64,000 nucleotides of DNA from positions 124,001-188,000 of the forward strand of contig NZ_BMFC01000003.1 in NCBI RefSeq assembly GCF_014637725.1, in the 5' to 3' direction. This document shows positions 1 through 64,000 of this stretch, one piece after another (position 1 is the first letter of the stretch; every line of letters begins with the position of its first letter). The DNA comes from Marivita lacus (GTDB taxonomy: Bacteria; Pseudomonadota; Alphaproteobacteria; Rhodobacterales; Rhodobacteraceae). The notes beneath the pieces are model-generated. The model had not been told where the DNA came from. It did not search any database and saw only the letters and a program-made list of their open reading frames with translations. Position numbers and translations under genes: made by a program.

Positions 1-289
1 GCAAGACACAGGACACGCGGTCCAGATCGCCGTCGCACGCCTCCTTGAGCCGGTAGAGCAGATTCAGCGCGCAAATCTGGGCCGCCTTCTGCGCCTCTGC
101 GATGGCGTCGGCCGTATCCGCGACGGGTCCGACATGGGTGACCGCGCCGCCCCATTCGCAGATCTGACCGGACAGGTAGACCACCGATCCGTCCCTTCGA
201 TAGGGAAGGAACTGGCCACGCGGGGTCCAGTCCGGGGGCAGGGCAAGGCCCATGTCATGCAGGCTTGTTTCAGCTTGGGATACCATCAT
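1..289 (-). CDS. RidA (YjgF/YER057c) family protein, 3' part cut by window edge
   Basis: About 96 residues are visible from a start at 289 (or 286, since two ATGs are adjacent). They read as the N-terminal half of a RidA-like protein: VVYLSGQIC, then an AEAQKAAQICALNLL helix and the DLDRVSCV strand. RidA proteins deaminate reactive enamine/imine intermediates in the cytosol. The C-terminal part with the conserved substrate-binding Arg lies outside the window, so catalytic competence cannot be judged. The gene is divergent from the coxC-like gene, leaving about 170 bp between the two starts for both promoters. Family assignment is fairly firm; subfamily is not. Confidence 0.75.
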   Translation of the reverse strand, partial: MMVSQAETSLHDMGLALPPDWTPRGQFLPYRRDGSVVYLSGQICEWGGAVTHVGPVADTADAIAEAQKAAQICALNLLYRLKEACDGDLDRVSCVL

Positions 290-460
290 GCGGAATACTA
301 GCGTGTTTGTGATGCCCGAGCCAGAGAGCACAGCGCGTCCGTGAACCTGGCATCTGTTTCTTTCCGCTTGGAATTTGGGCAGATCGGGCAGCCTCACGCA
401 TGCGACGCTGACCGAAACGCCAAACTTGCGAGCAAATGGGCATCGGCCTAATGATGGCTC

Positions 461-1570
461 ATGCAGGTGCTCGATTTTTCTCACGACCCGTGGCTTGTTC
501 TCGCCTCGCTTCTGGTGGCGATGATGGCTGGCTTTACCGGGCTCTCGCTGTCCCGCGGATTGTCGACACGCAGCGTGACCTATCAGAAAGTGCTGATCGT
601 GCTGTCGGCCATTTCGCTGGGGGGCGGCATCTGGTCGATGCACTTCGTGGCGATGCTGGGTCTGCAATTGCCGATCCTGTTCTACTATGACGCGGTCATC
701 ACGCTGGCGTCGGCACTTGTGGCCATTCTGGTTGTCGGGGTGGCGCTGCTCATCCTGCATTTCTGGAAACGCACGCGGTATACGCTGGTCCTGTCGGGAA
801 TGATCGTCGGGCTGGGGGTGGTGGCGATGCACTACCTCGGGATGTCGGCGATGCAGCTTTGCAAGGCGGTCTACACGCCCATGGGGATCGCGTTTGCGAC
901 GGTGGCGTCCTGCCTGCTCTGCGTGATCGCCTTTGCCGTGGCGTATGGCAGGCGCACGCAGCGCAACATCGTGATCGGCACGGTGATCTTTGGCTTTGCG
1001 GTGTTCGCGGTGCATTTCGCGGCCATCGCCGGGACCAGCTTTGTTGCCGTCGAGACACAGACCGAGGTTGGCCCGCTCATCAGCAACGAGATGATGGCGA
1101 TTGGCGTGGTGCTGACCAGCTTCGTGCTCTGTGGCGCGTTCCTGCTGAGCGGTGTGACATTTCTGGCACCTCCGGAACCCGAGGCGGTCGCGGGAGCTGT
1201 TGCCGAAATGCCAGACGTCATCGTGATCCCAACAGCCTCCAAACGGCAGATCCCCTACCAGAAGGATGGGCAGACGCGGTTTGTCGATCCGGCCTCGGTG
1301 GCGGTGATCCGGGCCGAGGGGCATTACACGCATCTCTATACAAGGGACGAGCAGTTATTCTGTGCCTGGTCGATCACCGAGGCCGAGAAGCGGCTGACAC
1401 CCGGGCCGTTCATCCGCACGCATCGCAGCTACCTGATCAACCCCGAACACGTATCCGGCTTCGAACGGATGAAGGACAACGGCGTGTGCTATTTCGAGAC
1501 CGCCAATCTGGGCAAGGTCCCCGTGAGTCGATCCCGCCTCAAACCCGTGCGGGACTCCCTCGGACTGTGA
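461..1570 (+). CDS. coxC: MHYT-LytTR membrane sensor/transcription regulator (CoxC/CoxH-like)
   Basis: A 369-residue protein. About 230 N-terminal residues are hydrophobic, with probably seven membrane segments carrying MHYT-type repeats (SMHFVAM near residue 60, MHYLGM at 123-128, a weaker VHFAAI near 184). A C-terminal LytTR DNA-binding domain covers roughly 265-369 (FIRTHRSYLINPEHV). MHYT domains are proposed to bind metal and sense diatomic gases such as CO, O2 or NO. CoxC and CoxH of Oligotropha carboxidovorans have this same architecture. Immediate placement upstream of coxM in the same direction supports a role as CO-responsive regulator of the operon. The choice of coxC rather than coxH rests only on position. 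Confidence 0.8.
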   Translation: MQVLDFSHDPWLVLASLLVAMMAGFTGLSLSRGLSTRSVTYQKVLIVLSAISLGGGIWSMHFVAMLGLQLPILFYYDAVITLASALVAILVVGVALLILHFWKRTRYTLVLSGMIVGLGVVAMHYLGMSAMQLCKAVYTPMGIAFATVASCLLCVIAFAVAYGRRTQRNIVIGTVIFGFAVFAVHFAAIAGTSFVAVETQTEVGPLISNEMMAIGVVLTSFVLCGAFLLSGVTFLAPPEPEAVAGAVAEMPDVIVIPTASKRQIPYQKDGQTRFVDPASVAVIRAEGHYTHLYTRDEQLFCAWSITEAEKRLTPGPFIRTHRSYLINPEHVSGFERMKDNGVCYFETANLGKVPVSRSRLKPVRDSLGL

Positions 1571-1573
1571 TGT

Positions 1574-1606
1574 TTCGCATTTCGTGAAATGCGTTCGCAT
1601 TTCGTG
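1574..1606. promoter_or_regulatory. Candidate LytTR operator: 13-bp direct repeat with 20-bp period
   Basis: TTCGCATTTCGTG occurs at 1574-1586 and again, identical, at 1594-1606, exactly two helical turns apart. The interval also contains GAAATGCG, so CGCATTTC-GT-GAAATGCG forms an inverted repeat at 1576-1593. LytTR regulators typically bind imperfect direct repeats about 21 bp apart. The site sits in the 135-bp gap between the coxC-like gene and coxM, as expected for the cox structural promoter. Function is inferred. Confidence 0.5.
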
Positions 1607-1705
1607 CAGAAAGCTTCTCTTTCCGGGGAAATTCTGGTGCGACGGCGTGCCACTGCATACGACCTTCTGCCGACATAATCAGAGCGCGGTAGGGGAGGAC
1701 CAGCA

Positions 1706-2560
1706 ATGATACCAGCGGCGTTCGAATATCATCGACCAACGAACATGGACGATGTTATCGCCCTTTTGACCAAACACGGTGATGACGCCCGCGTCATGGC
1801 CGGGGGCCACAGCCTCATCCCGATGATGAAGCTCAGGATGGCGGAGATACCGCACCTGATCGACCTTCAGGACATCGGCGGCTTGCAGGACATCACCATC
1901 CACGGACAGCGCGTGACGCTGGGTGCGATGGTCACGCAGCATGAACTGATCAACCACGCAGCCCTGACCGAGGTCGCACCGATCCTGCGCGAAACCGCGC
2001 TTCAGATCGCCGATCCTCAGGTGCGCTACATGGGCACGGTCGGTGGCAATGTCGCCAATGGCGATCCGGGCAACGACATGCCGGGGCTGATGCAATGCCT
2101 GGACGCGCAGATCAATCTTGCCGGGCCGAACGGCGCGCGGTCGGTTGCGGCGCGGGATTACTACGAAGCGGCCTACATGACCGCCCGTGAGGATGACGAG
2201 GTTCTGGTCTCGGTCAGCTTTGACTCGCCGAAATCGGGCTATGCCTACGAAAAGCAGAAGCGCAAGATCGGCGATTACGCCACCGCTGCGGCGGCCGTGA
2301 CACTCACCAAGGACGGCGGCACCGTCGCGTCGGCCTCCATCGCCATGACCAACCTGAGCGACGTTCCTGTCTGGTCCGAAGGCGCGGGCGCTGCGCTGAT
2401 CGGCACGCGCTGCGATGCGGATGCGCTCAAGGCCGCTGTCGAGGCGATGCTGGGCGACATCGATCCGACCGAAGACAACCGGGGGCCGGTGGCCTTCAAA
2501 CGCCACGTGGCCGGTGTGATCCTGAAACGCGCGATCACCCGCGCCTGGGACCGCGCATAA
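1706..2560 (+). CDS. coxM: Carbon monoxide dehydrogenase medium (FAD) subunit
   Basis: A 284-residue FAD-binding subunit of aerobic molybdenum CO dehydrogenase. It passes electrons from the CoxS iron-sulfur clusters to the membrane quinone pool. The two flavin-binding motifs of the family are present: AGGHS at 32-36 and TVGGN at 111-115, followed by GDPGNDMPG. A strong ribosome site (GGGGAGGA) lies just before the ATG, and the length matches known CoxM. It is the first structural gene of coxMSL, 12 bp ahead of coxS. Its promoter probably lies in the repeat-bearing gap upstream. Confidence 0.95.
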   Translation: MIPAAFEYHRPTNMDDVIALLTKHGDDARVMAGGHSLIPMMKLRMAEIPHLIDLQDIGGLQDITIHGQRVTLGAMVTQHELINHAALTEVAPILRETALQIADPQVRYMGTVGGNVANGDPGNDMPGLMQCLDAQINLAGPNGARSVAARDYYEAAYMTAREDDEVLVSVSFDSPKSGYAYEKQKRKIGDYATAAAAVTLTKDGGTVASASIAMTNLSDVPVWSEGAGAALIGTRCDADALKAAVEAMLGDIDPTEDNRGPVAFKRHVAGVILKRAITRAWDRA

Positions 2561-2572
2561 GGGACAGATGAC

Positions 2573-3067
2573 ATGACACAGAAAATGCACATCAAACTGA
2601 CCGTCAATGGCGAGGACCGGGAGTTCCTGGCCGAACCACGCGAATTGCTGATCTATGCGCTGCGCGAGACCCTCAACATCACAGGGCCGCATGTGGGCTG
2701 CGAAACCTCGCATTGCGGGGCCTGCACCATCACGCTGAACGGAAAGTCGGTGAAGTCCTGCACCATGTTCGTGGCACAGGCCAACGGGGCCGAGATCACC
2801 ACCATCGAAGGTCTGGGCTCACCTGACAGCCTGCACGTGCTGCAGGAGGCGTTCAAGGAACATCACGGGCTTCAGTGCGGCTTCTGCACGCCGGGCATGA
2901 TCACGCGCGCCAGCAAGCTGCTCGAGGAAAACCCGACCCCGACCGAGGAAGAGGTGCGCTTTGGCATGGCGGGCAATATCTGCCGCTGCACCGGCTACCA
3001 GAACATCGTCAAATCCATCCTCGCTGCGGCGAACGAATTGAACGCTTCCAAGGAGGCCGCGCAATGA
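2573..3067 (+). CDS. coxS: Carbon monoxide dehydrogenase small (2Fe-2S) subunit
   Basis: 164 residues with the two-cluster fold of molybdenum hydroxylase small subunits. A plant-ferredoxin-like cluster uses Cys43, 48, 51 and 63. A helical-domain cluster uses Cys102 and 105 (CGFC) plus Cys137 and 139 (CRC). All eight cluster ligands are present. It relays electrons from the Mo-Cu centre in CoxL to FAD in CoxM. The stop codon overlaps the coxL start (ATGA), indicating translational coupling. Confidence 0.95.
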
Positions 3068-5481
3068 ACGACATGACACCAGACCGCGAAACCCGGTCCG
3101 CCAATCTCAAGGGTCTTGGCTGCTCGCGCAAGCGCGTCGAGGATGCGCGCTTTACCCAGGGGAAGGGCAATTATGTCGACGACATCAAGCTGCCGGGGAT
3201 GCTGCATGGCGATTTCGTGCGCTCGCCCTATGCCCATGCCCGTGTCGTGTCGATCAACAAGGACGCTGCACTGGCGCTGCCCGGTGTGGTCGCGGTTCTC
3301 ACCGCCGAAGACCTCGCGCCGCTGAACCTGCACTGGATGCCGACGCTTGCGGGGGACAAGCAGATGGTGCTGGCCGATGGCAAGGTGCTGTTCCAGGGGC
3401 AGGAGGTCGCCTTTGTCGTCGCCAAGGACCGCTATGTCGCCGCCGACGCAGTGGAACTGGTCGAGGTCGAGTACGAGGAACTGCCGGTCATCGTCGATCC
3501 GTTCGAGGCTCTGAAGACCGACGTGGTCCTGCGCGAGGATCTGGCAGGCCAGACCCACGGCGCGCACGGTCCGCGCAAGCATCATAACCATATCTTCACA
3601 TGGGAACAGGGCGACGAGACCACGACCAACCAGGTGCTTGAAAACGCCGACGTGGTGGCCGAAGAGACCATGTATTACCACCGCACCCATCCCTGCCCGC
3701 TGGAAACCTGCGGGTCGGTGGCGTCGATGGACAAGGTCAACGGCAAGCTGACGCTTTGGGGCACGTTCCAGGCACCGCACGTCGTGCGCACGGTCGCATC
3801 GCTCCTGTCGGGGATCGAAGAGCACAACATCCGCGTCGTGTCGCCCGATATCGGTGGCGGTTTCGGCAACAAGGTGGGTGTGTATCCCGGCTATGTCTGT
3901 TCCATCGTCGCCTCCATCGTCACCGGTGTGCCGGTGAAATGGGTCGAGGACCGGATGGAAAACCTGATGTCCACCGCCTTTGCCCGCGACTACTGGATGA
4001 CAGGCAAGATCGCCGCCACCAAGGAGGGCAAGATCACCGGCCTGCATTGCCATGTGACCGCAGACCACGGCGGCTTCGACGCCTGCGCCGACCCGACCAA
4101 GTTCCCGGCCGGCTTCATGAACATCTGCACCGGGTCCTATGACATTCCGGTGGCCTATCTCGCGGTCGATGGCGTCTACACCAACAAGGCACCGGGTGGC
4201 GTCAGCTACCGCTGCTCCTTCCGCGTGACCGAGGCGGTCTATTTCATCGAGCGCATGATCGAGGTTCTGGCCATCGAGCTGAACATGGATGCGGCGGAAC
4301 TGCGCCGGATCAACTTCATCAAGAAAGAGCAGTTCCCCTACCAGTCGGCTCTGGGCTGGGAGTATGACAGCGGCGATTATCACACCGCGTGGGACAAGGC
4401 GCTGAAGGCCGTTGATTACGAAGGTCTGCGCCGCGAACAGGCTGAACGGGTCGAGGCGTTCAAGCGTGGTGAAACCCGCACCCTGATGGGGATCGGCCTG
4501 TCCTTCTTTACCGAGATCGTGGGTGCCGGGCCGGTCAAGAACTGCGACATCCTTGGGATGGGCATGTTCGACAGCTGCGAAATCCGCATCCACCCGACCG
4601 GGTCGGCGATTGCGCGCCTGGGCACCATCTCCCAAGGGCAGGGCCACGCGACCACCTTTGCGCAGATCCTTGCCAGCGAGATCGGGCTTTCGGCGGACAG
4701 CATCACCATCGAAGAGGGCGACACCGACACCGCGCCCTACGGCCTGGGCACCTACGGGTCACGCTCGACCCCGGTGGCCGGTGCCGCAACGGCGATGGCC
4801 GGGCGCAAGATCCGCGCCAAGGCGCAGATGATCGCGGCGTACCTTCTTGAAGTGCATGACGACGATGTCGAATGGGATATCGACCGGTTTGTCGTCAAGG
4901 GCGCTCCCGAGCGGTTCAAGACGATGAAGGAAATCGCCTATGCCGCCTACAATCAGGCCATTCCGGGGATCGAGCCGGGGCTTGAGGCGGTCAGCTACTA
5001 TGACCCGCCCAACATGACCTATCCGTTCGGGGCCTATGTCTGTGTCATGGATATCGACGTTGACACCGGCGTGCCGGAAATCCGCCGCTTCTACGCGCTG
5101 GACGATTGCGGTACGCGGATCAATCCGATGATCATCGAAGGGCAGATCCATGGCGGCCTGACCGAGGCGCTGGCCGTCGCTCTGGGGCAAGAGATTGCCT
5201 ACGACGATCTGGGCAACGTGAAGACCGGCACGCTGATGGATTTCTTCCTGCCGACTGCATGGGAAGTGCCGAACTACGAGACCGACTTTACCGTCACCCC
5301 CAGCCCGCATCACCCGATCGGGGCCAAGGGTGTCGGCGAAAGCCCGCATGTCGGCGGCGTGCCCTGCTTCTCGAACGCGGTGCAGGATGCGTTCCGCGCC
5401 TTCGGCAACCGGCACACCAACATGCCGCATGACCATTGGCGGATCTGGCAGACCGCCAACCGCCTTGGGCTTCACGACTGA
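3064..5481 (+). CDS. coxL: Form I carbon monoxide dehydrogenase large (Mo-Cu) subunit
   Basis: 805 residues, close to the 809 of Oligotropha carboxidovorans CoxL. It oxidises CO with water to CO2, two protons and two electrons. The active-site loop reads SYRCSFR at residues 381-387. Cys384 corresponds to the Cu-binding Cys388, and GVGES carries Glu759, the counterpart of Glu763. The CSFR loop identifies a true form I CO dehydrogenase rather than the form II type (AYRGAGR). The usual first residue of the AYxCSFR signature is Ala; here it is Ser. GGGFGNK supports molybdopterin-cytosine-dinucleotide binding. The ATG at 3064 overlaps the coxS stop. The reading frame is also open upstream inside coxS, but that part is a shadow. 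Confidence 0.96.
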
Positions 5482-5489
5482 TCGGAACC

Positions 5490-5518
5490 GGGGTGGCCGG
5501 TTCTGGCCACCCCCTTTT
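5490..5518 (+). terminator. Terminator-like hairpin between coxL and coxD
   Basis: A perfect 9-bp stem GGGGTGGCC / GGCCACCCC (5490-5498 and 5505-5513) with a 6-nt loop is followed by CTTTT. It begins 8 bp after the coxL stop and ends 17 bp before the coxD start. It could act as a partial terminator or mRNA-end stabiliser, keeping structural CODH transcript above maturation-protein transcript. The T run is short, so efficiency is uncertain. Confidence 0.6.
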
Positions 5519-5534
5519 GTCGCCGGGTAAAGAC

Positions 5535-6410
5535 ATGCAGTGGACCGAACTTCAGACCGCCATGGCGGACACGGGATATATTGCAGACGATGATCTGGCG
5601 ATGGCCATTCATCTGGCCCTGTCGCTTGGGCGCCCGCTGCTGCTCGAAGGGGCGGCGGGCGTCGGCAAGACCGAAGTGGCGCGCGTGCTGGCGCAGGTGA
5701 AGGACACGCAACTGATCCGCCTGCAATGCTACGAAGGGCTGGATGCCGCGCAGGCGATCTATGAATGGAACTACCAGCGCCAGTTGCTGTCGATCCGCGC
5801 GGCCGCCGAGGATGGCGAGACCGGGCGCAGCGTCGAGCAGCGCATTTTCTCGGAAGAGTTCTTGCTCGAACGCCCCTTGCTCAAGGCGATCCGTCAGGAC
5901 ACGCCGCCCGTGCTGCTGATCGACGAGATTGACCGCGCGGACGAGGAATTCGAGGCGTATCTCCTGGAAATCCTGTCCGAGTTCCAGATCACCATTCCGG
6001 AACTCGGCACTATCACCGCCAAGAGCCGTCCCATTGTCATTCTCACCGCAAACGGCACCCGCGACCTGAGCGATGCGCTGCGCCGCCGGTGCCTTTATGC
6101 CCATGTGGCCTACCCCGAACGCGCCACGGAACTGGCCATCCTCAAGGCCCGCTGCGCCGGGATCGAAGCGCATCTGGCCGCTCAGATCGTCGGGTTCGTG
6201 CAGTCCTTGCGCAAGGAAGACCTCGAAAAGAAACCGGGCATCGCGGAGATGCTGGATTTCGCGGCAGCGCTGATGGGGCTGGGGATCGCCGACCTGACCC
6301 AAGACCCGGTGGTGTTGCAGGCGACACTGGCAACGTTGCTGAAAACCCAGACCGACCGCGACAACATCACGACCGAGATCGCGCAGCGTCTGGCGGGCAA
6401 GGCGGCATGA
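5535..6410 (+). CDS. coxD: MoxR-type AAA+ ATPase for CODH maturation
   Basis: 291 residues from the ATG at 5535; CoxD of O. carboxidovorans has 295. Walker A is GAAGVGKT at 39-46 and Walker B is VLLIDEIDRA. CoxD is a membrane-associated AAA+ chaperone needed to introduce sulfur and copper into the CoxL active site, working with the VWA protein CoxE. An open frame extends 33 codons upstream, but that part is not CoxD-like and would overlap coxL and the hairpin. The stop overlaps the coxE start (ATGA). Confidence 0.92.
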   Translation: MQWTELQTAMADTGYIADDDLAMAIHLALSLGRPLLLEGAAGVGKTEVARVLAQVKDTQLIRLQCYEGLDAAQAIYEWNYQRQLLSIRAAAEDGETGRSVEQRIFSEEFLLERPLLKAIRQDTPPVLLIDEIDRADEEFEAYLLEILSEFQITIPELGTITAKSRPIVILTANGTRDLSDALRRRCLYAHVAYPERATELAILKARCAGIEAHLAAQIVGFVQSLRKEDLEKKPGIAEMLDFAAALMGLGIADLTQDPVVLQATLATLLKTQTDRDNITTEIAQRLAGKAA

Positions 6411-7588
6411 CCCGCGTCACCCGGTTTGCGGCCCGTGATCCCGGCCCCGCGGCACGCATGGCGGGATTCATGGCGCATCTGCGCGACAATGGCCTGCGGT
6501 TGGGTGTCGGAGAGGCCGAACTGGGTCTTGCCGCGCTGACCCATGTGAACGCCGCCGACCCGACCGAGGCGCGTCCAGCGCTGAAGGCGGTGTTTTCGGG
6601 CTGCGCCGAAGATGCAGAACGGTTTGCATCGCTTTTTGACGCCTATTGGATGAATGGCGGGCGGGTTGTGGAAAAATCCGTCCCGACCAAGGCGATTGCC
6701 TCTGACAACGTGCACAGCTCGCGCAACGCCAAGGGACCGGAGGCCAGCGGCGCGTCAGGGGCACCCTCGACCCCCGATGGTGGCGACGGCGAGGCGGATG
6801 CGGATGGCGAGGGCAAGCTGGTCGCCAGTGTGATCCAGTCCCGCATGAACACCGATCTGCGCAACCTCGTGCAACCCGAGGACATCGCCGAGGCGCAGCG
6901 CATCGCGGAACGGCTGGGCGCCGCCCTGCGGGATCGCAGGTCCCGGCGGCGCAGGCTGGCACGCAAGGGCGACCAGATCCATTTCCGCCGCCTGATCCGA
7001 CACAGCCTGTCGACCGGGGGCGAACCGCTGCACCTGCCGAAGAAACAGCGCCCCGACCGGCCTTTGAAGATTGTCACGCTCTGTGATGTGTCGGGATCGA
7101 TGACCACCTATGCGCAGGTTTTCCTGGCCTTCATCGCCGGGCTGATGCGCGCCGATGATACGGCCGATGCGTATCTGTTCCACACAAGGCTGGTGCGGAT
7201 CGCCGAAGCGCTGCGCGACCGCGATGCGCTGCGGGCGCTGGGGCGGCTGTCGGTGCTGGCGGACGGGTTCGGCGGAGGATCGAAGATCGGGGCGTCCCTG
7301 ATGCAGTTTTCACGCACCTATGCGCGGCGCTTTGTCGATGGGCGTACGGTCGTTCTGATCCTGTCGGATGGGTACGGCACCGACACGCCCGACTTGATTG
7401 GAGAGGCGCTTGCGGCGCTCAGGAAACGTGGCTGCAAGATCATCTGGCTCAATCCGTTGAAAGGCTGGGACGGGTATGAACCCGTCGCGCGTGGCATGGC
7501 CGCAGCTCTGCCGCATCTGGACCTGTTTCATCCCGCCAACCGGTTGGCCGATCTGGCCGCGCTCGAAACGGAGTTGACCCGGCTATGA
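6407..7588 (+). CDS. coxE: VWA-domain CODH maturation protein
   Basis: 393 residues starting at the ATG that overlaps the coxD stop. The C-terminal half is a von Willebrand A domain with an intact MIDAS signature (DVSGSM) and a later DGYGTD segment. The central part (about 125-145) is acidic and low-complexity. CoxE is the VWA partner of the CoxD AAA+ ATPase, a pairing typical of MoxR/VWA chaperone systems. The start of coxF overlaps its stop (ATGA), so coxD, coxE and coxF are translationally coupled. Confidence 0.92.
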   Translation: MTRVTRFAARDPGPAARMAGFMAHLRDNGLRLGVGEAELGLAALTHVNAADPTEARPALKAVFSGCAEDAERFASLFDAYWMNGGRVVEKSVPTKAIASDNVHSSRNAKGPEASGASGAPSTPDGGDGEADADGEGKLVASVIQSRMNTDLRNLVQPEDIAEAQRIAERLGAALRDRRSRRRRLARKGDQIHFRRLIRHSLSTGGEPLHLPKKQRPDRPLKIVTLCDVSGSMTTYAQVFLAFIAGLMRADDTADAYLFHTRLVRIAEALRDRDALRALGRLSVLADGFGGGSKIGASLMQFSRTYARRFVDGRTVVLILSDGYGTDTPDLIGEALAALRKRGCKIIWLNPLKGWDGYEPVARGMAAALPHLDLFHPANRLADLAALETELTRL

Positions 7589-8385
7589 CACCCGCCGAAC
7601 TGACCGATACCGAAATCTCGGACGTGGCACGAGACATGCGCGCGCGTGGTGAACCCTTTGCCATCGCCACGGTGATCCGCACGCTGGGCGCGACTGCGGC
7701 GAAACCGGGGGCGAAGGCGCTTCTGGATGCAGAGGGCACGATCCTGCAAGGCTGGATCGGCGGTGGCTGCGTGCGCGGTGCCTTGGCCAAGGCCACCAAG
7801 CGGGCGATGGCCGAAGGCGCGCCGCAACTGATCTCGCTGCATCCGCAAGACCTTCTGGATGAAAAGGGCATCGCGCCCGGCTCCGATGTCGAGGGTGTCA
7901 GCTTTGCGCGCAACGGCTGCCCGTCGAAGGGGTCGATGGACATCTTCGTCGAACTGATCCTGCCACTGCCGGAACTGCTGATCTTCGGGGAGGCACCCGT
8001 GGCGAAATCGTTGTCGCGGCTGGCGGCACAGTTCCAGTGGTCGCTTGCTCAGGGCGAAGCGGACAGCGCGGTTCGCCCGCTGGCTGACGGGGAGACCCGG
8101 ATGATCGTCGTCGCCACGCAGGGCAAGAACGATCTGGCCTGCCTCAAACAGGCGCTCGAGGCCGAGGCGCGCTTTGTCGCCTTTGTCGGCAGCCGCCGCA
8201 AGTTCGCGACCCTGTCGGAAACGCTGATCGGGCAGGGCGTGTCGCAATCCGTCCTGTCCCGCGTGCAGGCGCCTGCCGGTCTGGCCATCGGCGCGGTCAC
8301 GCCCGACGAGATCGCGCTGTCGATCCTTGCCCAACTCACCGAGGTCCGCCGCCGCAGGCAGCGCACCGAAACCGATGGGGACTGA
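7585..8385 (+). CDS. coxF: XdhC/CoxF-family molybdenum cofactor maturation factor
   Basis: 266 residues of the XdhC/CoxI family. The N-terminal domain carries GGGCVRGA, and a C-terminal Rossmann-like domain begins near LLIFGEAPVAKSL. Members bind molybdenum cofactor and assist its sulfuration and insertion into the large subunit. The gene lies between coxE (ATGA overlap) and a small ORF that begins one base after its stop. No separate coxI is seen, so this may be the only XdhC-type factor for the operon. Confidence 0.88.
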   Translation: MTPAELTDTEISDVARDMRARGEPFAIATVIRTLGATAAKPGAKALLDAEGTILQGWIGGGCVRGALAKATKRAMAEGAPQLISLHPQDLLDEKGIAPGSDVEGVSFARNGCPSKGSMDIFVELILPLPELLIFGEAPVAKSLSRLAAQFQWSLAQGEADSAVRPLADGETRMIVVATQGKNDLACLKQALEAEARFVAFVGSRRKFATLSETLIGQGVSQSVLSRVQAPAGLAIGAVTPDEIALSILAQLTEVRRRRQRTETDGD

Positions 8386-8386
8386 G

Positions 8387-8488
8387 ATGACACGACTGCT
8401 TGAATGGTTCAGACGATGCGCCCGCCGCGCACCGATGACCAAGGAACAGGCCGATCTTCTGGCCCGTGTGAAATTTCCCTGTTGCTGA
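8387..8488 (+). CDS. 33-residue small ORF between coxF and coxG
   Basis: The ORF starts one base after the coxF stop, has a plausible ribosome site (GGGGA, about 6 nt ahead of the ATG), and ends 13 bp before coxG. The predicted peptide has a basic N-terminal half (LLEWFRRCARR), then MTKEQADLL, and ends in KFPCC. Tight fit into the operon, the ribosome site and the Cys-Cys terminus favour a real gene. The two terminal cysteines could bind metal or take part in sulfur or copper handling, but this is speculation. No family is recognised. Confidence 0.5.
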   Translation: MTRLLEWFRRCARRAPMTKEQADLLARVKFPCC

Positions 8489-8501
8489 AAGGACACCCTT
8501 C

Positions 8502-8951
8502 ATGGAACTCAAGGACGAAATCCGCATCAACGCGCCCAAGGATGTGGTCTATGCCGCGCTCAACGATCCCGAAGTGTTGCGCCAGTGCATCCCGGGTTGC
8601 GAGGAGCTGGTCAAGCATTCGGACACCGATCTCGAAGCCAAGGTCGTGCTCAAGGTCGGCCCGGTCAAGGCGCGGTTCGGCGGCACGGTTGTGCTGGACA
8701 CCACCGGCGCGCCGGATGCGTTTTCGCTGACCGGGCAGGGCAATGGCGGGGCGGCAGGTCATGCCAAGGGCGGCGCGGACGTGACGCTTGAGGAAGTCGA
8801 TGGCGTCACCATCCTGCGCTACGACGCCAAGGCCGAAATCGGCGGCAAGCTGGCGCAGCTTGGCTCGCGTCTGATCCAGAGCACGGCCAAGAAACTGGCG
8901 GCCAGCTTTTTCACCAAGTTCGCCGAGGTGGTTGAAACCGTCGACGCCTGA
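8502..8951 (+). CDS. coxG: CoxG, SRPBCC-fold membrane-recruitment factor for CODH
   Basis: 149 residues forming a START/SRPBCC (polyketide-cyclase-like) domain: AALNDPEVLRQCIPGCEEL near the N-terminus and KVGPVKARFGGTV in the middle. CoxG is required for association of CO dehydrogenase with the membrane, and actinobacterial CoxG is reported to deliver quinone to the enzyme. A good ribosome site (AAAGGA) precedes the ATG. This protein lacks the long C-terminal membrane helix present in some CoxG proteins, so it would act as the soluble domain only. It is the last recognisable gene of the operon. Confidence 0.88.
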   Translation: MELKDEIRINAPKDVVYAALNDPEVLRQCIPGCEELVKHSDTDLEAKVVLKVGPVKARFGGTVVLDTTGAPDAFSLTGQGNGGAAGHAKGGADVTLEEVDGVTILRYDAKAEIGGKLAQLGSRLIQSTAKKLAASFFTKFAEVVETVDA

Positions 8952-8979
8952 TCGACCTGGCCACGGGTAACCCGGTCGA

Positions 8980-9056
8980 GCTTTTGGTCGCAGCCCAAAC
9001 GCGCGGCAAATGGTCGGGGTCGGATCGCTGAACCGCCTTTGGGCGGACCAAAAAGC
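8980..9056. repeat. Long-range inverted repeat downstream of coxG
   Basis: GCTTTTGGTC (8980-8989) pairs with GACCAAAAAGC (9046-9056, one bulged A). Inside it, GCCCAAA (8993-8999) pairs with TTTGGGC (9038-9044). The second arm can alternatively fold as a local CCGCC/GGCGG hairpin. No T run follows on either strand, so it is not a classic terminator. A 3' stabilising structure or small RNA element is possible. Confidence 0.35.
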
Positions 9057-9133
9057 GGCCTTGTCGGGTCTCACGCTGATGGGCGTGGGGCCGCAGGGTC
9101 GCTACCGCTTCGCGTCTGCTTTCCTGCGAGGTC

Positions 9134-9151
9134 GCCTCTGTCGACAGAGGC
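9134..9151. repeat. Perfect 18-bp palindrome
   Basis: GCCTCTGTCGACAGAGGC is exactly self-complementary and lies in the roughly 600-bp gap between coxG and the DsrE-like gene. It could be a dimeric-regulator operator or a chance palindrome. A direct repeat AATATTCCG at 9186-9194 and 9202-9210 lies between it and the FNR box. No gene is supported in this gap. Confidence 0.4.
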
Positions 9152-9227
9152 ATCGCGCGTCACCCGAACCGGGCGACACCGACAAAATATTCCGCATTTC
9201 AAATATTCCGTATCTTCACGGCGTAGT

Positions 9228-9241
9228 TTGACCCAGATCAA
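9228..9241. promoter_or_regulatory. FNR/FnrL-type box upstream of DsrE-like gene
   Basis: TTGACCCAGATCAA matches the FNR consensus TTGAY-N4-RTCAA at every defined position. It is about 300 bp ahead of the DsrE-like start, within an AT-rich promoter-like stretch (9185-9270), so a long leader would be implied. The same consensus recurs ahead of the sulfide:quinone oxidoreductase. Confidence 0.65.
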
Positions 9242-9547
9242 ACTATATATCTTTTATTCAGAATATGACACCTGTGACCCGCATCGTCGATGCGGGATAC
9301 CGACTAATCAAGGAGTTTGCTCATAGAGATCGCGCTTGCCATGGTCTTCGCCCTGTCGAACGCGATCCGGCTTGTGACAGGCAGCGATGCCTGTTTCCCG
9401 GACAAAGGCGATTGTCCGATGGGTGACCCCACTTACCGAATGACCGGGGCCTTTTCCTTCGCACCCAGTCCGGCGCGGGCCCCGTTTTGGCCCGGGCTTC
9501 GCGCCCTCTTGCCAACCCCTTCCACTCAATCCGAAAGGACTTTCATC

Positions 9548-9985
9548 ATGAAAAAATTGATCCTCGCCGCCTGCGCCGCCGTGACCCTGACCGGACCGGT
9601 CCTTGCCCAAGACGCACCTGACACGCTTGTCACCATTCTGACCGCGCCAGAGCCGCAGACCCAGCTGATGGCCATGGTTTTGGCCATGTCGTCGGCGCAA
9701 CAGGGAATTGCACAGCATATCCTGCTGTGTGGTCCGGCGGGCGACATCGCGCTGAAAGACGCGCCCGAGTCGGCGACCGCGCCGCAGCCGCCGCGCGACA
9801 TGAGCCCCAAGGGTCTGCTGACCCAGATCGCCGAATTGCCGAACGCCAAGGTCGAGGTCTGCGCCATCTACCTGCCCGCCAAGGGCGCGCAGCCGGACGT
9901 TCTGATGGACGGTGTCACCGTGGCACAACCCCCTGCCATGGCCGCTGCCATGCTTGCGCCGAACGCGCGGATTGCCAGCTACTGA
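9548..9985 (+). CDS. Secreted DsrE-like protein
   Basis: 145 residues with a Sec signal peptide (MKKLILAACAAVTLTGPVLAQ), then a DsrE/DsrF-like alpha/beta fold: QTQLMAMVLAMSSAQQG helix, HILLCGPAGD strand, LAPNARIASY at the C-terminus. DsrE-family proteins handle sulfur or persulfides through cysteines. Here Cys sits in LLCGP and in VEVCAIY. Ribosome site GAAAGGA precedes the chosen ATG; the frame is open upstream but not protein-like. The location next to a Tat sulfide:quinone oxidoreductase suggests a periplasmic sulfur carrier. The family call is from fold pattern, so moderate confidence. Confidence 0.65.
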   Translation: MKKLILAACAAVTLTGPVLAQDAPDTLVTILTAPEPQTQLMAMVLAMSSAQQGIAQHILLCGPAGDIALKDAPESATAPQPPRDMSPKGLLTQIAELPNAKVEVCAIYLPAKGAQPDVLMDGVTVAQPPAMAAAMLAPNARIASY

Positions 9986-10007
9986 CATCCGCCATCAAAC
10001 GGCCGCC

Positions 10008-10041
10008 CGCTCCGCCATTCGGTTGGGGCGGGAGGGTTTTT
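10008..10041 (+). terminator. Rho-independent terminator after DsrE-like gene
   Basis: CTCCGCC (10010-10016) pairs with GGCGGGAG (10027-10034, one bulge), followed by GG and TTTTT. It sits 25 bp after the DsrE-like stop and just before the second FNR box, so the downstream oxidoreductase probably has its own promoter. Confidence 0.6.
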
Positions 10042-10048
10042 GATGGGT

Positions 10049-10062
10049 TTGACATATATCAA
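10049..10062. promoter_or_regulatory. FNR/FnrL-type box upstream of sulfide:quinone oxidoreductase
   Basis: TTGACATATATCAA is a full match to TTGAY-N4-RTCAA, 62 bp before the sqr-like start, a normal distance for FNR-dependent activation. Low-oxygen control of sulfide oxidation is the natural reading. Confidence 0.7.
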
Positions 10063-10123
10063 ATCCCGCATGGCTGAAATGTCATATGCGACATCAGGAA
10101 TGTAAATCCCTGAGGAGGATCCC

Positions 10124-11437
10124 ATGACCAAGCTGACCGCAACCCGGCGCCAGTTCTTTGGGCTTGCCGCTGGCGGCGCTGCTGCTGCGGCGGCGCTGGC
10201 TGCGCCGAGCGACGTTCGTGCCCAGGTTGCCACCAAGGCGCGCATCGTGATCATCGGCGCAGGCGCTGGTGGCACCGCGCTGGCCAACCGGCTGGTGATG
10301 CGGCTCGACGGGGCCGAGATCACGCTGATCGACCCGCGCGTCGAGCATCTGTACCAACCCGGCCTGTCGCTGGTCGCCGCTGGTCTGAAGCCCGCGAGCT
10401 ATGTCGTGTCGAAGACCACGGATTGGCTGCCCGATGGTGTGACCCTGATCGCCGAGGCCGCCGCCGCGATCGATCCCGAGGCAAAAACCGTCGCAACGAC
10501 AAGTGGTCAGTCAGTGGGCTATGATTTCCTGGTCGTCGCTCCCGGTCTTGTGCTGGATCACGACGCGATCGAAGGCTTCTCGCTCGACATGGTGGGGCAG
10601 AACGGCATCGGCGCGCTATATGCGGGGCCGCAATACGCGGCGGACACATGGAAGGCTGCGAAGGCTTATACGGAAACCGGCGGCGTCGGCCTGTTCACCC
10701 GCCCCGCGACCGAGATGAAATGCGCCGGTGCGCCGCTCAAGCACACGTTCCTGATCGAGGACATCGCCCGCACGGCTGGCACGCGCGGCAAGCTCGACAT
10801 GCATTACATGGCAAACAATGACAGCCTGTTCGGCGTGCCCATCGTGTCGGAAAAGGTGCGGATGCTGTTCGGCGACCGAGGCATCACCACGGACTATTCC
10901 CATGTGCTGCGCGCCATCGACGCAGGCGCAAGAACCGCGACCTTCGACACGCCCCAAGGTCAGGTGACCCGCGACTACGACTACATCCACGTCATCCCGC
11001 CGCAAGGCGCGCCCGACGTGATCCGCCAGTCCGGCCTCAGCTGGGCCGACAAGTGGACCGATCAGGGCTGGGTCGAATGCGACATGGCGAGCCTGCGGCA
11101 CCTGCGCTACGACGATATCTGGGCGCTGGGTGATGTTGCAGGCGTGCCCAAGGGCAAGACCGCCGCATCTGTGAAATGGCAGGTTCCGGTGGTGGAGGAC
11201 GGCATCCTTGCCGCCATCGAGGGGCGCGAGGCGACCGAGACCTATAACGGCTACACATCCTGCCCGATGATCACCCGCGTCGGCCGCGCGATGCTGGTCG
11301 AGTTCGACTACAACAACAACCTTGTCCCGTCCTTCCCCGGCATCATCGCGCCGCTGGAGGAGCTTTGGATCAGCTGGCTGATGAAGGAAGTGGCCTTGAA
11401 ACCCACCTACAACGCCATGCTGCGCGGTCTGGCCTGA
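10124..11437 (+). CDS. sqr: Tat-exported type II sulfide:quinone oxidoreductase
   Basis: 437 residues. A twin-arginine signal (TRRQFFGLAAGG) is followed by an FAD-binding motif (VIIGAGAGG) and the type II SQR pattern TEMKCAGAPLKHTF with Cys200 and NGYTSCPMITRVG with Cys380. The 180-residue spacing fits the redox cysteine pair of type II enzymes. It oxidises sulfide to persulfide/polysulfide and reduces membrane quinone; the signal implies action on the periplasmic side. Ribosome site GAGGAGG precedes the ATG, and an FNR box lies 62 bp upstream. A flavocytochrome-c sulfide dehydrogenase flavoprotein is the alternative, but no cytochrome partner is adjacent. Confidence 0.82.
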   Translation: MTKLTATRRQFFGLAAGGAAAAAALAAPSDVRAQVATKARIVIIGAGAGGTALANRLVMRLDGAEITLIDPRVEHLYQPGLSLVAAGLKPASYVVSKTTDWLPDGVTLIAEAAAAIDPEAKTVATTSGQSVGYDFLVVAPGLVLDHDAIEGFSLDMVGQNGIGALYAGPQYAADTWKAAKAYTETGGVGLFTRPATEMKCAGAPLKHTFLIEDIARTAGTRGKLDMHYMANNDSLFGVPIVSEKVRMLFGDRGITTDYSHVLRAIDAGARTATFDTPQGQVTRDYDYIHVIPPQGAPDVIRQSGLSWADKWTDQGWVECDMASLRHLRYDDIWALGDVAGVPKGKTAASVKWQVPVVEDGILAAIEGREATETYNGYTSCPMITRVGRAMLVEFDYNNNLVPSFPGIIAPLEELWISWLMKEVALKPTYNAMLRGLA

Positions 11438-11448
11438 GGAGAGCGACC

Positions 11449-11802
11449 ATGAAAGACCTGACATTCTGCACCATTCTGGCCGTGTTCGAGGAGATTTTTG
11501 GCAGTGGCCTGTTCTGGGCCATGGTTGGTATTGCTGCGGTTGTCACCGTGGCCTACTTTTATGTTCTGGTCCGCGATCACAGCATCTCGTGGCGCAAGTT
11601 CCTGCTCGCGCAACTGTCCATGCCCATCGGGGCGATTGCCGCCGTCTGGTTCGTTCTGGTGATGACCAGTTCCAGTCTGCGCAATCTGGGTGGCCCGGTG
11701 GACGTGATCGTGTTCCTTGGCATCGCGGCGGCCGGCGCCGTGGGGATCGCTATTCTTGTCTATACCGCGCAGTCGCTTTTGATGCGCAGGCGGTCCGGCT
11801 AG
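11449..11802 (+). CDS. Small membrane protein co-transcribed with sqr (DUF5368-like)
   Basis: 117 residues with three predicted transmembrane segments (about 18-40, 52-72 and 85-108) and a basic C-terminus (LLMRRRSG). It starts 11 bp after the sqr stop with a clear ribosome site (AGGAGAG), so it is almost certainly in the same transcript. It resembles the small proteins grouped as DUF5368 in Rhodobacteraceae, which is a tentative match. Co-transcription suggests it anchors or assists the exported oxidoreductase at the membrane. Confidence 0.7.
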   Translation: MKDLTFCTILAVFEEIFGSGLFWAMVGIAAVVTVAYFYVLVRDHSISWRKFLLAQLSMPIGAIAAVWFVLVMTSSSLRNLGGPVDVIVFLGIAAAGAVGIAILVYTAQSLLMRRRSG

Positions 11803-11879
11803 GTCAGGAACCATAGCGTCCCGCGCCGTCATGTTGCACTTGGCTGTGGACGTTCCGGGTCCATCCCGCCGCGCCGCAG

Positions 11880-12488
11880 CCGATAGCTTTCCGCGCGCTG
11901 GAAGCCACGTTCGACCCGCGCACGGGGCTGTACGTGCATGCCAATGACGAAGCGCGCGAACAGTCCTGGGCCGATCCGGTGACGGGGCGGTCCGGCGCGC
12001 ATTGGACGCGGGCGCTGGGCTGGCTGGCGATGTGCCTTGTGGATGTGGCCGAGTTGCTGGGACCGAAGCGATTTGCCCCGCTGTCCGCCCAGACCAACGC
12101 CTTGTTCGAGCGTATTCTGGAGTTGCGGCGACCGGGCGGGCTATGGCTTCAGGTGATCGACCAGCCCGATCTTGCCGGGAATTTCGTCGAAAGCTCCGGC
12201 TCTGCCATGCTCGCCTATGCACTCAGGACGGCGCAATCACTGGGAATGGTCGCGGTGCTGCGCCAGGTCATGAAACCGGGGCCGGAGGGTCATCTGGAAA
12301 TGGCCGATCTCTGCGGGGTCGCCGGTCTTGGCCCGTACCAGTCGCGCTACCGGGATGGATCGCCGGGTTATTACCTGACGGAACCACGGGTCAGCAACGA
12401 TGCCAAGAGGGTCGGCCCGTTGATGATGTGCCGCGCGGTGATGTCGGGCAGACGGGTGCCCGCGGCACATCCGCTGCCGGTTTCCTAG
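11880..12488 (+). pseudogene. C-terminal remnant of GH88/GH105 unsaturated glycuronyl hydrolase
   Basis: The frame reads RALEATFDP...GLYVHANDEAREQ, then SGAHWTRALGWLAM, VESSGSAM and DGSPGYYLTEP. These are the conserved C-terminal blocks of YteR-like unsaturated rhamnogalacturonyl hydrolases, which act in pectin breakdown. Intact enzymes have about 370 residues; only about 200 remain. No start codon with ribosome site exists, and the N-terminal half with the catalytic Asp is absent. No other pectin genes lie nearby, so it is an isolated decayed gene. Confidence 0.75.
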
Positions 12489-12694
12489 AGCGACTCTCTG
12501 CAACTCGATCATCGTCAGGTCCTGACCGGGGTTGCGACCATGCTCCCGCTCCTTCGGAACAAAGGTGTTTTACCGGCGTTTGCTCAGCGCGGGAAGCACG
12601 CAAGGAAGGCTGGCCATCGCGTGGCCCTGGGCTGTGGCGACCGCGACCGTGGGCTAAGTCGGCGCGGTTCTCCTGACCGCGGGATGGGGACATC

Positions 12695-14674
12695 ATGGCA
12701 GACACATCCGACGCAGAGGAACGCATCGAAGAGTTGCGTCAAGAGATCACCCGGCACGACCGGCTCTACCATGTCGAGAATGCGCCCGAGATATCGGACG
12801 CCGAGTATGACAAGCTGCTGGCGGAGCTTGAACAGCTCGAGAAAGACCATCCCGACCTCGTGACCCCGGAGTCGCCCACGCAACGGGTCGGTGCGGACCC
12901 CGTGTCGGACCTCGAAAAGGTCAGCCATGTCGATCCGATGCTGAGCCTGCAGGCGGTGGACACTGCGAGCGGGATCAAGGATTTTTTCGACCGGATCGAC
13001 GGTGCTCCGGTGATGGCGGAACCGAAATTCGACGGGTTGTCCGTCGAGGTTGTCTACGAAGAGGGCCGGTTCGTGCGCGCCTCCACCCGTGGCGACGGCG
13101 AGACTGGCGAGGATATCAGCCATACCCTGCGCACGGTCCGCACGCTGCCGCTGCGGCTCGAGGGGCTGGACGATATGCCCAAGAGGCTGGCGGTGCGCGG
13201 CGAGGCGATCTTGCCCAAGGGCGCGTTCCAAGATGTGAACAAGGCGCGTATCGAGGACGGAGAGGAACCCTTTGCCAACCCGCGCAACGCGGCGGCGGGC
13301 CTCCTCCGGCGGCTGGACCCGTCGATGGCCGAACGCACGGGGCTTGCCGTCACCTTTTATGACGCAAACGGTATCGACGCCGAGACCGCACCGACCCAAG
13401 CCGATCTGCTGGACCGGCTGCGCGATCTGGGCCTGGTGGTCATGGGCGACCAGGAGTGCTGCACCAGCGTCAAGGATGCATGCGCGTTCTACGACGCGCA
13501 GCAGGACGCGCGTGACGATCTGGATTTCGAGATCGACGGGATTGTTCTAAAGCTCGACAGCCGGGTGGATCGCGACAGCTACGGCGCCCGCAGTCGAAGC
13601 CCACGATGGGCGGTCGCCTGGAAATTCCCGCCCCGGACCGAAGAGACACGCATCGCCGATATCGGGATCAGCGTTGGCCGCACCGGCGTGCTGACCCCGG
13701 TGGCGCTGCTTGATCCGGTGGATGTGGGCGGGGTGACGGTGGCGCGCGCGACGCTTCACAACATCGAGGAGGTGCATCGCAAGGATCTTCGGGTCGGTGA
13801 TACGGTGCGGATCGAACGGGCAGGGGATGTGATCCCCGAGGTTGCCGAACGTGTGCCTCGTCCAGGTGTGGAGCGGGCCGATCCGTTCGAGATGCCCGAC
13901 CATTGCCCGTCCTGCGATGCGCAGGTCACGCGGGACGGTCCGCTGACAATCTGTCCTGCGGGTATCTCGTGCCCGGCGCAGATAAAGGGGCGGCTGATGC
14001 ATTACGGGTCGCGCGAGGCGATGGACATCGAAGGCTTGGGCGAAAAGACCGCAGAGCAGCTTGCCTCGGTTGGGTTGGTCGCTGACATTTCCGATCTCTA
14101 CGACCTGTCGGTCAAAGATTTCCAAGCCCTTGAGGGGTTTGCCGAAAACTCCGCCAAGGCGCTGCATGATGCGATCCATGACCGGCGCGAGGTGCCGCTG
14201 GATCGCGTTCTCGTCGCGCTGGGCATCCGCCATGTGGGCGGTGACGTGGCGCGTCGGTTGGCGCGACAGTTTGGCAGCCTCGATGACCTGATGGAGGCCT
14301 CGGAGGCCGAGATCGAAGCTGTGTCCGGCATCGGCAGCGAAACTGCCGCCAGCGTGCGCGCGTTCTTTTCCGAGCCGCACAACCGCGACGTGATCGCGGA
14401 CCTGCGCAAGGCTGGCGTGTCGCCGCAGCCGGTGGAGCAGGCGGGCACGTCGCTTGAAGGCAAGACCTTTGTGCTGACGGGGGCGCTTGACGAATGGACG
14501 CGCGAAGAGGCGAACGCGGAGATCGAACGTCGTGGCGGGCGCGTCACGTCGAGCGTGAGCGGCGAGACCGATTACGTGGTTGTCGGGGACGATCCCGGTT
14601 CCAAGCTGGACGACGCGCGTTCAGAGGGGGTCGAGACCTTGGACGAAGCCGCATTTGCAAAGATGCTCGATTGA
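12695..14674 (+). CDS. ligA: NAD+-dependent DNA ligase
   Basis: 659 residues with the full domain series: Ia (about 1-70, EISDAEYDKLL), nucleotidyltransferase with adenylated Lys111 in KFDG, OB fold (GRTGVLTPVA), four-Cys zinc finger (CPSC...C...SC), HhH repeats, and a C-terminal BRCT domain (about 580-659, GKTFVLTGAL). It is shorter than most alphaproteobacterial LigA proteins, which have about 700 residues. Combined with its pairing to polX, that raises the possibility of a second, repair-dedicated ligase rather than the housekeeping copy; the window cannot settle this. polX follows after 13 bp. Confidence 0.93.
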   Translation: MADTSDAEERIEELRQEITRHDRLYHVENAPEISDAEYDKLLAELEQLEKDHPDLVTPESPTQRVGADPVSDLEKVSHVDPMLSLQAVDTASGIKDFFDRIDGAPVMAEPKFDGLSVEVVYEEGRFVRASTRGDGETGEDISHTLRTVRTLPLRLEGLDDMPKRLAVRGEAILPKGAFQDVNKARIEDGEEPFANPRNAAAGLLRRLDPSMAERTGLAVTFYDANGIDAETAPTQADLLDRLRDLGLVVMGDQECCTSVKDACAFYDAQQDARDDLDFEIDGIVLKLDSRVDRDSYGARSRSPRWAVAWKFPPRTEETRIADIGISVGRTGVLTPVALLDPVDVGGVTVARATLHNIEEVHRKDLRVGDTVRIERAGDVIPEVAERVPRPGVERADPFEMPDHCPSCDAQVTRDGPLTICPAGISCPAQIKGRLMHYGSREAMDIEGLGEKTAEQLASVGLVADISDLYDLSVKDFQALEGFAENSAKALHDAIHDRREVPLDRVLVALGIRHVGGDVARRLARQFGSLDDLMEASEAEIEAVSGIGSETAASVRAFFSEPHNRDVIADLRKAGVSPQPVEQAGTSLEGKTFVLTGALDEWTREEANAEIERRGGRVTSSVSGETDYVVVGDDPGSKLDDARSEGVETLDEAAFAKMLD

Positions 14675-14687
14675 GAAAGGACAGGCG

Positions 14688-16409
14688 ATGCCCGTGCACA
14701 ACAGCGAAATCGCAAGCAAGTTCGACCATCTGGCCGATCTTCTCGAGATCAAGGACGCCAACGAATTTCGCGTGCGCGCCTACCGCAACGCGGCCAACAC
14801 GATCCGCGACCAGAGCCGGTCGATTGCAAGCATGGTCAAAGAGGGCGACGACCTGTCCGAGCTGCCCGATATCGGCGATGATCTTGCGGGCAAGATCACG
14901 ACGATCGTGCGGACCGGGAAATTTCCGCTGCTTGAAGAGGTCGCGGAGGACATGGACGAGGCCATCGTGGATGCCACCCGCATCCCCGGCATCGGGCCAA
15001 AACGCGCCAAGGCGCTGTTCGACATGCTTGACCTGTCGTCGCTCGACGATCTGGAAGACGCCGCCGAGGAAGGCGAGATCGCCGACGTCAGTGGCTTTGG
15101 CGAGAAAACCCAAGCGAGGATCAAGAAGGAACTGAAGCAGGGCGACATCACCGAGCAGCGCTTTCATCTTGATACGGCCGAGGATTTTGCCGAACCGCTG
15201 ATCGCCTATATCCGCGAGATCGACGGGGTGGAAAAGGCCGAGATCGCGGGCAGCTATCGTCGGCGCAAGGAAACGGTGGGTGATCTGGACATCCTTGTGG
15301 CCGGCCAAGATGGCGGCGCGATCATCGACGCGTTTGTCGCGTATGACGAGGTCGACGAGGTTGAGTCGAAGGGCAAGACGCGGTCGACGGTGACGCTGCG
15401 GTCGGGGATCAATGTCGATCTGCGCGTCATCCCCGAAGAAAGCTGGGGGGCCGCGATACATTACTTCACCGGCTCGAAGAAGCACAATGTCGCCGGGCGC
15501 AGGCGAGCGCAGGACCGGGGCCTGAAGCTGAATGAATACGGGCTTTACGAGGAGAAAAGCCGCGTCGGCGGTGCCACGGAAGACGAGGTCTACGACGCCA
15601 TCGGCCTGCCATGGATCGACCCGGTTCTGCGCGAAGACCGCGGTGAGATCGAAGCGGCGGAAGAGGGTGACCTGCCCGACCTTGTCACGCTCGACGATAT
15701 CAGGGGAGATCTGCACAGCCACACCACAGCATCCGATGGCAAGCACAGCCTCAGGCAGATGGCCGAGGCCGCGATGGATCGGGGCTATAAGTATCTGGCG
15801 ATCACCGACCATTCGAAAAGCCAGACGCAGGCCGGAGGGCTGAGCGCCGATGACCTTGAAAGGCAGATCGACGATATCGCAGAGCTGAACGACGGCTTCA
15901 ACGGCTTTCGGCTACTGGCGGGCTGCGAGGTGGACATCCTCGAAGACGGTGATCTGGATTTTCCGGACAGTCTCTTGTCAAAACTCGATCTGGTCGTGGC
16001 GTCGATCCATTCGAAGCTTGATCTTGACGAAGAGGCGCAGACCGACCGGATCATCCGCGCAATGGACAGTCCCGAGGTCAACATCATCGGGCATCCGACC
16101 GGTCGCATGCTGGAAAAGCGCAGGCCCTATCCGCTCGACATGGAGCGGTTGATCGAGGCGGCGGCGGACCGGGGATGCGCGCTCGAGCTGAACGCGAACC
16201 CGAACCGGCTGGACCTGAGCGACATTCATTGTCGCCAGGCCGCAGAACTGGGCGTCAGGATCGCCATTTCCACCGATGCCCACGCGACAGGCGGTCTGGG
16301 CAACATGCGATACGGTGTGGATCAGGCGCGGCGCGGCTGGCTGAACCGGAAAGACGTGCTGAACACGCTGTCGTGGCACAACCTGTCGCGGGCCTTGAAA
16401 CGGTCGTGA
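14688..16409 (+). CDS. polX: Family X DNA polymerase with PHP exonuclease domain
   Basis: 573 residues. Helix-hairpin-helix and polymerase X regions occupy about 1-320: IPGIGPKRAKALF, then GSYRRRKETVGDLDILV and INVDLRV bearing the three catalytic Asp. The C-terminal PHP domain (about 340-573) keeps its metal ligands (DLHSHTTASDG, GCEVDIL, SIHSKL, GHPTGR, DAHAT). Such enzymes fill short gaps and trim 3' ends in base-excision and break repair. Ribosome site GAAAGGA precedes the ATG. Coupling to ligA gives a two-gene gap-fill-and-seal unit. Confidence 0.92.
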   Translation: MPVHNSEIASKFDHLADLLEIKDANEFRVRAYRNAANTIRDQSRSIASMVKEGDDLSELPDIGDDLAGKITTIVRTGKFPLLEEVAEDMDEAIVDATRIPGIGPKRAKALFDMLDLSSLDDLEDAAEEGEIADVSGFGEKTQARIKKELKQGDITEQRFHLDTAEDFAEPLIAYIREIDGVEKAEIAGSYRRRKETVGDLDILVAGQDGGAIIDAFVAYDEVDEVESKGKTRSTVTLRSGINVDLRVIPEESWGAAIHYFTGSKKHNVAGRRRAQDRGLKLNEYGLYEEKSRVGGATEDEVYDAIGLPWIDPVLREDRGEIEAAEEGDLPDLVTLDDIRGDLHSHTTASDGKHSLRQMAEAAMDRGYKYLAITDHSKSQTQAGGLSADDLERQIDDIAELNDGFNGFRLLAGCEVDILEDGDLDFPDSLLSKLDLVVASIHSKLDLDEEAQTDRIIRAMDSPEVNIIGHPTGRMLEKRRPYPLDMERLIEAAADRGCALELNANPNRLDLSDIHCRQAAELGVRIAISTDAHATGGLGNMRYGVDQARRGWLNRKDVLNTLSWHNLSRALKRS

Positions 16410-16429
16410 CGGGCGAGGCGGAAACGCTG

Positions 16430-17872
16430 CTAGCCCCGGTCCATGTCGTGATCCACGGGCGCGTCCGCGCAGCGCATCGCCTCAAGCTCGGCGGTTTCCA
16501 CATCGCATTTCGCAAGTGTTGCCCGCAGGGCACGCCGCAGCACCTCTTCATGCGTGGGGTGGTAAACCGGCGCGCGCAGCAGACCGCTCAGGTCATCCTC
16601 TCGGGTGATGGCATAGGCCAGAAAATGGGCAATGTGTTCCGCCTCTGGAGCCACGATGGCCGCGCCAAGCAGCCGTCCGGTCGCCTTTTCCGCGTAGATG
16701 CGCAGCGCCCCGCCATGCGCCCTTTGCAACCGCGTCCGGCCTGCGCCGTCGAACGCCGCTTCACCGATGGCGATCTCGTCCTGACGGGCTTCAAGCGTGT
16801 CCCAGGTTTCACCGGCAACAGCGATCTGGGGATCACAGAAGACCATGCGCAGGGGCGTCCTGCGCCGGAAGACGGCATCCTCGTTGCGCGCGGCAAAGTA
16901 GCCTGCGATGCGACCCTCATCTGACGCTTCGTGCAGGATGGCGGGGCCGGGGCCGGAATCACCGGCGAAATAAAGCCTCGTGTCGGGCAGGTTGAGCTGC
17001 CCGTCGGGAAAATCCTTGAACCCGTTTTCGCCGAGATCGACGCCAAGCGCATCAAGGCCAAGCCCTTCGAGGTTCGGCGCGCGGCCCATGGCGACAAGCA
17101 CATGATCCACCACGATCTTACCGCCATCCCACCGCATCGTGACGCCGGTTTCGTCCGTGTCGACCGGTTCGGCCGCGACCCCGAGGATGGTCATTTCAGG
17201 GGACAACCCCTCGCGGAGCCGGGACAGCAGTTCTGGATCCTGCAACCCACCGATTGTGGGGTTGGGATCGAACCCTGTCACCTCGACGCCAAGCCAGGCC
17301 AGCGCTTGCCCCAGTTCAAGCCCAACCGGCCCAAGCCCGACAACCGCGACGCGCTTGGGCAGATCGGGAAGTTCAAACAGGTCGTCCGAGGTTAAAAGTC
17401 GATCACCCAGTATCTCGCGCCAGCCTTGGGGGATCACGGCGCTTGACCCAGTGGCGATCACGGTCGCTTTGGGTCGAAAGCGGGCCTCTCGGGCGCGCAG
17501 GGTGCCGTCTTCCTCGAAACAGGCGCGTTCGGGGACAAGATGCGTGTCGCGCCATGACTGCATCCCGTCGATCACGCTGTCCACGAGACCGTTGCGGATG
17601 TGCCGCACCTCGGCCAGCACACGCGCGGTGTCGATCGAAAGGCGGTCTGCCCCGTCGATTCCGAGTGCCGCAAAATCGTGCCGCCGGTGAAAGTCATGTG
17701 CGGATTGGATGAACGCCTTGGACGGCATGCAGGCCGAACGCGCGCAGGTCGTGCCGTAGGGTCCGGGGTCGAACACGCGGTAATTGTCGGTGACCTTGGC
17801 AACTTCGGAGCGTGCCGAAAGCCCGGCTGTTCCTGCGCCGATGATCGCGACGTCGAGTTTTTCTACCGTCAT
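16430..17872 (-). CDS. Flavoprotein disulfide reductase (dihydrolipoyl dehydrogenase-like)
   Basis: 480 residues of the class I pyridine nucleotide-disulfide oxidoreductase family. It has an FAD motif (AIIGAGTAGL), redox disulfide Cys43-x4-Cys48 followed by MPSK, an NAD(P) motif (VAVVGLGPVGLELG) and the C-terminal catalytic HPTHEE. It transfers electrons from NAD(P)H to a disulfide substrate, but the substrate is unknown. No E1/E2 dehydrogenase genes are adjacent, so a soluble lipoamide/mycothione/mercuric-reductase-like role is equally possible. Its start overlaps the stop of the HPF gene (ATGA). It is convergent with polX, 20 bp apart. Confidence 0.8.
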   Translation of the reverse strand: MTVEKLDVAIIGAGTAGLSARSEVAKVTDNYRVFDPGPYGTTCARSACMPSKAFIQSAHDFHRRHDFAALGIDGADRLSIDTARVLAEVRHIRNGLVDSVIDGMQSWRDTHLVPERACFEEDGTLRAREARFRPKATVIATGSSAVIPQGWREILGDRLLTSDDLFELPDLPKRVAVVGLGPVGLELGQALAWLGVEVTGFDPNPTIGGLQDPELLSRLREGLSPEMTILGVAAEPVDTDETGVTMRWDGGKIVVDHVLVAMGRAPNLEGLGLDALGVDLGENGFKDFPDGQLNLPDTRLYFAGDSGPGPAILHEASDEGRIAGYFAARNEDAVFRRRTPLRMVFCDPQIAVAGETWDTLEARQDEIAIGEAAFDGAGRTRLQRAHGGALRIYAEKATGRLLGAAIVAPEAEHIAHFLAYAITREDDLSGLLRAPVYHPTHEEVLRRALRATLAKCDVETAELEAMRCADAPVDHDMDRG

Positions 17873-18462
17873 CGGCGGCTCGGCGTGGTCGCGGGGTCGA
17901 ATTCCATCGACCCGATGGGGCGCACGGTGCTGGCTTGAGGACCGATCGGGCTGTCGCCGGTCTGGACAACCAGTTCGACGGTGTCGCGCTGTTGCAGGTC
18001 GTCGAAATCACCATCGACGACGCTGTTGCGGTGAAAGTAGATCAGGCGGTTGTCGGTGGCGATGATCTGGCCGTAATCCTCGTCATGGTTGATCTCGGCG
18101 ATCTTGCCCTGAAGCGGGCCGTCATGGGTTTTCACCTCTCCACCGATCTGGTTCTTCCAGCGCTTCAACTCGATCGCCATGGCGGAGAAGGCATCGCGTA
18201 TGGCGACAGCCAGGTGCTGGTGTTCGTTCACGTCGTTCTGGTCATGCCGGACGACAAGCTCGGTGCCGGGCACGCGCACTTCGATGGTCACGGCATAAAG
18301 GTTGCCGGTGCGCTGGCTCTTGTGCGGCGCGCGGATGTAGACGTGACAGCTGGTGATCCCGTCAAAGAATTTTTCGAGATGCTCGGCCTTGGAGTAAACC
18401 AGTTCCTTGATCTCCTCGGACGGCTCGACATGTTTGAATGAAAGCTCGATCGGTGTCTGCAT
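17869..18462 (-). CDS. HPF/RaiA ribosome-binding protein fused to cold-shock domain
   Basis: 197 residues. Residues 1 to about 105 form a ribosome hibernation factor (HPF/RaiA, sigma54-modulation) domain (SEEIKELVYSKAEHLEKFF, VRVPGTELVVRH). Residues about 115-180 form a cold-shock-like OB domain (GKIAEINHDEDYGQI, RLIYFHRNSVVDG). The first part should bind the 30S decoding region; the second, single-stranded RNA. This is not the usual long HPF, whose C-terminal half is a dimerisation domain. It is translationally coupled to the downstream disulfide reductase. Probably a stress or stationary-phase translation factor. Confidence 0.82.
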   Translation of the reverse strand: MQTPIELSFKHVEPSEEIKELVYSKAEHLEKFFDGITSCHVYIRAPHKSQRTGNLYAVTIEVRVPGTELVVRHDQNDVNEHQHLAVAIRDAFSAMAIELKRWKNQIGGEVKTHDGPLQGKIAEINHDEDYGQIIATDNRLIYFHRNSVVDGDFDDLQQRDTVELVVQTGDSPIGPQASTVRPIGSMEFDPATTPSRR

Positions 18463-18472
18463 CGGGTATCCC

Positions 18473-18640
18473 TCAGTTTTCCGTGTCTTGTTTTGTGGCG
18501 TCTTTGGCGGCCTTGGCCGACCACGACCTGCTGCACATCGGGCGAACAGGGCGCGGGGTCGGTGAACCCGGGGTCGGCTCTATCGGCGAGGCGCGCAGGA
18601 CGATCATGTCCGTATCGCGGCTGTGTTCGATCGTGATCAC
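18473..18640 (-). CDS. Possible 55-residue hypothetical protein coupled to hdeD
   Basis: A GTG start overlaps the HdeD stop as GTGA, and the frame runs 55 codons to a TGA 10 bp before the HPF start. The product is Pro/Ser-rich with a lysine-rich end (AKAAKDATKQDTEN). No ribosome site stands out and no family is recognised. The overlap and snug fit between neighbours are the only support. Confidence 0.35.
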   Translation of the reverse strand: MITIEHSRDTDMIVLRASPIEPTPGSPTPRPVRPMCSRSWSAKAAKDATKQDTEN

Positions 18641-19245
18641 GAGCGGGTTGTCGTCGCTTCGGAGGAGGAAGACAGCGCCACGGCAAGCGCGATTTCGGAT
18701 GCGCCCAGCAAGGCAAGGTCAATGCCGATCAACAGGCCAAGCGCCCAGACCGCAGTGCCGGGCAGGCCGAAGAACAGGACCAAGCCCAGGAGCAGCGACA
18801 CCGCGCCGGACAGGGCCAGCCATCCCCAACCTGGCATTTCGGCCTGTGCGTTCTTGCGGCGGCGCGGCGGGCTGAGTTGCCACGCGCCCGCCAGTTTCAG
18901 AACGCCACCGACGATAAAGTAGCTTGCGACAAGGATGGTCAGCGTAACGACGCCCTGAAGCGGGAACAGCAGAAGGATGGCCCCGGCCAAAAGCGACAAC
19001 AGCCCGAACACCATCACCCAGAGGCGGGAGTCGATGTCCCCCGAAAAGACGGCGCGCCCGACCTGCAGCACACCCAAGGCGAGCAAGACACCGCCGAACA
19101 GAAGCTCTGCCGCAAGTGAGGCGGCGAGGGGAAAGATGATGGCCAGCACACCAAGGATCAGCGTTCCCACACCGACGATCCACAGCGTGGTCTTGAATCG
19201 CCCCATGTGTTCCATGTCCGGATCGAGTGTCGTCTGCATGTTCAT
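18637..19245 (-). CDS. HdeD family acid-resistance membrane protein
   Basis: 202 residues, DUF308/HdeD type, with about six hydrophobic segments in three hairpins (LWIVGVGTLILGVLAIIFP, LWVMVFGLLSLLAGAILLLF, GAVSLLLGLVLFFGLPG). HdeD is an inner-membrane protein linked to acid and general stress. Ribosome site AGGAG precedes the ATG. It heads a minus-strand stress operon with the HPF-cold-shock and disulfide reductase genes. Confidence 0.8.
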   Translation of the reverse strand: MNMQTTLDPDMEHMGRFKTTLWIVGVGTLILGVLAIIFPLAASLAAELLFGGVLLALGVLQVGRAVFSGDIDSRLWVMVFGLLSLLAGAILLLFPLQGVVTLTILVASYFIVGGVLKLAGAWQLSPPRRRKNAQAEMPGWGWLALSGAVSLLLGLVLFFGLPGTAVWALGLLIGIDLALLGASEIALAVALSSSSEATTTRS

Positions 19246-19362
19246 CTGAACTCCTTGCCCTGGCGCCGGGCGCTTTGTGTCCTTGTGTGTTTGGCTTCGT
19301 ATCGCCCGGGGGCGTGCCCCCTGTGCGAGCGGTATGCCAAGACAACGCGCAGAAGGCTGCGA

Positions 19363-19520
19363 TCAGTTCCCTACGACAGCCCGGCAAGGCGGTGGCGCCA
19401 GCTTATTCAGCTTGTCGCTGGTCTCGGAGGCTTTCGCTTGCAGCTTGTCGATCTCTGCCTGCCAGTGGTCGAGCGGGGCTTCGAGTCTCTGGCGGTATCG
19501 CTTTGCTCTTGATCGTCCAT
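19363..19520 (-). pseudogene. Frameshifted remnant of a small coiled-coil stress protein
   Basis: From 19500 the minus strand reads RYRQRLEAPLDHWQAEIDKL and QAKASETSDKLNKL, typical of small coiled-coil stress proteins. That frame has no start codon. An ATG at 19520 gives MDDQEQ in another frame, so joining the two requires a one- or two-base shift near 19500. The C-terminal half of the family is also missing (stop at 19363). It reads as a decayed gene or a sequencing slip. Confidence 0.45.
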
Positions 19521-19576
19521 AGGCGTCTATCTTTTGTCTTTGGAAAGGACTGTCTCGCGGCGCGCGGTGGCGGTGG

Positions 19577-20020
19577 TCACACCGGTGTCGCCTTCTTTTT
19601 GTTCTGCGCGGATTTTGCCGCCGATTGCGCCGTCTTGGCGACCTCTTCGGCGCCTTTCTGTCCAGCCTCGACTTCGGCTTGGGTCATCTGTCCGACGCAG
19701 GTCGTGCACAGATCGAACCATTGCTGCATGTCCTTGGTCATCCGCTGGATCGACCCGTGCTGCCAGTCGGCCATGGCCTGAACCGTTGCAGAGGAATCAG
19801 CTTTCTTGCCGTTCATCTTCTGGACCGCGTCGAGTGCCGCCTGTGTTGCCTCGTGACGGCGCTGGAACCAGGCCTGCGAATAGGCTTCGGTCTCTTGAAG
19901 CATGCGGTCCTGAGCCTCCCAGAATTTTTCCATCTGCGGGGAAATCATCGGATTGGCGGACAGGATGTTGCGCGTCTGCTCCATCATGTCGCTGAATTTT
20001 GCCTTTGTATTGTCTGCCAC
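19577..20020 (-). CDS. Phasin-like protein
   Basis: 147 residues from a GTG start with a strong ribosome site (AGAGGAG). It is helical and charged, with the phasin-like pattern FWEAQDRMLQETEAYSQAWF and a C-terminal Ala/Lys-rich tail (AAKSAQNKKKATPV). Phasins coat polyhydroxyalkanoate granules; this subgroup is also annotated as a generic stress protein. No PHA synthase lies in the window. The frame is open upstream of the GTG to 20086, but that extension is not phasin-like. Confidence 0.65.
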   Translation of the reverse strand: MADNTKAKFSDMMEQTRNILSANPMISPQMEKFWEAQDRMLQETEAYSQAWFQRRHEATQAALDAVQKMNGKKADSSATVQAMADWQHGSIQRMTKDMQQWFDLCTTCVGQMTQAEVEAGQKGAEEVAKTAQSAAKSAQNKKKATPV

Positions 20021-20410
20021 GCCTTCGCTCCTCTGTGTCCGAAACGGGATCAGGGCGGTCATGACGCGCTGCACCCTGTGCTGCATTAACTTCGGTAAAG
20101 CAGGGCAGGGGACCCTTCAGGGGTGAAAGTCGGTAAGGTCCGGGAATCCAATAAAATATTGTTTTGAATTATAAAAAAGACACATCGCATTTGCATGATT
20201 TGAAACATGAGATCGGGAACTTTGCCCGCTCTCAGGCGCTGTATCCATGACTTGATGGGGATCATTCTCGGCGAACGGGCTGCTTTGACCGACTTGTTGG
20301 ATTGGTCACGGAGAGTGCAGCCAGCACGCGGTACGAGCGATCCGGTCGGGTCTGAACTATGTGCATCGGCTGTCGGTCACATATCGAAGCTTTCTCTTGA
20401 AGGGGGACTT
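20021..20410. other. Divergent intergenic region, no gene seen
   Basis: 390 bp separate the phasin-like and Crp/Fnr genes. An AT-rich segment near 20148-20200 (AATAAAATATTG...AATTATAAAAAAG) is the likely promoter region. The upstream open frame from 20207 is not protein-like. Confidence 0.5.
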
Positions 20411-21163
20411 ATGTCTGACAGTCTCGCAAACGCGGTTTCGCAGGAATTGGCAGATGTCGCGCGGATTTGGCCCGATTGCGACACGACAGCCCGGACCGTT
20501 CTGCGAGGACTTGCGGACGAGCACGGGTTCAGCCGTCCGGTCGGCCATATCACGAAATTCGAAGGTGACGATGCGACGGCCATCTACCTGGTCAAATCGG
20601 GCTGGCTGCTTGTCTCCAAATCGCTAGAGGATGGTCAGCGTCAGATCATCGACATCGTCTTGGCCGGACAGTTTCTTGATCCGGGTTCGGCGGATTGCAG
20701 CGTCAGCGCGTTCGAGGTTCAGGCGCTGACCGACATCGAGGTTGCGGTGATCCCGAGAGACGCATGGGAGCGGGCGGCGCAGAAAAATGCCGAATTGCAC
20801 CGCTTGTTTCACACGGATCTTCGGTCAGCCCTGTCGAGAATGTCGGAGCGCATGCTTCGGCTGGGCAAGGGTACGGCCGAGAACATCATCGCCTATGCCC
20901 TGTTCGAACTGTGCCTCAGATCGACCCGCAAGAACATGGTCGAGGGGGTGATGTTTCACATTCCCATGACACAGCAACAGCTTGGCGACTTTTGCGGGCT
21001 GTCGGCGGTGCATATCTGCCGCACACTGCGCCGCTTTTCGCGCATCGGCCTGTTGGATGTCACCGATCACATGAACATCGTCGTGCGCGATGTGGACAGT
21101 CTTGCCGAGATTGCCGAGATCGACCCCGCCGACCTGCGTCAGGAGATTGTTCCGGCTATCTGA
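20411..21163 (+). CDS. Crp/Fnr family transcription regulator
   Basis: 250 residues from ATG 20411, preceded by GGGGGA. The N-terminal effector domain is cNMP-binding-like (IYLVKSGWLLVSKSLEDG...IIDIVLAGQF), and the C-terminal winged helix holds TQQQLGDFCGLSAVHICRTL. No N-terminal Cys cluster of the FNR type is visible, so it is more like the cluster-free regulators than an oxygen-sensing FnrL. It is convergent with and overlaps the CBS-domain gene by 8 bp. It may not be the factor that reads the FNR boxes in the sulfide module. Confidence 0.88.
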   Translation: MSDSLANAVSQELADVARIWPDCDTTARTVLRGLADEHGFSRPVGHITKFEGDDATAIYLVKSGWLLVSKSLEDGQRQIIDIVLAGQFLDPGSADCSVSAFEVQALTDIEVAVIPRDAWERAAQKNAELHRLFHTDLRSALSRMSERMLRLGKGTAENIIAYALFELCLRSTRKNMVEGVMFHIPMTQQQLGDFCGLSAVHICRTLRRFSRIGLLDVTDHMNIVVRDVDSLAEIAEIDPADLRQEIVPAI

Positions 21164-21596
21164 CCACATTCGAACGCTTCCGGCGGGCCTCGACGATTTC
21201 GCCAAGGGCTTGGCCGGCCAATTTTTCGGACACGTGTTCGGCGATGTCGCCAAGCGACAGCATACCCACGGGTTCGCCCGCATCATCGACCACCAGAAGT
21301 TGCCTGATCTGCGCATCGCCCATGATCGCCGCCGCTTCCGTGACACTCTGATGGGCGTCGCAGGTGATCAGTTGGGGTGACATGATCTCGCCAACCGTGA
21401 GAGCGCTGGTTTGCGGATCGCTGCACAGCACGCGCAACACCAGATCGCGGTCCGTCAGCATGCCCACCGGGTCGCGCCCGTCGATCACCGGCAGCGAGCC
21501 GATGTCATGCATATGCATGAGCGCCGCCGCCTTGTGGATCGTGTCGGGTCGCTGAACGGAGATGACACATTGCGACATGACGGCTCTGACTTTCAC
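21156..21596 (-). CDS. CBS-domain pair protein
   Basis: 146 residues from GTG 21596 (VKVRAVMSQCVISVQ). Two tandem CBS motifs are present: ALMHMHDIGSLPVID with GMLTDRDLVLRVL, and QIRQLLVVDDAGEPVGMLS with GDIAEHVSEKL. Stand-alone CBS pairs usually bind adenine nucleotides and tune partner proteins; no partner is evident here. An upstream in-frame extension to 21698 is Arg-rich and not family-like, so the GTG is preferred. Confidence 0.85.
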   Translation of the reverse strand: MKVRAVMSQCVISVQRPDTIHKAAALMHMHDIGSLPVIDGRDPVGMLTDRDLVLRVLCSDPQTSALTVGEIMSPQLITCDAHQSVTEAAAIMGDAQIRQLLVVDDAGEPVGMLSLGDIAEHVSEKLAGQALGEIVEARRKRSNVVR

Positions 21597-21855
21597 GTTT
21601 CTCGGTTCCCATATCCATTCAGGCGGCGCAGGACGTCTGCGCGGAGCGCGGCGCGCGGAGCCTTTTGCCCTTGCAGGTCTAAGTCGGTATCGTTGCACGG
21701 TGGCAGGTGGTGCGCCTTAACGGAAGTCAAAGCGTGGTACTCGGTACAGGCTCAGGCTGAAGTATCCGGCGCCCACGGTGCTTGAGTATCTACCCGTCAC
21801 AAGATGCCTCCAGTGCGGGCCGCCATGATCGTGGACTGTTTGAGGACAAAGAGGT

Positions 21856-21871
21856 GTTAACCCGCGTTAAC
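21856..21871. promoter_or_regulatory. Paired GTTAAC motif upstream of hypothetical gene
   Basis: GTTAACCCGCGTTAAC has two identical self-complementary hexamers spaced 10 bp, 60 bp ahead of the 21931 start. It is a possible operator for a dimeric regulator. Otherwise the 330-bp gap 21597-21930 holds nothing recognisable. Confidence 0.35.
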
Positions 21872-21930
21872 GACTGCACCGCTCGGTCTCTGCTCAATTC
21901 GGGGCATGATCAGAAAGGGATGGTGCTGCG

Positions 21931-22614
21931 ATGAAAACCGAGTCGGACAGTGTCCTCGAACAGATGATCGATACCCGTCGGACATCCAACCCGTCCGAAG
22001 GCCGATATGAATACCGGATCTGGCCGGGGTCGGGCCATCCGGCCATTGCCGTTCTGAACGGCGCTTGGACGCTGAGTTCCGCCGAACGTCGCAGCGATAT
22101 CTACCTGCTGAACCCGGCAAGCGACCGGGTTCTTGTCAAGCTGCGGTCCGGCGACCGGCTCGAGATCAAGCGGCGCGGTCGTGATGTGGGCAGCATACAG
22201 CACTGGTCGATGCCGCTCTCGACAGAATTTCCGCTTGCCGCCTCGGATCGCAACAGGCTTGCCGAAGCGTTGTGCCTGCGGCGCATCCTGCCCGAAGTGG
22301 CAGGCCAGTCAGCCGCGCATCTGCTGTCCGAACTGGCGACGCGGGATGGTCGGGTGATCCCCAGAACGGTCACCAAATCGCGGCTCTTGTTCCGAACCAG
22401 CGGCTGCCGGGCCGAGATCTGCCGCGTCGGGGTTGGTCGCTGGAGCGGAAAGACAATCGCTTTGGAGGCGGAGGACCTGGCTTCGGTCGCGCACGCGATT
22501 GATGATTTGCATCTCGGATCGCTGCCGAACCGGTCTTATGGCGATGCGCTTTTGCGGCTCGTCGCGCCGCATGCCAGTGGATATGAACTTATCGTTCGGA
22601 TGCCGCGCGCTTAG
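21931..22614 (+). CDS. Hypothetical protein, possibly CYTH-like
   Basis: 227 residues, soluble, no signal peptide. Alternating charged strand patterns such as RVLVKLRSGDRLEIKRR and IPRTVTKSRLLFR, then AEICRVGVGRW...TIALEAED, resemble the EXEXK-like beta-barrel layout of CYTH/triphosphate-tunnel proteins, but the signature is not clear. It sits alone between the CBS gene (divergent) and the TetR gene. Ribosome site AAAGGGA near the ATG. The gene is probably real; function unknown. Confidence 0.6.
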   Translation: MKTESDSVLEQMIDTRRTSNPSEGRYEYRIWPGSGHPAIAVLNGAWTLSSAERRSDIYLLNPASDRVLVKLRSGDRLEIKRRGRDVGSIQHWSMPLSTEFPLAASDRNRLAEALCLRRILPEVAGQSAAHLLSELATRDGRVIPRTVTKSRLLFRTSGCRAEICRVGVGRWSGKTIALEAEDLASVAHAIDDLHLGSLPNRSYGDALLRLVAPHASGYELIVRMPRA

Positions 22615-22807
22615 TACCAAAACGGTATCACGCGCCGCTCCGCTGATTTGAAAGGCAACGATCTGTCGGACCTGGGAGCACCCGACATATGGCAGTGCCA
22701 AAGCACCGCCAGACGCGTTCGTGCGGTCTTGTGCGGCTGTGGGGGTCTGTTCATGTGGTTCGGCTTGCGACTATCGTGGGCAGGCATTCCGTTTCACAAG
22801 GCAAGCC

Positions 22808-23473
22808 ATGTCCAGAGATGACGGTGTCCCCAAGACACCCCCTGTCCGCAGTCGCAATCCCGAACGGACGCGGGCCGAGATCCTGTCCGTGGCGGTGCGC
22901 GAATTTGCCGAACACGGCTTTCACGGTGCGCGGGTCGAACGCATCACCAAGGCGGCCAAGTGCAACGCACGGATGATCTACCACTATTTCGGCGGCAAGG
23001 AGCAGTTGTACCTCGCCGTGCTGGACAGCGTGTATGCCGCGATCCGAAACCGCGAAGGCCAGTTGCGCTTCGGCACGGCCGATCCCGGTCTCGAGGCGCG
23101 CCGATTGGTGGAATTCACCTTCGACTACTTCTCCGAGAACGGCGATTTCCTCAAGTTGACCCGCAACGAGAACCTGCTCAACGGCAAGTATATCAAGCGA
23201 TCCCAGATGATCCGGGACATGTCGCAGCCTTTCATCACGGCGATTGGTGAACTGGTCGAACGGGGTCACGCCTCTGGTCAATTCGCGCGCAAACCCGACC
23301 CGGTGCAGCTTTACGTGACGGTCGTCGCGCTGTCGGCGCATCATCTGAACAACGCGGCAACGCTGGGCACCGTGGTCGGGCAGGACCTGACCGACCCTGC
23401 CTGGCAGGCAGAGCGGCGGGATCACGCGGTGGAGGTCGTTCTGACCTACCTGGGTGTCGAAACTTCCGAATAG
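22808..23473 (+). CDS. TetR family regulator
   Basis: 221 residues with an N-terminal TetR helix-turn-helix (RTRAEILSVAVREFAEHGF, ITKAAKCNARMIYHYFGGKE) and a ligand domain resembling RutR-type regulators (TRNENLLNGKYIKRS). It precedes the ABC importer operon by about 300 bp in the same direction, so local control of that operon is likely. The inducer is unknown; RutR relatives bind pyrimidines. The frame is open further upstream, but the ATG at 22808 best fits the family start. Confidence 0.85.
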   Translation: MSRDDGVPKTPPVRSRNPERTRAEILSVAVREFAEHGFHGARVERITKAAKCNARMIYHYFGGKEQLYLAVLDSVYAAIRNREGQLRFGTADPGLEARRLVEFTFDYFSENGDFLKLTRNENLLNGKYIKRSQMIRDMSQPFITAIGELVERGHASGQFARKPDPVQLYVTVVALSAHHLNNAATLGTVVGQDLTDPAWQAERRDHAVEVVLTYLGVETSE

Positions 23474-23778
23474 GCGACGCGCTTAGGGGCAACAGCCGTT
23501 TACTTGTGATTGGCCGATTAGGCGGCAGGTGGCTTGGTGTGTCCAAGGGGTAGAGGACAGTCATCGTTCTCGGTTGCGAGGTGATTCCCTGTGCGCAGTG
23601 ATTACAAGAAGCCTGACTGGAACGCTGTCCCGAGACCCTCTCGGTATACTTCTGCATATGCAAGTTTGAGTGGCAAAACACAGAGAAATTGATCGGCATT
23701 TGGTCGATCTCATAAATTAGTCAAAATATTTTTACTTAATTTTTCGATTCCGCGCTGGGCCGCGATTTAACGGCCGTC
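23474..23778. other. Intergenic region ahead of ABC importer operon
   Basis: 305 bp without a gene. It is AT-rich at 23690-23750, and an imperfect inverted element TTGATC...TGGTCGA around 23680-23705 could be the TetR operator. No riboswitch is recognised. Confidence 0.4.
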
Positions 23779-24642
23779 ATGAACATTTCAGCGCACCCAA
23801 CCGCCCCCGCAGAGACCGTGAGCCTGCCTGACGCCCAGAATGTCGTCACAACCCGCCACAAGGCCGTCGAATTGCAGCAGGCCGCCGTGGTCTTCGGAAC
23901 CGGTGACAAGGCGGTCACCGCCCTGTCCCCGACGAAACTGATCCTCGACAAAGGTGATTTCGTCGCGCTGGTCGGTCCGTCCGGCTGTGGCAAATCGACG
24001 ATCCTGCGCTTGGTCACCAGCCTGATCAAGCCGTCATCCGGTGCGGTGCTGGTGGGCGGGCGGGATGCCTCGATCCGGCACCTGCGCATGGGGATGGCGT
24101 TTCAGAACCCGACCATGCTGCCCTGGCTGACAATCGAGCAGAACGTGATGATGCCGCTCAAGATCGTCAAACCGTTCAAGTCGACGTTCCGGCAGGACCG
24201 CAAAGGTGCTTTCCGCGACAGGGTGCACGCGCTGCTGGGGCAGGTGGGGCTAAGGGATTTTGCCGGGCATTTCCCATGGCAATTGTCTGGCGGCATGCTC
24301 CAACGCGCCAACTTGTGCCGCGCGCTGGTGCATGATCCGGACCTGCTGTTGCTCGATGAACCCTTTGGCGCGCTGGATCAGTTCACCCGCGAAGAACTGT
24401 GGCAGATCCTTCAGGACCTGTATCTCGACCGCAAGCCCACTGTGCTTCTGGTCACGCATGACCTGCGCGAAGCCGGGTTTCTTGCGCAGCGCATCTGCGT
24501 CATGAGCGCCCGTCCGGGGCGGATCATCTCGGATGAGGTGGTGCCGCTGCCGCAGCCCCGCGCGATCGACACGATCTACACGCCCGAATTCGTCGAAATG
24601 ACCCAGAACCTGCGCGCCTTGATCGCGCAGGTCCGTCAATAG
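23779..24642 (+). CDS. ABC importer ATPase (TauB/SsuB/ThiZ-like)
   Basis: 287 residues with Walker A GPSGCGKST, Q-loop AFQNPTMLPWL, signature LSGGMLQR and Walker B LLLLDEPFGALD. It belongs to the nitrate/taurine/sulfonate/hydroxymethylpyrimidine importer subfamily. It energises uptake through the permease that starts 9 bp downstream. About 45 N-terminal residues precede the first ABC strand, longer than usual. Confidence 0.9.
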   Translation: MNISAHPTAPAETVSLPDAQNVVTTRHKAVELQQAAVVFGTGDKAVTALSPTKLILDKGDFVALVGPSGCGKSTILRLVTSLIKPSSGAVLVGGRDASIRHLRMGMAFQNPTMLPWLTIEQNVMMPLKIVKPFKSTFRQDRKGAFRDRVHALLGQVGLRDFAGHFPWQLSGGMLQRANLCRALVHDPDLLLLDEPFGALDQFTREELWQILQDLYLDRKPTVLLVTHDLREAGFLAQRICVMSARPGRIISDEVVPLPQPRAIDTIYTPEFVEMTQNLRALIAQVRQ

Positions 24643-24651
24643 GAGCGACGC

Positions 24652-25425
24652 ATGACCGAAAAGCAACGCATAAGGCTGTGGTCCTTTTCTATGATCGTGG
24701 GCTTCTTCCTGATGTGGGAGGTGCTGTGCATCGTCCTAAATGTTTCGGACCTCGTGCTGCCGCGCCCGTCCGAGATCATCGTGACGCTCTGGACCAAGTT
24801 TCCGATCCTGTGGCCGCATATCCTGCAGACGCTCTATTCGACGCTGGTGGGCTTTTCGCTTGGCGTCATGATCGGGGTTTCCCTTGGCGTTCTGGTCGGC
24901 ACCTCCAAGGTGGCCTACGCCGTCGCCTACCCCTTGCTGGTGGGTTTTTCATCGATCCCCAAGGTGGCTGTTGTGCCGATCTTCGTGCTCTGGTTCGGGT
25001 CAGGCACCACCCCGGCCATCCTGACGGCCATGGTCATCTGCGTGTTTCCCATCGTGGTGAACATCGCCACCGGCCTCGCCACCACCGAGCCGGACCTCGA
25101 GGATGTACTCAAGACCCTGGGCGCGTCGAAATCCGAGATCCTCTGGAATGTCGGGCTGCCGCGCACGATGCCGTATTTCTTCGCCTCGCTGAAAGTGGCG
25201 ATCACCCTGTCCTTTGTCGGAGCGGTGCTGTCCGAGACCGTGGCCTCCAACAGGGGCATCGGCAACGTGATGATGACCGCCTCCTCGAATTTCCAGGTCT
25301 CGCTGGTCTTTGCCGGTCTCATCATCCTCGCCGTTCTGGGGGTTGTTCTCTACGCGCTGTTTTCGCTGTTGGAGCGTCGCGTGACGGGCTGGGCCACCCG
25401 CGACACCGAGATTGCCATCACCTGA
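24652..25425 (+). CDS. ABC importer permease (TauC/SsuC/ThiX-like)
   Basis: 257 residues with about six membrane helices and the BPD_transp_1 coupling region (ATTEPDLEDVLKTLGASKSE). It pairs with the upstream ATPase and the periplasmic protein that follows after 34 bp. The ribosome site GGAGCGACG overlaps the end of the ATPase gene, indicating one transcript. Confidence 0.9.
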   Translation: MTEKQRIRLWSFSMIVGFFLMWEVLCIVLNVSDLVLPRPSEIIVTLWTKFPILWPHILQTLYSTLVGFSLGVMIGVSLGVLVGTSKVAYAVAYPLLVGFSSIPKVAVVPIFVLWFGSGTTPAILTAMVICVFPIVVNIATGLATTEPDLEDVLKTLGASKSEILWNVGLPRTMPYFFASLKVAITLSFVGAVLSETVASNRGIGNVMMTASSNFQVSLVFAGLIILAVLGVVLYALFSLLERRVTGWATRDTEIAIT

Positions 25426-25459
25426 TCCGAGTTTTCCCTATTTCGAAAGGACAAAGACC

Positions 25460-26485
25460 ATGAAACATACCCTGTTTGCTGCCGCAGTCGCCGTGATGGC
25501 CGGGATCACCCCGGCCATGGCCGAGATGACCGATATCAAGTTCACGCTTGGCTGGAAGACCCAGGGCAGCGACGCACCCTTTCTTGTTGCGCTGAACGAA
25601 GGCTATTTCGAGGAAGAAGGCCTGAACGTCACCATCGACCAGGGTGAAGGCTCTGCCGCCACCATCACGCGGATCATGAGCGGGGCCTATGACGCGGGCT
25701 TCGGCGACATCAACGCCATCATCCAGAACGCCGCCACCCGTCCGGGCGAAGCGCCCGTGATGGTGTTCCAGATGTGGAACCGGCCGCCCTTTGCAATTGC
25801 CGTGCCCAAGGAGTTGGGACTGACATCGCCCAAGCAGCTTGAAGGCAAGACGCTGGGCGGGGCGCAGGGCACGCCCACGACGCGGCTGTTCCCGGTCTTT
25901 GCCCGCCTCAACGGCATCGACATCGACACGGTGAAATACGAAAGCCTCGCGCCAAACCTTCAGGAACCCATGCTGATCCGCGGTGAAATCGACGGGGCCT
26001 ACACCTTCACGGTCTCGAGCTGGTTCAACCTTATCGCCAACCGCAAGGACCCGGCTGCCGATTTTGACTGGTTCAACTACGAAGACTACGGCATGGACCT
26101 CTATTCCAACGGCATGATGGTTTCGCGCAGCTTGCTGGCCGAAAATCCCGATGCGGTTGCGGGACTGGTGCGGGCGGTAACCCGCGCGACGCTGGAAGTC
26201 ATGAAGGATCAGGACATCGCGGTCGAAGCGATCATGGCCTTTGACAACCTTGTCGATCCCGAATTGGAACGGGCGCGTCTGGAATTCGCGTTGACCAAAC
26301 TCATGAACGCGCCCGAAACCGCCGAGACCGGCATCGGTGATCTGGTGGACGAACGGCTGACCCGCTCCATCGCGATCATCGCCGAAGGGTATGATCTCGA
26401 AACGCTGCCCGAAGCGTCCGAGATCTTTGACCGTTCCTTCCTCGCCCCGGCGTCCGAGCGGATGCTGGACGTGTCGATCAACTGA
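25460..26485 (+). CDS. ABC importer substrate-binding protein (NMT1/TauA-like)
   Basis: 341 residues with a Sec signal (MKHTLFAAAVAVMAGITPAMA), then the NMT1/THI5-like fold (FTLGWKTQGSDAPFLVALNEG, VTIDQGEGSAATITRIMSG). Members bind taurine, sulfonates or pyrimidines; the opening WKTQGSDAPF is typical of the pyrimidine-like branch. A strong hairpin follows the stop, common behind highly expressed binding-protein genes. Confidence 0.88.
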   Translation: MKHTLFAAAVAVMAGITPAMAEMTDIKFTLGWKTQGSDAPFLVALNEGYFEEEGLNVTIDQGEGSAATITRIMSGAYDAGFGDINAIIQNAATRPGEAPVMVFQMWNRPPFAIAVPKELGLTSPKQLEGKTLGGAQGTPTTRLFPVFARLNGIDIDTVKYESLAPNLQEPMLIRGEIDGAYTFTVSSWFNLIANRKDPAADFDWFNYEDYGMDLYSNGMMVSRSLLAENPDAVAGLVRAVTRATLEVMKDQDIAVEAIMAFDNLVDPELERARLEFALTKLMNAPETAETGIGDLVDERLTRSIAIIAEGYDLETLPEASEIFDRSFLAPASERMLDVSIN

Positions 26486-26504
26486 TCGGTACAGTCGAAC
26501 ACAC

Positions 26505-26530
26505 TGCGCCGGGCGGCACGGCCCGGCGCA
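26505..26530 (+). repeat. Perfect intercistronic hairpin after binding-protein gene
   Basis: TGCGCCGGGC (26505-26514) pairs fully with GCCCGGCGCA (26521-26530) around a 6-nt loop. There is no T run, so mRNA 3'-end stabilisation is more likely than full termination. Confidence 0.6.
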
Positions 26531-26567
26531 TCACGAGTCACAACATGCGAACCTGCAGGAGACCCCG

Positions 26568-26993
26568 ATGGATGTGAAAACCGATCCCGTCGATGAGGCC
26601 AAGGCGATTGTCGAGGCGTATCTGGAACGCTCCATGGTGCCCGATCCCGAAGGCGCTGCCACCTTTGTGTCAAAGGATTTTCAACTCACCTTTACAGGTG
26701 GTCGGCGGTTTTCCGGTCCGGCGGAAAGTTCCGCCTTCAACGCCAAGCGGTATGCCTGGGTGAAGAAGAAATTCCTCAGGACAGATGCCGCGCTGGATTC
26801 ACGAACCGGCGATGTCCACGTCTACAATACCGGCTATCTGTATGGCGAGTGGAAGGATGGGACCGGGTTCGAGACCAACCGCTACATGGACAAGTTCGTT
26901 GTGCGGGGCGGCAAGATCGTTGCCACGGATGTCTGGAATGACAGCGCCGAGATCCTGCTCCACAAGGCGGGGCTTGCCGAGGCGGAGTTGTAG
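26568..26993 (+). CDS. SnoaL/NTF2-like protein
   Basis: 141 residues. The cone-shaped alpha+beta NTF2 pattern is visible: VEAYLERSMVPDPEGAATFVS, DFQLTFTGG, VHVYNTGYLYGEW and YMDKFVVRGGKI. Such proteins are small isomerases, hydrolases or binding proteins in catabolic operons. It ends exactly where the next gene begins (adjacent codons), so the two are coupled. The catalytic type cannot be assigned. Confidence 0.7.
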   Translation: MDVKTDPVDEAKAIVEAYLERSMVPDPEGAATFVSKDFQLTFTGGRRFSGPAESSAFNAKRYAWVKKKFLRTDAALDSRTGDVHVYNTGYLYGEWKDGTGFETNRYMDKFVVRGGKIVATDVWNDSAEILLHKAGLAEAEL

Positions 26994-27878
26994 ATGGTGC
27001 GTGACAACGGGCGCTATTCCTACAGCGCAATCAACGGACGGTCCGATTACAACTGGCCCAATGGGAAACGTCTGGCGGTCTATATCGGGCTCAACCTCGA
27101 ACATTTTGCCTTTGGCGACGGGCTGGGTGCCGAACTGGCCCCCGGAGGCCCGCAGCCGGACGTTCTCAACTACGCATGGCGCGACTATGGCAACCGGGTC
27201 GGTGCGTGGCGGATGCGGGACATGTTCGATGCGCTGGACATGCCTGTGAGTGTGCTGGCCAACAGCGCGATGTACGAGTATGCGCCGGACCTGATGGCGG
27301 CGTTCCGGGACCGGGGCGATGAAATCGTCGGGCATGGCCGCACGAATTCCGAACGTCAGGATGTGCTGCCACCAGAGGAGGAGGCCGTGCTGATCGATGA
27401 GGCGACGCAGATCCTGACTGCGCGCGAGGGCACCGCGCCCAAGGGCTGGTTGTCGCCATGGATCGCCGAAAGCCTGCACACCCCCGACCTTCTGGCCAAG
27501 GCGGGGTATGGCTATACGCTCAACTGGTGCATGGACGATCAGCCGATCTGGACGCAGACCAGCGCGGGGCGGCTTCTGTCCATTCCCTATCCGCAAGAGG
27601 TGAACGACATTCCGTCGATCGTCGCGCGCAAGGACAGTGCGGCGCAATTTGCGGACATGATCATCGACAATTTCGACGAGATGCTCCAGCAATCCGTCGC
27701 CCAGCCGCTGGTCATGGGCATTGCCCTGCATCCCTATCTTGTCGGCCAGCCTTACCGCCTGCGCCATCTGCGCCGCGCCTTGACCCATATCTGCGCCCAC
27801 CGCGACGACATCTGGCTGACCCGCAGCGGCGACATCCACGACCATTGCCGCCACACGATCCCCGACCTGATCGCGTAG
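26994..27878 (+). CDS. Polysaccharide deacetylase / PuuE-like hydrolase
   Basis: 294 residues of the NodB-like carbohydrate esterase 4 superfamily, closest in pattern to PuuE-type amidohydrolases, not chitin deacetylases. Features are LAVYIGLNLEHFAFG near the N-terminus, WRDYGNRVGAWRM, GDEIVGHGRTNSE and ALHPYLVGQPYR, which should supply the metal ligands. No signal peptide, so it is cytosolic. With a pyrimidine/taurine-type importer and a RutR-like regulator, it may open an amide or ring bond of the imported nitrogen compound. Confidence 0.75.
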   Translation: MVRDNGRYSYSAINGRSDYNWPNGKRLAVYIGLNLEHFAFGDGLGAELAPGGPQPDVLNYAWRDYGNRVGAWRMRDMFDALDMPVSVLANSAMYEYAPDLMAAFRDRGDEIVGHGRTNSERQDVLPPEEEAVLIDEATQILTAREGTAPKGWLSPWIAESLHTPDLLAKAGYGYTLNWCMDDQPIWTQTSAGRLLSIPYPQEVNDIPSIVARKDSAAQFADMIIDNFDEMLQQSVAQPLVMGIALHPYLVGQPYRLRHLRRALTHICAHRDDIWLTRSGDIHDHCRHTIPDLIA

Positions 27879-28068
27879 GCATCTGGCGCGTGGATCAGGT
27901 GACCCTCTCGACCATGCCCTGACGCAATCGAAGGGCCGCGTCGGGCCGGACGTCACCATCCGGTCCGATCACGATGCGGTGGCTGTGACCATCACACGGC
28001 CGCGTTCTTGAGGGTTGCAATACTAAGGTCCGCCATACACAACAGCGGGTCGTGGTGAAATTCGGAGA

Positions 28069-28596
28069 CTACGCGACGGACCCGGCATATTGCGCAGCGG
28101 GGGCCTGCACCCATGTCACCTGCATGTCGACCTTGGCCGCAGCCAGCAGGTTCATCACCGGGCAGCGGAATTCGACATTGCGGCAGAGCTGGCGGAACCG
28201 CGCCTCGGGTTCGTCGGAATAGACAGTGATATCCAGCTTGCCGCTTTCGAAATAGGGGCGGATGCCCGGCACACCCTTGGGACCGCGCACGTCGATCTGG
28301 CTTTCGCAGGCGAAATCCACTCCGGCATAGGCAAAGCCCATGGCATTGGCGACGCCGTTGATGATGACACCGTCACAGCCCACGAGTACGACCAGAACCG
28401 TCTCGAGCGGGCTTGGCGCGCTGTTGGTGCCACCCAGCGACGCGGGCTCGTCGGTATAAACCGGCTCGAAGTCCCGCACCTGAATTTTTGTGCGTGTACC
28501 TGCGGCGTTGGTTGCCTTCACGTGCCGCACGCCAATCTTCTTGGTGTGGGGGTCGATGCTCGGCTCGATGATGTCGGGATCAATCATGTTGGACAT
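28069..28596 (-). CDS. OsmC family protein
   Basis: 175 residues from ATG 28596. The OsmC/Ohr fold shows ASLGGTNSAPSPLETVLVVL and both reactive cysteine positions (VGCDGVI, EFRCPVMN). OsmC-family members reduce organic peroxides or act on thiol-linked compounds. It starts 11 bp after the TctA-TctB stop with GGCTG before the ATG, so it is the last gene of the TTT operon. Its presence there is unusual. Confidence 0.85.
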   Translation of the reverse strand: MSNMIDPDIIEPSIDPHTKKIGVRHVKATNAAGTRTKIQVRDFEPVYTDEPASLGGTNSAPSPLETVLVVLVGCDGVIINGVANAMGFAYAGVDFACESQIDVRGPKGVPGIRPYFESGKLDITVYSDEPEARFRQLCRNVEFRCPVMNLLAAAKVDMQVTWVQAPAAQYAGSVA

Positions 28597-28607
28597 GGAG
28601 CAGCCTT

Positions 28608-30542
28608 TCAGCTCAGGGGGATAAGCGCGCCCACGGGCGGATCGCCGCGCAGCACGTCGAAGAGGAACCAGATCGCGGCGAACACCACCGCCCCGTAAAG
28701 CGCCGCTGTCCACAGCCGCATCTGCGCACGCGCCAGCAACATCCAGCACAACAGCGCCAGCGTGGGGATCGTCAGCCCGATGGCCCAGAGCGCAACGGCA
28801 TAGGCCAGCAGCACCGCAAGGATCGTCAGCTCGCCCGCGTCTCGGGCAAGGTCGGGCTTGAATTCCCGCACGCCCCGAAACACCAGCCAGAGCGTCAGCG
28901 GAACCCCCGGCGCGATGGCCAGCAGGGGCATCAACCGCGAGGCCGGGTTGAAGGTGAACGTCTCCCACAGCGCATAAAGGAACAGCGTCGCGGCAAGTGC
29001 GGCCAGCATCAGCGCCACGCTGCGGTTGCACTCTTCCGCGGTATCGGTGTCCTCGGGCTCTGTCACGGCTTCGTTGCTCTGCCACTGGCGCAGCTTGCGG
29101 ACCCCGGAGATCAGCAGCGGGATCACGATGATCGACGCGATGACCAGCACACCGGGCCGCGTGAGCCACGACCAGCCGTGGATTTGATTGGTCAGCCAGA
29201 AATACTGCTCCATCGGGCCGGACAGCACGAAGCCGACAAGCGCCGGGGCACGCGGCCAGCCGCCATGCTTCATCAGCCAGCCAAGCGCACCCAGCATGAA
29301 CAGCATGAAGATGTCACCGATGGTCGAGGTCGCCTGATAGGCTCCGATCACCATGACAAGCACCAATGGCGCCGCGATGATCGCGAAAGGGATGCGGGTG
29401 AGCCGCGCGAGCATCGGCGTGATGGCAAAGCAGAGCGCCGCACCCACGATCGAGGTGAGCGCGACCGACCACACGATGAGGAACATCAGGTCGGGGTTCT
29501 GCGTCACCATGCGCGGTCCGGGATAGTAGCCGAACGAGAAAAGCGCGCCGAGAAAGATCGCCGCCGCAGGTCCACCCGGTACGCTGAAGAGCAGCGTGGG
29601 CACGAGATCCGAGATCACGGTCGCGTTGTTCGCCCCTTCCGAGGCGGCGATGCCACGGATCTCGCCCTTGCCGAATTTGGATTTGTCCTTGGTCGAGCGG
29701 ATCGCATGACCGTAAGCCACCCATGTCGAGGCCGACGCGCCCACTGCAGGCACAAAGCCCCCCAGAACGCCGATCAGCGAGGCGCGCAGCACCAGCCAGC
29801 GATGGCGCCAGAAATCGCGGAAGCCGTCACCCCATTGCGAGACTTCCATGCGTTGATGGCTGATCCCGCCGCCTTGCGCGAGCATGGAGATCACTTCGGC
29901 CACGCCGAACAGGCCCAGTGCCACGATGGTCAATGAGAACCCGTCAAGCAGGTAGACCTGTCCAAAGGTAAAGCGGAAATCGGCTGCCGCCTGTGCTGGC
30001 CCGACCACGCCAAGCAGCACACCAAGCGCGGCCGCTGCCAATCCCTTGGCCAAGTCCTTGCCGATCATCGACGAGGCAAAGAACAGACCCACGAGCGCCA
30101 GCATGAACAGTTCGGGCGTGGAGAGCATCAGCACGATCGGCCCGGCGATGGGGATGGCGAAGAAGAGCACCAGCGATCCGACCAGCCCGCCCACCATGGA
30201 CGCCAGAAAGCCCACACCAAGCGCGCGGGCCGCCTGACCCTGCTTTGCGAGCGCATGGCCCTCGATGGCCGTTGGCGCGGAAGCCGGGGAGCCGGGCGCG
30301 CCCAGAAGCACCGAGGTGATCGTGTCCGAGGTGTAGACGACCGACACCGCGCCCAGCAGCATCGCGAGGCCGGAATAGTCGTCGAGATAGTAGATGAAGG
30401 GCAACAGGATCGACACTGCCGCGACCCCGCCCAGTCCCGGCAGCATGCCGAAGACCATGCCGACCAGCATCCCGGCAAAGAGCGCGGCCAGTCGCATCGG
30501 GTCGAAGAGCGCGTCAAGCGCGATCAGCGCGTTGTCGATCAT
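28608..30542 (-). CDS. Tripartite tricarboxylate transporter TctA-TctB fusion
   Basis: 644 residues. Residues 1 to about 500 are the large TctA permease (GMLPGLGGVAAVSILLPF, VLLGAPGSPASAPTAIEG, ASEGANNATVISDLVPTLLF). Residues about 510-644 contain four further helices (LMLAALAATLFLYALWETF, ELTILAVLLAYAVALWAIGL) that match the small subunit TctB. Normally TctB is a separate protein of about 150 residues; no separate tctB is present, which supports fusion. It imports an organic acid with the periplasmic TctC encoded just upstream. Confidence 0.88.
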   Translation of the reverse strand: MIDNALIALDALFDPMRLAALFAGMLVGMVFGMLPGLGGVAAVSILLPFIYYLDDYSGLAMLLGAVSVVYTSDTITSVLLGAPGSPASAPTAIEGHALAKQGQAARALGVGFLASMVGGLVGSLVLFFAIPIAGPIVLMLSTPELFMLALVGLFFASSMIGKDLAKGLAAAALGVLLGVVGPAQAAADFRFTFGQVYLLDGFSLTIVALGLFGVAEVISMLAQGGGISHQRMEVSQWGDGFRDFWRHRWLVLRASLIGVLGGFVPAVGASASTWVAYGHAIRSTKDKSKFGKGEIRGIAASEGANNATVISDLVPTLLFSVPGGPAAAIFLGALFSFGYYPGPRMVTQNPDLMFLIVWSVALTSIVGAALCFAITPMLARLTRIPFAIIAAPLVLVMVIGAYQATSTIGDIFMLFMLGALGWLMKHGGWPRAPALVGFVLSGPMEQYFWLTNQIHGWSWLTRPGVLVIASIIVIPLLISGVRKLRQWQSNEAVTEPEDTDTAEECNRSVALMLAALAATLFLYALWETFTFNPASRLMPLLAIAPGVPLTLWLVFRGVREFKPDLARDAGELTILAVLLAYAVALWAIGLTIPTLALLCWMLLARAQMRLWTAALYGAVVFAAIWFLFDVLRGDPPVGALIPLS

Positions 30543-30572
30543 GGGGCTGCCCGGGGGTTGGAGACAGGAACA

Positions 30573-30602
30573 GGAGGCGGACCCGCAAGGGGTGCCGCCT
30601 CC
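30573..30602 (-). repeat. Hairpin between tctC and tctA-tctB
   Basis: GGAGGCGG and CCGCCTCC form a perfect 8-bp stem, extended inward by ACCC/GGGT. Positioned after the binding-protein stop without a T run, it probably stabilises the tctC message relative to the permease. Confidence 0.55.
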
Positions 30603-30621
30603 GTACCGTTTCGTCTGTGCT

Positions 30622-31689
30622 TCAGAAGTTCACGCCGTACTTTTCGCTGAGCAGGGTGCGGAGGTAGGTTCTGACCTCGTCCGACGGCGACAGCGCCGCC
30701 TTGATCGCGGCTTCTGTCTCCGGTCCTGCGCTCAACCGCGCGCCGCCGGTGACGTCCTGGCTTGCGGCCTGGAATTCGGGATCGGCATTGATCGCCTCGA
30801 CCGCGGCGGCAAAGGCATCAAGCGCCTCTTGCGGGGCGTCGGGATGCAGGTAGCCGGTCAGGCCATAGGCATAGGTCACCGAGGCGATGCCCTGGAACGC
30901 GTCCCATTCGATGCCCGACGGGGGCTGGCCGTTCATCGTCTCGTAGACCTCGTAGACCGAGGGCAGCTCCGGTGCGACGGGATCGCGGGCCTTGAGCACG
31001 CCACCTTCCATCGCGCCGCCGGTCCAGAGTGGCACGGCATTGCCTTCTTCCACGCTCGGTACAACCTGCGTCAGCCAGACCGGCGTGAACTGGTAGTCGA
31101 TATTGACCTCGCCCTGTTCGAAAGCGAGCCGCACCGGACCGCGCCCGGTAAAGCCGAGCACCGATTTCACGTCGAGCCCCAGCACCTCGAAGGACAGAAG
31201 ACCCGGCAGGTCCGAGGCCGCCGCCGCGATGCCGCCATAGATCAGCGGGTTTGAGGACTCCTTGATGCCGGCTGCATCCGTCACGCCGGTCGAGGGCGAG
31301 ACATAGGCGACCGCGCCAAACGGGTGGCTGTAGGCAACGCGATACTCCGACAGACGGTATTCCACGCCCTCCTGTCCCAAAACAAAGGGGTTGGCGGTCG
31401 AAGACGTGGTGAACAGGATCGTGGTGCCGTCCGCCTTGGCATTCTGCTCGAACCAGTTGGCCCCGAGGATGGACCCGCCGCCGGGACGGTCGATCACGTT
31501 GATCTCGGGATTGCCGGGCAGGTGCTTCTCGAAATAGGGCTCGAGGAACTTGGCAGAGACAAAGGTCGCCCCGCCAGTGCCGAAAGGCACGATCACGTCG
31601 ATGGACTTCCCGGCGAAATAACCGTCCTGAGCCTGGGCCATCGTGGCAAGCGCGGCAAGCGCCGCAGTCGTCGTCAGCAGTTTACGCAT
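30622..31689 (-). CDS. Tripartite tricarboxylate transporter substrate-binding protein
   Basis: 355 residues, Sec signal (MRKLLTTTAALAALATMAQA), then the TctC/Bug fold: IDVIVPFGTGGATFVSAKF and VIDRPGGGSILGANWF. Bug proteins bind carboxylates such as citrate, aromatic acids or glutarate. It is about 30 codons longer than typical Bug proteins. Two FAH-family enzymes around it suggest the ligand is catabolised through an acylpyruvate-type intermediate. Confidence 0.88.
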   Translation of the reverse strand: MRKLLTTTAALAALATMAQAQDGYFAGKSIDVIVPFGTGGATFVSAKFLEPYFEKHLPGNPEINVIDRPGGGSILGANWFEQNAKADGTTILFTTSSTANPFVLGQEGVEYRLSEYRVAYSHPFGAVAYVSPSTGVTDAAGIKESSNPLIYGGIAAAASDLPGLLSFEVLGLDVKSVLGFTGRGPVRLAFEQGEVNIDYQFTPVWLTQVVPSVEEGNAVPLWTGGAMEGGVLKARDPVAPELPSVYEVYETMNGQPPSGIEWDAFQGIASVTYAYGLTGYLHPDAPQEALDAFAAAVEAINADPEFQAASQDVTGGARLSAGPETEAAIKAALSPSDEVRTYLRTLLSEKYGVNF

Positions 31690-31721
31690 GTCTTCCTCCC
31701 TAGGTTTTTGTCATGTCGGCC

Positions 31722-32591
31722 TCAGCCGATCTCGTTCTCCAGTACTCCCAGCCTGGTGATCGAGACCTTCATCTGGTCCCCGGACCTGAGGTATTTCGGC
31801 GGGGTGAACCCGATGCCCACACCGACGGGTGTGCCGGTGGCGATGATGTCGCCGGGCAGCAGCGTCATGGTGCGGGACATCGTTTCGATCAGCGTCGGAA
31901 TGTCGAAGATCAGGTCCGACACGGTCACCCGCTGGCGTTCTTCGCCGTTGATTTCCGTCACCAGTTCCAGCGCGGTCACATCGCCGACTTCGTCGGATGT
32001 GGCGATCCACGGCCCCATCGGACAGAAGGTGTCGATCCCTTTGCCGATGACCCACTGGTTGTGCTGTTTCTGCAATTCGCGCGAGGTGACATCGTTCACG
32101 ATGACATAGCCGAACACATGGTCATAAGCGTCGGCCTTGGATACGCCAAAGCAACGCTTGCCGATGACCACGCCCAGTTCACCCTCGTAATCCACCGATG
32201 CTGTCGGATCGAGCGAGCCGCGCACCACATCGCCCGGACCGCAGACACTGGTCGTGGCCTTGGTGAAGACCACGGGATGCGACGGCACCTGTTCCTTGGC
32301 GCTGGAGTCAAAGCCGCTGTTGTGGAATTCCGCCGCGTGGGCGTAGTAATTCTTGCCGACGCAGAAGATATCGCGCAGCGGTGCCGGGATCGGTGAAAGC
32401 AGGCGCACATCCGCCAGCGGCGCGCGCGTGAGCTCGGCATCCTGCCAAGCCGCAAGTGCGGCCTCTCCGCCCTCGATGACGGACAGGACAGCGCGTTGCG
32501 CGTCGGCCCCGGTCACACAGACAACAGCGTTTGTCCCGTCGACGAAACCAGCCGCCATTTCCCCGTCCATTTCGAAGGTAATCAGCTTCAT
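31722..32591 (-). CDS. FAH family hydrolase/isomerase 1
   Basis: 289 residues from ATG 32591. Fumarylacetoacetase C-terminal-like fold with DIFCVGKNYYAHAAEF, metal-binding DYEGELGVVIGK and LLPGDIIATGTPVGVG. Members cleave acylpyruvates or isomerise/decarboxylate products of meta-cleavage pathways. It heads the minus-strand TTT operon and is divergent from gntR. An open extension upstream into the promoter region is not protein-like. The exact substrate cannot be told from sequence. Confidence 0.87.
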   Translation of the reverse strand: MKLITFEMDGEMAAGFVDGTNAVVCVTGADAQRAVLSVIEGGEAALAAWQDAELTRAPLADVRLLSPIPAPLRDIFCVGKNYYAHAAEFHNSGFDSSAKEQVPSHPVVFTKATTSVCGPGDVVRGSLDPTASVDYEGELGVVIGKRCFGVSKADAYDHVFGYVIVNDVTSRELQKQHNQWVIGKGIDTFCPMGPWIATSDEVGDVTALELVTEINGEERQRVTVSDLIFDIPTLIETMSRTMTLLPGDIIATGTPVGVGIGFTPPKYLRSGDQMKVSITRLGVLENEIG

Positions 32592-32609
32592 TATCTCGAC
32601 ACTCTTATT

Positions 32610-32623
32610 TTTTATCGATAAAA
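32610..32623. promoter_or_regulatory. AT-rich 14-bp palindrome, candidate GntR operator
   Basis: TTTTATCGATAAAA is exactly self-complementary and lies between the divergent FAH (32591) and gntR (32695) starts. It is a natural position for autoregulation and control of the transporter operon. Confidence 0.5.
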
Positions 32624-32694
32624 CCAGAAAACATATGAAAGTGAGTCTGTCAAATACAGTTGCGATGCCGGACGAGGTGGGACATCCAGACGCC

Positions 32695-33399
32695 ATGAAC
32701 ACACAGATCCTCCATCCTTCCGAAGGCGAAACCCTCGTGGATACCGCCTATCGCGGCTTGCGCCATGACATCATCGCGGGAACCCGCGTGCCGGGCGAAC
32801 GCTTGCGCATCGAAAAGCTCAAGGCGCTTTACGGCATCGGCCCGACACCGTTGCGCGAAGCGTTGCAGAAACTTGCGCAGGACGGGCTGGTCGTCACCGA
32901 GGGCAATCGCGGCTTTACAGTTGCCCCGCTCGATCCGTCGGAGTTCGCGGATCTCAACCTTGCCCGGACCGTGATCGAGAAAGAGGCGCTGCGCCTGTCC
33001 ATCGCTCAGGGCGACACTGCGTGGGAAGCGCGCGTCGTGGCGGCAAGCTACATCATGGCCAAGGAAGACGCGGCCCTGTCCCGCGCCGAAAGCGCTGTTC
33101 CCGATGCCTGGGAACAGGCGAATGCCGGGTTTCACGCAGCGCTTGTCTCGGCCTGCGGGTCCGACTGGCTGCTGCGCCTGCGGGTCGGGCTGCACGACCA
33201 TTGCGAACGCTACCGCAGGGCCTCGGTCTATCAAAGGCTCGGGTCGCGCGACCTTGGCGCCGAACACGCCGCGATCTCGGAGGCCGCGCTGGCCCGCGAT
33301 GCCGAACGCGCCTGCACCCTGACCGAACGCCATTTCGCGCTGACCGCCGCAATCCTCAAGGAAGTCGAGGGCGCCGCGGCAGGACAGCCCGGCCGATGA
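32695..33399 (+). CDS. GntR family regulator (FCD type)
   Basis: 234 residues with a winged helix (AYRGLRHDIIAGTRVPGERL, GPTPLREALQKLAQDG) and a helical FCD ligand domain. In-frame ATGs at 32665 and 32695 are both possible; 32695 gives the usual short N-terminus. It overlaps the TauE start (ATGA) and faces the divergent TTT/FAH operon. A repressor responding to the imported acid is likely. Confidence 0.87.
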   Translation: MNTQILHPSEGETLVDTAYRGLRHDIIAGTRVPGERLRIEKLKALYGIGPTPLREALQKLAQDGLVVTEGNRGFTVAPLDPSEFADLNLARTVIEKEALRLSIAQGDTAWEARVVAASYIMAKEDAALSRAESAVPDAWEQANAGFHAALVSACGSDWLLRLRVGLHDHCERYRRASVYQRLGSRDLGAEHAAISEAALARDAERACTLTERHFALTAAILKEVEGAAAGQPGR

Positions 33400-34142
33400 C
33401 ACTCGAAATCCTGATCTTTCTTGCCGCCGGTCTTGTCGGCGGAATGGTCAATTCGGCGGCGGGCGGGGCCAAGCTCTTCGTTTTTCCGATGCTGCTGGCC
33501 AGCGGGCTGCCGCCCATCGCGGCCAACGTCACGCAGGGTGTGGCACTCTGGCCCGCGCAATTGTCTGCGGTCTGGGTCTATCGACGCGAATTGAGGGACG
33601 ACGCGCAAACGCTGGCCCGGCAATTTCTGCCAGCCCTGCTTGGCGCAGTGGCGGGATCGGTTGTCATGGTCAATTCGGGCAATGACGTCTTTGTCCGCGT
33701 CGTGCCGTTTCTGCTGTGTGTCGCAGTGGTCGCCATCGTGCTTGGCCCCAAGACGACCGATCTCATGCGCTGGGCCTTTCCCGGAGACCGCCTGCGCGCC
33801 GCGACCGCCGTCCTGCTGACGCTGATCGGCTTCTACGGCGGCTTTTTTGGCGCTGGCATGGGCTTCATGCTGCTGGCGGTGCTTTCGGCCTCGACAGGGC
33901 AGGGCTTGGGCCGCGTGAACGGGGCCAAGAACCTGTTTGCGGCCGGGATCCAGTCGGCAGCGGTTATCCCCATGATGCTGTCGGGTCTCACCGACTGGCT
34001 GGCGGCGGGCTGTGTTCTGGCGGGCGGCTTGGTCGGCGGTTATTTCGGCGCGTCGATCACCCGGCGCCTGCCCGAGAAACCGTTGCGCATCGGTGTCGCC
34101 GTGCTGGGTCTTGGGCTGACATTGTCCTTTCTGTTTTCCTGA
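33396..34142 (+). CDS. TauE/SafE family membrane transporter
   Basis: 248 residues with about eight membrane helices; N-terminal GLVGGMVNSAAGGAKLFVFP and a repeat-like GFYGGFFGAGMGFML, characteristic of TauE/SafE anion exporters. Family members export sulfite, sulfoacetate or organic anions. It is coupled to gntR by overlap and followed by a second FAH gene, so it may relieve accumulation of a pathway intermediate. Confidence 0.85.
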   Translation: MTLEILIFLAAGLVGGMVNSAAGGAKLFVFPMLLASGLPPIAANVTQGVALWPAQLSAVWVYRRELRDDAQTLARQFLPALLGAVAGSVVMVNSGNDVFVRVVPFLLCVAVVAIVLGPKTTDLMRWAFPGDRLRAATAVLLTLIGFYGGFFGAGMGFMLLAVLSASTGQGLGRVNGAKNLFAAGIQSAAVIPMMLSGLTDWLAAGCVLAGGLVGGYFGASITRRLPEKPLRIGVAVLGLGLTLSFLFS

Positions 34143-34159
34143 GGAGCGGGGATCGCACC

Positions 34160-35104
34160 ATGAAATTTTGTACCTTCTTTCACGCGGACGAACGCCGCCT
34201 TGGCCTTGTCGATGGCGACCGTATCGTCGATCTGCACAAGGCCGACCCACGTTCCGAATTCATCGACATGGTGTCGCTGATCCGGGGCGGAGAGAGTGCC
34301 CGTAAGGCCGCACGTACCATCGCGGACAACCCGCCTGAAGAGGCCTGTGTTCAAATCGACACGGTGCGTTTGGCCGCGCCTCTTCTGCCTTCGACCGTGC
34401 TGTGTGCTGGCAGCAACTACCACGCCCACAACGCCGAAAAGGCGAATGCGCCGCTCTCGGGCAAGGAGCCGGAGTTCTTTCTGAAGACATCCGATTGCGT
34501 GATCGGTCCGGAAGACGGGATCGTGCATGACCCCGAACTCACCTCGAAACTGGATTGCGAAACGGAGCTTGCCATCGTGATCGGCCGCGAAGGCCGCCAC
34601 ATTCCCGAGGCCGACGCACTGGCACATGTCTTTGGCTACACGGTGTCAAATGACGTGACCGCGCGCGACCGACAAGTGCGCCGCACGCCCGAGGGTGTCG
34701 TCTATTACGAACTTGGGCGCGGCAAGGCCTTCGATTCCAGCCTGCCTCTCGGTCCTGTCATCACCACCACGGATGCGATTCCCGATCCTCAGGCGCTGAT
34801 GCTGCGGACCTGGATCAACGGAGAGCTGCGCCAGGAGGCAAACACCGCCGACATGCTCTGGAGCTGCGCCGCGCTGATCCATTTCTTTTCGATCAACTTC
34901 ACCCTCAAACCCGGCATGGTGATCCTGACCGGTACACCCGCCGGTACCGCATGGTCTGTCGATGCCGAGCTTGGCGGTAAATGGCAGCCCGCACCGGGTC
35001 TGGTGGCCGCGACGCGCTACTGCTTGCCCGGAGACCGGGTGGAAAGCGAAATCGAACGGATCGGCACACTGCGCAATAGGGTGGTCGCAGGCAGCGCTGT
35101 TTGA
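34160..35104 (+). CDS. FAH family hydrolase/isomerase 2
   Basis: 314 residues from ATG 34160 (MKFCTFFHADERRLGLVDG). FAH fold with TVLCAGSNYHAHNAEKAN, metal site CETELAIVIGREG and NFTLKPGMVILTGTPAGTA. It resembles acylpyruvate or 2-hydroxyhepta-diene-dioate-type enzymes and differs clearly from FAH 1 in the linker after the metal site. Having two FAH enzymes on either side of one regulator suggests consecutive steps or alternative substrates of the same route. Confidence 0.85.
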   Translation: MKFCTFFHADERRLGLVDGDRIVDLHKADPRSEFIDMVSLIRGGESARKAARTIADNPPEEACVQIDTVRLAAPLLPSTVLCAGSNYHAHNAEKANAPLSGKEPEFFLKTSDCVIGPEDGIVHDPELTSKLDCETELAIVIGREGRHIPEADALAHVFGYTVSNDVTARDRQVRRTPEGVVYYELGRGKAFDSSLPLGPVITTTDAIPDPQALMLRTWINGELRQEANTADMLWSCAALIHFFSINFTLKPGMVILTGTPAGTAWSVDAELGGKWQPAPGLVAATRYCLPGDRVESEIERIGTLRNRVVAGSAV

Positions 35105-35124
35105 GGGCGCTCTGCGCAATCAGG

Positions 35125-35394
35125 TCAGGCGTCCAGTCCCACCTTGCGCCGCTGCTCCAGTATGGCCGGGCAATGAATGACGACTCCTTGCTCCATGGCC
35201 CGCGCAAGGTCGCTGAGCGAGAGGCCGAGGTCGGTCAGTCGGTCTTCCACCCGCGGCGGCACTTCGGGACAGCTGATCCGCGTCACCAGACCGTCCCTCT
35301 CAAGATCGCGCAGCGTCTGGGTGAGCATCAGCTTGTCGAAGGGAATGTCGCGCGAGGCGCTGAGGGTGATCTTCTGTTGCTTGGGCATTGGCAT
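35125..35394 (-). pseudogene. Truncated HxlR-type regulator
   Basis: 89 residues. [18 protein letters not shown] and [19 protein letters not shown] match the recognition helix and wing of HxlR regulators. The first part of the winged helix (the Cys-containing start and the WTLLIL helix) is replaced by an unrelated [17 protein letters not shown] segment. The upstream half is therefore lost. It may still be translated, but DNA binding is doubtful. Confidence 0.5.
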
Positions 35395-35489
35395 ATCTCC
35401 GCGACGGGCCAGCCGGGAGCCACGCTCCCGAGCTATAAACCCGTCCCGGAAATCCCGCCTCAGCCTGTCAAGGACAAGGAGACTGAACG

Positions 35490-35786
35490 TTAGTTGTCGT
35501 TGGTCATTGTCGGTATCACAATCACCCGAGTTGCCATCCCAAGTTCCTCGATAAATACAGGATATAGAGTGACTTCAGTGATATCGCTTGCCCTTTCCGA
35601 AGAGCTTTCACACACTCTTTGCTCGAACGCCGATACGGACCCTGCGCGTGCCTGGCCTTCGATCGCCACTTCATCCGAAAGACCGATGACATAGTCCAGA
35701 CAATTGACGAGGTTCGATGTAGCGAATGCTGGAGCCGCGAAGACCAGGAATAGCCCGGCGGACGCAGCCAACGTATAGTTTTTCAT
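35490..35786 (-). CDS. Small secreted protein of unknown function
   Basis: 98 residues with a clear Sec signal ([22 protein letters not shown]) and two cysteines in the mature part (VNCLDYV, RVCESSS) that could form a disulfide in the periplasm. Base composition is more AT-rich than neighbouring genes, suggesting recent acquisition. No family is recognised. The frame is open upstream to 35933, but the signal peptide fixes the start. Confidence 0.6.
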
Positions 35787-36285
35787 TTCCGTGATCCTTA
35801 TGATTATACAACAAAATATAGCTTGCAGTGTTCGTTGCGACGATCTGCAATTTCGTTCAAAAGTATGCATATTGGGGCAGGTCACGCCCGTTCGATCTTC
35901 ATCACGCAGGGTATGCGCGAGGCGATGCTGCAAATCTGCTGAATGTCCTCGAAGTGGAAGGGTGCCGTTGGTGTCTCACTCGGCAGATCCTGATTGACAT
36001 GGTCTGACCGGCATCCTTTGCGTTGACCCTTGTCTTGGACATGGATGCTTTCCATTCGTCTGATGCCTTCAACAATCATCACCTTGGCACATCAAAGCGG
36101 GGAAAGTCTGACCCCGAGCGGGAACGCCTTGGGGAGCACATCACGGACCGCGGGTATCGGAGTTGAGGGAGGATTGTTGCGACATTGTCCTGTGTCCGCG
36201 CCTTCAAATCCCACCAACGTGCCTCCTGCAAAAAGCAGCATTCAACTCAGAGGATGACTTTTGTCTGTGCCCGGATGGCGCGAGA
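35787..36285. other. AT-rich-to-mixed intergenic region, no firm gene
   Basis: About 500 bp. A minus-strand frame of 66 codons (35882-36082) with a double ATG start has no family match and no obvious ribosome site. Composition is lower in GC than the rest of the window, together with the secreted-protein gene beside it. Confidence 0.4.
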
Positions 36286-37695
36286 TTACCTCCGTCGGTG
36301 CATCAGGCTCATCAACCGCGCTTGCCGGTCGAAGGGCTCTTTCTGCACGGGGGGACCGGCCTCACCGTCCATCATCCGCCGAACCATGAAGGTGGCAATA
36401 CCGGCAAAGATCACTCCGGCGAGCGCCTGTCCGATCAGCACACCCTTGGCACCAAAAAGCCAAGCCCCTGTGAGGACCAGGGGAATGGTTCCCACAGTAT
36501 GCAGCCCCCAATTGATGGCGGTGGAGCGGAATGGATGACCCATGTTGTTAAACGCCGCATTGGAAACGTAGATCACACCGCTGAAGAAGAATGCCAGCGC
36601 CAGCGGACCGCAGAACAGCAACAGCAGATCGCGCGTCACGCCTTCGGCGCCAAAGAGCGCGATGATCGGGCCGCGAAGGGCAAAAAGTATTCCTGTCATC
36701 GCCACGATGAAAATCCCACAGAACAATATCCCGTCGCGGTAGGCCTGCCGGACCCGGTCCATGCGACCTGCGCCGAAGTTCTGGCCAATGACCGGCCCGA
36801 TGGCGCCCGACAATGCGAAGATCACGCCAAAGGCCACCGGCGTCATCCGGCCTACGATGGCCATGCCCGCCACCGCAGCCTCGCCAAAACTGGCCATGGC
36901 GCGGGTGACCACTGCCTGACCCAGGGGCGTGGCCAGTTGGGTCAGGATCGCCGGGCCGGCGATGGTCACGATGGGCACAAAGGCGACCCGCATCTCTGGC
37001 ACGCCGGGGCGCACCAGCCCGCCGTGGTGGCGAAAGATCGGGATCAGCGCGGTGCCCGCGATCACGAGGCGCGCCGCGACGCTGGCCAGTGCAGCCCCAG
37101 TCAGGTCTAGCCCCAGGCCGAAGATCAGGATCGGATCGAGCACCGCGTTGACCAGCGCCCCCCAGATCGTCGCCATCATCGCGCGGCGCGCATCGCCATG
37201 GGCGCGCAGGATCGCACCACCCACCATGCCGACGATCAGGAACGGCAGGCTGGGCACGATGATCTGCAGGTAGTGAACGGCAAGGTCCAAAGTCTCGCCC
37301 GAGGCCCCCATGAGGGCTGCCAAGGGTGCAAGGTTCAGCCAGACCGCCGCCGCGAAGACCGCGCCGAAAACCACGCCCCACACAAGCGCTGCCGCCGCCT
37401 GCGCTTTCGCCAGTTCCGCGTCACCCATTCCCAAGGCTCGGGCCACCAATGCACCCGCCGCAATGGCCATGCCGATCCCAAAGGAGGTGGTAAAGAACAG
37501 GATCGCGCCTGCATATCCCACGGCCGCCGCCAGTTCGGCATTGCCCAGCATCGCGATGAAGACCATGTCGATGAAGTCGACCGCGAAGACCGCCATCAGC
37601 CCGACGGATGAGGTCAGCGCCATCACCGTGATATGGCGAAAGAGGTTGCCCTCCAGAAACACGGCGCGTGTTTCGGTGATTGGCGGCGTTGTCAT
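36286..37695 (-). CDS. MATE family efflux transporter
   Basis: 469 residues with about 12 membrane helices in two halves (VGLMAVFAVDFIDMVFIAML; GMAIVGRMTPVAFGVIFAL), typical MATE/NorM type. It uses a Na+ or H+ gradient to expel cationic drugs or metabolites. The start overlaps the stop of the araC-like gene (ATGA), so expression follows that regulator. This suggests the pump exports the toxic substrate or product of the adjacent AraC-controlled pathway. Confidence 0.88.
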   Translation of the reverse strand: MTTPPITETRAVFLEGNLFRHITVMALTSSVGLMAVFAVDFIDMVFIAMLGNAELAAAVGYAGAILFFTTSFGIGMAIAAGALVARALGMGDAELAKAQAAAALVWGVVFGAVFAAAVWLNLAPLAALMGASGETLDLAVHYLQIIVPSLPFLIVGMVGGAILRAHGDARRAMMATIWGALVNAVLDPILIFGLGLDLTGAALASVAARLVIAGTALIPIFRHHGGLVRPGVPEMRVAFVPIVTIAGPAILTQLATPLGQAVVTRAMASFGEAAVAGMAIVGRMTPVAFGVIFALSGAIGPVIGQNFGAGRMDRVRQAYRDGILFCGIFIVAMTGILFALRGPIIALFGAEGVTRDLLLLFCGPLALAFFFSGVIYVSNAAFNNMGHPFRSTAINWGLHTVGTIPLVLTGAWLFGAKGVLIGQALAGVIFAGIATFMVRRMMDGEAGPPVQKEPFDRQARLMSLMHRRR

Positions 37696-38693
37696 TGCCG
37701 GGTCTCGCTGCGCAGCGCATGTGGTGTTTTCCCGGTCCATTTCCGAAACGCGCGCTGGAAGGCGTTTGGATCGCGGTAGCCCACCAGATGCGCGATCTGC
37801 TGGTTGTTCAGTTCACTCTTGACCAGATAGCGGATCGCAAGCTCTTTTCGCGTTTCGTCCAGAAGCGACTGGAATGTCACGCCCTCTTCTCCGAGGCGGC
37901 GCAGAAGCGTGCTCCGTCCCAGTTTCAGGCGGCTGCAGACATGGGCGATGGTGGGTTCGGTGATCGAGAACGCCTCGACCATCGTCGCCCGGACCCGGTC
38001 CGACAGGGGCACCCCCTTGGACTGGATCATCGCCTGGGCTTGCAGGTCGGCTTCGGTGGCCTGCCACAGGTCGGGATTGTCCGAGACGAAGGGCGCGCGC
38101 GCATCGGCGCGGGCATAGGTCAGCGAAGCGTCCCCCTGCTCGGGGATCTGGTCGAAGACCTCCGCCAGACGCGCGCGCTCGTCCTGCGGAAGCGGAAGGG
38201 ACACCCGCTTAGGGCGGATCGCATGACGCGCCAAGGCATTGGCCTGCGCATGCAGGTAGATGATCTGGGGGCTGCTGAACGATCCGGGCAGGGCGTTCAG
38301 CAGGTCCGGGGCGACCCGCACGGTGAACTCCGACGCGCTGCGCGACACGACGAACCGCATCGGCCCGAACAGGCTCTTGAACTGTGCCATGCGCGTGATG
38401 CCGGTCTCGAAATCCGGGGCGGTCGACAGCGCGAAAAGAACCGGGATCGCCGGACCACCTGCCATGCGCAATCCGAGAAGCTTCGAGACGTCCTGCTGCC
38501 CCGTCAGGTCCATCATCGCGGCCCAGAGCGCCAGGTATTCGTCGGCGGAGACCAGAAAGGCCCGGTCGTTGCGCTCGGTCGCGTTGATGCCCGCGCGGAT
38601 CAGAACATCGTCCCAGCCGACACCAAGCATCCCGCAGATCGGGCCCGAGAGGACAGCGGATGTATAGATCGGGGATCGCTCTTGCGTCTGCAT
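37692..38693 (-). CDS. AraC family regulator 1 (arabinose-binding-domain type)
   Basis: 333 residues. The long N-terminal domain shows SGPICGMLGVGWDDVLIRAG and VLFALSTAPDFETGITRMAQF. The C-terminal double helix-turn-helix shows HVCSRLKLGRSTLLRRLGEEG and IAHLVGYRDPNAFQRAFRKW. The same layout, including APDxETGxxRxAQFKSL, is found in the second AraC gene of the window, so they are paralogues. ATG 38693 is chosen because the upstream extension is not conserved in pattern. Divergent from the SDR operon; a direct repeat lies in the shared promoter. Confidence 0.87.
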   Translation of the reverse strand: MQTQERSPIYTSAVLSGPICGMLGVGWDDVLIRAGINATERNDRAFLVSADEYLALWAAMMDLTGQQDVSKLLGLRMAGGPAIPVLFALSTAPDFETGITRMAQFKSLFGPMRFVVSRSASEFTVRVAPDLLNALPGSFSSPQIIYLHAQANALARHAIRPKRVSLPLPQDERARLAEVFDQIPEQGDASLTYARADARAPFVSDNPDLWQATEADLQAQAMIQSKGVPLSDRVRATMVEAFSITEPTIAHVCSRLKLGRSTLLRRLGEEGVTFQSLLDETRKELAIRYLVKSELNNQQIAHLVGYRDPNAFQRAFRKWTGKTPHALRSETRQ

Positions 38694-38770
38694 CCAGGGG
38701 AGCCTTTCACGCGGGGACTCCGCGCGTTGCACTAGAAACGCTCGCCCTATTCTTGGCAACGGCGTTGAGC

Positions 38771-38803
38771 CGATCTGCAAGTCATTGACACGATCTGCAA
38801 GTC
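38771..38803. promoter_or_regulatory. AraC-type operator: direct repeat CGATCTGCAAGTC
   Basis: CGATCTGCAAGTC occurs identically at 38771-38783 and 38791-38803, exactly 20 bp apart, as AraC proteins often require. It sits between araC 1 (start 38693, minus) and the SDR gene (plus). It contains TCTGCA-N6-TGACA, a pattern that recurs near 48348 and, with shorter spacing, near 41303. Confidence 0.65.
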
Positions 38804-38845
38804 GCAAGCGGTGGAAGACAGCCAGCCCACAAGCCTAGTTTGACG

Positions 38846-39622
38846 ATGACATCTGTACGTGGAGAGATCGCCTTGGACCTGACATCGAAGATCATTCTTG
38901 TCACCGGCGGCGGTTCGGGAATCGGCTTTGAACTGGCCCGGCAACTTGTGGCGCTTGGCAACACGGTCGTCATCTGCGGGCGCGACGCGGGCAGGCTCGC
39001 GGAGGCCGCAAGACTGACCGGGGCGCAACCGATCACAGGGGATGTGACGGTCGCCGATGATCAGGAGCGCATTTTGTCGGCGATCCGGGAGCAGCATGGT
39101 CGGCTTGACCTGCTGATCAACAACGCGGGCATTTTCCTGGCCTATGACTTCAGGAGCGATCCCGGCGCGCTGCAAAAGATCGAGGCCGAGATCGCGATCA
39201 ACGCGACTGCCCCGCTGACACTCACGCGGCGCGCCTTGCCGCTTCTGGAGAAAAGCGCACAGCCGGGGGTTCTGTTCATCGGATCGGGAATCGCATTTGT
39301 CGCGTCACCCGGAACGCCGATCTATTCCGGGACGAAGGCGCTGATCCATCATTGTGCACAAACCCTGCGTCACCAGTTGCAGCCCCACGGCATCACCGTT
39401 TTCGAAGCGATGCCGCCGGTCGTCGATACCGACATGGCATCGGTGCTGAAGTCCGACAATTTCAAGAAGATGAAGCCTTCGGACCTGGTGCGCGACATCC
39501 TCGAAGGCATGCGCCGGAACCAGACCGAGATGCTTCTGGGACAATCGCGCCAGATCAAGCTGATGAGCCGGATCGCCCCCGCCTTCCTGTTTCGTCAGTT
39601 CGCCAAGACCGAGTTTCATTGA
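38846..39622 (+). CDS. Short-chain dehydrogenase/reductase (DltE-like)
   Basis: 258 residues if ATG 38846 is used: NAD(P) motif TGGGSGIG, NNAG, and catalytic YSGTK. A TTG at 38873 has a better ribosome site (GGAGAG, 6 nt) and gives the usual DLTSK start, so it may be the true start. Classical SDRs oxidise or reduce hydroxyl/carbonyl groups. The C-terminus (RIAPAFLFRQFAKTEFH) is long. First gene of a four-gene operon with three small membrane proteins. Confidence 0.82.
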   Translation: MTSVRGEIALDLTSKIILVTGGGSGIGFELARQLVALGNTVVICGRDAGRLAEAARLTGAQPITGDVTVADDQERILSAIREQHGRLDLLINNAGIFLAYDFRSDPGALQKIEAEIAINATAPLTLTRRALPLLEKSAQPGVLFIGSGIAFVASPGTPIYSGTKALIHHCAQTLRHQLQPHGITVFEAMPPVVDTDMASVLKSDNFKKMKPSDLVRDILEGMRRNQTEMLLGQSRQIKLMSRIAPAFLFRQFAKTEFH

Positions 39623-39645
39623 CCCCCAACGACAAGGCCATTGTC

Positions 39646-40176
39646 ATGCCATCGGATGTTTACCGTAGCCGCGTCAACGCGCTGGCTGTCATTACCTCAG
39701 CCGCCTTCTTCGGCGCCAATGCCTTCATCGGGCTGTCGATGGGCGGTTACTGGCTCAGCCTCGCTCCTTCCGAGTTCGTCGCGCAATTCTTTCCCCAGTT
39801 CAGCAATTTTCTCTTCACGATCATGCCGTTCTTTCTGCTGATGCCGGTTGGCCTGATCCTGTCGGCCCGGCTCGACGGGCATGTTGCCCGGGCGCGCCGC
39901 AACTGGGTGATCGCGCTTTGGCTCTATCTGGCGGTCTCGCTGATCACCATCTTCTACCACATGCCGCTCAACGTGCGACTTGCGGCGGCGATCGGGTCGC
40001 CCGTGGGGGATGCGCTGGATTTCTACAAGGGCATTGCGATGACCGGCCCGGTGACGGACGAGAATGCCGCCACGATCCGTGGGCTTTGGCTTCTGGGTCA
40101 TATCCCCCGCGTCCTGATCACGCTTGCAATCCCAGTTTATATCCTGCGCGCGATGGCCGCGGGCCCCGCGCGCTAA
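39646..40176 (+). CDS. Small four-helix membrane protein, paralogue 1
   Basis: 176 residues, about four membrane helices. The N-terminal pattern DVYRSRVNALAVITSAAFFG aligns with DTYRKAVNMTAVVASAAFAG of the next gene, and both share FLxFxxTIxPxxLxxxVGLxxSxRLD after the first loop, so they are tandem duplicates. It weakly resembles small anthrone-oxygenase-like membrane proteins (DUF1772), but this is not firm. Co-transcribed with the SDR (23 bp gap). Confidence 0.65.
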   Translation: MPSDVYRSRVNALAVITSAAFFGANAFIGLSMGGYWLSLAPSEFVAQFFPQFSNFLFTIMPFFLLMPVGLILSARLDGHVARARRNWVIALWLYLAVSLITIFYHMPLNVRLAAAIGSPVGDALDFYKGIAMTGPVTDENAATIRGLWLLGHIPRVLITLAIPVYILRAMAAGPAR

Positions 40177-40210
40177 AGCAATTTGACACCAAAAACAAAG
40201 GTTGCCCACG

Positions 40211-40693
40211 ATGACGCCCGACACCTATCGCAAAGCTGTCAATATGACGGCCGTGGTCGCCTCCGCAGCCTTTGCGGGCGGCGGGCTGCTCATCCTTGTC
40301 TCCTACGGCATCAGGTGGCTCGGGACTGACCCGCTGGTCTGGCGGACAGGCTTCTGGGACGAGTTCCTGAATTTCGCGCTCACGATCATCCCGCTCAACC
40401 TGATCACCTTGGTTGGGCTGTTCTTTTCGGTGCGGCTGGACTGGAAAAACCTCCCGGTGCGCCGCCTCTGGATGTGGGCGGTCTGGCTTTACGTCGCCAA
40501 TACCGTGTTCACGCTGGGCTATTTCATCCCTCAGAACATCCTGCTGATCTGGGACAGTTATACAGCGGCCGAGGCATCGAGCGTGCGCGCGACCTGGCTT
40601 GCGCTGCACGTCATCCGCGTGGCGATCGCTCTGGCTGTTCCGGTCTTCGCCTTGCTAGCCGTCCTCAAACACGCCGAAAGGCACGCGGCATGA
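40211..40693 (+). CDS. Small four-helix membrane protein, paralogue 2
   Basis: 160 residues. Same topology and shared motifs as the preceding gene (N-terminal YRKAVNMTAV, FALTIIPLNLITLVGLFFS). Its stop overlaps the next start (ATGA). The tandem duplication followed by divergence suggests a heteromeric membrane complex. Function unknown. Confidence 0.65.
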   Translation: MTPDTYRKAVNMTAVVASAAFAGGGLLILVSYGIRWLGTDPLVWRTGFWDEFLNFALTIIPLNLITLVGLFFSVRLDWKNLPVRRLWMWAVWLYVANTVFTLGYFIPQNILLIWDSYTAAEASSVRATWLALHVIRVAIALAVPVFALLAVLKHAERHAA

Positions 40694-41103
40694 CACCGAT
40701 GATCAAATGGGCCATCACGCTGTTGATGGGTGCCACGATCTTCCGCGCGCAGACCATCCTGTTCCTGCCCGAGGTGAAAATGTTCGGCGGCATCGCACCC
40801 GATGGCTGGTTCGGCCCGTGGCTGAGCGACACGATCATCGGGTTTGCGGTGCCGGTGATGCTCTACCTCTTCTGGACCCGGCGCAGCGTGGCCATCTGGG
40901 GGGCGCTTGTCGCCTACAACGCCGTGGGGGCCTTCGACTATTCACAGGGCCTGATCACGCAGATGATCAGTCCCATGCCGGTAGAGATGGCCTCGGCCAC
41001 AACGGTCTATGTGGGGATCGGCCTGTTCATGTGCTTCCAGCTTGTAGCGCTCGGACTGCTGTTTCGCCGCGACGTGATCACGGAATTCAAGGCCTGGGGC
41101 TGA
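40690..41103 (+). CDS. Small membrane protein
   Basis: 137 residues with about four hydrophobic segments (WAITLLMGATIFRAQTILFL, WLSDTIIGFAVPVMLYLFW, VYVGIGLFMCFQLVALGLLF). It is not evidently a duplicate of the two preceding genes. Translationally coupled to paralogue 2. The SDR and three membrane proteins look like a membrane-linked redox or transport unit controlled by the divergent AraC gene. Confidence 0.65.
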   Translation: MTPMIKWAITLLMGATIFRAQTILFLPEVKMFGGIAPDGWFGPWLSDTIIGFAVPVMLYLFWTRRSVAIWGALVAYNAVGAFDYSQGLITQMISPMPVEMASATTVYVGIGLFMCFQLVALGLLFRRDVITEFKAWG

Positions 41104-41302
41104 TGCGCGGTCACCTGCCTTTGCCTCTTGGCGTCGGGCTGGTGACCGGCACGAAACCCGAGCTTGCACGGATCGACCGGTGCATCCGTCGCTGCAAGGA
41201 CAAGGTCGGTGAAATTTCCATAGGCGCAGCGCTTCAACCGCGACAGCCCTATGTCAAGGAGGGAAGATCAATGCGAGGTCCGGACACGCCTGACCAGAAT
41301 TG

Positions 41303-41330
41303 TCTGCATTTGACCATAAATGCATATCGC
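41303..41330. promoter_or_regulatory. Shared operator ahead of first molybdenum hydroxylase pair
   Basis: TCTGCATTTGACCA followed by TAAATGCATATCGC. GACCA...ATGCATATCGC (41312-41330) agrees at 17 of 19 positions with 48361-48379, upstream of the second hydroxylase pair. About 75 bp before the start codon. Suggests one AraC regulator for both. The rest of the 41104-41403 gap holds nothing recognised. Confidence 0.65.
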
Positions 41331-41403
41331 TATTGAACCCCACCGGATTTACCTTTCAAAGGCGCGGTGTCACGCCTCGTCCACAAACCGACCGGAGAGA
41401 AAC

Positions 41404-41859
41404 ATGCAACTCACGATAAACGGAGAACCGCGCGAGATCGACGCGAATCCAGACATGCCGCTTCTGTGGGTCCTCCGCGACGAGCTCAAGATGACGGGCA
41501 CGAAATTCGGCTGCGGCGTCGCCTCTTGCGGGGCCTGCACCGTGCATATCAACGGAGAGGCCACGCGGTCGTGTCAGGCACTGATCGGCGATCTCGAAGG
41601 TGCCACCGTGACCACCATCGAGGCGATCGACACGCCAGCGGCCAGGGCGATCCAGACAGCCTGGGTCGAGTTGCAGGTCCCGCAATGCGGCTACTGCCAG
41701 TCCGGCCAGATCATGTCGGCCTCGGCGCTTCTGACCGAAACGCCCAAGCCCACCGACGACGACATCGACGCAGCCATGGAGGGCAATCTCTGCCGCTGCG
41801 CCACCTATGCCCGCATCCGCCGTGCGATCCACCGCGCCGCCGAAATCATGGAGGCCTGA
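41404..41859 (+). CDS. Molybdenum hydroxylase 2Fe-2S subunit 1 (IorA-like)
   Basis: 151 residues. Plant-type cluster Cys37, 42, 45, 57 and helical cluster CGYC / CRC, as in isoquinoline 1-oxidoreductase alpha subunit and related aldehyde oxidoreductases. No signal peptide of its own, so it would be carried across the membrane with its Tat-bearing large subunit. The gene for the large subunit starts one base after its stop. No FAD subunit is encoded, so electrons leave to another acceptor such as a cytochrome or quinone. Confidence 0.9.
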
Positions 41860-41860
41860 G

Positions 41861-44041
41861 ATGCTGCATTATCTCGATGCGAAACGCCCCGCGCCGCAGC
41901 CCACGCGCCGCACCTTCCTCAAGCTGTCCGCAGGGGCCTTGGGCGGGCTGCTGATCGGTGCCGTGATCCCCCAGAAGGGCCTTGCCGATACCGCGTCCGG
42001 GGCACTGGCCACGCCCTTTGTCCACATCACGCCGGACAACCGCGTGATCGTTCTCAGCAAGCATCTGGACAAGGGACAAGGGACAGCGACGGGTCTTGCC
42101 ACGCTGGTCGCCGAGGAACTCGACGCCGCCGCAGATCAGGTCGAGGTCGAATTCGCCCCGTCGAACCCCGAGCTATACAAGAACTTCCTGTTCGGTCTCC
42201 AGGGCACAGGCGGGTCCACCGCCATGGCCAACTCGTTTGACCAGTACCGCCAGGCCGGGGCTGTCGTTCGCGCAATGATCGTGGCCGCCGCAGCCTCGGA
42301 ATGGGGTGTACCGACAGGCGACATCACGATCACGAACGGTGTGGTCTCGGGTGGCGGCAATTTGGCAACTCTTGGTGAACTTTCCGCCCTCGCCGCGGCG
42401 CAGGAGCCGCCAGCCGAAGTGACGCTGAAATCCCCGGAAGACTGGGTCTATATCGGCAAGGGTTTTCCCCGCGTCGAGTTGCCGATGAAGACACGCGGCA
42501 GCGTCGGACTGTTCGGAATGGATGCCCAGCCCGAAGGCGGCCTTGTGGCCGTGACCGCCCGCCCACCCCGCTTTGGTGCGACGCTGGCCTCGGTGGATGC
42601 CACAGCGGCACTGGCGCTGGACGGGGTCGAGGCGGTTCTCGAAATCCCGCAAGGCGTTGTGGTGGTGGCGACCAACACATGGACGGCGATGCAGGGCCGC
42701 GAGGCGCTGGTGCTTGACTGGGTCGCGGGCTCGGGCGAGACCCGGGGCACCGACGCGCTTCTTGACGAATTTCGCGCCGCACTCGACGCACCCGGCCTGC
42801 CATCCCACCCGCGCGGCGACGCGTCCGCAAAACTCGCTCAGGCCGCGCAGGTGATCGAGGCCGAGTACGTCTTCCCCTACCTTGCGCATGCGCCGATGGA
42901 ACCGCTTGACATGACCGTGCTGTACGATGGCCAGTCGGCGACCTTCTGGGGCGGTTCGCAGATCCAGACACTGGATCATGGCACAGCGGCGGCGGTCCTC
43001 GGCCTCGACTTCCCGCAGATCACGATCAACACCCGCTGGGGTGGTGGGTCCTTTGGTCGCCGCGCGACGCCAGACGGCCATCTGGCCGCCGAGACGGCGA
43101 TGATCGGCAAAGCCTGGCTCGACGCGGGCAACGCCGCGCGCCCGATCAAGCTGGTGTATTCCCGCGAGGACGACATTCGCGGCGGTTACTACCGGCCGAT
43201 GGCGGTGCACCGCGTGCGCGCCGGGCTCGACGCCGAGGGCAACATCTCGGGCTGGGAGCATCGCATCGTCAGCCAGTCGATCTTTACCGGCACATCGTTC
43301 GAAAGCTTTGTCGTTCAGGACGGGGTCGACCATTCGACGGTCGAGGGCATTTCGGACACCACCTATGCGATCCCGGACATGCATGTGGACGTGCATCACC
43401 CGAAGGTCGGCGTTCCCACGCTGTGGTGGCGTTCGGTCGGGCATACCCACACCGCCTATGTCATGGAAACTATGATGGATGAACTGGCCGTGGCGGCCGG
43501 GCGCGATCCGGTTGAATTCCGCCTCGCCCATCTTGCCGAGGACGCACGGCTGGCCGGTGTGCTGCACCTCGCTGCCGAAAAGGCCGGACCGACAGGGCCC
43601 GAGGGCACCCATCGCGGCATCGCGGTTCACAAGAGCTTCAACAGCTACGTGGCCGAGATTGCGGATGTGCGGATCCGCGACGATGGCACTGTGAAGGTCG
43701 AGAAAGTGACCTGCGGCGTCGATTGCGGCGTGCCGATCAACCCCGACAACATCAACGCCCAGATCGAGGGCGGGCTGGGCTATGGCCTGTCGGCCATCCT
43801 GCGCGAAGAGATCACGATGGTGGACGGCGAAGTGGCGCAGTGGAACTACCCCGATTACACGCCGCTGCGGATCGCCGACATGCCGGAGGTCGAGGTGCAC
43901 ATCGTCCGCTCGGACGCGGCGCCTACCGGCATCGGTGAGCCGGGCACGCCACCGATCGGCCCGGCCGTCGCCAACGCGGTTTTCCGGGCGACGGGAACCC
44001 GCGTTCGTGAGTTGCCCTTCACGCGGCACGGGCTGGCATGA
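41861..44041 (+). CDS. Molybdenum hydroxylase large subunit 1 (IorB-like), Tat-exported
   Basis: 726 residues. Twin-arginine signal ([19 protein letters not shown]) and molybdopterin-cytosine-dinucleotide motifs ([18 protein letters not shown]). The catalytic Glu lies in [12 protein letters not shown], the form seen in isoquinoline 1-oxidoreductase and periplasmic aldehyde oxidoreductases. It hydroxylates an N-heteroaromatic ring or oxidises an aldehyde on the periplasmic side. It lacks the Cu-site CSFR loop of CoxL, so it is not a CO dehydrogenase. Substrate unresolved. Confidence 0.88.
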
Positions 44042-44214
44042 CACTGCCAGTCCTACAAACGGAAAGGTAAAATTTGGCGAGCGGGTCATTCTGAGTCTCA
44101 GACATGGCAACGGGATCGGGGTCGACTTGTGGCGGCGCAGCATGACGCCAGATCTTGAGGTCCCGCCGATGGCGGCACCCAACGGTTTGGTGGGACTGTC
44201 TCGCGCTGCCGGCG

Positions 44215-44302
44215 AAGGTCCGCTCCCCTGAAGGTTTTTCGATGTGGGCCGCCCACGTCGCGCAGCGGCCCACATCGAAAAACCTTCAGGAAGTCGGACC
44301 TT
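44215..44302. repeat. 88-bp imperfect palindrome with a perfect 25-bp stem
   Basis: Arms 44228-44252 and 44265-44289 are exactly complementary (starting CTGAAGGTTTTTCGATGTGG) with a 12-nt loop. After a symmetrical 5-nt internal loop, AAGGTCCG/CGGACCTT (44215-44222 and 44295-44302) extends the stem. Located about 170 bp after the IorB-like stop, next to a cydA remnant. It could be a bidirectional terminator, a mobile-element end or a recombination scar. Confidence 0.75.
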
Positions 44303-44396
44303 GGACAAAGGCTCGAAAGTCGGCGCGGATGAGACTGCCCAAACGCCAAAATCACCCGGTCATCTGTTTTCTGCCTTCTGGTTCTCGGAATGCGCT

Positions 44397-44660
44397 TCAA
44401 ACGTGGCGCACGGCTTGGGGCGTCGCATCCCGCTCTTCACGAATGGTCATCAGCGCGTCATAGGCGATCAGCCCGTCACGGATCTTCACTTCGGATTCAG
44501 CGACGAGTTCGTTGATGCCCGGAATTGCCTGTGTCAGAAACCGTGTGCCGATCAGCCCCATCGCCCAGGGAATTTCGACTGCATAGTGGGTCGCACGCGC
44601 CTCCTGGTCGGGAAAACCGATGGCGGTAAAGGGCGCAGGCGCGACGGACTCTCCCGGCCC
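44397..44660 (-). pseudogene. cydA: Internal fragment of cytochrome bd oxidase subunit I
   Basis: The minus frame reads APAPFTAIGFPDQEARATHYAVEIPWAMGLIGTRFLTQAIPGINELVAESEVKIRDGLIAYDALMTIRE. In split form, FPDQE, YAVEIPWAMGLIGTR and EVKIRDGLIAYDAL follow the periplasmic Q-loop region of CydA-type quinol oxidases (compare IPDQE, GIIATRS and EERIRNGMKAY in E. coli CydA). Only about 85 of some 500 residues remain, with no heme-ligand helices and no start. No cydB is present. A relic of a lost bd oxidase operon. Confidence 0.65.
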
Positions 44661-45024
44661 AACGAGGAATGACACGGGTTCGAAAATAACGTCGGCGTCC
44701 TTTCCTCGTTTTGCTGAAAGGTCGCTTACCATGAGGGGCGTAGCGGAGATGATGGTTTCCCGCCGAGGCGCAGCCATTTTCCCCCACCCACCATCGGCAC
44801 GATCCTTTTCGCTGCCGACCGCAGCCGCCCGATCTCGGACAAGGGCCCAGCCGCGAGCAGCACAACCGCCGCAGCCCAGCTGTGCCATGCCGTGATTGCC
44901 AGAATGATCAACGGCAAGATCATGACGCGCGTTCGCGCAGCGATTGCAGTCCGAGGGGTACCTCGAAACCCTGCGTGGGCGGCCCCGATGGCCATGCGCC
45001 GGGGCACGCAGCAGACTCCTGAGA
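44661..45024. other. Intergenic region with unassignable gene debris
   Basis: The minus strand keeps a frame with hydrophobic stretches (VMILPLIILAITAWHSWAAAVVLL). It has no start with ribosome site and no recognised family, so it may be debris from another membrane-protein gene. Nothing else is seen. Confidence 0.35.
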
Positions 45025-45687
45025 TCAGAGCGTCTTGGTCGAGAAATACCAATCCTTGGTGTCATAGCCTTCGGTCATGCGCGCCTCTGCCGCGTCCGTT
45101 GTTTGCGGTGTCGGGACGATCACGGCCTGACCGGGCGTCCAGTTCTCGGGCGTTGCGACCTTGTGGGTGTCGGATGTCTGAAGCGCTTGCACAAGACGGT
45201 AGAATTCGTCGATCGACCGCCCATTGGTCATCGGGTAGTAGACCATCGCGCGCAGGACGCCTTCGGGGTCGATGATGAAGGTGGCGCGCACGGCTTGTGT
45301 GTCGGATGCGCCAGGCTGAATCATGCCGTAGGCCTGCGCCACTTTCATGTCGAGATCTGCAATGATCGGGAAGCGGATGTCGACGCCAAAGCTGTCCTTG
45401 ATCGACCGGACCCACGCGATATGCGCGTAGTGGCTGTCGATCGACAGACCGATCAGGTCGGTGTTCAGCGCAGCAAAGTCTTCGGCACGACGCGCGAAGG
45501 CGGTGAATTCCGTGGTGCAGACCGGCGTGAAATCGGCTGGATGCGAAAACAGGATGAGCCATTTGCCGCGATAGTCGGTCAGCGTTTTCCGACCATGCGT
45601 GGTCAGCGCATCGAACTCCGGCGCGGGTTCGTTGATCCGGGGCATCGCGACCTGCGATGCAGGAGTGATTTGGGTGACAGCATTCAT
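45025..45687 (-). CDS. 1-Cys peroxiredoxin (Prx6 type)
   Basis: 220 residues from ATG 45687. The peroxidatic Cys57 sits in SHPADFTPVCTTEF, and it is the only cysteine in the protein, so it is a strict 1-Cys enzyme needing an external reductant. The C-terminal Prx6 domain (WTPGQAVIVPTPQTT, DTKDWYFSTKTL) is present. It reduces H2O2 or organic peroxides in the cytosol. Divergent from an OxyR-like regulator with about 110 bp between starts. Confidence 0.92.
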   Translation of the reverse strand: MNAVTQITPASQVAMPRINEPAPEFDALTTHGRKTLTDYRGKWLILFSHPADFTPVCTTEFTAFARRAEDFAALNTDLIGLSIDSHYAHIAWVRSIKDSFGVDIRFPIIADLDMKVAQAYGMIQPGASDTQAVRATFIIDPEGVLRAMVYYPMTNGRSIDEFYRLVQALQTSDTHKVATPENWTPGQAVIVPTPQTTDAAEARMTEGYDTKDWYFSTKTL

Positions 45688-45797
45688 TGTGGTCTCTCCT
45701 TTTTGCTCGTCTGAGACCGGGATAGACACTCTGGATATATTCTGGAAATTGAATTAAACGGACAGGGTGATCTGTTTTTTCGATAACCAGGGGCACC

Positions 45798-46688
45798 ATG
45801 ACGACACTTCGCCAAATGCGGTTTCTTGTTGCCCTGGACGATACCAAGAACTTTTCGCGTGCTGCCGAGATCTGCAACGTGACGCAATCGACCCTCTCTT
45901 CCGGCCTCAAGGAGATGGAGGCGCGCCTTGGTGTGAAAGTGGCCGAACGCAGCACCCATTCCGTTCTCATGACGTCAATCGGCACAGCCCTTGCGAACCG
46001 TGCGCGCGAAATCCTGGCAAAAGTGAGCGATTTTGAAGCCGCGGCACATGCCGAAATGTCTGCCGGACCAACCCGGCTCAGACTGGGTGTTATCCCGACG
46101 GTGGGCCCGTTCCTGCTGCCGCGTGCTCTGCCTGCTCTGCGTGAGACATGGCCCAAGATGCAGGTCTACCTACGCGAAGAACTGACGGACTCGCTGCTGT
46201 CAGGTCTCATGGAAGGTCGTCTGGATCTCATCCTGATTGCTTTGCCGCATGACCTGCCGGAACAGGTGGAAACCATGCTGCTGTTCGAGGACAACTACAG
46301 TCTTGCCACATCCCGGGCCCACCCGCTGGCCAATCTTTCACGGATTGAAGGCGCCGATCTTGCGGGTCGTCGGCTTTTGCTTCTGGAACGTGGGCACTGT
46401 CTGCAAAAACACGCGCTGTCCAGCGTGCCGGGGGTTGCCCTTGAAGAAGACGCATCCTTTTCGGCCACCAGTTTGCCAACGCTGGTCTCGATGGTCGAGG
46501 AAGGCATCGGAGTGACCCTTTTGCCGAACCTGGCGATTGAAGCGGGACTGACGGCGGGACACGACCTGCATCTGTCGCAGCTTGAAGGTGCAACTCCACG
46601 CCGTGTCGTTCTGGCATGGCGCAAGAGCAGCACGTACCCGGATATTTTCCAGCAGATCGGTGAAATCCTGCGCCGCACGAAACGGTGA
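45798..46688 (+). CDS. OxyR-like LysR regulator lacking the resolving cysteine
   Basis: 296 residues. LysR helix-turn-helix (FSRAAEICNVTQSTLSSGLKE) and an OxyR-like sensor domain. LLLLERGHCLQKHALSSV aligns with the E. coli OxyR redox loop GHCLRDQAMGFC: Cys201 matches Cys199, but the Cys208 position is Val210. The following FSATSLPTLVSMVEEGIG also matches OxyR. It is divergent from the peroxiredoxin, its likely target. It may sense peroxide by sulfenic acid or mixed disulfide rather than an internal disulfide. Confidence 0.88.
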   Translation: MTTLRQMRFLVALDDTKNFSRAAEICNVTQSTLSSGLKEMEARLGVKVAERSTHSVLMTSIGTALANRAREILAKVSDFEAAAHAEMSAGPTRLRLGVIPTVGPFLLPRALPALRETWPKMQVYLREELTDSLLSGLMEGRLDLILIALPHDLPEQVETMLLFEDNYSLATSRAHPLANLSRIEGADLAGRRLLLLERGHCLQKHALSSVPGVALEEDASFSATSLPTLVSMVEEGIGVTLLPNLAIEAGLTAGHDLHLSQLEGATPRRVVLAWRKSSTYPDIFQQIGEILRRTKR

Positions 46689-47245
46689 GTTCGGTGATTT
46701 TGCGGCCAGGTTCACAGCCGCCACACCATCAGCGAGCCTTCACGAAATTCGACTGACTCCGGTGTCTTCTTGCTGGTTACGTCTTCGTGATCTTTGGGGC
46801 CGTCATGGTGAAATCTGTTTATGCTCCCGTCACTGGCGGGCTGGCCTATGGATTTACCAACCGCACGCGCACGCGGCCGGGCATGGGGACGGAAGGCCTT
46901 AGGATCGACGGGACGTTGGGAAACCTCAAGGGAGGGGAGGTCATGTATCTGCCGCTTGCGCGTCTGGCGGTCAGTCATGACATCTCGAACGGCTAGAACT
47001 GGGATGCCGCGCTCGCGACGATCCTGTCCCGACTGATGTACATTCCCGTTTTCCATCTCGGGACTCCAGTCCTGCGCACCGAGCTCTATTGCCATGCCCG
47101 CGTTTGCAACCGGGCTCCTTGTTGGGGTGCCCGACACTCTGCCCTGACTCGGCGTCGGTGGAAGCCACCGCACAATCGAACGGCCGCAAACGCTGAATGT
47201 CGGGACAGATCAAGCAGGCCTAACGACATCTTCGCAAAGAGTGGT
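46689..47245. other. Intergenic region without a supported gene
   Basis: About 560 bp between convergent genes. Open frames on both strands are short or lack ribosome sites and family patterns. No repeat or hairpin of note. Confidence 0.45.
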
Positions 47246-48268
47246 TTATTGGGTCTTCCCTGAAGTGGACGGCAGGGTGTCCGCCTCCCGGAACGCCAGC
47301 GGAGACAGGCCCGTCCAGCGCCGGAAGCTTCTCGAAAAGCTGTTGGCATCGCGGTAGGCGAGAATATTTGCGATCTCGTCGGCGCGCAGGGTTGTCTTGG
47401 TGAGATACCGGACCGCCATGTCGCGCCGCGTGGCGTCGAGGACCGCCTGATATGATGTCTCCTCTTCGCGCAATCGCCTCTGCAACGTGCTGCGGCTGAT
47501 CCCGAGGGCCTGCGCCACGTCCTCGGCCCCCGTACGCCCTGCGGGCATCAGATCAACCAAGGCTCCTCGCACCCGCTCGGCGACAGGCCAACGGTCGTTC
47601 TGGGTTGCCAGCTGAAGCTTGAGGTCGGCCTCGATATCGGCCCAGAGGGCGGGGTTCTCGGAAATGAACCGGCGTTTCGCATCCTCGGGCGAGAAGGCCA
47701 CGTAGGTGGCGTGCGACCGCTCCGGCATGACGCCGAGATGACCGGCGATCATGTGCCGCTCCTCCTCGGACCCATCGAAGCCCGCCGCAACCGGGCAGAC
47801 CAGATGGGCCGCCGCCCCGCGAATGTTCTCGACCGCGACCAAGAGTTGAAGCGCGCCAAAGCTCGGCGGCATCGGCACACGCGCATCGACACTGTCGAAT
47901 TCCAGCCGAAGCAAGTTGCCGTCCCAGAACACCCGCATGAGCGTCGGGCCGAGGAGCGACTTGAACTGCGCCAGACGCATCAGGCCGGTTTCCATGTCCG
48001 GCGCGCAGGACAGCGTGAAAAAGACCGGGATCACCGGCCCGCGCGAGATCGCAACACCCAAGTGGGGCACATAGTCGGGGCGCGGCGACAGCACCTCCAT
48101 CGTGTTCCAGCAGTCGAAATACTGCTGCGCCGTGCCTCGCACCTCGGTTCTGCCGCGCGCAAGCGCGCCAAGGCCTGCCGTCTCCAGCATCACCTGCGGA
48201 TCGACGCCAAGGATGCGGCACGCCACGTCGGTCGCCATGAACAGGGAATAGGTCTGTGAATTATCCAT
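47246..48268 (-). CDS. AraC family regulator 2 (arabinose-binding-domain type)
   Basis: 340 residues. N-terminal ligand domain (CRILGVDPQVMLETAGLG, FTLSCAPDMETGLMRLAQF) and C-terminal HTH (VAQALGISRSTLQRRLREEE, IANILAYRDANSFSRSFRRW). It is a clear paralogue of AraC 1. Divergent from the second hydroxylase pair, about 185 bp apart, with the shared operator in between. It is the best candidate for regulating both hydroxylase operons. Confidence 0.87.
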   Translation of the reverse strand: MDNSQTYSLFMATDVACRILGVDPQVMLETAGLGALARGRTEVRGTAQQYFDCWNTMEVLSPRPDYVPHLGVAISRGPVIPVFFTLSCAPDMETGLMRLAQFKSLLGPTLMRVFWDGNLLRLEFDSVDARVPMPPSFGALQLLVAVENIRGAAAHLVCPVAAGFDGSEEERHMIAGHLGVMPERSHATYVAFSPEDAKRRFISENPALWADIEADLKLQLATQNDRWPVAERVRGALVDLMPAGRTGAEDVAQALGISRSTLQRRLREEETSYQAVLDATRRDMAVRYLTKTTLRADEIANILAYRDANSFSRSFRRWTGLSPLAFREADTLPSTSGKTQ

Positions 48269-48347
48269 GCGCCCGGTCTTTCAATTATCGTACCTGAATG
48301 CCACGGGCAGTTGCCCACGACCAGATCCCGAAGACCGCCTGACCCAA

Positions 48348-48379
48348 TCTGCATGCACCTGACCACATATGCATATCGC
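48348..48379. promoter_or_regulatory. Shared operator ahead of second molybdenum hydroxylase pair
   Basis: TCTGCA-N6-TGACC followed by ACATATGCATATCGC. The 19-bp core 48361-48379 differs at two positions from 41312-41330. It lies between divergent araC 2 and the small-subunit gene. Confidence 0.65.
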
Positions 48380-48453
48380 CGCACGGCGCTGCCGGACCTA
48401 GCTTAGAATGATTGATACGCCAAGTCTCGTCCACCAGCTGACTGGAGAAAGCC

Positions 48454-48912
48454 ATGGACCTTACGATAAACGGCACCAGTCACACGGTCGACCTGCCAGA
48501 CGACATGCCGCTGCTCTGGGCGCTGCGGGACGGCCTGAACATCACCAGTGTCAAATACGGCTGCGGCATTGCCCAATGCGGGGCCTGCACGGTGCATATC
48601 GGTGGCGAAGCCGTGCGCTCCTGCCAGGTCGCGTTGGCCGATGTCTGGGGCGAGATCACCACGATCGAGGGGCTGGGCACGCCCGAGGCTTTGCACGCCG
48701 TGCAGGAGGCGTGGATCGAACACCAGGTGGCGCAATGCGGCTACTGCCAATCCGGCCAGATCCTGCAGGCCGCCGACCTGCTGGCTCGCAACCCCGAACC
48801 GACCGATGACGATATCGACGCCGTGATGTCGGGCAACCTGTGCCGCTGCGGGACCTATCCCCGCATCCGCGCCGCCGTCCACGCTGCGGCCAGCGCGATG
48901 CGGGAGGTCTGA
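48454..48912 (+). CDS. Molybdenum hydroxylase 2Fe-2S subunit 2 (IorA-like)
   Basis: 152 residues, aligning without gaps to subunit 1 over the first cluster (Cys37, 42, 45, 57) and keeping CGYC and CRC for the second. It starts with the same LTING strand. Paired with the large subunit 3 bp downstream. Similar sequence and identical arrangement show the two pairs arose by duplication or parallel acquisition of one operon type. Confidence 0.9.
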
Positions 48913-48915
48913 GCT

Positions 48916-51159
48916 ATGGGACGCGCCAGAACCATCGCCCGCCGCAGTTTCCTGATCGGGTCGGCCGCGATCCTCGGCGGGGTCGCCTTTGGGGCTTATT
49001 TCGTCAGCCGCCCAACCCCCAACCCCTTGCTTGATGGTCTGGCCGAGGGCGAAGCGGCCCTCACTCCCTTCGTTAGGATCACGCCGGATGGCATCACGCT
49101 GATCGTGCCGCGCGCCGATGTGGGGCAGGGGATCGCCTCGACTCAGGCCATGCTGATCGCCGAGGAGTTGGACATCGACCCAAGGACCGGCACGCTCGAC
49201 CCCGGCCAGCCGCATCAGGCCTATTTCAACGGCATCATCGCAGCCGAAAGCATGCCCTTCCCGGCATGGGAGCACGGGGCCGTGGCCAACACGGTGCGTG
49301 ACGTGATGATGAACGTCGCGCGCCTCACTGGCTCGCAGTTCACCGGCGGGTCCTCGTCTGTCGCCGACCTGCACGAGACCCTGCGCCGCGCCGGTGCCAC
49401 GGCGCGGGAGACACTCAAGGCCGCGGCGTCGGCGCGCACGGGCGTGCCGAGGGCGGACCTGCGGACCGAGGACGGGCATGTCCTGTTGCCCGACGGCACG
49501 CGCATCGCTTATATCGAGCTAGCCGCCGAGGCAGCGGCGATCGAGCCCGTCACCAACGTGACGCTCCGCCCCGCGTCCGACTGGACGCGCCTGGGCAAGC
49601 CGTACCAACGGCTCGACATCGTCGCGAAATCGACTGGAACGCAGGAGTACGGGATCGACGTCGTGCTGCCCGGGATGCTGCACGCCACGGTGCGCGCCAA
49701 CCCCGGGCGCGGCGGTGCAATGGCAAGCTACTCTGCGGATGCCGCGCTTGCGATGCAGGGCGTGCGGTCGGTCGTTACGGTGAACGAGGGGCTAGCCGTC
49801 AGCGCCGACAACACGTGGTTCGCCTTTCAGGCAGCGCAGGCGCTGGTTGTCGAGTGGGTTCCTCCCGACTACCCGGCCAGTTCCACCGAGATGTGGCAGG
49901 CGCTGAGCGACGCGCGCACGGACGAGTTCCGCAACAGCCGCCTGCGCGACGACGGCGATGTCGAGGCCACGCTTGCCGCTGCCAGCGTGATCGATGCGGA
50001 ATACCGCGCGCCCTTCCTCGCCCATGCCGCCCTCGAGCCGCTCAGCGCGACAGTGTTGGTCGAGGCGGACAGGGTGCAGATCTGGACCGCGACGCAGATT
50101 CCCGCCGTGGTGCGCGATGCTGCGGTCGCGCTGACGGGCCTCGATCCGTCGCAGGTCACCCTGCATGTCCTGCCCGCAGGCGGCAGTTTTGGCCGCAGGC
50201 TGGATCACGACTACGTGGTGCAGGCGATCCAGATCGCCGCCACCATGCCCGGCACCCCGATCAAGACCACCTGGAGCCGGGAGGAGGACATGACCCATGA
50301 CTACCCCCGTCCGCTCCACATGGCCGTTGGCCGGGGCGCGGTGGGGAATGGCCGGGTGCTGGCCTATGACCTCGACAGCATCAGCCCCTCGCTCATCTCG
50401 TCGTGGTTCGGGCGCATCTTCATCGTGCCGCCGGGGCCCGACACGATGCTGGTCTGGGGTGCCTTCGACCAGCCCTATGCCATCCCGAACTACCGCGTGA
50501 CGGGCTATGCCGCGCCGCCGATGATGCCGGTCGGGTCGTGGCGGTCGCCCGGCGCCTGTTCGAACAGCTTCTTCCACGAAAGCTTCCTGTCCGAACTGAT
50601 CCATGCCGCCGGGGCCGACCCGCTGGAGGAACGGCTGCGCCTGATCGCGGACTCAGACTCGCGCCGGGTGCTGGAGGCGGTGGGCGAGATGTCGAACTGG
50701 GCGGGCGCCGACATCGGGCCAGGGCGCGGGCGGGGGATCGCTTTTGCCCATACCCATGGCGTGCCCGTGGCCGAGGTCATCGACGTGACCATGACAGACC
50801 GGGGCATCCGCATCGACGAGGTCTGGATCGCCGCCGATTGCGGCACCGTGTTCGACCCGGTCAACGCCGAGGCGCAGCTGACCGGCGCGGCCATCTTCGG
50901 CCTCGGTCACGCGATGAATTGCGAACTCACCTACGAGGGTCACGCCGTGCAGCAGACCAACTTCGACGCGTTCGAGGGGATGCGCCTGCACCAGACACCG
51001 CAGTTCCACACGCGATTGCTGGGCCGCGCCGAACGGGTGCGCGGACTGGGCGAACCCGCAACCGCCCCGGCGGCCCCCGCGCTTGCCGATGCCATCTTCG
51101 CAGCAACGGGCGAGCGCCTGCGCGAAATGCCGTTCAGCAAATCCGTGGATTTCGCATGA
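48916..51159 (+). CDS. Molybdenum hydroxylase large subunit 2 (IorB-like), Tat-exported
   Basis: 747 residues. Tat signal with an uncleaved-looking anchor (ARRSFLIGSAAILGGVAFGA). Cofactor motifs AGGSFGRR and GSWRSPGACSNSFFHESF; catalytic Glu in GLGEPATAPAAP. The pocket loop differs from paralogue 1 (ATAPAAP against GTPPIGP), suggesting a different substrate. Electron acceptor subunit not encoded. Possibly an N-heteroaromatic or aldehyde oxidoreductase facing the periplasm. Confidence 0.87.
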   Translation: MGRARTIARRSFLIGSAAILGGVAFGAYFVSRPTPNPLLDGLAEGEAALTPFVRITPDGITLIVPRADVGQGIASTQAMLIAEELDIDPRTGTLDPGQPHQAYFNGIIAAESMPFPAWEHGAVANTVRDVMMNVARLTGSQFTGGSSSVADLHETLRRAGATARETLKAAASARTGVPRADLRTEDGHVLLPDGTRIAYIELAAEAAAIEPVTNVTLRPASDWTRLGKPYQRLDIVAKSTGTQEYGIDVVLPGMLHATVRANPGRGGAMASYSADAALAMQGVRSVVTVNEGLAVSADNTWFAFQAAQALVVEWVPPDYPASSTEMWQALSDARTDEFRNSRLRDDGDVEATLAAASVIDAEYRAPFLAHAALEPLSATVLVEADRVQIWTATQIPAVVRDAAVALTGLDPSQVTLHVLPAGGSFGRRLDHDYVVQAIQIAATMPGTPIKTTWSREEDMTHDYPRPLHMAVGRGAVGNGRVLAYDLDSISPSLISSWFGRIFIVPPGPDTMLVWGAFDQPYAIPNYRVTGYAAPPMMPVGSWRSPGACSNSFFHESFLSELIHAAGADPLEERLRLIADSDSRRVLEAVGEMSNWAGADIGPGRGRGIAFAHTHGVPVAEVIDVTMTDRGIRIDEVWIAADCGTVFDPVNAEAQLTGAAIFGLGHAMNCELTYEGHAVQQTNFDAFEGMRLHQTPQFHTRLLGRAERVRGLGEPATAPAAPALADAIFAATGERLREMPFSKSVDFA

Positions 51160-51323
51160 TCCACTCTGTGCGTCTGTGCCTGATCGACGTGGCCAGCCTC
51201 ACGCCCGGTACGACTGCTTTACGGCACGGTCTTGGACTCGACCGACCCGCGCGGAACGCAGGCGATGTCACCGCAAGAACCGGGTGAGCAAGGTTCCCGA
51301 CACCCCCCTCAAAGGAAAGACCC

Positions 51324-51959
51324 ATGGCAGATTCCGCATACCCCAAAGGCCAAACAGCGCTTCTTTGCGTCGATCCCTACAACGATTTCCTGGCCGAAGA
51401 CGGCAAGATGTGGCCCGCCCTCAGCGAGGTCTCCAGATCGGTCGATCTTCATGCCAATCTGGTCAGGATCCGTGCGGCCATGCGCGAGGCCGGACATCCG
51501 ATCTTCATCCTGCCCCATCACCGCCACCGCGACGGCGACTTCGACGGCTGGGCGCACCTGACGCCGTTTCAGTCCGCGGCTCATGAACACCAGATGTTCG
51601 CCGAGGGGACCAAGGGCGGCGACTGGTACGACGGGTTCGGCCCCGAGCACGGCGACATCGTCGTAAAGGAACACTGGGGTGCGTCGAGCTTTGCCAACAC
51701 TGACCTCGATGTGCAGCTGCGCCAACGCGGGATCACCCATGTCATCTTCATCGGGGCGATCGCCAATACCTGTACCGAAGCGTCGGCACGATATGCGGCC
51801 GAGCTTGGCTATCATGTGACCCTTATTCGCGACGCAACGGCGGCCATGTCGCACGATGCCATGCACGCCGCGCACGAGATCAACGGTCCGACCTATGCCC
51901 ATGCCATTCTCACCACGGCCGACGTGATCGGGAAACTCGCCGCGCAGGACGCAGCATGA
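51324..51959 (+). CDS. Isochorismatase-like cysteine hydrolase
   Basis: 211 residues with the cysteine-hydrolase triad Asp17 (LLCVDPYNDF), Lys115 (VVKEHWGAS) and Cys150 (GAIANTCTEAS). Family members hydrolyse amides such as nicotinamide, biuret or carbamoylated heterocycles. Transcribed with the second hydroxylase pair (165 bp gap with no clear terminator), it could act on a hydroxylated N-heterocycle. An allophanate hydrolase lies 2.4 kb away. Substrate unknown. Confidence 0.85.
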   Translation: MADSAYPKGQTALLCVDPYNDFLAEDGKMWPALSEVSRSVDLHANLVRIRAAMREAGHPIFILPHHRHRDGDFDGWAHLTPFQSAAHEHQMFAEGTKGGDWYDGFGPEHGDIVVKEHWGASSFANTDLDVQLRQRGITHVIFIGAIANTCTEASARYAAELGYHVTLIRDATAAMSHDAMHAAHEINGPTYAHAILTTADVIGKLAAQDAA

Positions 51960-52256
51960 TCCTCGGGCACGCAGCCACGACCCTTGTCACCAAGCGCGCT
52001 GCGCCGGAAATGCGCTGATTGCGTCTCTTCGTCAACGCCATCCCGATCGACATCGCGATGTTCACGTTTGTCGCGCTCGGCATCGAGACAATGGAATCGA
52101 CAGGCGGGAAGCCGCACGGCTCATGGAAAAATGGAACCTGGCTGGTCAAATCTGGCGTTTTGAGATTGAGGTAGGGTCCTTGCGGAGGATCGGAGCGATT
52201 CAAGCTTGCTCCAAAAAGTCTAACTGTGCCTCTGTGCGGCTTGTTCGCAAGTGCGT
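51960..52256. other. Intergenic region, no gene supported
   Basis: A frame near 52020 (LRLFVNAIPIDIAMFTFVAL) is hydrophobic but lacks start and ribosome site. AT content rises near 52200-52280. No terminator stands out. Confidence 0.4.
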
Positions 52257-52487
52257 CTACAAGTCTGCAATTTTTTGGAAGCAGACCTTCCAAGCCACTG
52301 CTCGGGACCATGCCGCAGTGTAATGGGTGCCGTCGCAGAACGGCGTGTTCGCCGAGGCTCCGCAGTAGCAAAGCGCCACTTTGGGCTTGCCTGCCACGTC
52401 CGTCTCGACAGCGCCGATGCGGTTCGGAGGGTTCTCGACGATCAGCGGCCCGTTTGGGGCGGGAGTGATCTTGGGCAATTCGGTCAT
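52257..52487 (-). CDS. CDGSH-type iron-sulfur protein
   Basis: 76 residues. The 3Cys-1His 2Fe-2S motif is complete: Cys40-Y-Cys42 ... Cys51-DGT-His55 in CYCGASANTPFCDGTH. The N-terminal LIVENPPNRIG strand is typical. After His55 the usual short end is replaced by a 21-residue tail (WSRAVAWKVCFQKIADL), possibly a read-through of a changed terminus. Such proteins serve in electron transfer or cluster donation. Function here unknown. Confidence 0.75.
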   Translation of the reverse strand: MTELPKITPAPNGPLIVENPPNRIGAVETDVAGKPKVALCYCGASANTPFCDGTHYTAAWSRAVAWKVCFQKIADL

Positions 52488-52518
52488 GGGTTGTTGGCCT
52501 TGCGGATTGGCTTGACTG

Positions 52519-52988
52519 TCAGGAGGGTGCGTTGGCGGTGTTGCGGTGCGGCAACCAGACCCAGAAGCTGAGCACGATGGCAGAGGCGGAGATCAGCGTC
52601 ATCACCGTGCCGGGGAAGAAGTTCACGTAGCCCGGCAGATCGACGAACAGGAGGTAGCCGACATCCGCCAGCCCCCCGACCATGGCCGTGACCCAGATCG
52701 CGGTCAGCGCCACGAGCATTGTCGCGATGATACCGTGGGCCAAGCGTGTCGGCATGGTGGCCAGTTCGGGCGGCAGCGTTTCGGCAGCACGACCGAAGAC
52801 GATGGGAAAGAGGCCCGCGCCGAATGCCGTCGCGAGCCCGGCCAGCACCATGCCCGCGACGCTGTCGACGATGAAAAGCGTGTCAGCATCGGTGAATTCG
52901 AGCACCGTTGCGGATTGCAGGCCCTGGGAATGCGCACGGCGTCCAGAGCCAGCACGGACAGGGACGTGGCAAAGCTTTGGACAGACAT
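52519..52988 (-). pseudogene. Frameshifted small membrane-protein gene
   Basis: ATG 52988 has a strong ribosome site (AGAGGGGAA) and begins MSVQSFATSLSVLALDA, but that frame soon degenerates. The -1 frame from about 52940 continues RAHSQGLQSATVLEF and then three convincing membrane helices (DSVAGMVLAGLATAFGAGLF, IIATMLVALTAIWVTAMV, VMTLISASAIVLSFWVWL) to 52519. One frameshift near 52940 restores a protein of about 155 residues. A sequencing slip or a young pseudogene. Confidence 0.55.
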
Positions 52989-53145
52989 TAAAGTTCCCCT
53001 CTGTTGCTCTCGCAAACGCCGCCAAGGGTGCGGTCCTGAATGCGTCATGTCTTGCAGTCTGCGATGCGCTTTCAGTCCGCACCACGGATCGAAATGCGCG
53101 CTGCCTGCGCGTTGATGCGACATCGCGCCGATGCTATGAGCGGCC

Positions 53146-54042
53146 ATGGAATACTGGACAGAACTCCGCACCGCTTTGATGGTCGCGCGTCTCGGCACGG
53201 TCAGCGCCGCGGCCGAAGCCCTCGGCGTGCACCGCGCAACCGTCAATCGACATGTCGACACGTTGGAGGGCGTGTTCGACGCGCCCCTGTTCCAGCGCAA
53301 TGCGCGCGGCTATGCGCTGACCGACGCGGGCCGCGACATGCTGGAGGTCGCGGCCCGCGCCGACGAGATGCTCGCCGATCTGGCCGCGCGCGCGCGGGGC
53401 AAGGCGGGGCAGTTGTCGGGATCGCTGATCGTGACGGCCCTTTCCGGCGTGGCGCCGCTGGTGATGCCCGCGATCCGCGATTTCCACCTTTCCCACCCGC
53501 AGATCGCGCTGGAGTTCGTAGCCGGAGCCCAGCTTGCCCGACTGGAACATGGAGAGGCGCATGTGGCGATCCGCGCCGGGGCGAAACCGGAGATGCCTGA
53601 CTATGTCGTGACGCTGTTCCGCCGTCTGCGCTTCGGGCTCTACGCCAGCCAAAGCTACATCGACCGCGCGGGACATCCAGATCCTGACCGGCTCGACGCG
53701 CACCACTTCATCGGCTCAGTTGGCGCGCCGCGTCCGGTTCCCTATGCCGAATGGATGAACGCCAATGTCCCACCAGAGACGCTGGCCCTGCGCACGACGG
53801 ACCAGCAAGTCCTGCACAGCGCTGTTTGCGAGGGGCTGGGGCTCGGGTTCCTGGCCGAACACGATGCCTGCGTCCGGCCCGACCTCGTCGAGGTCATCCC
53901 GCCCGGCGAGGCGTGGTCCACCGCGCTCTGGGTCGTCACCCACGTCGATCTGCACCGCACGGCCAAGGTGCAGGCGTTCCTCGATCACCTGAAATCCGCG
54001 AGGTTGGAGCACCATGGCAGTCACTCGGAGGAGTCCAACTAG
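53146..54042 (+). CDS. LysR family regulator
   Basis: 298 residues. N-terminal HTH (ARLGTVSAAAEALGVHRATV, NRHVDTLEGVF) and a substrate-binding domain. The HTH start (EYWTELRTALMVARLG) is of the short-helix type common in regulators of divergent small operons. Divergent from the frameshifted membrane gene, which may be its former target. Ribosome site is weak. Confidence 0.87.
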   Translation: MEYWTELRTALMVARLGTVSAAAEALGVHRATVNRHVDTLEGVFDAPLFQRNARGYALTDAGRDMLEVAARADEMLADLAARARGKAGQLSGSLIVTALSGVAPLVMPAIRDFHLSHPQIALEFVAGAQLARLEHGEAHVAIRAGAKPEMPDYVVTLFRRLRFGLYASQSYIDRAGHPDPDRLDAHHFIGSVGAPRPVPYAEWMNANVPPETLALRTTDQQVLHSAVCEGLGLGFLAEHDACVRPDLVEVIPPGEAWSTALWVVTHVDLHRTAKVQAFLDHLKSARLEHHGSHSEESN

Positions 54043-54365
54043 CGAACGTGAGACCTCGTTCCCTGCGCCTCCTGGAGTTGCAAACGCATCGATGCCTCTC
54101 CTGAGACCGTGATGGATGGTACGGATTCAGGATAAATTTCAGAGAGTTGCGTGATGTCGTGTGCGGCACATGTTCATGTTTCGATCGCATGGTTTCGTGC
54201 TGCGTCGTGTTGCTGGTGGTTTGCTTTGCAATCGAAATCGACGCAGGGCGAAACATGCGAAACGGCAAGCCGGTGTGTCGCGGCCTGCCACCACAGAGCC
54301 AAAGCCCCCGCCATCCCATGCATCTTCTCGTACAGCATCGAAGACGGGTGCTTTCTTGAAGCAGG
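54043..54365. other. Intergenic region, no gene supported
   Basis: All three plus-strand frames are open for about 70 codons (54147-54424), but with poor codon pattern and no ribosome site, so coding is unlikely. It separates lysR from the convergent atzF end. Confidence 0.45.
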
Positions 54366-56195
54366 CTAGAGTGTCAGCGCCGTTTGACCGTCGAGATAAC
54401 TTCGCCAGCCGCCCAGTGCACTGATGTTCTCGGCGGAACCGAGGCCGCTGGTTTCGCAAAGGAATCCCTTTACCAGCAATCCATCCTCGATCTCGACGTT
54501 GCCGATGACGAGCGGTGAGGGTATCCCCGCCATGAAATCGCCAACAGCGCTCTTCGGAAGCGCCCATAGTTCCAGCGCGATTGAGGCCCCGTTCCCATCC
54601 TCGCTGCGGCAAAGTCCCGGACGGTGCGGAGGGCCACCGGGCAAGGCATAAAGCGCATAGTTCGGCGCGGTCTTTGCGGTCTTCAGGAACCGCGCCCCGC
54701 GCGACGTCAATTCTTGGTTGAGCGGCAAGCCCGACATATGAGCGCCGCAGACAGCAAGAGTCATCTCGCTCCCGGACAAGGGTGCAGGCTCCGGGTTCGG
54801 CAGGTCAGGCGTCTCAATCCCTGTCGCCCCAAGCATGGGCCGGCGGGCCTCAGTTAGGCGCAGCCCTTGCGCCGCAATCGCGGCATCCTCGCCTGCGGGA
54901 GCGATCAGTGTCACGCCTCCGGGCCGACTGTCGCTGCGGGGTCCGGTCGGCACGGCCAATGCGCAGAGGTCCAGCAGGTTCACGAAGTTTGTATATGTTC
55001 CGAGGTTGGAATTGGGCGCAACCGGGTCAGCCTCCAGCTCGGCGCAGGTGGCGAAACGCGGGATCGTCGGCACGCACAGCATGTCGGCCGCGTCGAGGAT
55101 CGGGGCGCAGGCGCGGCGCAGGTCCGCCAGCCGGTAGAACCCGTTGAACGCGTCGACCGCACTCTGACCCTCGGCCTTGGCGATGATGGCCCGGGTGACG
55201 GGATGGACGGCATCCGGCCGATCGCGCATCATGTCTTCTATCGCGGCATAGCGCTCGGCGATCCATGCGCCGTCATAAAGCATTTGCGCGACGTCATAGA
55301 ACGGCTTGAAGTCGACCCGGTCGATCCGCGCGCCGCCTTCAGCCAGCGTCGTCAGCGTCGCTTCGAAATCCGCGGCCTGCACGTCATCTCCGAAGAAGAT
55401 CAGGCTGGCGGCATCCGGCGCCGTGATGCGCGGTGCGGGGGACGGGGCGGGCATCGGCGCCGCTGGCAAAGGACGGGAATAGGCGTCTGCCGGATCGAAC
55501 GCGGCGGCCGCACGGAACACGTCATGGGCATCCATGACGGTCAGTGCGAAGATCGAGATCGTGTCGAGCGTCCGGCAGGCGGGCACGACACCACTGGCCG
55601 AAAGCGCGCCAAGGCTGGGCTTCAGCCCGACGATCCCGTTCAGCGCGGCGGGCACGCGGCCCGATCCTGCGGTGTCGGTCCCCAGAGCAAATGGCACGAT
55701 CCCATGCGCCACCACGACGGCCGAACCAGAAGACGACCCACCCGGCACGATGTCCGCATCCAGCGCGTTGCGCGGCACTCCGTAGGGCGAGCGCACGCCA
55801 ACAAGGCCGGTGGCGAACTGGTCAAGGTTGGTCTTGCCGACGGGAATGGCGCCCGCCGCGCGCAGGCGGGCCACGACAAAGGCGTCGCTGTCAGCGGCAT
55901 AGGCATAATCCGGGCAGGCGGCTGTCGTTGGCATTCCTGCCACGTCGATATTGTCCTTGACGGCAAAGGGTATGCCCCACAGCGGACGGTCGGGGTCGAA
56001 GGCTCCCAAGGCGGCGGCCTCGGCTGCGAGGTCTTCGGCACTGGCGAGGTGAATGAAGATCGCTGGATCGCGGACAGCCTCCAGTCGGGCAAGAACCTCT
56101 GTCATGACCTCTGCGGGTGTCACGCCCGAGGCATAGGCATCGCGCAGGGCGGCAAGGGTGAAGGGCAGGTCTGAAAGAGGCGTGGTCATGGGCAT
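54366..56195 (-). CDS. atzF: Allophanate hydrolase
   Basis: 609 residues. The amidase-signature domain (1 to about 440) holds Lys80 (FAVKDNIDVAG), cis-Ser154/155 (GGSSSGSA) and nucleophile Ser178 (GTDTAGSGRVPA). The C-terminal domain (about 470-609, MTLAVCGAHMSGLPLN, ELTSRGARFLKTA) is specific to allophanate hydrolases. It splits allophanate to CO2 and ammonia, the last step of urea-amidolyase, biuret or cyanurate routes. No urea carboxylase is present, so allophanate probably comes from another compound brought in by the upstream ABC importer. Confidence 0.92.
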   Translation of the reverse strand: MPMTTPLSDLPFTLAALRDAYASGVTPAEVMTEVLARLEAVRDPAIFIHLASAEDLAAEAAALGAFDPDRPLWGIPFAVKDNIDVAGMPTTAACPDYAYAADSDAFVVARLRAAGAIPVGKTNLDQFATGLVGVRSPYGVPRNALDADIVPGGSSSGSAVVVAHGIVPFALGTDTAGSGRVPAALNGIVGLKPSLGALSASGVVPACRTLDTISIFALTVMDAHDVFRAAAAFDPADAYSRPLPAAPMPAPSPAPRITAPDAASLIFFGDDVQAADFEATLTTLAEGGARIDRVDFKPFYDVAQMLYDGAWIAERYAAIEDMMRDRPDAVHPVTRAIIAKAEGQSAVDAFNGFYRLADLRRACAPILDAADMLCVPTIPRFATCAELEADPVAPNSNLGTYTNFVNLLDLCALAVPTGPRSDSRPGGVTLIAPAGEDAAIAAQGLRLTEARRPMLGATGIETPDLPNPEPAPLSGSEMTLAVCGAHMSGLPLNQELTSRGARFLKTAKTAPNYALYALPGGPPHRPGLCRSEDGNGASIALELWALPKSAVGDFMAGIPSPLVIGNVEIEDGLLVKGFLCETSGLGSAENISALGGWRSYLDGQTALTL

Positions 56196-56201
56196 GTTCT
56201 C

Positions 56202-57857
56202 TTATTCGGCTGCTGATTTCGCAGCTTGGGTGGTCGTATTCGTGGTCGGGGGTTTCGGTGCTGCGGCCAGCAGGGTGCGGGTATAGGGATGGCTGGGCGT
56301 GTCCATGACCTGCGCCGCAGGCCCCTGTTCGACAATTTCGCCGCCTTGCATGACGATGACGTGGTCACAGAGCAGGCGCACCACGTTCAGGTCGTGGCTG
56401 ACGAAGAGGTAGGTCATGCCAAGACGGGCGCGCAGATCCGCCAGCAGGTTCAGCACCACCGCCTGGATCGACACGTCGAGCGCCGCCGTCGGCTCGTCCA
56501 GGATCAGGAACTTGGGATCAAGCGCGATGGCCCGCGCGATGCCGACCCGCGCCTTTTGCCCCCCCGAGAGCTGATGCGGAAAACGGTCCAGCAAGGGCAG
56601 GGGCAGGCCGCAGAGCGTCGCCAGTTCCTCGATCCGCGTCTGCAGGGCTGTCCCGCGCAGATCGCTCATCCGCAGGATCGGGTCGGCGATGGTCTGGCGG
56701 GCGGAATGGCGGGGATTCAGGCTGTCGGTGGCATCCTGGAAGACCATCTGGATCTGGCTGCGCCGCTTGTCCCGCACGAAGCGGTCGGCGGGAATGTCGG
56801 CAATATCCAATCCCTCGAACAGGATATCGCCTGATGTGCGGTCGAGCAGCCGCACCAGCATCGACGATGTCGTGGACTTGCCACAGCCCGACTCGCCCAC
56901 CAGTCCGACGCTTTGACCCTCGCGGATGGTGAAGGAAATTCCCTTGACCGCGTGGACCGGCCCGGATTTGCCGGGGTAGGTCTTGACCAGGTCGCGGACC
57001 TGAACCAGCGCGCGGTCGCCCGGCACATGATCGGCCAGCGGTGTGCGCGCCTCGAGCGGCAGCAGGTCGCGCAACCCTGCGCCCGCACGCGGTGTGGCAT
57101 CGACCAGTTTGCGCGTATAGGAGTGTTGCGGGTCTGCGAACAGCGCGGCGGCGGGGCCGGTTTCGACGATCTGCCCGTCCTTCATCACGGCCAGCCTATC
57201 GCAATACTCAGCGGCCAGGCCAAGGTCGTGGGTGATCAGGATCGACGACATGCCGCGTGCGCGGGTCAGGTCGCGCACCAAATCCATCACCGCCTTCTGG
57301 GTGGTGATGTCGAGGCCGGTCGTGGGCTCGTCCGCGATCAGCAGGCGCGGCCCGCAGGCCAGTGCAATGGCAAAGACGACCCGCTGGCACATGCCGCCGG
57401 ACAATTCGAACGGATAGGCGTCGTAGCGGGCCTCGGCGTCGCGGATGCGCACCGCCTCCAGCGCCTCGATGGCCTTGGCACGGGCATCGGCGCGGGTGGC
57501 GCGCCCGTGGCGGCGCAGCACGTCTTCAAGCTGATGCCCGACCTTGCGGATCGGGTTGAGGGCTGCGCGCGGGTTCTGAAAGATCATGCTGATCTCGCGA
57601 CCGCGAATGGCCTGCATGTCGCGCTCGGCCGCCTGCGCCAAGTCTCGCCCGTCGAAGACCGCGCTGCCCGCCTTGATCCGTCCGCCTGCGTCAAGAATGC
57701 GCATCAGCGCGTAGGAGGTGACGGATTTGCCGGACCCGCTTTCGCCGACGATGCCGAGCGTCTCGCCCTCTGAGAGGTCCAGAGAGATGCCACGCACCGC
57801 CTGCACCTCGCCACGCCTTGTGCGGAAGGAGACCGCAAAATCCCGGATGTTCAGCAT
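56202..57857 (-). CDS. Peptide/nickel-type ABC ATPase, double-domain
   Basis: 551 residues carrying two complete ATPase domains: first Walker A GESGSGKS with LSGGMCQR, second GESGCGKST with LSGGQKARV and LILDEPTAALD. It fuses what are usually DppD and DppF. It energises the importer whose permeases and binding protein follow upstream in the operon. Ends 6 bp before atzF. Confidence 0.92.
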   Translation of the reverse strand: MLNIRDFAVSFRTRRGEVQAVRGISLDLSEGETLGIVGESGSGKSVTSYALMRILDAGGRIKAGSAVFDGRDLAQAAERDMQAIRGREISMIFQNPRAALNPIRKVGHQLEDVLRRHGRATRADARAKAIEALEAVRIRDAEARYDAYPFELSGGMCQRVVFAIALACGPRLLIADEPTTGLDITTQKAVMDLVRDLTRARGMSSILITHDLGLAAEYCDRLAVMKDGQIVETGPAAALFADPQHSYTRKLVDATPRAGAGLRDLLPLEARTPLADHVPGDRALVQVRDLVKTYPGKSGPVHAVKGISFTIREGQSVGLVGESGCGKSTTSSMLVRLLDRTSGDILFEGLDIADIPADRFVRDKRRSQIQMVFQDATDSLNPRHSARQTIADPILRMSDLRGTALQTRIEELATLCGLPLPLLDRFPHQLSGGQKARVGIARAIALDPKFLILDEPTAALDVSIQAVVLNLLADLRARLGMTYLFVSHDLNVVRLLCDHVIVMQGGEIVEQGPAAQVMDTPSHPYTRTLLAAAPKPPTTNTTTQAAKSAAE

Positions 57858-57860
57858 GGC

Positions 57861-58739
57861 TCAGGTCCTCCGGCGCGGATCGACGATGTCGCGCAGACCG
57901 TCGCCCATCAGGTTGAAGGTGAAGACCGCCAGCATCAGCCAGAGCCCCGGGAACAACGCGACCCACCAATGGCCGGAGATGATGTAATTCGCCCCTTCGG
58001 CGACCATGATGCCCCATTCGGGCGTCGGCGGACGCACGCCGAGCCCGATGAAGGACAGACCGGCGGCGTTCAGGATCGCCCAGCCCATGTTGAGCGAGAC
58101 CTGCACCATCATCGGCGGCAGGGCGTTGGGGAAGATGTGAAAGGCCAGCGTGCGAAAATGCGAATTGCCCGACAGGCGCGCGGCCAGCGCAAAGCCCGCC
58201 TCGCGCCGGATGTTCACCTCGGCCCGGACAAGGCGGGCGTAGAAGGGGATGTTGATCAGGGCGGTGGCATAGATGATGTTCTCGACCGTGTTGCCCAAGG
58301 CCGCGACGATCCCCATCGCCAGCACGAAGAGCGGGAATGCCATGATCGTATCAAGCACCCTGTTCAGCACCGCGTCGATCCAGCCGCCCCAATAGCCTGC
58401 GATGGCTCCGAGCACCGACCCGATGACAAAGGAAATCGCCACCGCCAGCACCGAAATGGTGAGGTCCAGCCGCGTTGCCACCACCACGCGGCTGAACACG
58501 TCCCGCCCGAGGCTGTCGGTACCGAACCAATGGGTCCAGTTGGGCGGTTGCAGCGCGTTCGCGGCATTGGTAGCCAGCGGATCATGTGGCACGATCAGCG
58601 CACCGAAAAAGGCCTGCAGCAGGAAAAACGCGAACATGCCGAAGGACAGCATCGTCACCGGGTTTTCGCGCAGCACATGCAGCAGATGTGCCCACGCGCC
58701 ATCGGGCTTGCGGCCCGGTATATCGGTAGCCTGCGTCAT
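57861..58739 (-). CDS. ABC permease (DppC-like)
   Basis: 292 residues with five to six membrane helices and the EAA loop (ARLSGNSHFRTLAFHIFPNALP). N-terminal OppC_N-type segment (FGALIVPHDPLATNAANAL). Partner of the DppB-like permease; its start overlaps the DppB stop by 4 bp. Confidence 0.92.
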   Translation of the reverse strand: MTQATDIPGRKPDGAWAHLLHVLRENPVTMLSFGMFAFFLLQAFFGALIVPHDPLATNAANALQPPNWTHWFGTDSLGRDVFSRVVVATRLDLTISVLAVAISFVIGSVLGAIAGYWGGWIDAVLNRVLDTIMAFPLFVLAMGIVAALGNTVENIIYATALINIPFYARLVRAEVNIRREAGFALAARLSGNSHFRTLAFHIFPNALPPMMVQVSLNMGWAILNAAGLSFIGLGVRPPTPEWGIMVAEGANYIISGHWWVALFPGLWLMLAVFTFNLMGDGLRDIVDPRRRT

Positions 58740-59761
58740 TTGGTGTCGAACCCGATGCGAGGATCGATCAGCGCGTAGCTGAGGTCGATGATGAGGTTGA
58801 GCGTGACGAAGAGAAACGCCATGGCCAGCACGAAGCCTTGCACGGCGGCATAATCCGAGGCGACCAGCGCCTCGACCGCGTAGGATCCGATGCCGGGCCA
58901 GGCAAAGACCTTTTCCACCAGTACGTTGGCGCCCAGAACGAAGGAAAACACCATGCCCAGCGTGGTGACGACAGGCAGCAGCGCGTTGCGCAACCCGTAG
59001 CCGAACAGGATCTTGCCCCGCGACAGGCCCGCCGCACGGGCGGTGCGGATGTAGTCCGACGACAGCGCTTGAAGCATCGCCGCTCGGGTCATCCGCGCGA
59101 TGGGAGCCAGCGTGAACAGGGCAAGCGTGATCGTCGGCAGGGTGAGTTGGCGCAATGTGGCGGCGAAGGTCTCAAGATCACCCGCGATCAGGCTGTCGAC
59201 GAGGTAGAAGCCGGTCACGCGCGGAGGCTCGAAATAGATGAAATCCAGCCGACCCAGCGGCGAGGGCGCCCAGCCCAGCAAGTAGTAGAAGACATAGACC
59301 AGAAGGATGCCGGTGAAGAACGTGGGCAGGGACACGCCCGCCGTGACCAGAACCCGGCACAGGTGATCGACCCAAGACCCCTGCCGCACCGCCGCCAGAA
59401 CGCCCAGCGGAATGGCGATAAGACACGAAAGCACCAACGCCGACAGCGTCAGCTCCAGCGAGGCAGGCAGGCGCGCGGCCAGATCGGTCAGCACCGGTTG
59501 CCCCGTGCTGATGGATCGGCCCAGATCGCCCTGCGCCAGATCTCCGACATAGAGGAAGAACTGCGTCACCAGCGGCTTGTCGAGGCCAAGCGCCTCGCGC
59601 ACCTGCTGGATGGACTCGGCATCCGCCATGGCACCCGCGAAATAGACCGCCGGATCGCCGGGCAGGGCGCGGGTCAGGATAAAGCTGATCACGATCACAC
59701 CGATGATCACCGGCACGGTCTGTGCCAGCCGCATCCCGATCGCGCGCGTCCGCCCGGCCAT
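58736..59761 (-). CDS. ABC permease (DppB-like)
   Basis: 341 residues with six membrane helices, N-terminal LAQTVPVIIGVIVISFIL and EAA loop (YIRTARAAGLSRGKILFGYG). Forms the channel with DppC-like. Starts 3 bp after the binding-protein stop. Confidence 0.92.
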   Translation of the reverse strand: MAGRTRAIGMRLAQTVPVIIGVIVISFILTRALPGDPAVYFAGAMADAESIQQVREALGLDKPLVTQFFLYVGDLAQGDLGRSISTGQPVLTDLAARLPASLELTLSALVLSCLIAIPLGVLAAVRQGSWVDHLCRVLVTAGVSLPTFFTGILLVYVFYYLLGWAPSPLGRLDFIYFEPPRVTGFYLVDSLIAGDLETFAATLRQLTLPTITLALFTLAPIARMTRAAMLQALSSDYIRTARAAGLSRGKILFGYGLRNALLPVVTTLGMVFSFVLGANVLVEKVFAWPGIGSYAVEALVASDYAAVQGFVLAMAFLFVTLNLIIDLSYALIDPRIGFDTK

Positions 59762-59764
59762 TGC

Positions 59765-61372
59765 TCAGACCCCCGTCATGCGGCGCGGGTCGAGCTGGCG
59801 GTGAAACCAGAACTCGTAGCCCGACGCGCCATTGACCGCGACGTTCAGCGCCGGCTGATAGAGCGGGATGCGCGGCAGGTCGTCGATCACGATCTGGAAC
59901 ATCTTCTTCACCAGCGGCGCCCATTCGGGGTCATCCATCGACATGTGCAGCGTCTGTTCGGTCAGTTCGTGCACCTCTTCGTTGTCGTAGTTCGACGAAT
60001 TGAACAGCCGGTCTTTTTGGTAGGCCCAGAAGAAGTAGTAATCGGGCGTGTTCAGCCAGCCACCGAAGTTCTCCAAGTGGAAATCGAGCGACTTGTCGAC
60101 CAGCGCCACGGTGCGCCAGTTGGCACCGGGGATGCGTTCGACGGTGGTGGTGATGCCAAGCTGACCAAGGCTTTCCTGAATCAACAGGGCTGTCGGTTCC
60201 ATCCAGCTTGCCAGGTCGAGGCTGATCGACATCTGTACCGGGAAGCCGCTCGCAAAGCTGGACGCCTCGAGATGTTCGCGCGCCTTGTCCATGTCGGTGG
60301 CGTAGGGGAACGGGCGGGGCCAGGCGGTATCGGTGATCTCGGTCGGGCCGCCCCACATCGGCGCGCCGCGCCCGTAGGCGGCGGATTGAAAGATCGCCTC
60401 GTAGGGGATCGCATGTGCGATGGCCTTGCGCACCTCGGGGTCCTGGAACGGCTCGAATTTCGTGTTCAGGCACGCGCAGTGGATGCAGTTCTCGATCGGG
60501 GTCGAGAAGACATCGACGGTGCCCACCAGTTCCGAGGCGTCGCGGTCGGGGATGTCGAAGGACACCTGCACGTCGCCGCGTTCGATCAGCGCGCGGCGGG
60601 TCGAGTTGTTCGGCACTTCGCGCATGATGACGCGCGGGATCTCGGGCACCGGTCCACCGACCCAGCCGTCGTTGCGGTCATAGACGATCTGCTGGCCCTG
60701 ATCCCACCGCGTCACCGTATAGGCACCCGATCCGGCAGTGGTGGTGTGCAGGTATTCCATGGCCCAGGGATCGGCCTCCGTCGCATTGGCGATGGCCACC
60801 TTTGAGTTGATGATGAAGGGCACAGGCACGGCCAAATTCGGCAGCGACAGCTTGGACGGGTAGTCCAGCCGCAGCACGAAGGTCTGGTCGTCCACAACCT
60901 CGAACTGGTCGGGTCGGAAGAACCCACCTGCGCGCATCTGCGTGGACGGGAACCCGCCGACCGAAACGGCGCGATCGAAGGACCATTTCACATCCGCCGC
61001 CGTCACCGGGCTGCCATCGGTGAAGGTGGCGTCGGGCTTGAGCGTGAAGGTAAAGACAAGGCCATCGTCGGAGATGGTCCAGCTTTCGGCCAGTTCCGGC
61101 ACGATGGTGTCATAGTCATACGACATCTCGCCGGTCGGCAACTGCCGCGACCCGAAGCCGACCAGCCGGTCATAGCAGTTGATCGCGACCTGATAGCTGG
61201 CGCGGTTGGTACCGGTGCGGTGCAAGTCCAGACTGTTGATCGTCTGGCCTGAGGCCACGACCATCGTCTCGAGCCCTTGCGCATCCGCGCGTGTGGCCCA
61301 TGCAAAGGGCGTCATGGCGGCACCGCCCGCGGCGGCGGTCAGTTTCAGAAAATTTCGTCGATTGGTTTGCAT
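59765..61372 (-). CDS. ABC substrate-binding protein, family 5, Tat-type signal
   Basis: 535 residues from ATG 61372. Twin-arginine signal (NRRNFLKLTAAAGG) then the family 5 fold (LAESWTISDDGLVFTFTLKP, DGSPVTAADVKWSFDRAV). Binding proteins of this family usually use Sec; a Tat signal is less common and suggests folding before export. First gene of the operon and divergent from LysR. With atzF as the only enzyme, the ligand is likely a nitrogen-rich compound yielding allophanate. Confidence 0.88.
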   Translation of the reverse strand: MQTNRRNFLKLTAAAGGAAMTPFAWATRADAQGLETMVVASGQTINSLDLHRTGTNRASYQVAINCYDRLVGFGSRQLPTGEMSYDYDTIVPELAESWTISDDGLVFTFTLKPDATFTDGSPVTAADVKWSFDRAVSVGGFPSTQMRAGGFFRPDQFEVVDDQTFVLRLDYPSKLSLPNLAVPVPFIINSKVAIANATEADPWAMEYLHTTTAGSGAYTVTRWDQGQQIVYDRNDGWVGGPVPEIPRVIMREVPNNSTRRALIERGDVQVSFDIPDRDASELVGTVDVFSTPIENCIHCACLNTKFEPFQDPEVRKAIAHAIPYEAIFQSAAYGRGAPMWGGPTEITDTAWPRPFPYATDMDKAREHLEASSFASGFPVQMSISLDLASWMEPTALLIQESLGQLGITTTVERIPGANWRTVALVDKSLDFHLENFGGWLNTPDYYFFWAYQKDRLFNSSNYDNEEVHELTEQTLHMSMDDPEWAPLVKKMFQIVIDDLPRIPLYQPALNVAVNGASGYEFWFHRQLDPRRMTGV

Positions 61373-61494
61373 CGCTTGCAGCCCCCTTGGCATCGGTCAG
61401 ATTTCTGCTGTGCAGCATGGCATGTTGCAGCCAGTTCGAAAAATGCTATGATTTCACCAATCCGGTGCATTCAATGCACCACTTGGAAAGCGTC

Positions 61495-62400
61495 ATGATG
61501 CAGCACCTGGACACATTCCGCCTGATCGAGGCGATTGCCCGTGCCGGTTCGATCCGCAAGGCAGCGGAGGATTCCAACATCACTGCCTCGGCCTTGAACC
61601 GACGCCTGGCACGGTTCGAGCGTGAATTCGGGTCGCAGATCTTTGAACGGCTGCCGCGTGGCGTGCGCCTCAACCCGGCCGGAGAGTTGGTGTTGCAGCA
61701 CTACCGCGCGCAACGCTCGGACCTGGCGCGGGTGAAAAGCCAGGTCGCTGACCTTTCGGGGGTGCGCCGCGGCCATGTCACCATCGCCTGTTCGCAGGCG
61801 CTCTTGCCGTTTTTCCTGCCGCAGCAGATCGCGGCCTATCGCAATGCGCATCCGGGCGTCACCTTTGCCGTCAACGTGCGCGACCGCGAACAGGCCGAGG
61901 CGGAGCTGGTCAGTTTCCGCAGCGATCTGGCGCTGGTGTTCGAGCCCCGCGTTCTGGTGGATTTCGAGGTGCTGCACGCCATCCCGCAGCCGGTTTGCGC
62001 ACTGTTCACGCGGGATCATCCGCTTGCGGATCGGGCCGAGCTGCGGCTGCGCGATTGTCTTGACCATCCGCATATTGCGCCTGCGCACAAGTACGGCGTG
62101 CGCGGGCTGCTCGACATGGCGGCCAAACGGGTCGGCCGGACCGTGGCGCCAGTGGTGGAGACGGAATCCTTCGAATTGATCCGCTATTACGTGATGCATG
62201 AACGCGCGGTCGGCTTCCAAATCCCCATCGGTCTGTCGGCGGAACAGGATACCGGCATGGTGTTCCGGCCGATCTCGGATCGGGACATGCCACCGGGTAA
62301 CCTTCTCTTGGGGCAGATGCGAGGGCGCGTCCTGTCCGTCGCCACGTCTCGTTTTGCAGATCAGGTGGCACTTGCGCTTGCGAATATGTCGGTTGCCTGA
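61495..62400 (+). CDS. LysR family regulator of the ABC/atzF operon
   Basis: 301 residues from ATG 61495, with GGAAAG just upstream; an in-frame ATG at 61474 is an alternative. HTH with ARAGSIRKAAEDSNITASAL and NRRLARFEREFG; binding domain with VTIACSQALLPFFLPQQIAAY. Divergent from the binding-protein gene (about 120 bp), the usual arrangement for a LysR activator of the neighbouring operon. Confidence 0.88.
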   Translation: MMQHLDTFRLIEAIARAGSIRKAAEDSNITASALNRRLARFEREFGSQIFERLPRGVRLNPAGELVLQHYRAQRSDLARVKSQVADLSGVRRGHVTIACSQALLPFFLPQQIAAYRNAHPGVTFAVNVRDREQAEAELVSFRSDLALVFEPRVLVDFEVLHAIPQPVCALFTRDHPLADRAELRLRDCLDHPHIAPAHKYGVRGLLDMAAKRVGRTVAPVVETESFELIRYYVMHERAVGFQIPIGLSAEQDTGMVFRPISDRDMPPGNLLLGQMRGRVLSVATSRFADQVALALANMSVA

Positions 62401-62779
62401 GGCTGGCCGCGCTGCCTTGGCAACGCCTGTTGAGCCTGTGCTTGAGTCTTCGCACGACATGCGTTTTCCAGAGCAGGGTTGCGATTATGACGGGGCAGTA
62501 GATGACAGCCAAGAAGATGTAGTCATGCTGGGACCGATGGATGCAGACCTCTCCGAGGTCCTGGATCACAATCTCAAGGGCGGTCGGTGGGATCAAGGCT
62601 GTCGACACTGGACGATCCACGACGAGTCAGCGAAGCTGGTCCCCGTTTCGAGGCACCCCACCAAAACGCCGCCCTCTTCCTGTCTTTGTGCGGGGTGGAC
62701 TGGCAGGACGGTCGCTGCGTGCCTATGGTGCGCAAAGCGGGTTCGTTCCGGTAGCGGGCCCACCCGAGGAGATCGCTGA
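62401..62779. other. Intergenic region before dusA, no gene supported
   Basis: 380 bp. A minus-strand frame with a hydrophobic stretch (YIFLAVIYCPVIIATLL) runs on into lysR and lacks a family pattern. No terminator or operator stands out. Confidence 0.4.
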
Positions 62780-63787
62780 ATGCCCAACTACGCAGCCACT
62801 GCGGCATCGAGACTGTCTACGGCCCCGATGATGGACTGGACCGACCGGCACTGTCGGGTGTTCCATCGCAAGATCAGTCGGCAGGCCCTGCTTTATACCG
62901 AGATGGTCACGTCGCCGGCACTGGTGCGGGGTGGGGCGGTGCATTTGCTGGAGCATGATCCGGTGGAACACCCCGTCGCTCTTCAGCTTGGCGGTTCTGA
63001 TCCGCAGGAACTGGCCGAGGCGGCGCGGATGGGGGCCGAGGCGGGGTATGACGAGATCAACCTCAATGTCGGATGCCCGTCCGACCGGGTGCAATCCGGC
63101 ACGTTCGGGGCCATCCTCATGAAATCGCCGGACCTTGTGGCGTCTTGCGTGGTGGCGATGAAGGCGGCTGTTTCTGTCCCGGTCACCGTCAAGTGCCGGA
63201 TCGGCGTGGATGAACAGGACGTGGCACAAACCCTGCCGGACTTCATCTCCCGGGTTGCCGATGCGGGGTGTGACTACCTCATCATCCATGCCCGCAAGGC
63301 ATGGCTGCAGGGGCTGTCGCCCAAGGAGAACCGTGATATTCCTCCACTCGACTATGAGCTCGTCTTCGACATGGCGGCGGCGTTTCCCGATCTGCCCATG
63401 TCGATCAATGGCGGGATCGAAAGTCTGGACATGGCCGAAGCCCTGATCGCGTGCGGGCTGAACGGCGCGATGATCGGGCGCGCGGCCTATCACCGTCCCT
63501 GGGACATCCTGTCCGGTGTCGATGAGCGGCTGTTCGGCACGCCGTCTCGGGTTGCGACACGGGAGGACGTGATCGATGCGATGCGCCCCTATATCCAGAC
63601 CCATCTCGATCGGGGGGGGAGGCTGCACCAGGTCACGCGGCACATGCTGGGGCTCTTTGCCGGGCAACCGGGCGCGCGGACGTGGCGGCGTGTTCTGTCG
63701 GAAGAAGCCAATCGTCCGGGGGCCGGAGTGGCGCTGCTGGACGAGGCGCTCGAGCGCATGCAGCAGCCCGATCCCGTGGCAGGCTAG
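62780..63787 (+). CDS. dusA: tRNA-dihydrouridine(20/20a) synthase
   Basis: 335 residues, TIM-barrel flavoprotein. It reduces uridine in the tRNA D-loop using NADPH and FMN. N-terminal APMMDWTDRHCRVFHR is the DusA form, catalytic Cys99 lies in NLNVGCPSDRVQSG, and HARKAWLQGLSPKENRD fits DusA. Length and motifs match the family. Followed by a small gap and a new gene in the same direction. Confidence 0.93.
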   Translation: MPNYAATAASRLSTAPMMDWTDRHCRVFHRKISRQALLYTEMVTSPALVRGGAVHLLEHDPVEHPVALQLGGSDPQELAEAARMGAEAGYDEINLNVGCPSDRVQSGTFGAILMKSPDLVASCVVAMKAAVSVPVTVKCRIGVDEQDVAQTLPDFISRVADAGCDYLIIHARKAWLQGLSPKENRDIPPLDYELVFDMAAAFPDLPMSINGGIESLDMAEALIACGLNGAMIGRAAYHRPWDILSGVDERLFGTPSRVATREDVIDAMRPYIQTHLDRGGRLHQVTRHMLGLFAGQPGARTWRRVLSEEANRPGAGVALLDEALERMQQPDPVAG

Positions 63788-63791
63788 GGCC

Positions 63792-64000
63792 ATGGTACGG
63801 AACTGGCCGGACTGCGGGTTCATCCGCTTTGACTGGAACGCCGAGACCTATCGCTGGGCGCAGGCGGCGCGAAAACTCGGGCAAGACGTGGCCCGCGACC
63901 CCGAGATGATGTCGACCTGGTTGCAATGCGAGGGCACATGGTTCGTCGGCGTCGATGCGCTGCCATCCGACCCGCACGGCGCAGTGGACGGCGTGCCGCT
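63792..64000 (+). CDS. Unrecognised protein, N-terminus only
   Basis: About 69 codons before the window ends. The product is soluble and Trp/Asp-rich (FIRFDWNAETYRWAQAARKLG, WLQCEGTWFVGVDAL). It starts 4 bp after the dusA stop, so it is probably co-transcribed. No family is recognised. Confidence 0.6.
   Translation, partial: MVRNWPDCGFIRFDWNAETYRWAQAARKLGQDVARDPEMMSTWLQCEGTWFVGVDALPSDPHGAVDGVP

Follow-up and report, generated by a model that had tools for sequence, protein, structure and literature searches.

The question raised by this locus of Marivita lacus is whether an SDR–membrane-protein operon, two pairs of molybdenum hydroxylase subunits, a MATE pump and a cysteine hydrolase are joined by one promoter motif and two AraC-type regulators into a single periplasmic oxidation regulon, as the initial annotation had proposed. 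We consider it likely that the locus represents, in rearranged form, a conserved oxidation and efflux cassette that has spread horizontally and would be run by two sister AraC/XylS-type activators. The relevant features of the window (the whole stretch of 64,000 nucleotides that was analysed) are the following, with the operator scores taken from the class matrices described below.

35490–35786, minus strand: 98-aa protein with a signal-peptide-like start and without Pfam family (ORF, Pfam scan)
35841–35879, minus strand: operator 4, class 2, overlooked in the initial annotation (class-2 score 32.2, shuffle maximum 13.0)
36286–37695, minus strand: MATE-family transporter (PF01554), with a 4-bp overlap with the end of araC1
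37692–38693, minus strand: AraC1 regulator (PF12833, PF12625)
38766–38804, plus strand: operator 1, class 1 (class 1 63.8, class 2 27.9)
38846–39622, plus strand: SDR oxidoreductase (PF00106, scanned from 38840)
39646–40176, plus strand: DUF1772/anthrone-oxygenase-like (AnthOx-like) membrane protein (PF08592 27.6 bits, cut-off 27.3)
40211–40693, plus strand: second membrane protein, a paralog of the one before it at about 40% identity (PF08592 19.2, below the cut-off)
40690–41103, plus strand: membrane protein without known family (no Pfam family)
41291–41329, plus strand: operator 2, class 2 (class 2 41.3, class 1 -3.5)
41404–41859, plus strand: IorA1, [2Fe-2S] subunit of hydroxylase pair 1 (eight cysteines)
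41861–44041, plus strand: IorB1, molybdenum subunit of pair 1 (Tat-type RRTFL)
46778–47092, plus strand: broken MAPEG-gene remnant (62% to the MAPEG protein of L128, in-frame stop)
47246–48268, minus strand: AraC2 regulator (AraC-type HTH)
48340–48378, plus strand: operator 3, class 2 (class 2 63.5, class 1 15.1)
48454–48912, plus strand: IorA2, [2Fe-2S] subunit of pair 2 (eight cysteines)
48916–51159, plus strand: IorB2, molybdenum subunit of pair 2 (Tat-type RRSFL)
51324–51959, plus strand: isochorismatase-like cysteine hydrolase (PF00857, nearest solved chain 3kl2)

The two AraC paralogs do lie beside these operons as had been described, as divergent neighbours of the SDR operon (AraC1) and of pair 2 (AraC2), but neither is directly beside pair 1. 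They are 34% identical and both carry PF12833 and PF00165 in the C-terminal HTH region, and the N-terminal domain PF12625 scores 55.6 bits in AraC1 and 25.4 bits, just under the cut-off of 27.6, in AraC2. The QhpR profile NF049968 gives the two proteins 101.9 and 133.9 bits and its curated cut-off of 250 is not reached, while the NCBIfam GliR profile gives 83.0 and 92.3, far under the cut-off of 570.

The motif TCTGCA-N6-TGAC is present at 38774 and 48348, on the + strand in both cases, and a scan of the window returns two matches against 0.10 expected, with none of 100 shuffles holding two. Nevertheless, in the genome-wide scan it proved unspecific, with 22 matches in 4.77 Mb against one for a reversed control, and it was dropped as a binding unit on account of these matches. 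Twenty of the 22 were retrieved, both known sites among them, and the 18 further ones all overlap ORFs of at least 100 aa, an overlap that weighs little because the genome is GC-rich and site 1 overlaps an ORF as well. Moreover, the variant reported at 41303 is out of register, with TGAC one base after TCTGCA; the in-register upstream half-site near this position is TGACCAGAATTGTCTGC at 41291. TCTGCA-N6-TGAC consists of the tail of a first AraC-type half-site and the head of a second, and site alignment gives the actual element as a 39-bp tandem direct repeat with a half-site of approximately TGRCNCRATNTGCAAGT and a 20-bp period. Within operators 1, 2 and 3, the first half-site agrees with the second at 15, 11 and 12 of 17 positions, respectively. 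An intermediate core, TGAC-N6-TGCA-N2-TCG, had four genome matches against two for its control; having been fitted to the three sites, it does not count as independent evidence, and it was superseded by the tandem pattern and by training on other genomes.

The tandem repeat precedes the SDR operon, both hydroxylase pairs and the 98-aa exported protein. The pattern was composed with these four window sites in view, and its test is thus its near-absence elsewhere and not its presence here. At up to two mismatches it has five matches in the genome and none in the reversed control; at up to one mismatch all four matches are inside the window, and the fifth, with two mismatches, is located on a different contig. 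In 20 named cassette genomes, 57 matches at up to two mismatches were listed against five for the reversed control, and at up to one mismatch the tandem occurs almost exclusively in the cassette, since all 27 matches fall in cassette stretches by coordinates and sequence. Across 17 genomes of the genus, tandems with at most one mismatch were found only in G000 (four) and G203 (three).

Two classes of operator can be separated. Class matrices were built from 14 SDR-side sites (12 before the SDR gene and two before the AnthOx-like gene) and 16 IorA2-side sites, picked with earlier results in view. The training set excluded loci L132, L138, L145 and L142, the AnthOx site of L139, and two Marivita loci (L125 and L134); L126, having no SDR or AnthOx match, contributed no SDR-side site. 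In leave-one-out scoring, class-1 sites obtained 48.6–65.0 on their own matrix and 2.1–27.7 on the other, and class-2 sites 38.0–62.4 and 5.0–27.0, with maxima of 15.8 (class 1) and 13.0 (class 2) in 100 shuffled windows. Trained without Marivita, these matrices recover operators 1–3 and reveal operator 4. The 19-bp element ascribed to the two hydroxylase promoters (41311 and 48360) is real, with exactly two differing positions, but it was abandoned as the signature of a single regulon and is now read as a class-2 operator.

Class 1 adjoins AraC1 and class 2 adjoins AraC2, and the class of an operator covaries with the position of the regulator. Among 19 IorA2 promoters, all 17 with a divergent AraC2 are class 2 (16 of them being training sites), and the two without it, those of L132 and L138, belong to class 1. 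The L132 genome gave no AraC2 ortholog, and the AraC2 of L138 is instead divergent from a maturation gene of the MobA/XdhC type that has a class-2 site. Of 20 SDR-side promoters, 18 score at least 42 on class 1, and those of L139 (20.3) and L142 (0.4) fit it poorly. Since the IorA2 operator class follows the position of AraC2, two interlocked local regulons in one cassette seem more probable than a single uniform one. In the most likely arrangement, AraC1 binds the class-1 tandem operator and would turn on the SDR–membrane-protein operon, and AraC2 binds the class-2 tandem operators, which would overlap the -35 region, and would turn on hydroxylase pair 2 and, in the lineage of the window, also pair 1 and the small exported protein. 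The N-terminal domain of each regulator presumably holds the inducer.

The promoter architecture is consistent with this arrangement. All 20 aligned class-2 rows have TAnnnT 20 bp past the operator end, a spacing that is identical for the pair-1 operator of the window, and operator 4, which is absent from those rows, has TATATT exactly 20 bp downstream and a start codon 54 bp downstream. Given a 17-bp spacer, a class-2 operator would overlap the -35 region by about three bases. Class 1 has a TA-containing box that is placed further down by 11 bp, about one helical turn. XylS has an operator that overlaps the -35 region, and activators of the AraC/XylS type have a tandem direct operator adjoining or overlapping it; the regulators of the cassette would likewise act as activators. 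Columns at least 90% identical make up 28 of 39 operator positions and four of 46 downstream positions in class 2, and 26 of 39 and six of 46 in class 1. This far stronger conservation of the operator columns argues for maintenance by selection and not merely by recent ancestry.

A uniform regulon, in which both AraC proteins recognise all four operators and respond to the same signal, is the best-surviving alternative, although we judge it unlikely. The presumed recognition helices look alike (RSTLLRRL and RSTLQRRL), and the class-2 matrix scores operator 1 at 27.9, over the shuffle maximum of 13.0. Moreover, in G205, a further genome of the genus, AraC1 is beside pair 1, the class-2 operator is kept and an AraC2 ortholog was not found, so that cross-recognition between AraC1 and AraC2 is possible. 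However, the classes stay separate across genera in leave-one-out scoring, and the two IorA2 promoters without an adjoining AraC2 belong to class 1. It is a good deal less probable that each AraC protein controls only its own divergent operon and that operator 2 is an inherited, functionless relic. Operator 2 is the weakest consensus match of operators 1–3 (19/30), and no operator was found in the 260 bp read before pair 1 of G126. Nevertheless, the pair-1 operator is maintained in three Marivita genomes with differing gene settings (class-2 scores 41.3, 45.2 and 38.1), and in the window it retains its 20-bp spacing to TAnnnT. Finally, a chance likeness of short words before unrelated genes would fit the 22 genome matches of TCTGCA-N6-TGAC but is in our view refuted by the operator conservation and the genome-wide scans, and we give it practically no credence.

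Promoters outside the cassette provide an independent view of the half-site. Relatives of AraC2 at E ≤ 1e-30 occur in 24 of 198 family genomes, the window's genome included, and in 11 of these 24 a relative is beside an IorAB pair in the stretches read, two of which were ended by short contigs. The operator-1 half-site matches six of nine non-cassette IorA promoters adjacent to an AraC gene at no more than 5 of 1000 shuffles, and the other three are not significant (141, 204 and 147 of 1000). None of nine IorA promoters without an AraC neighbour reaches that level; the closest, of G187 (6 of 1000), could be controlled in trans, as an AraC relative is present elsewhere in that genome. A motif sampler run on the nine distant promoters, with the window unseen, finds TTTGGCGCGATNTGCAA, whose best match in the window starts at 38784 and is operator 1's downstream half-site; its top 10 there include neither operator 2 nor operator 3. 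In these distant promoters, the tandem fits best with a period of 21 bp.

The cassette itself was traced by scanning public genome contigs with an AraC1/AraC2 alignment, which gave 27 loci. In the 19 with an AraC1 ortholog of at least 78% identity, the SDR is present in at least 14, IorB2 in at least 15, AraC2 in at least 13 plus one fragment, the cysteine hydrolase in at least 12 and MATE in at least 10, all counts being minima as several loci stop at contig edges. The usual order is MATE–hydrolase–IorB2–IorA2 <> AraC2–membrane genes–AnthOx-like–SDR <> AraC1, with MATE beside AraC1 in L126 and L132, as in the window, and with an NmrA-like NAD(P)-binding protein, a cupin, MAPEG and an alpha/beta hydrolase as variable accessory genes. 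The membrane protein at 40690–41103 is strongly conserved (67–93% identity in 12 relatives). What endures of the proposed periplasmic oxidation regulon is a shared regulatory architecture and a genuine gene unit, as many genomes have the SDR operon next to pair 2, both AraC genes, MATE and the cysteine hydrolase. A single motif with a single regulon, as first stated, is not supported: there are two operator classes, a fourth promoter joins the set, pair 1 is present in only one of the 27 loci (L125), and neither MATE nor the cysteine hydrolase is preceded in the window by an operator scoring above 18 on the class matrices.

Pair 1 also occurs in G126 and, on another contig, in G203, a genome of the same genus. 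In the window it forms a block with a peroxiredoxin gene and a LysR gene, located between the third membrane gene and the broken MAPEG remnant, which marks the ancestral cassette order; from its position before this remnant, the block was probably inserted into an ancestral cassette. In the tree, the clades of AraC1 and AraC2 are sisters (joint node 100/99), the same gammaproteobacterial MAG contributing a member to both, and the AraC2 of the window groups with a Nitratireductor MAG (99/85), apart from other Marivita. Orthologs of AraC1 are found in seven of 394 family genomes including the window's, the other six being 78–85% identical. Together, the tree groupings and the patchy presence of AraC1 indicate horizontal spread of the cassette among scattered marine bacteria, although some of the carriers are MAGs; Roseibaca ekhonensis and Yoonia vestfoldensis are examples of culturable carriers. 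Carriage on known plasmids was considered and rejected: among 72,556 plasmid records, the 41 AraC1 matches were all below 60% identity and none of the 158 IorA2 matches reached 80%. With respect to the type of IorB, 11 loci combine SDR with type A, three (L128, L132 and L135) have type B without SDR, and the exceptions, L139 and L126, have type A without SDR (Fisher 0.018; 0.009 with L139 alone); L141 and L144, which are type A with no SDR in the stretch and no AraC1 there, were not counted. This gives a hint that SDR presence is linked to IorB type, although the link may represent one event, as the three type-B proteins are 84–90% alike.

Regarding the enzymes, IorA1 and IorA2 each have two [2Fe-2S] domains with eight cysteines, and IorB1 and IorB2 have MoCoBD domains, a Tat-type RRxFL and a GEP motif, which we take to hold the active-site glutamate. 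The best solved match of both large subunits is the large subunit of an aldehyde dehydrogenase, PDB 8gy3 chain C (3e-47 and 5.5e-59), whose substrate is not transferable because of the low similarity. The Tat-type N-termini of IorB1 and IorB2 agree with periplasmic oxidation, as initially suggested; the SDR has no export signal on reading its sequence. A three-subunit periplasmic dehydrogenase with a cytochrome c was rejected, since between 35 and 53 kb CxxCH occurs only in two frames outside the assigned genes. The exported hydroxylases would oxidise a small organic compound (for example, an aldehyde or a heterocycle) in the periplasm, and the other enzymes and the MATE pump would handle or expel it. 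In an Erythrobacter MAG (L140), an AraC2 ortholog faces an HlyD/AcrB-type pump with a class-2 operator. This pump, together with MATE, suggests that the cassette may respond to a toxic compound. Binding, activation, inducer, substrate and detoxification role are all predictions drawn from sequence.

More tentatively, and at clearly less than an even chance, the cassette could be a portable two-channel chemical-response system, in which the two AraC proteins, after a duplication, came to have separate operators with 20-bp phasing that serve hardly anywhere outside the cassette, with the operator of the other class taken where a promoter's own regulator was lost or displaced, in which the enzymes inactivate and expel an external toxic organic compound (for example, an aldehyde, quinone or heterocycle), and in which catalytic modules are exchanged between lineages.

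Several known systems resemble parts of this arrangement. In XylS/Pm, the half-sites are TGCA, 6 bp, GGTA (PMC5481539); as here, two homologous direct half-sites adjoin the promoter and are read by paired HTH motifs, whereas the half-sites themselves differ and the cassette has two paralogous regulators, two operator classes and a 20-bp period. The Psychrobacter plasmid pP62BP1 encodes SlfR, a regulator that likewise has Arabinose_bd and HTH_AraC domains, is divergent from an oxidoreductase operon and has predicted direct repeats of the XylS kind, but its repeat is TTGA-N6-AGGACA, its enzymes are others and it is a single regulator (PMC3346939). The IorAB-like periplasmic deoxyribose dehydrogenase of Pseudomonas simiae shares the two-subunit molybdenum enzyme and the Tat signal of the large subunit, although its cluster has a cytochrome c gene and the assigned genes here have no CxxCH (PMC6365646). 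GliR of Pseudomonas aeruginosa is also an AraC regulator, which activates a divergent operon from sites upstream of and overlapping -35, with unrelated motifs and glycerolipid genes as targets (PMC8151288). A literature search, with subscription papers mostly outside its scope, yielded no account of such an exported molybdenum-hydroxylase cassette. The locus offers, in compact and natural form, a case in which AraC paralogs have separable operators, including promoters with the site of the sister regulator where their own is gone or displaced, which is directly testable by swaps, and it points to an exported molybdenum-hydroxylase cassette, scattered in marine Alphaproteobacteria, with a conserved membrane protein of no known family.

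The 98-aa exported protein has one counterpart (67%), in Roseivivax jejudonensis (L139), where the DNA reads an in-frame TAG and the gene appears interrupted; the only counterpart of operator 4, with a score of 17.5, precedes this interrupted gene. In Roseovarius mucosus (G231), a class-2-like site with two mismatches is located outside the cassette.

The predicted operators, tandem direct repeats whose class 1 is typical of the SDR side and class 2 of the IorA2 side of the cassette, also lie ahead of other genes in three loci from other genomes:

L138, 4486-6159, minus strand: MobA-like/XdhC fusion (molybdenum enzyme maturation), placed between AraC2 and IorA2
L139, 13206, minus strand: additional class-1 site (score 42.2), ahead of an alpha/beta hydrolase gene
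L140, 5220-9798, Erythrobacter MAG: AraC2 ortholog (73%) divergent from an RND-type pump

In L138, the class-2 site precedes the fusion gene and IorA2 is preceded by a class-1 site, and in L140 a predicted class-2 operator sits between the AraC2 ortholog and the pump. In Roseovarius mucosus, a class-2-like site is located outside the cassette (G231:C6:510402).

A tandem site with a 21-bp period (24/30) was also found at an IorAB pair that has no AraC gene next to it (G187, L119, upstream of 9747); since an AraC relative is encoded elsewhere in this genome, away from the pair, this arrangement suggests control in trans.

In L128, L132 and L135, the large subunit has apparently been swapped inside a retained cassette: IorB2 shares only 46-47% identity with that of the window, whereas IorA2 shares 85-91%, and the SDR is absent next to AraC1.

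The window itself carries two further features:

44397-45065, minus strand: ORF with a short match to cytochrome bd oxidase subunit I (residues 142-192)
51956-52105, plus strand: broken remnant of the gene for a 179-aa protein

The former overlaps the peroxiredoxin gene and is probably a remnant; the counterpart of the latter follows the cysteine hydrolase gene in other cassettes.
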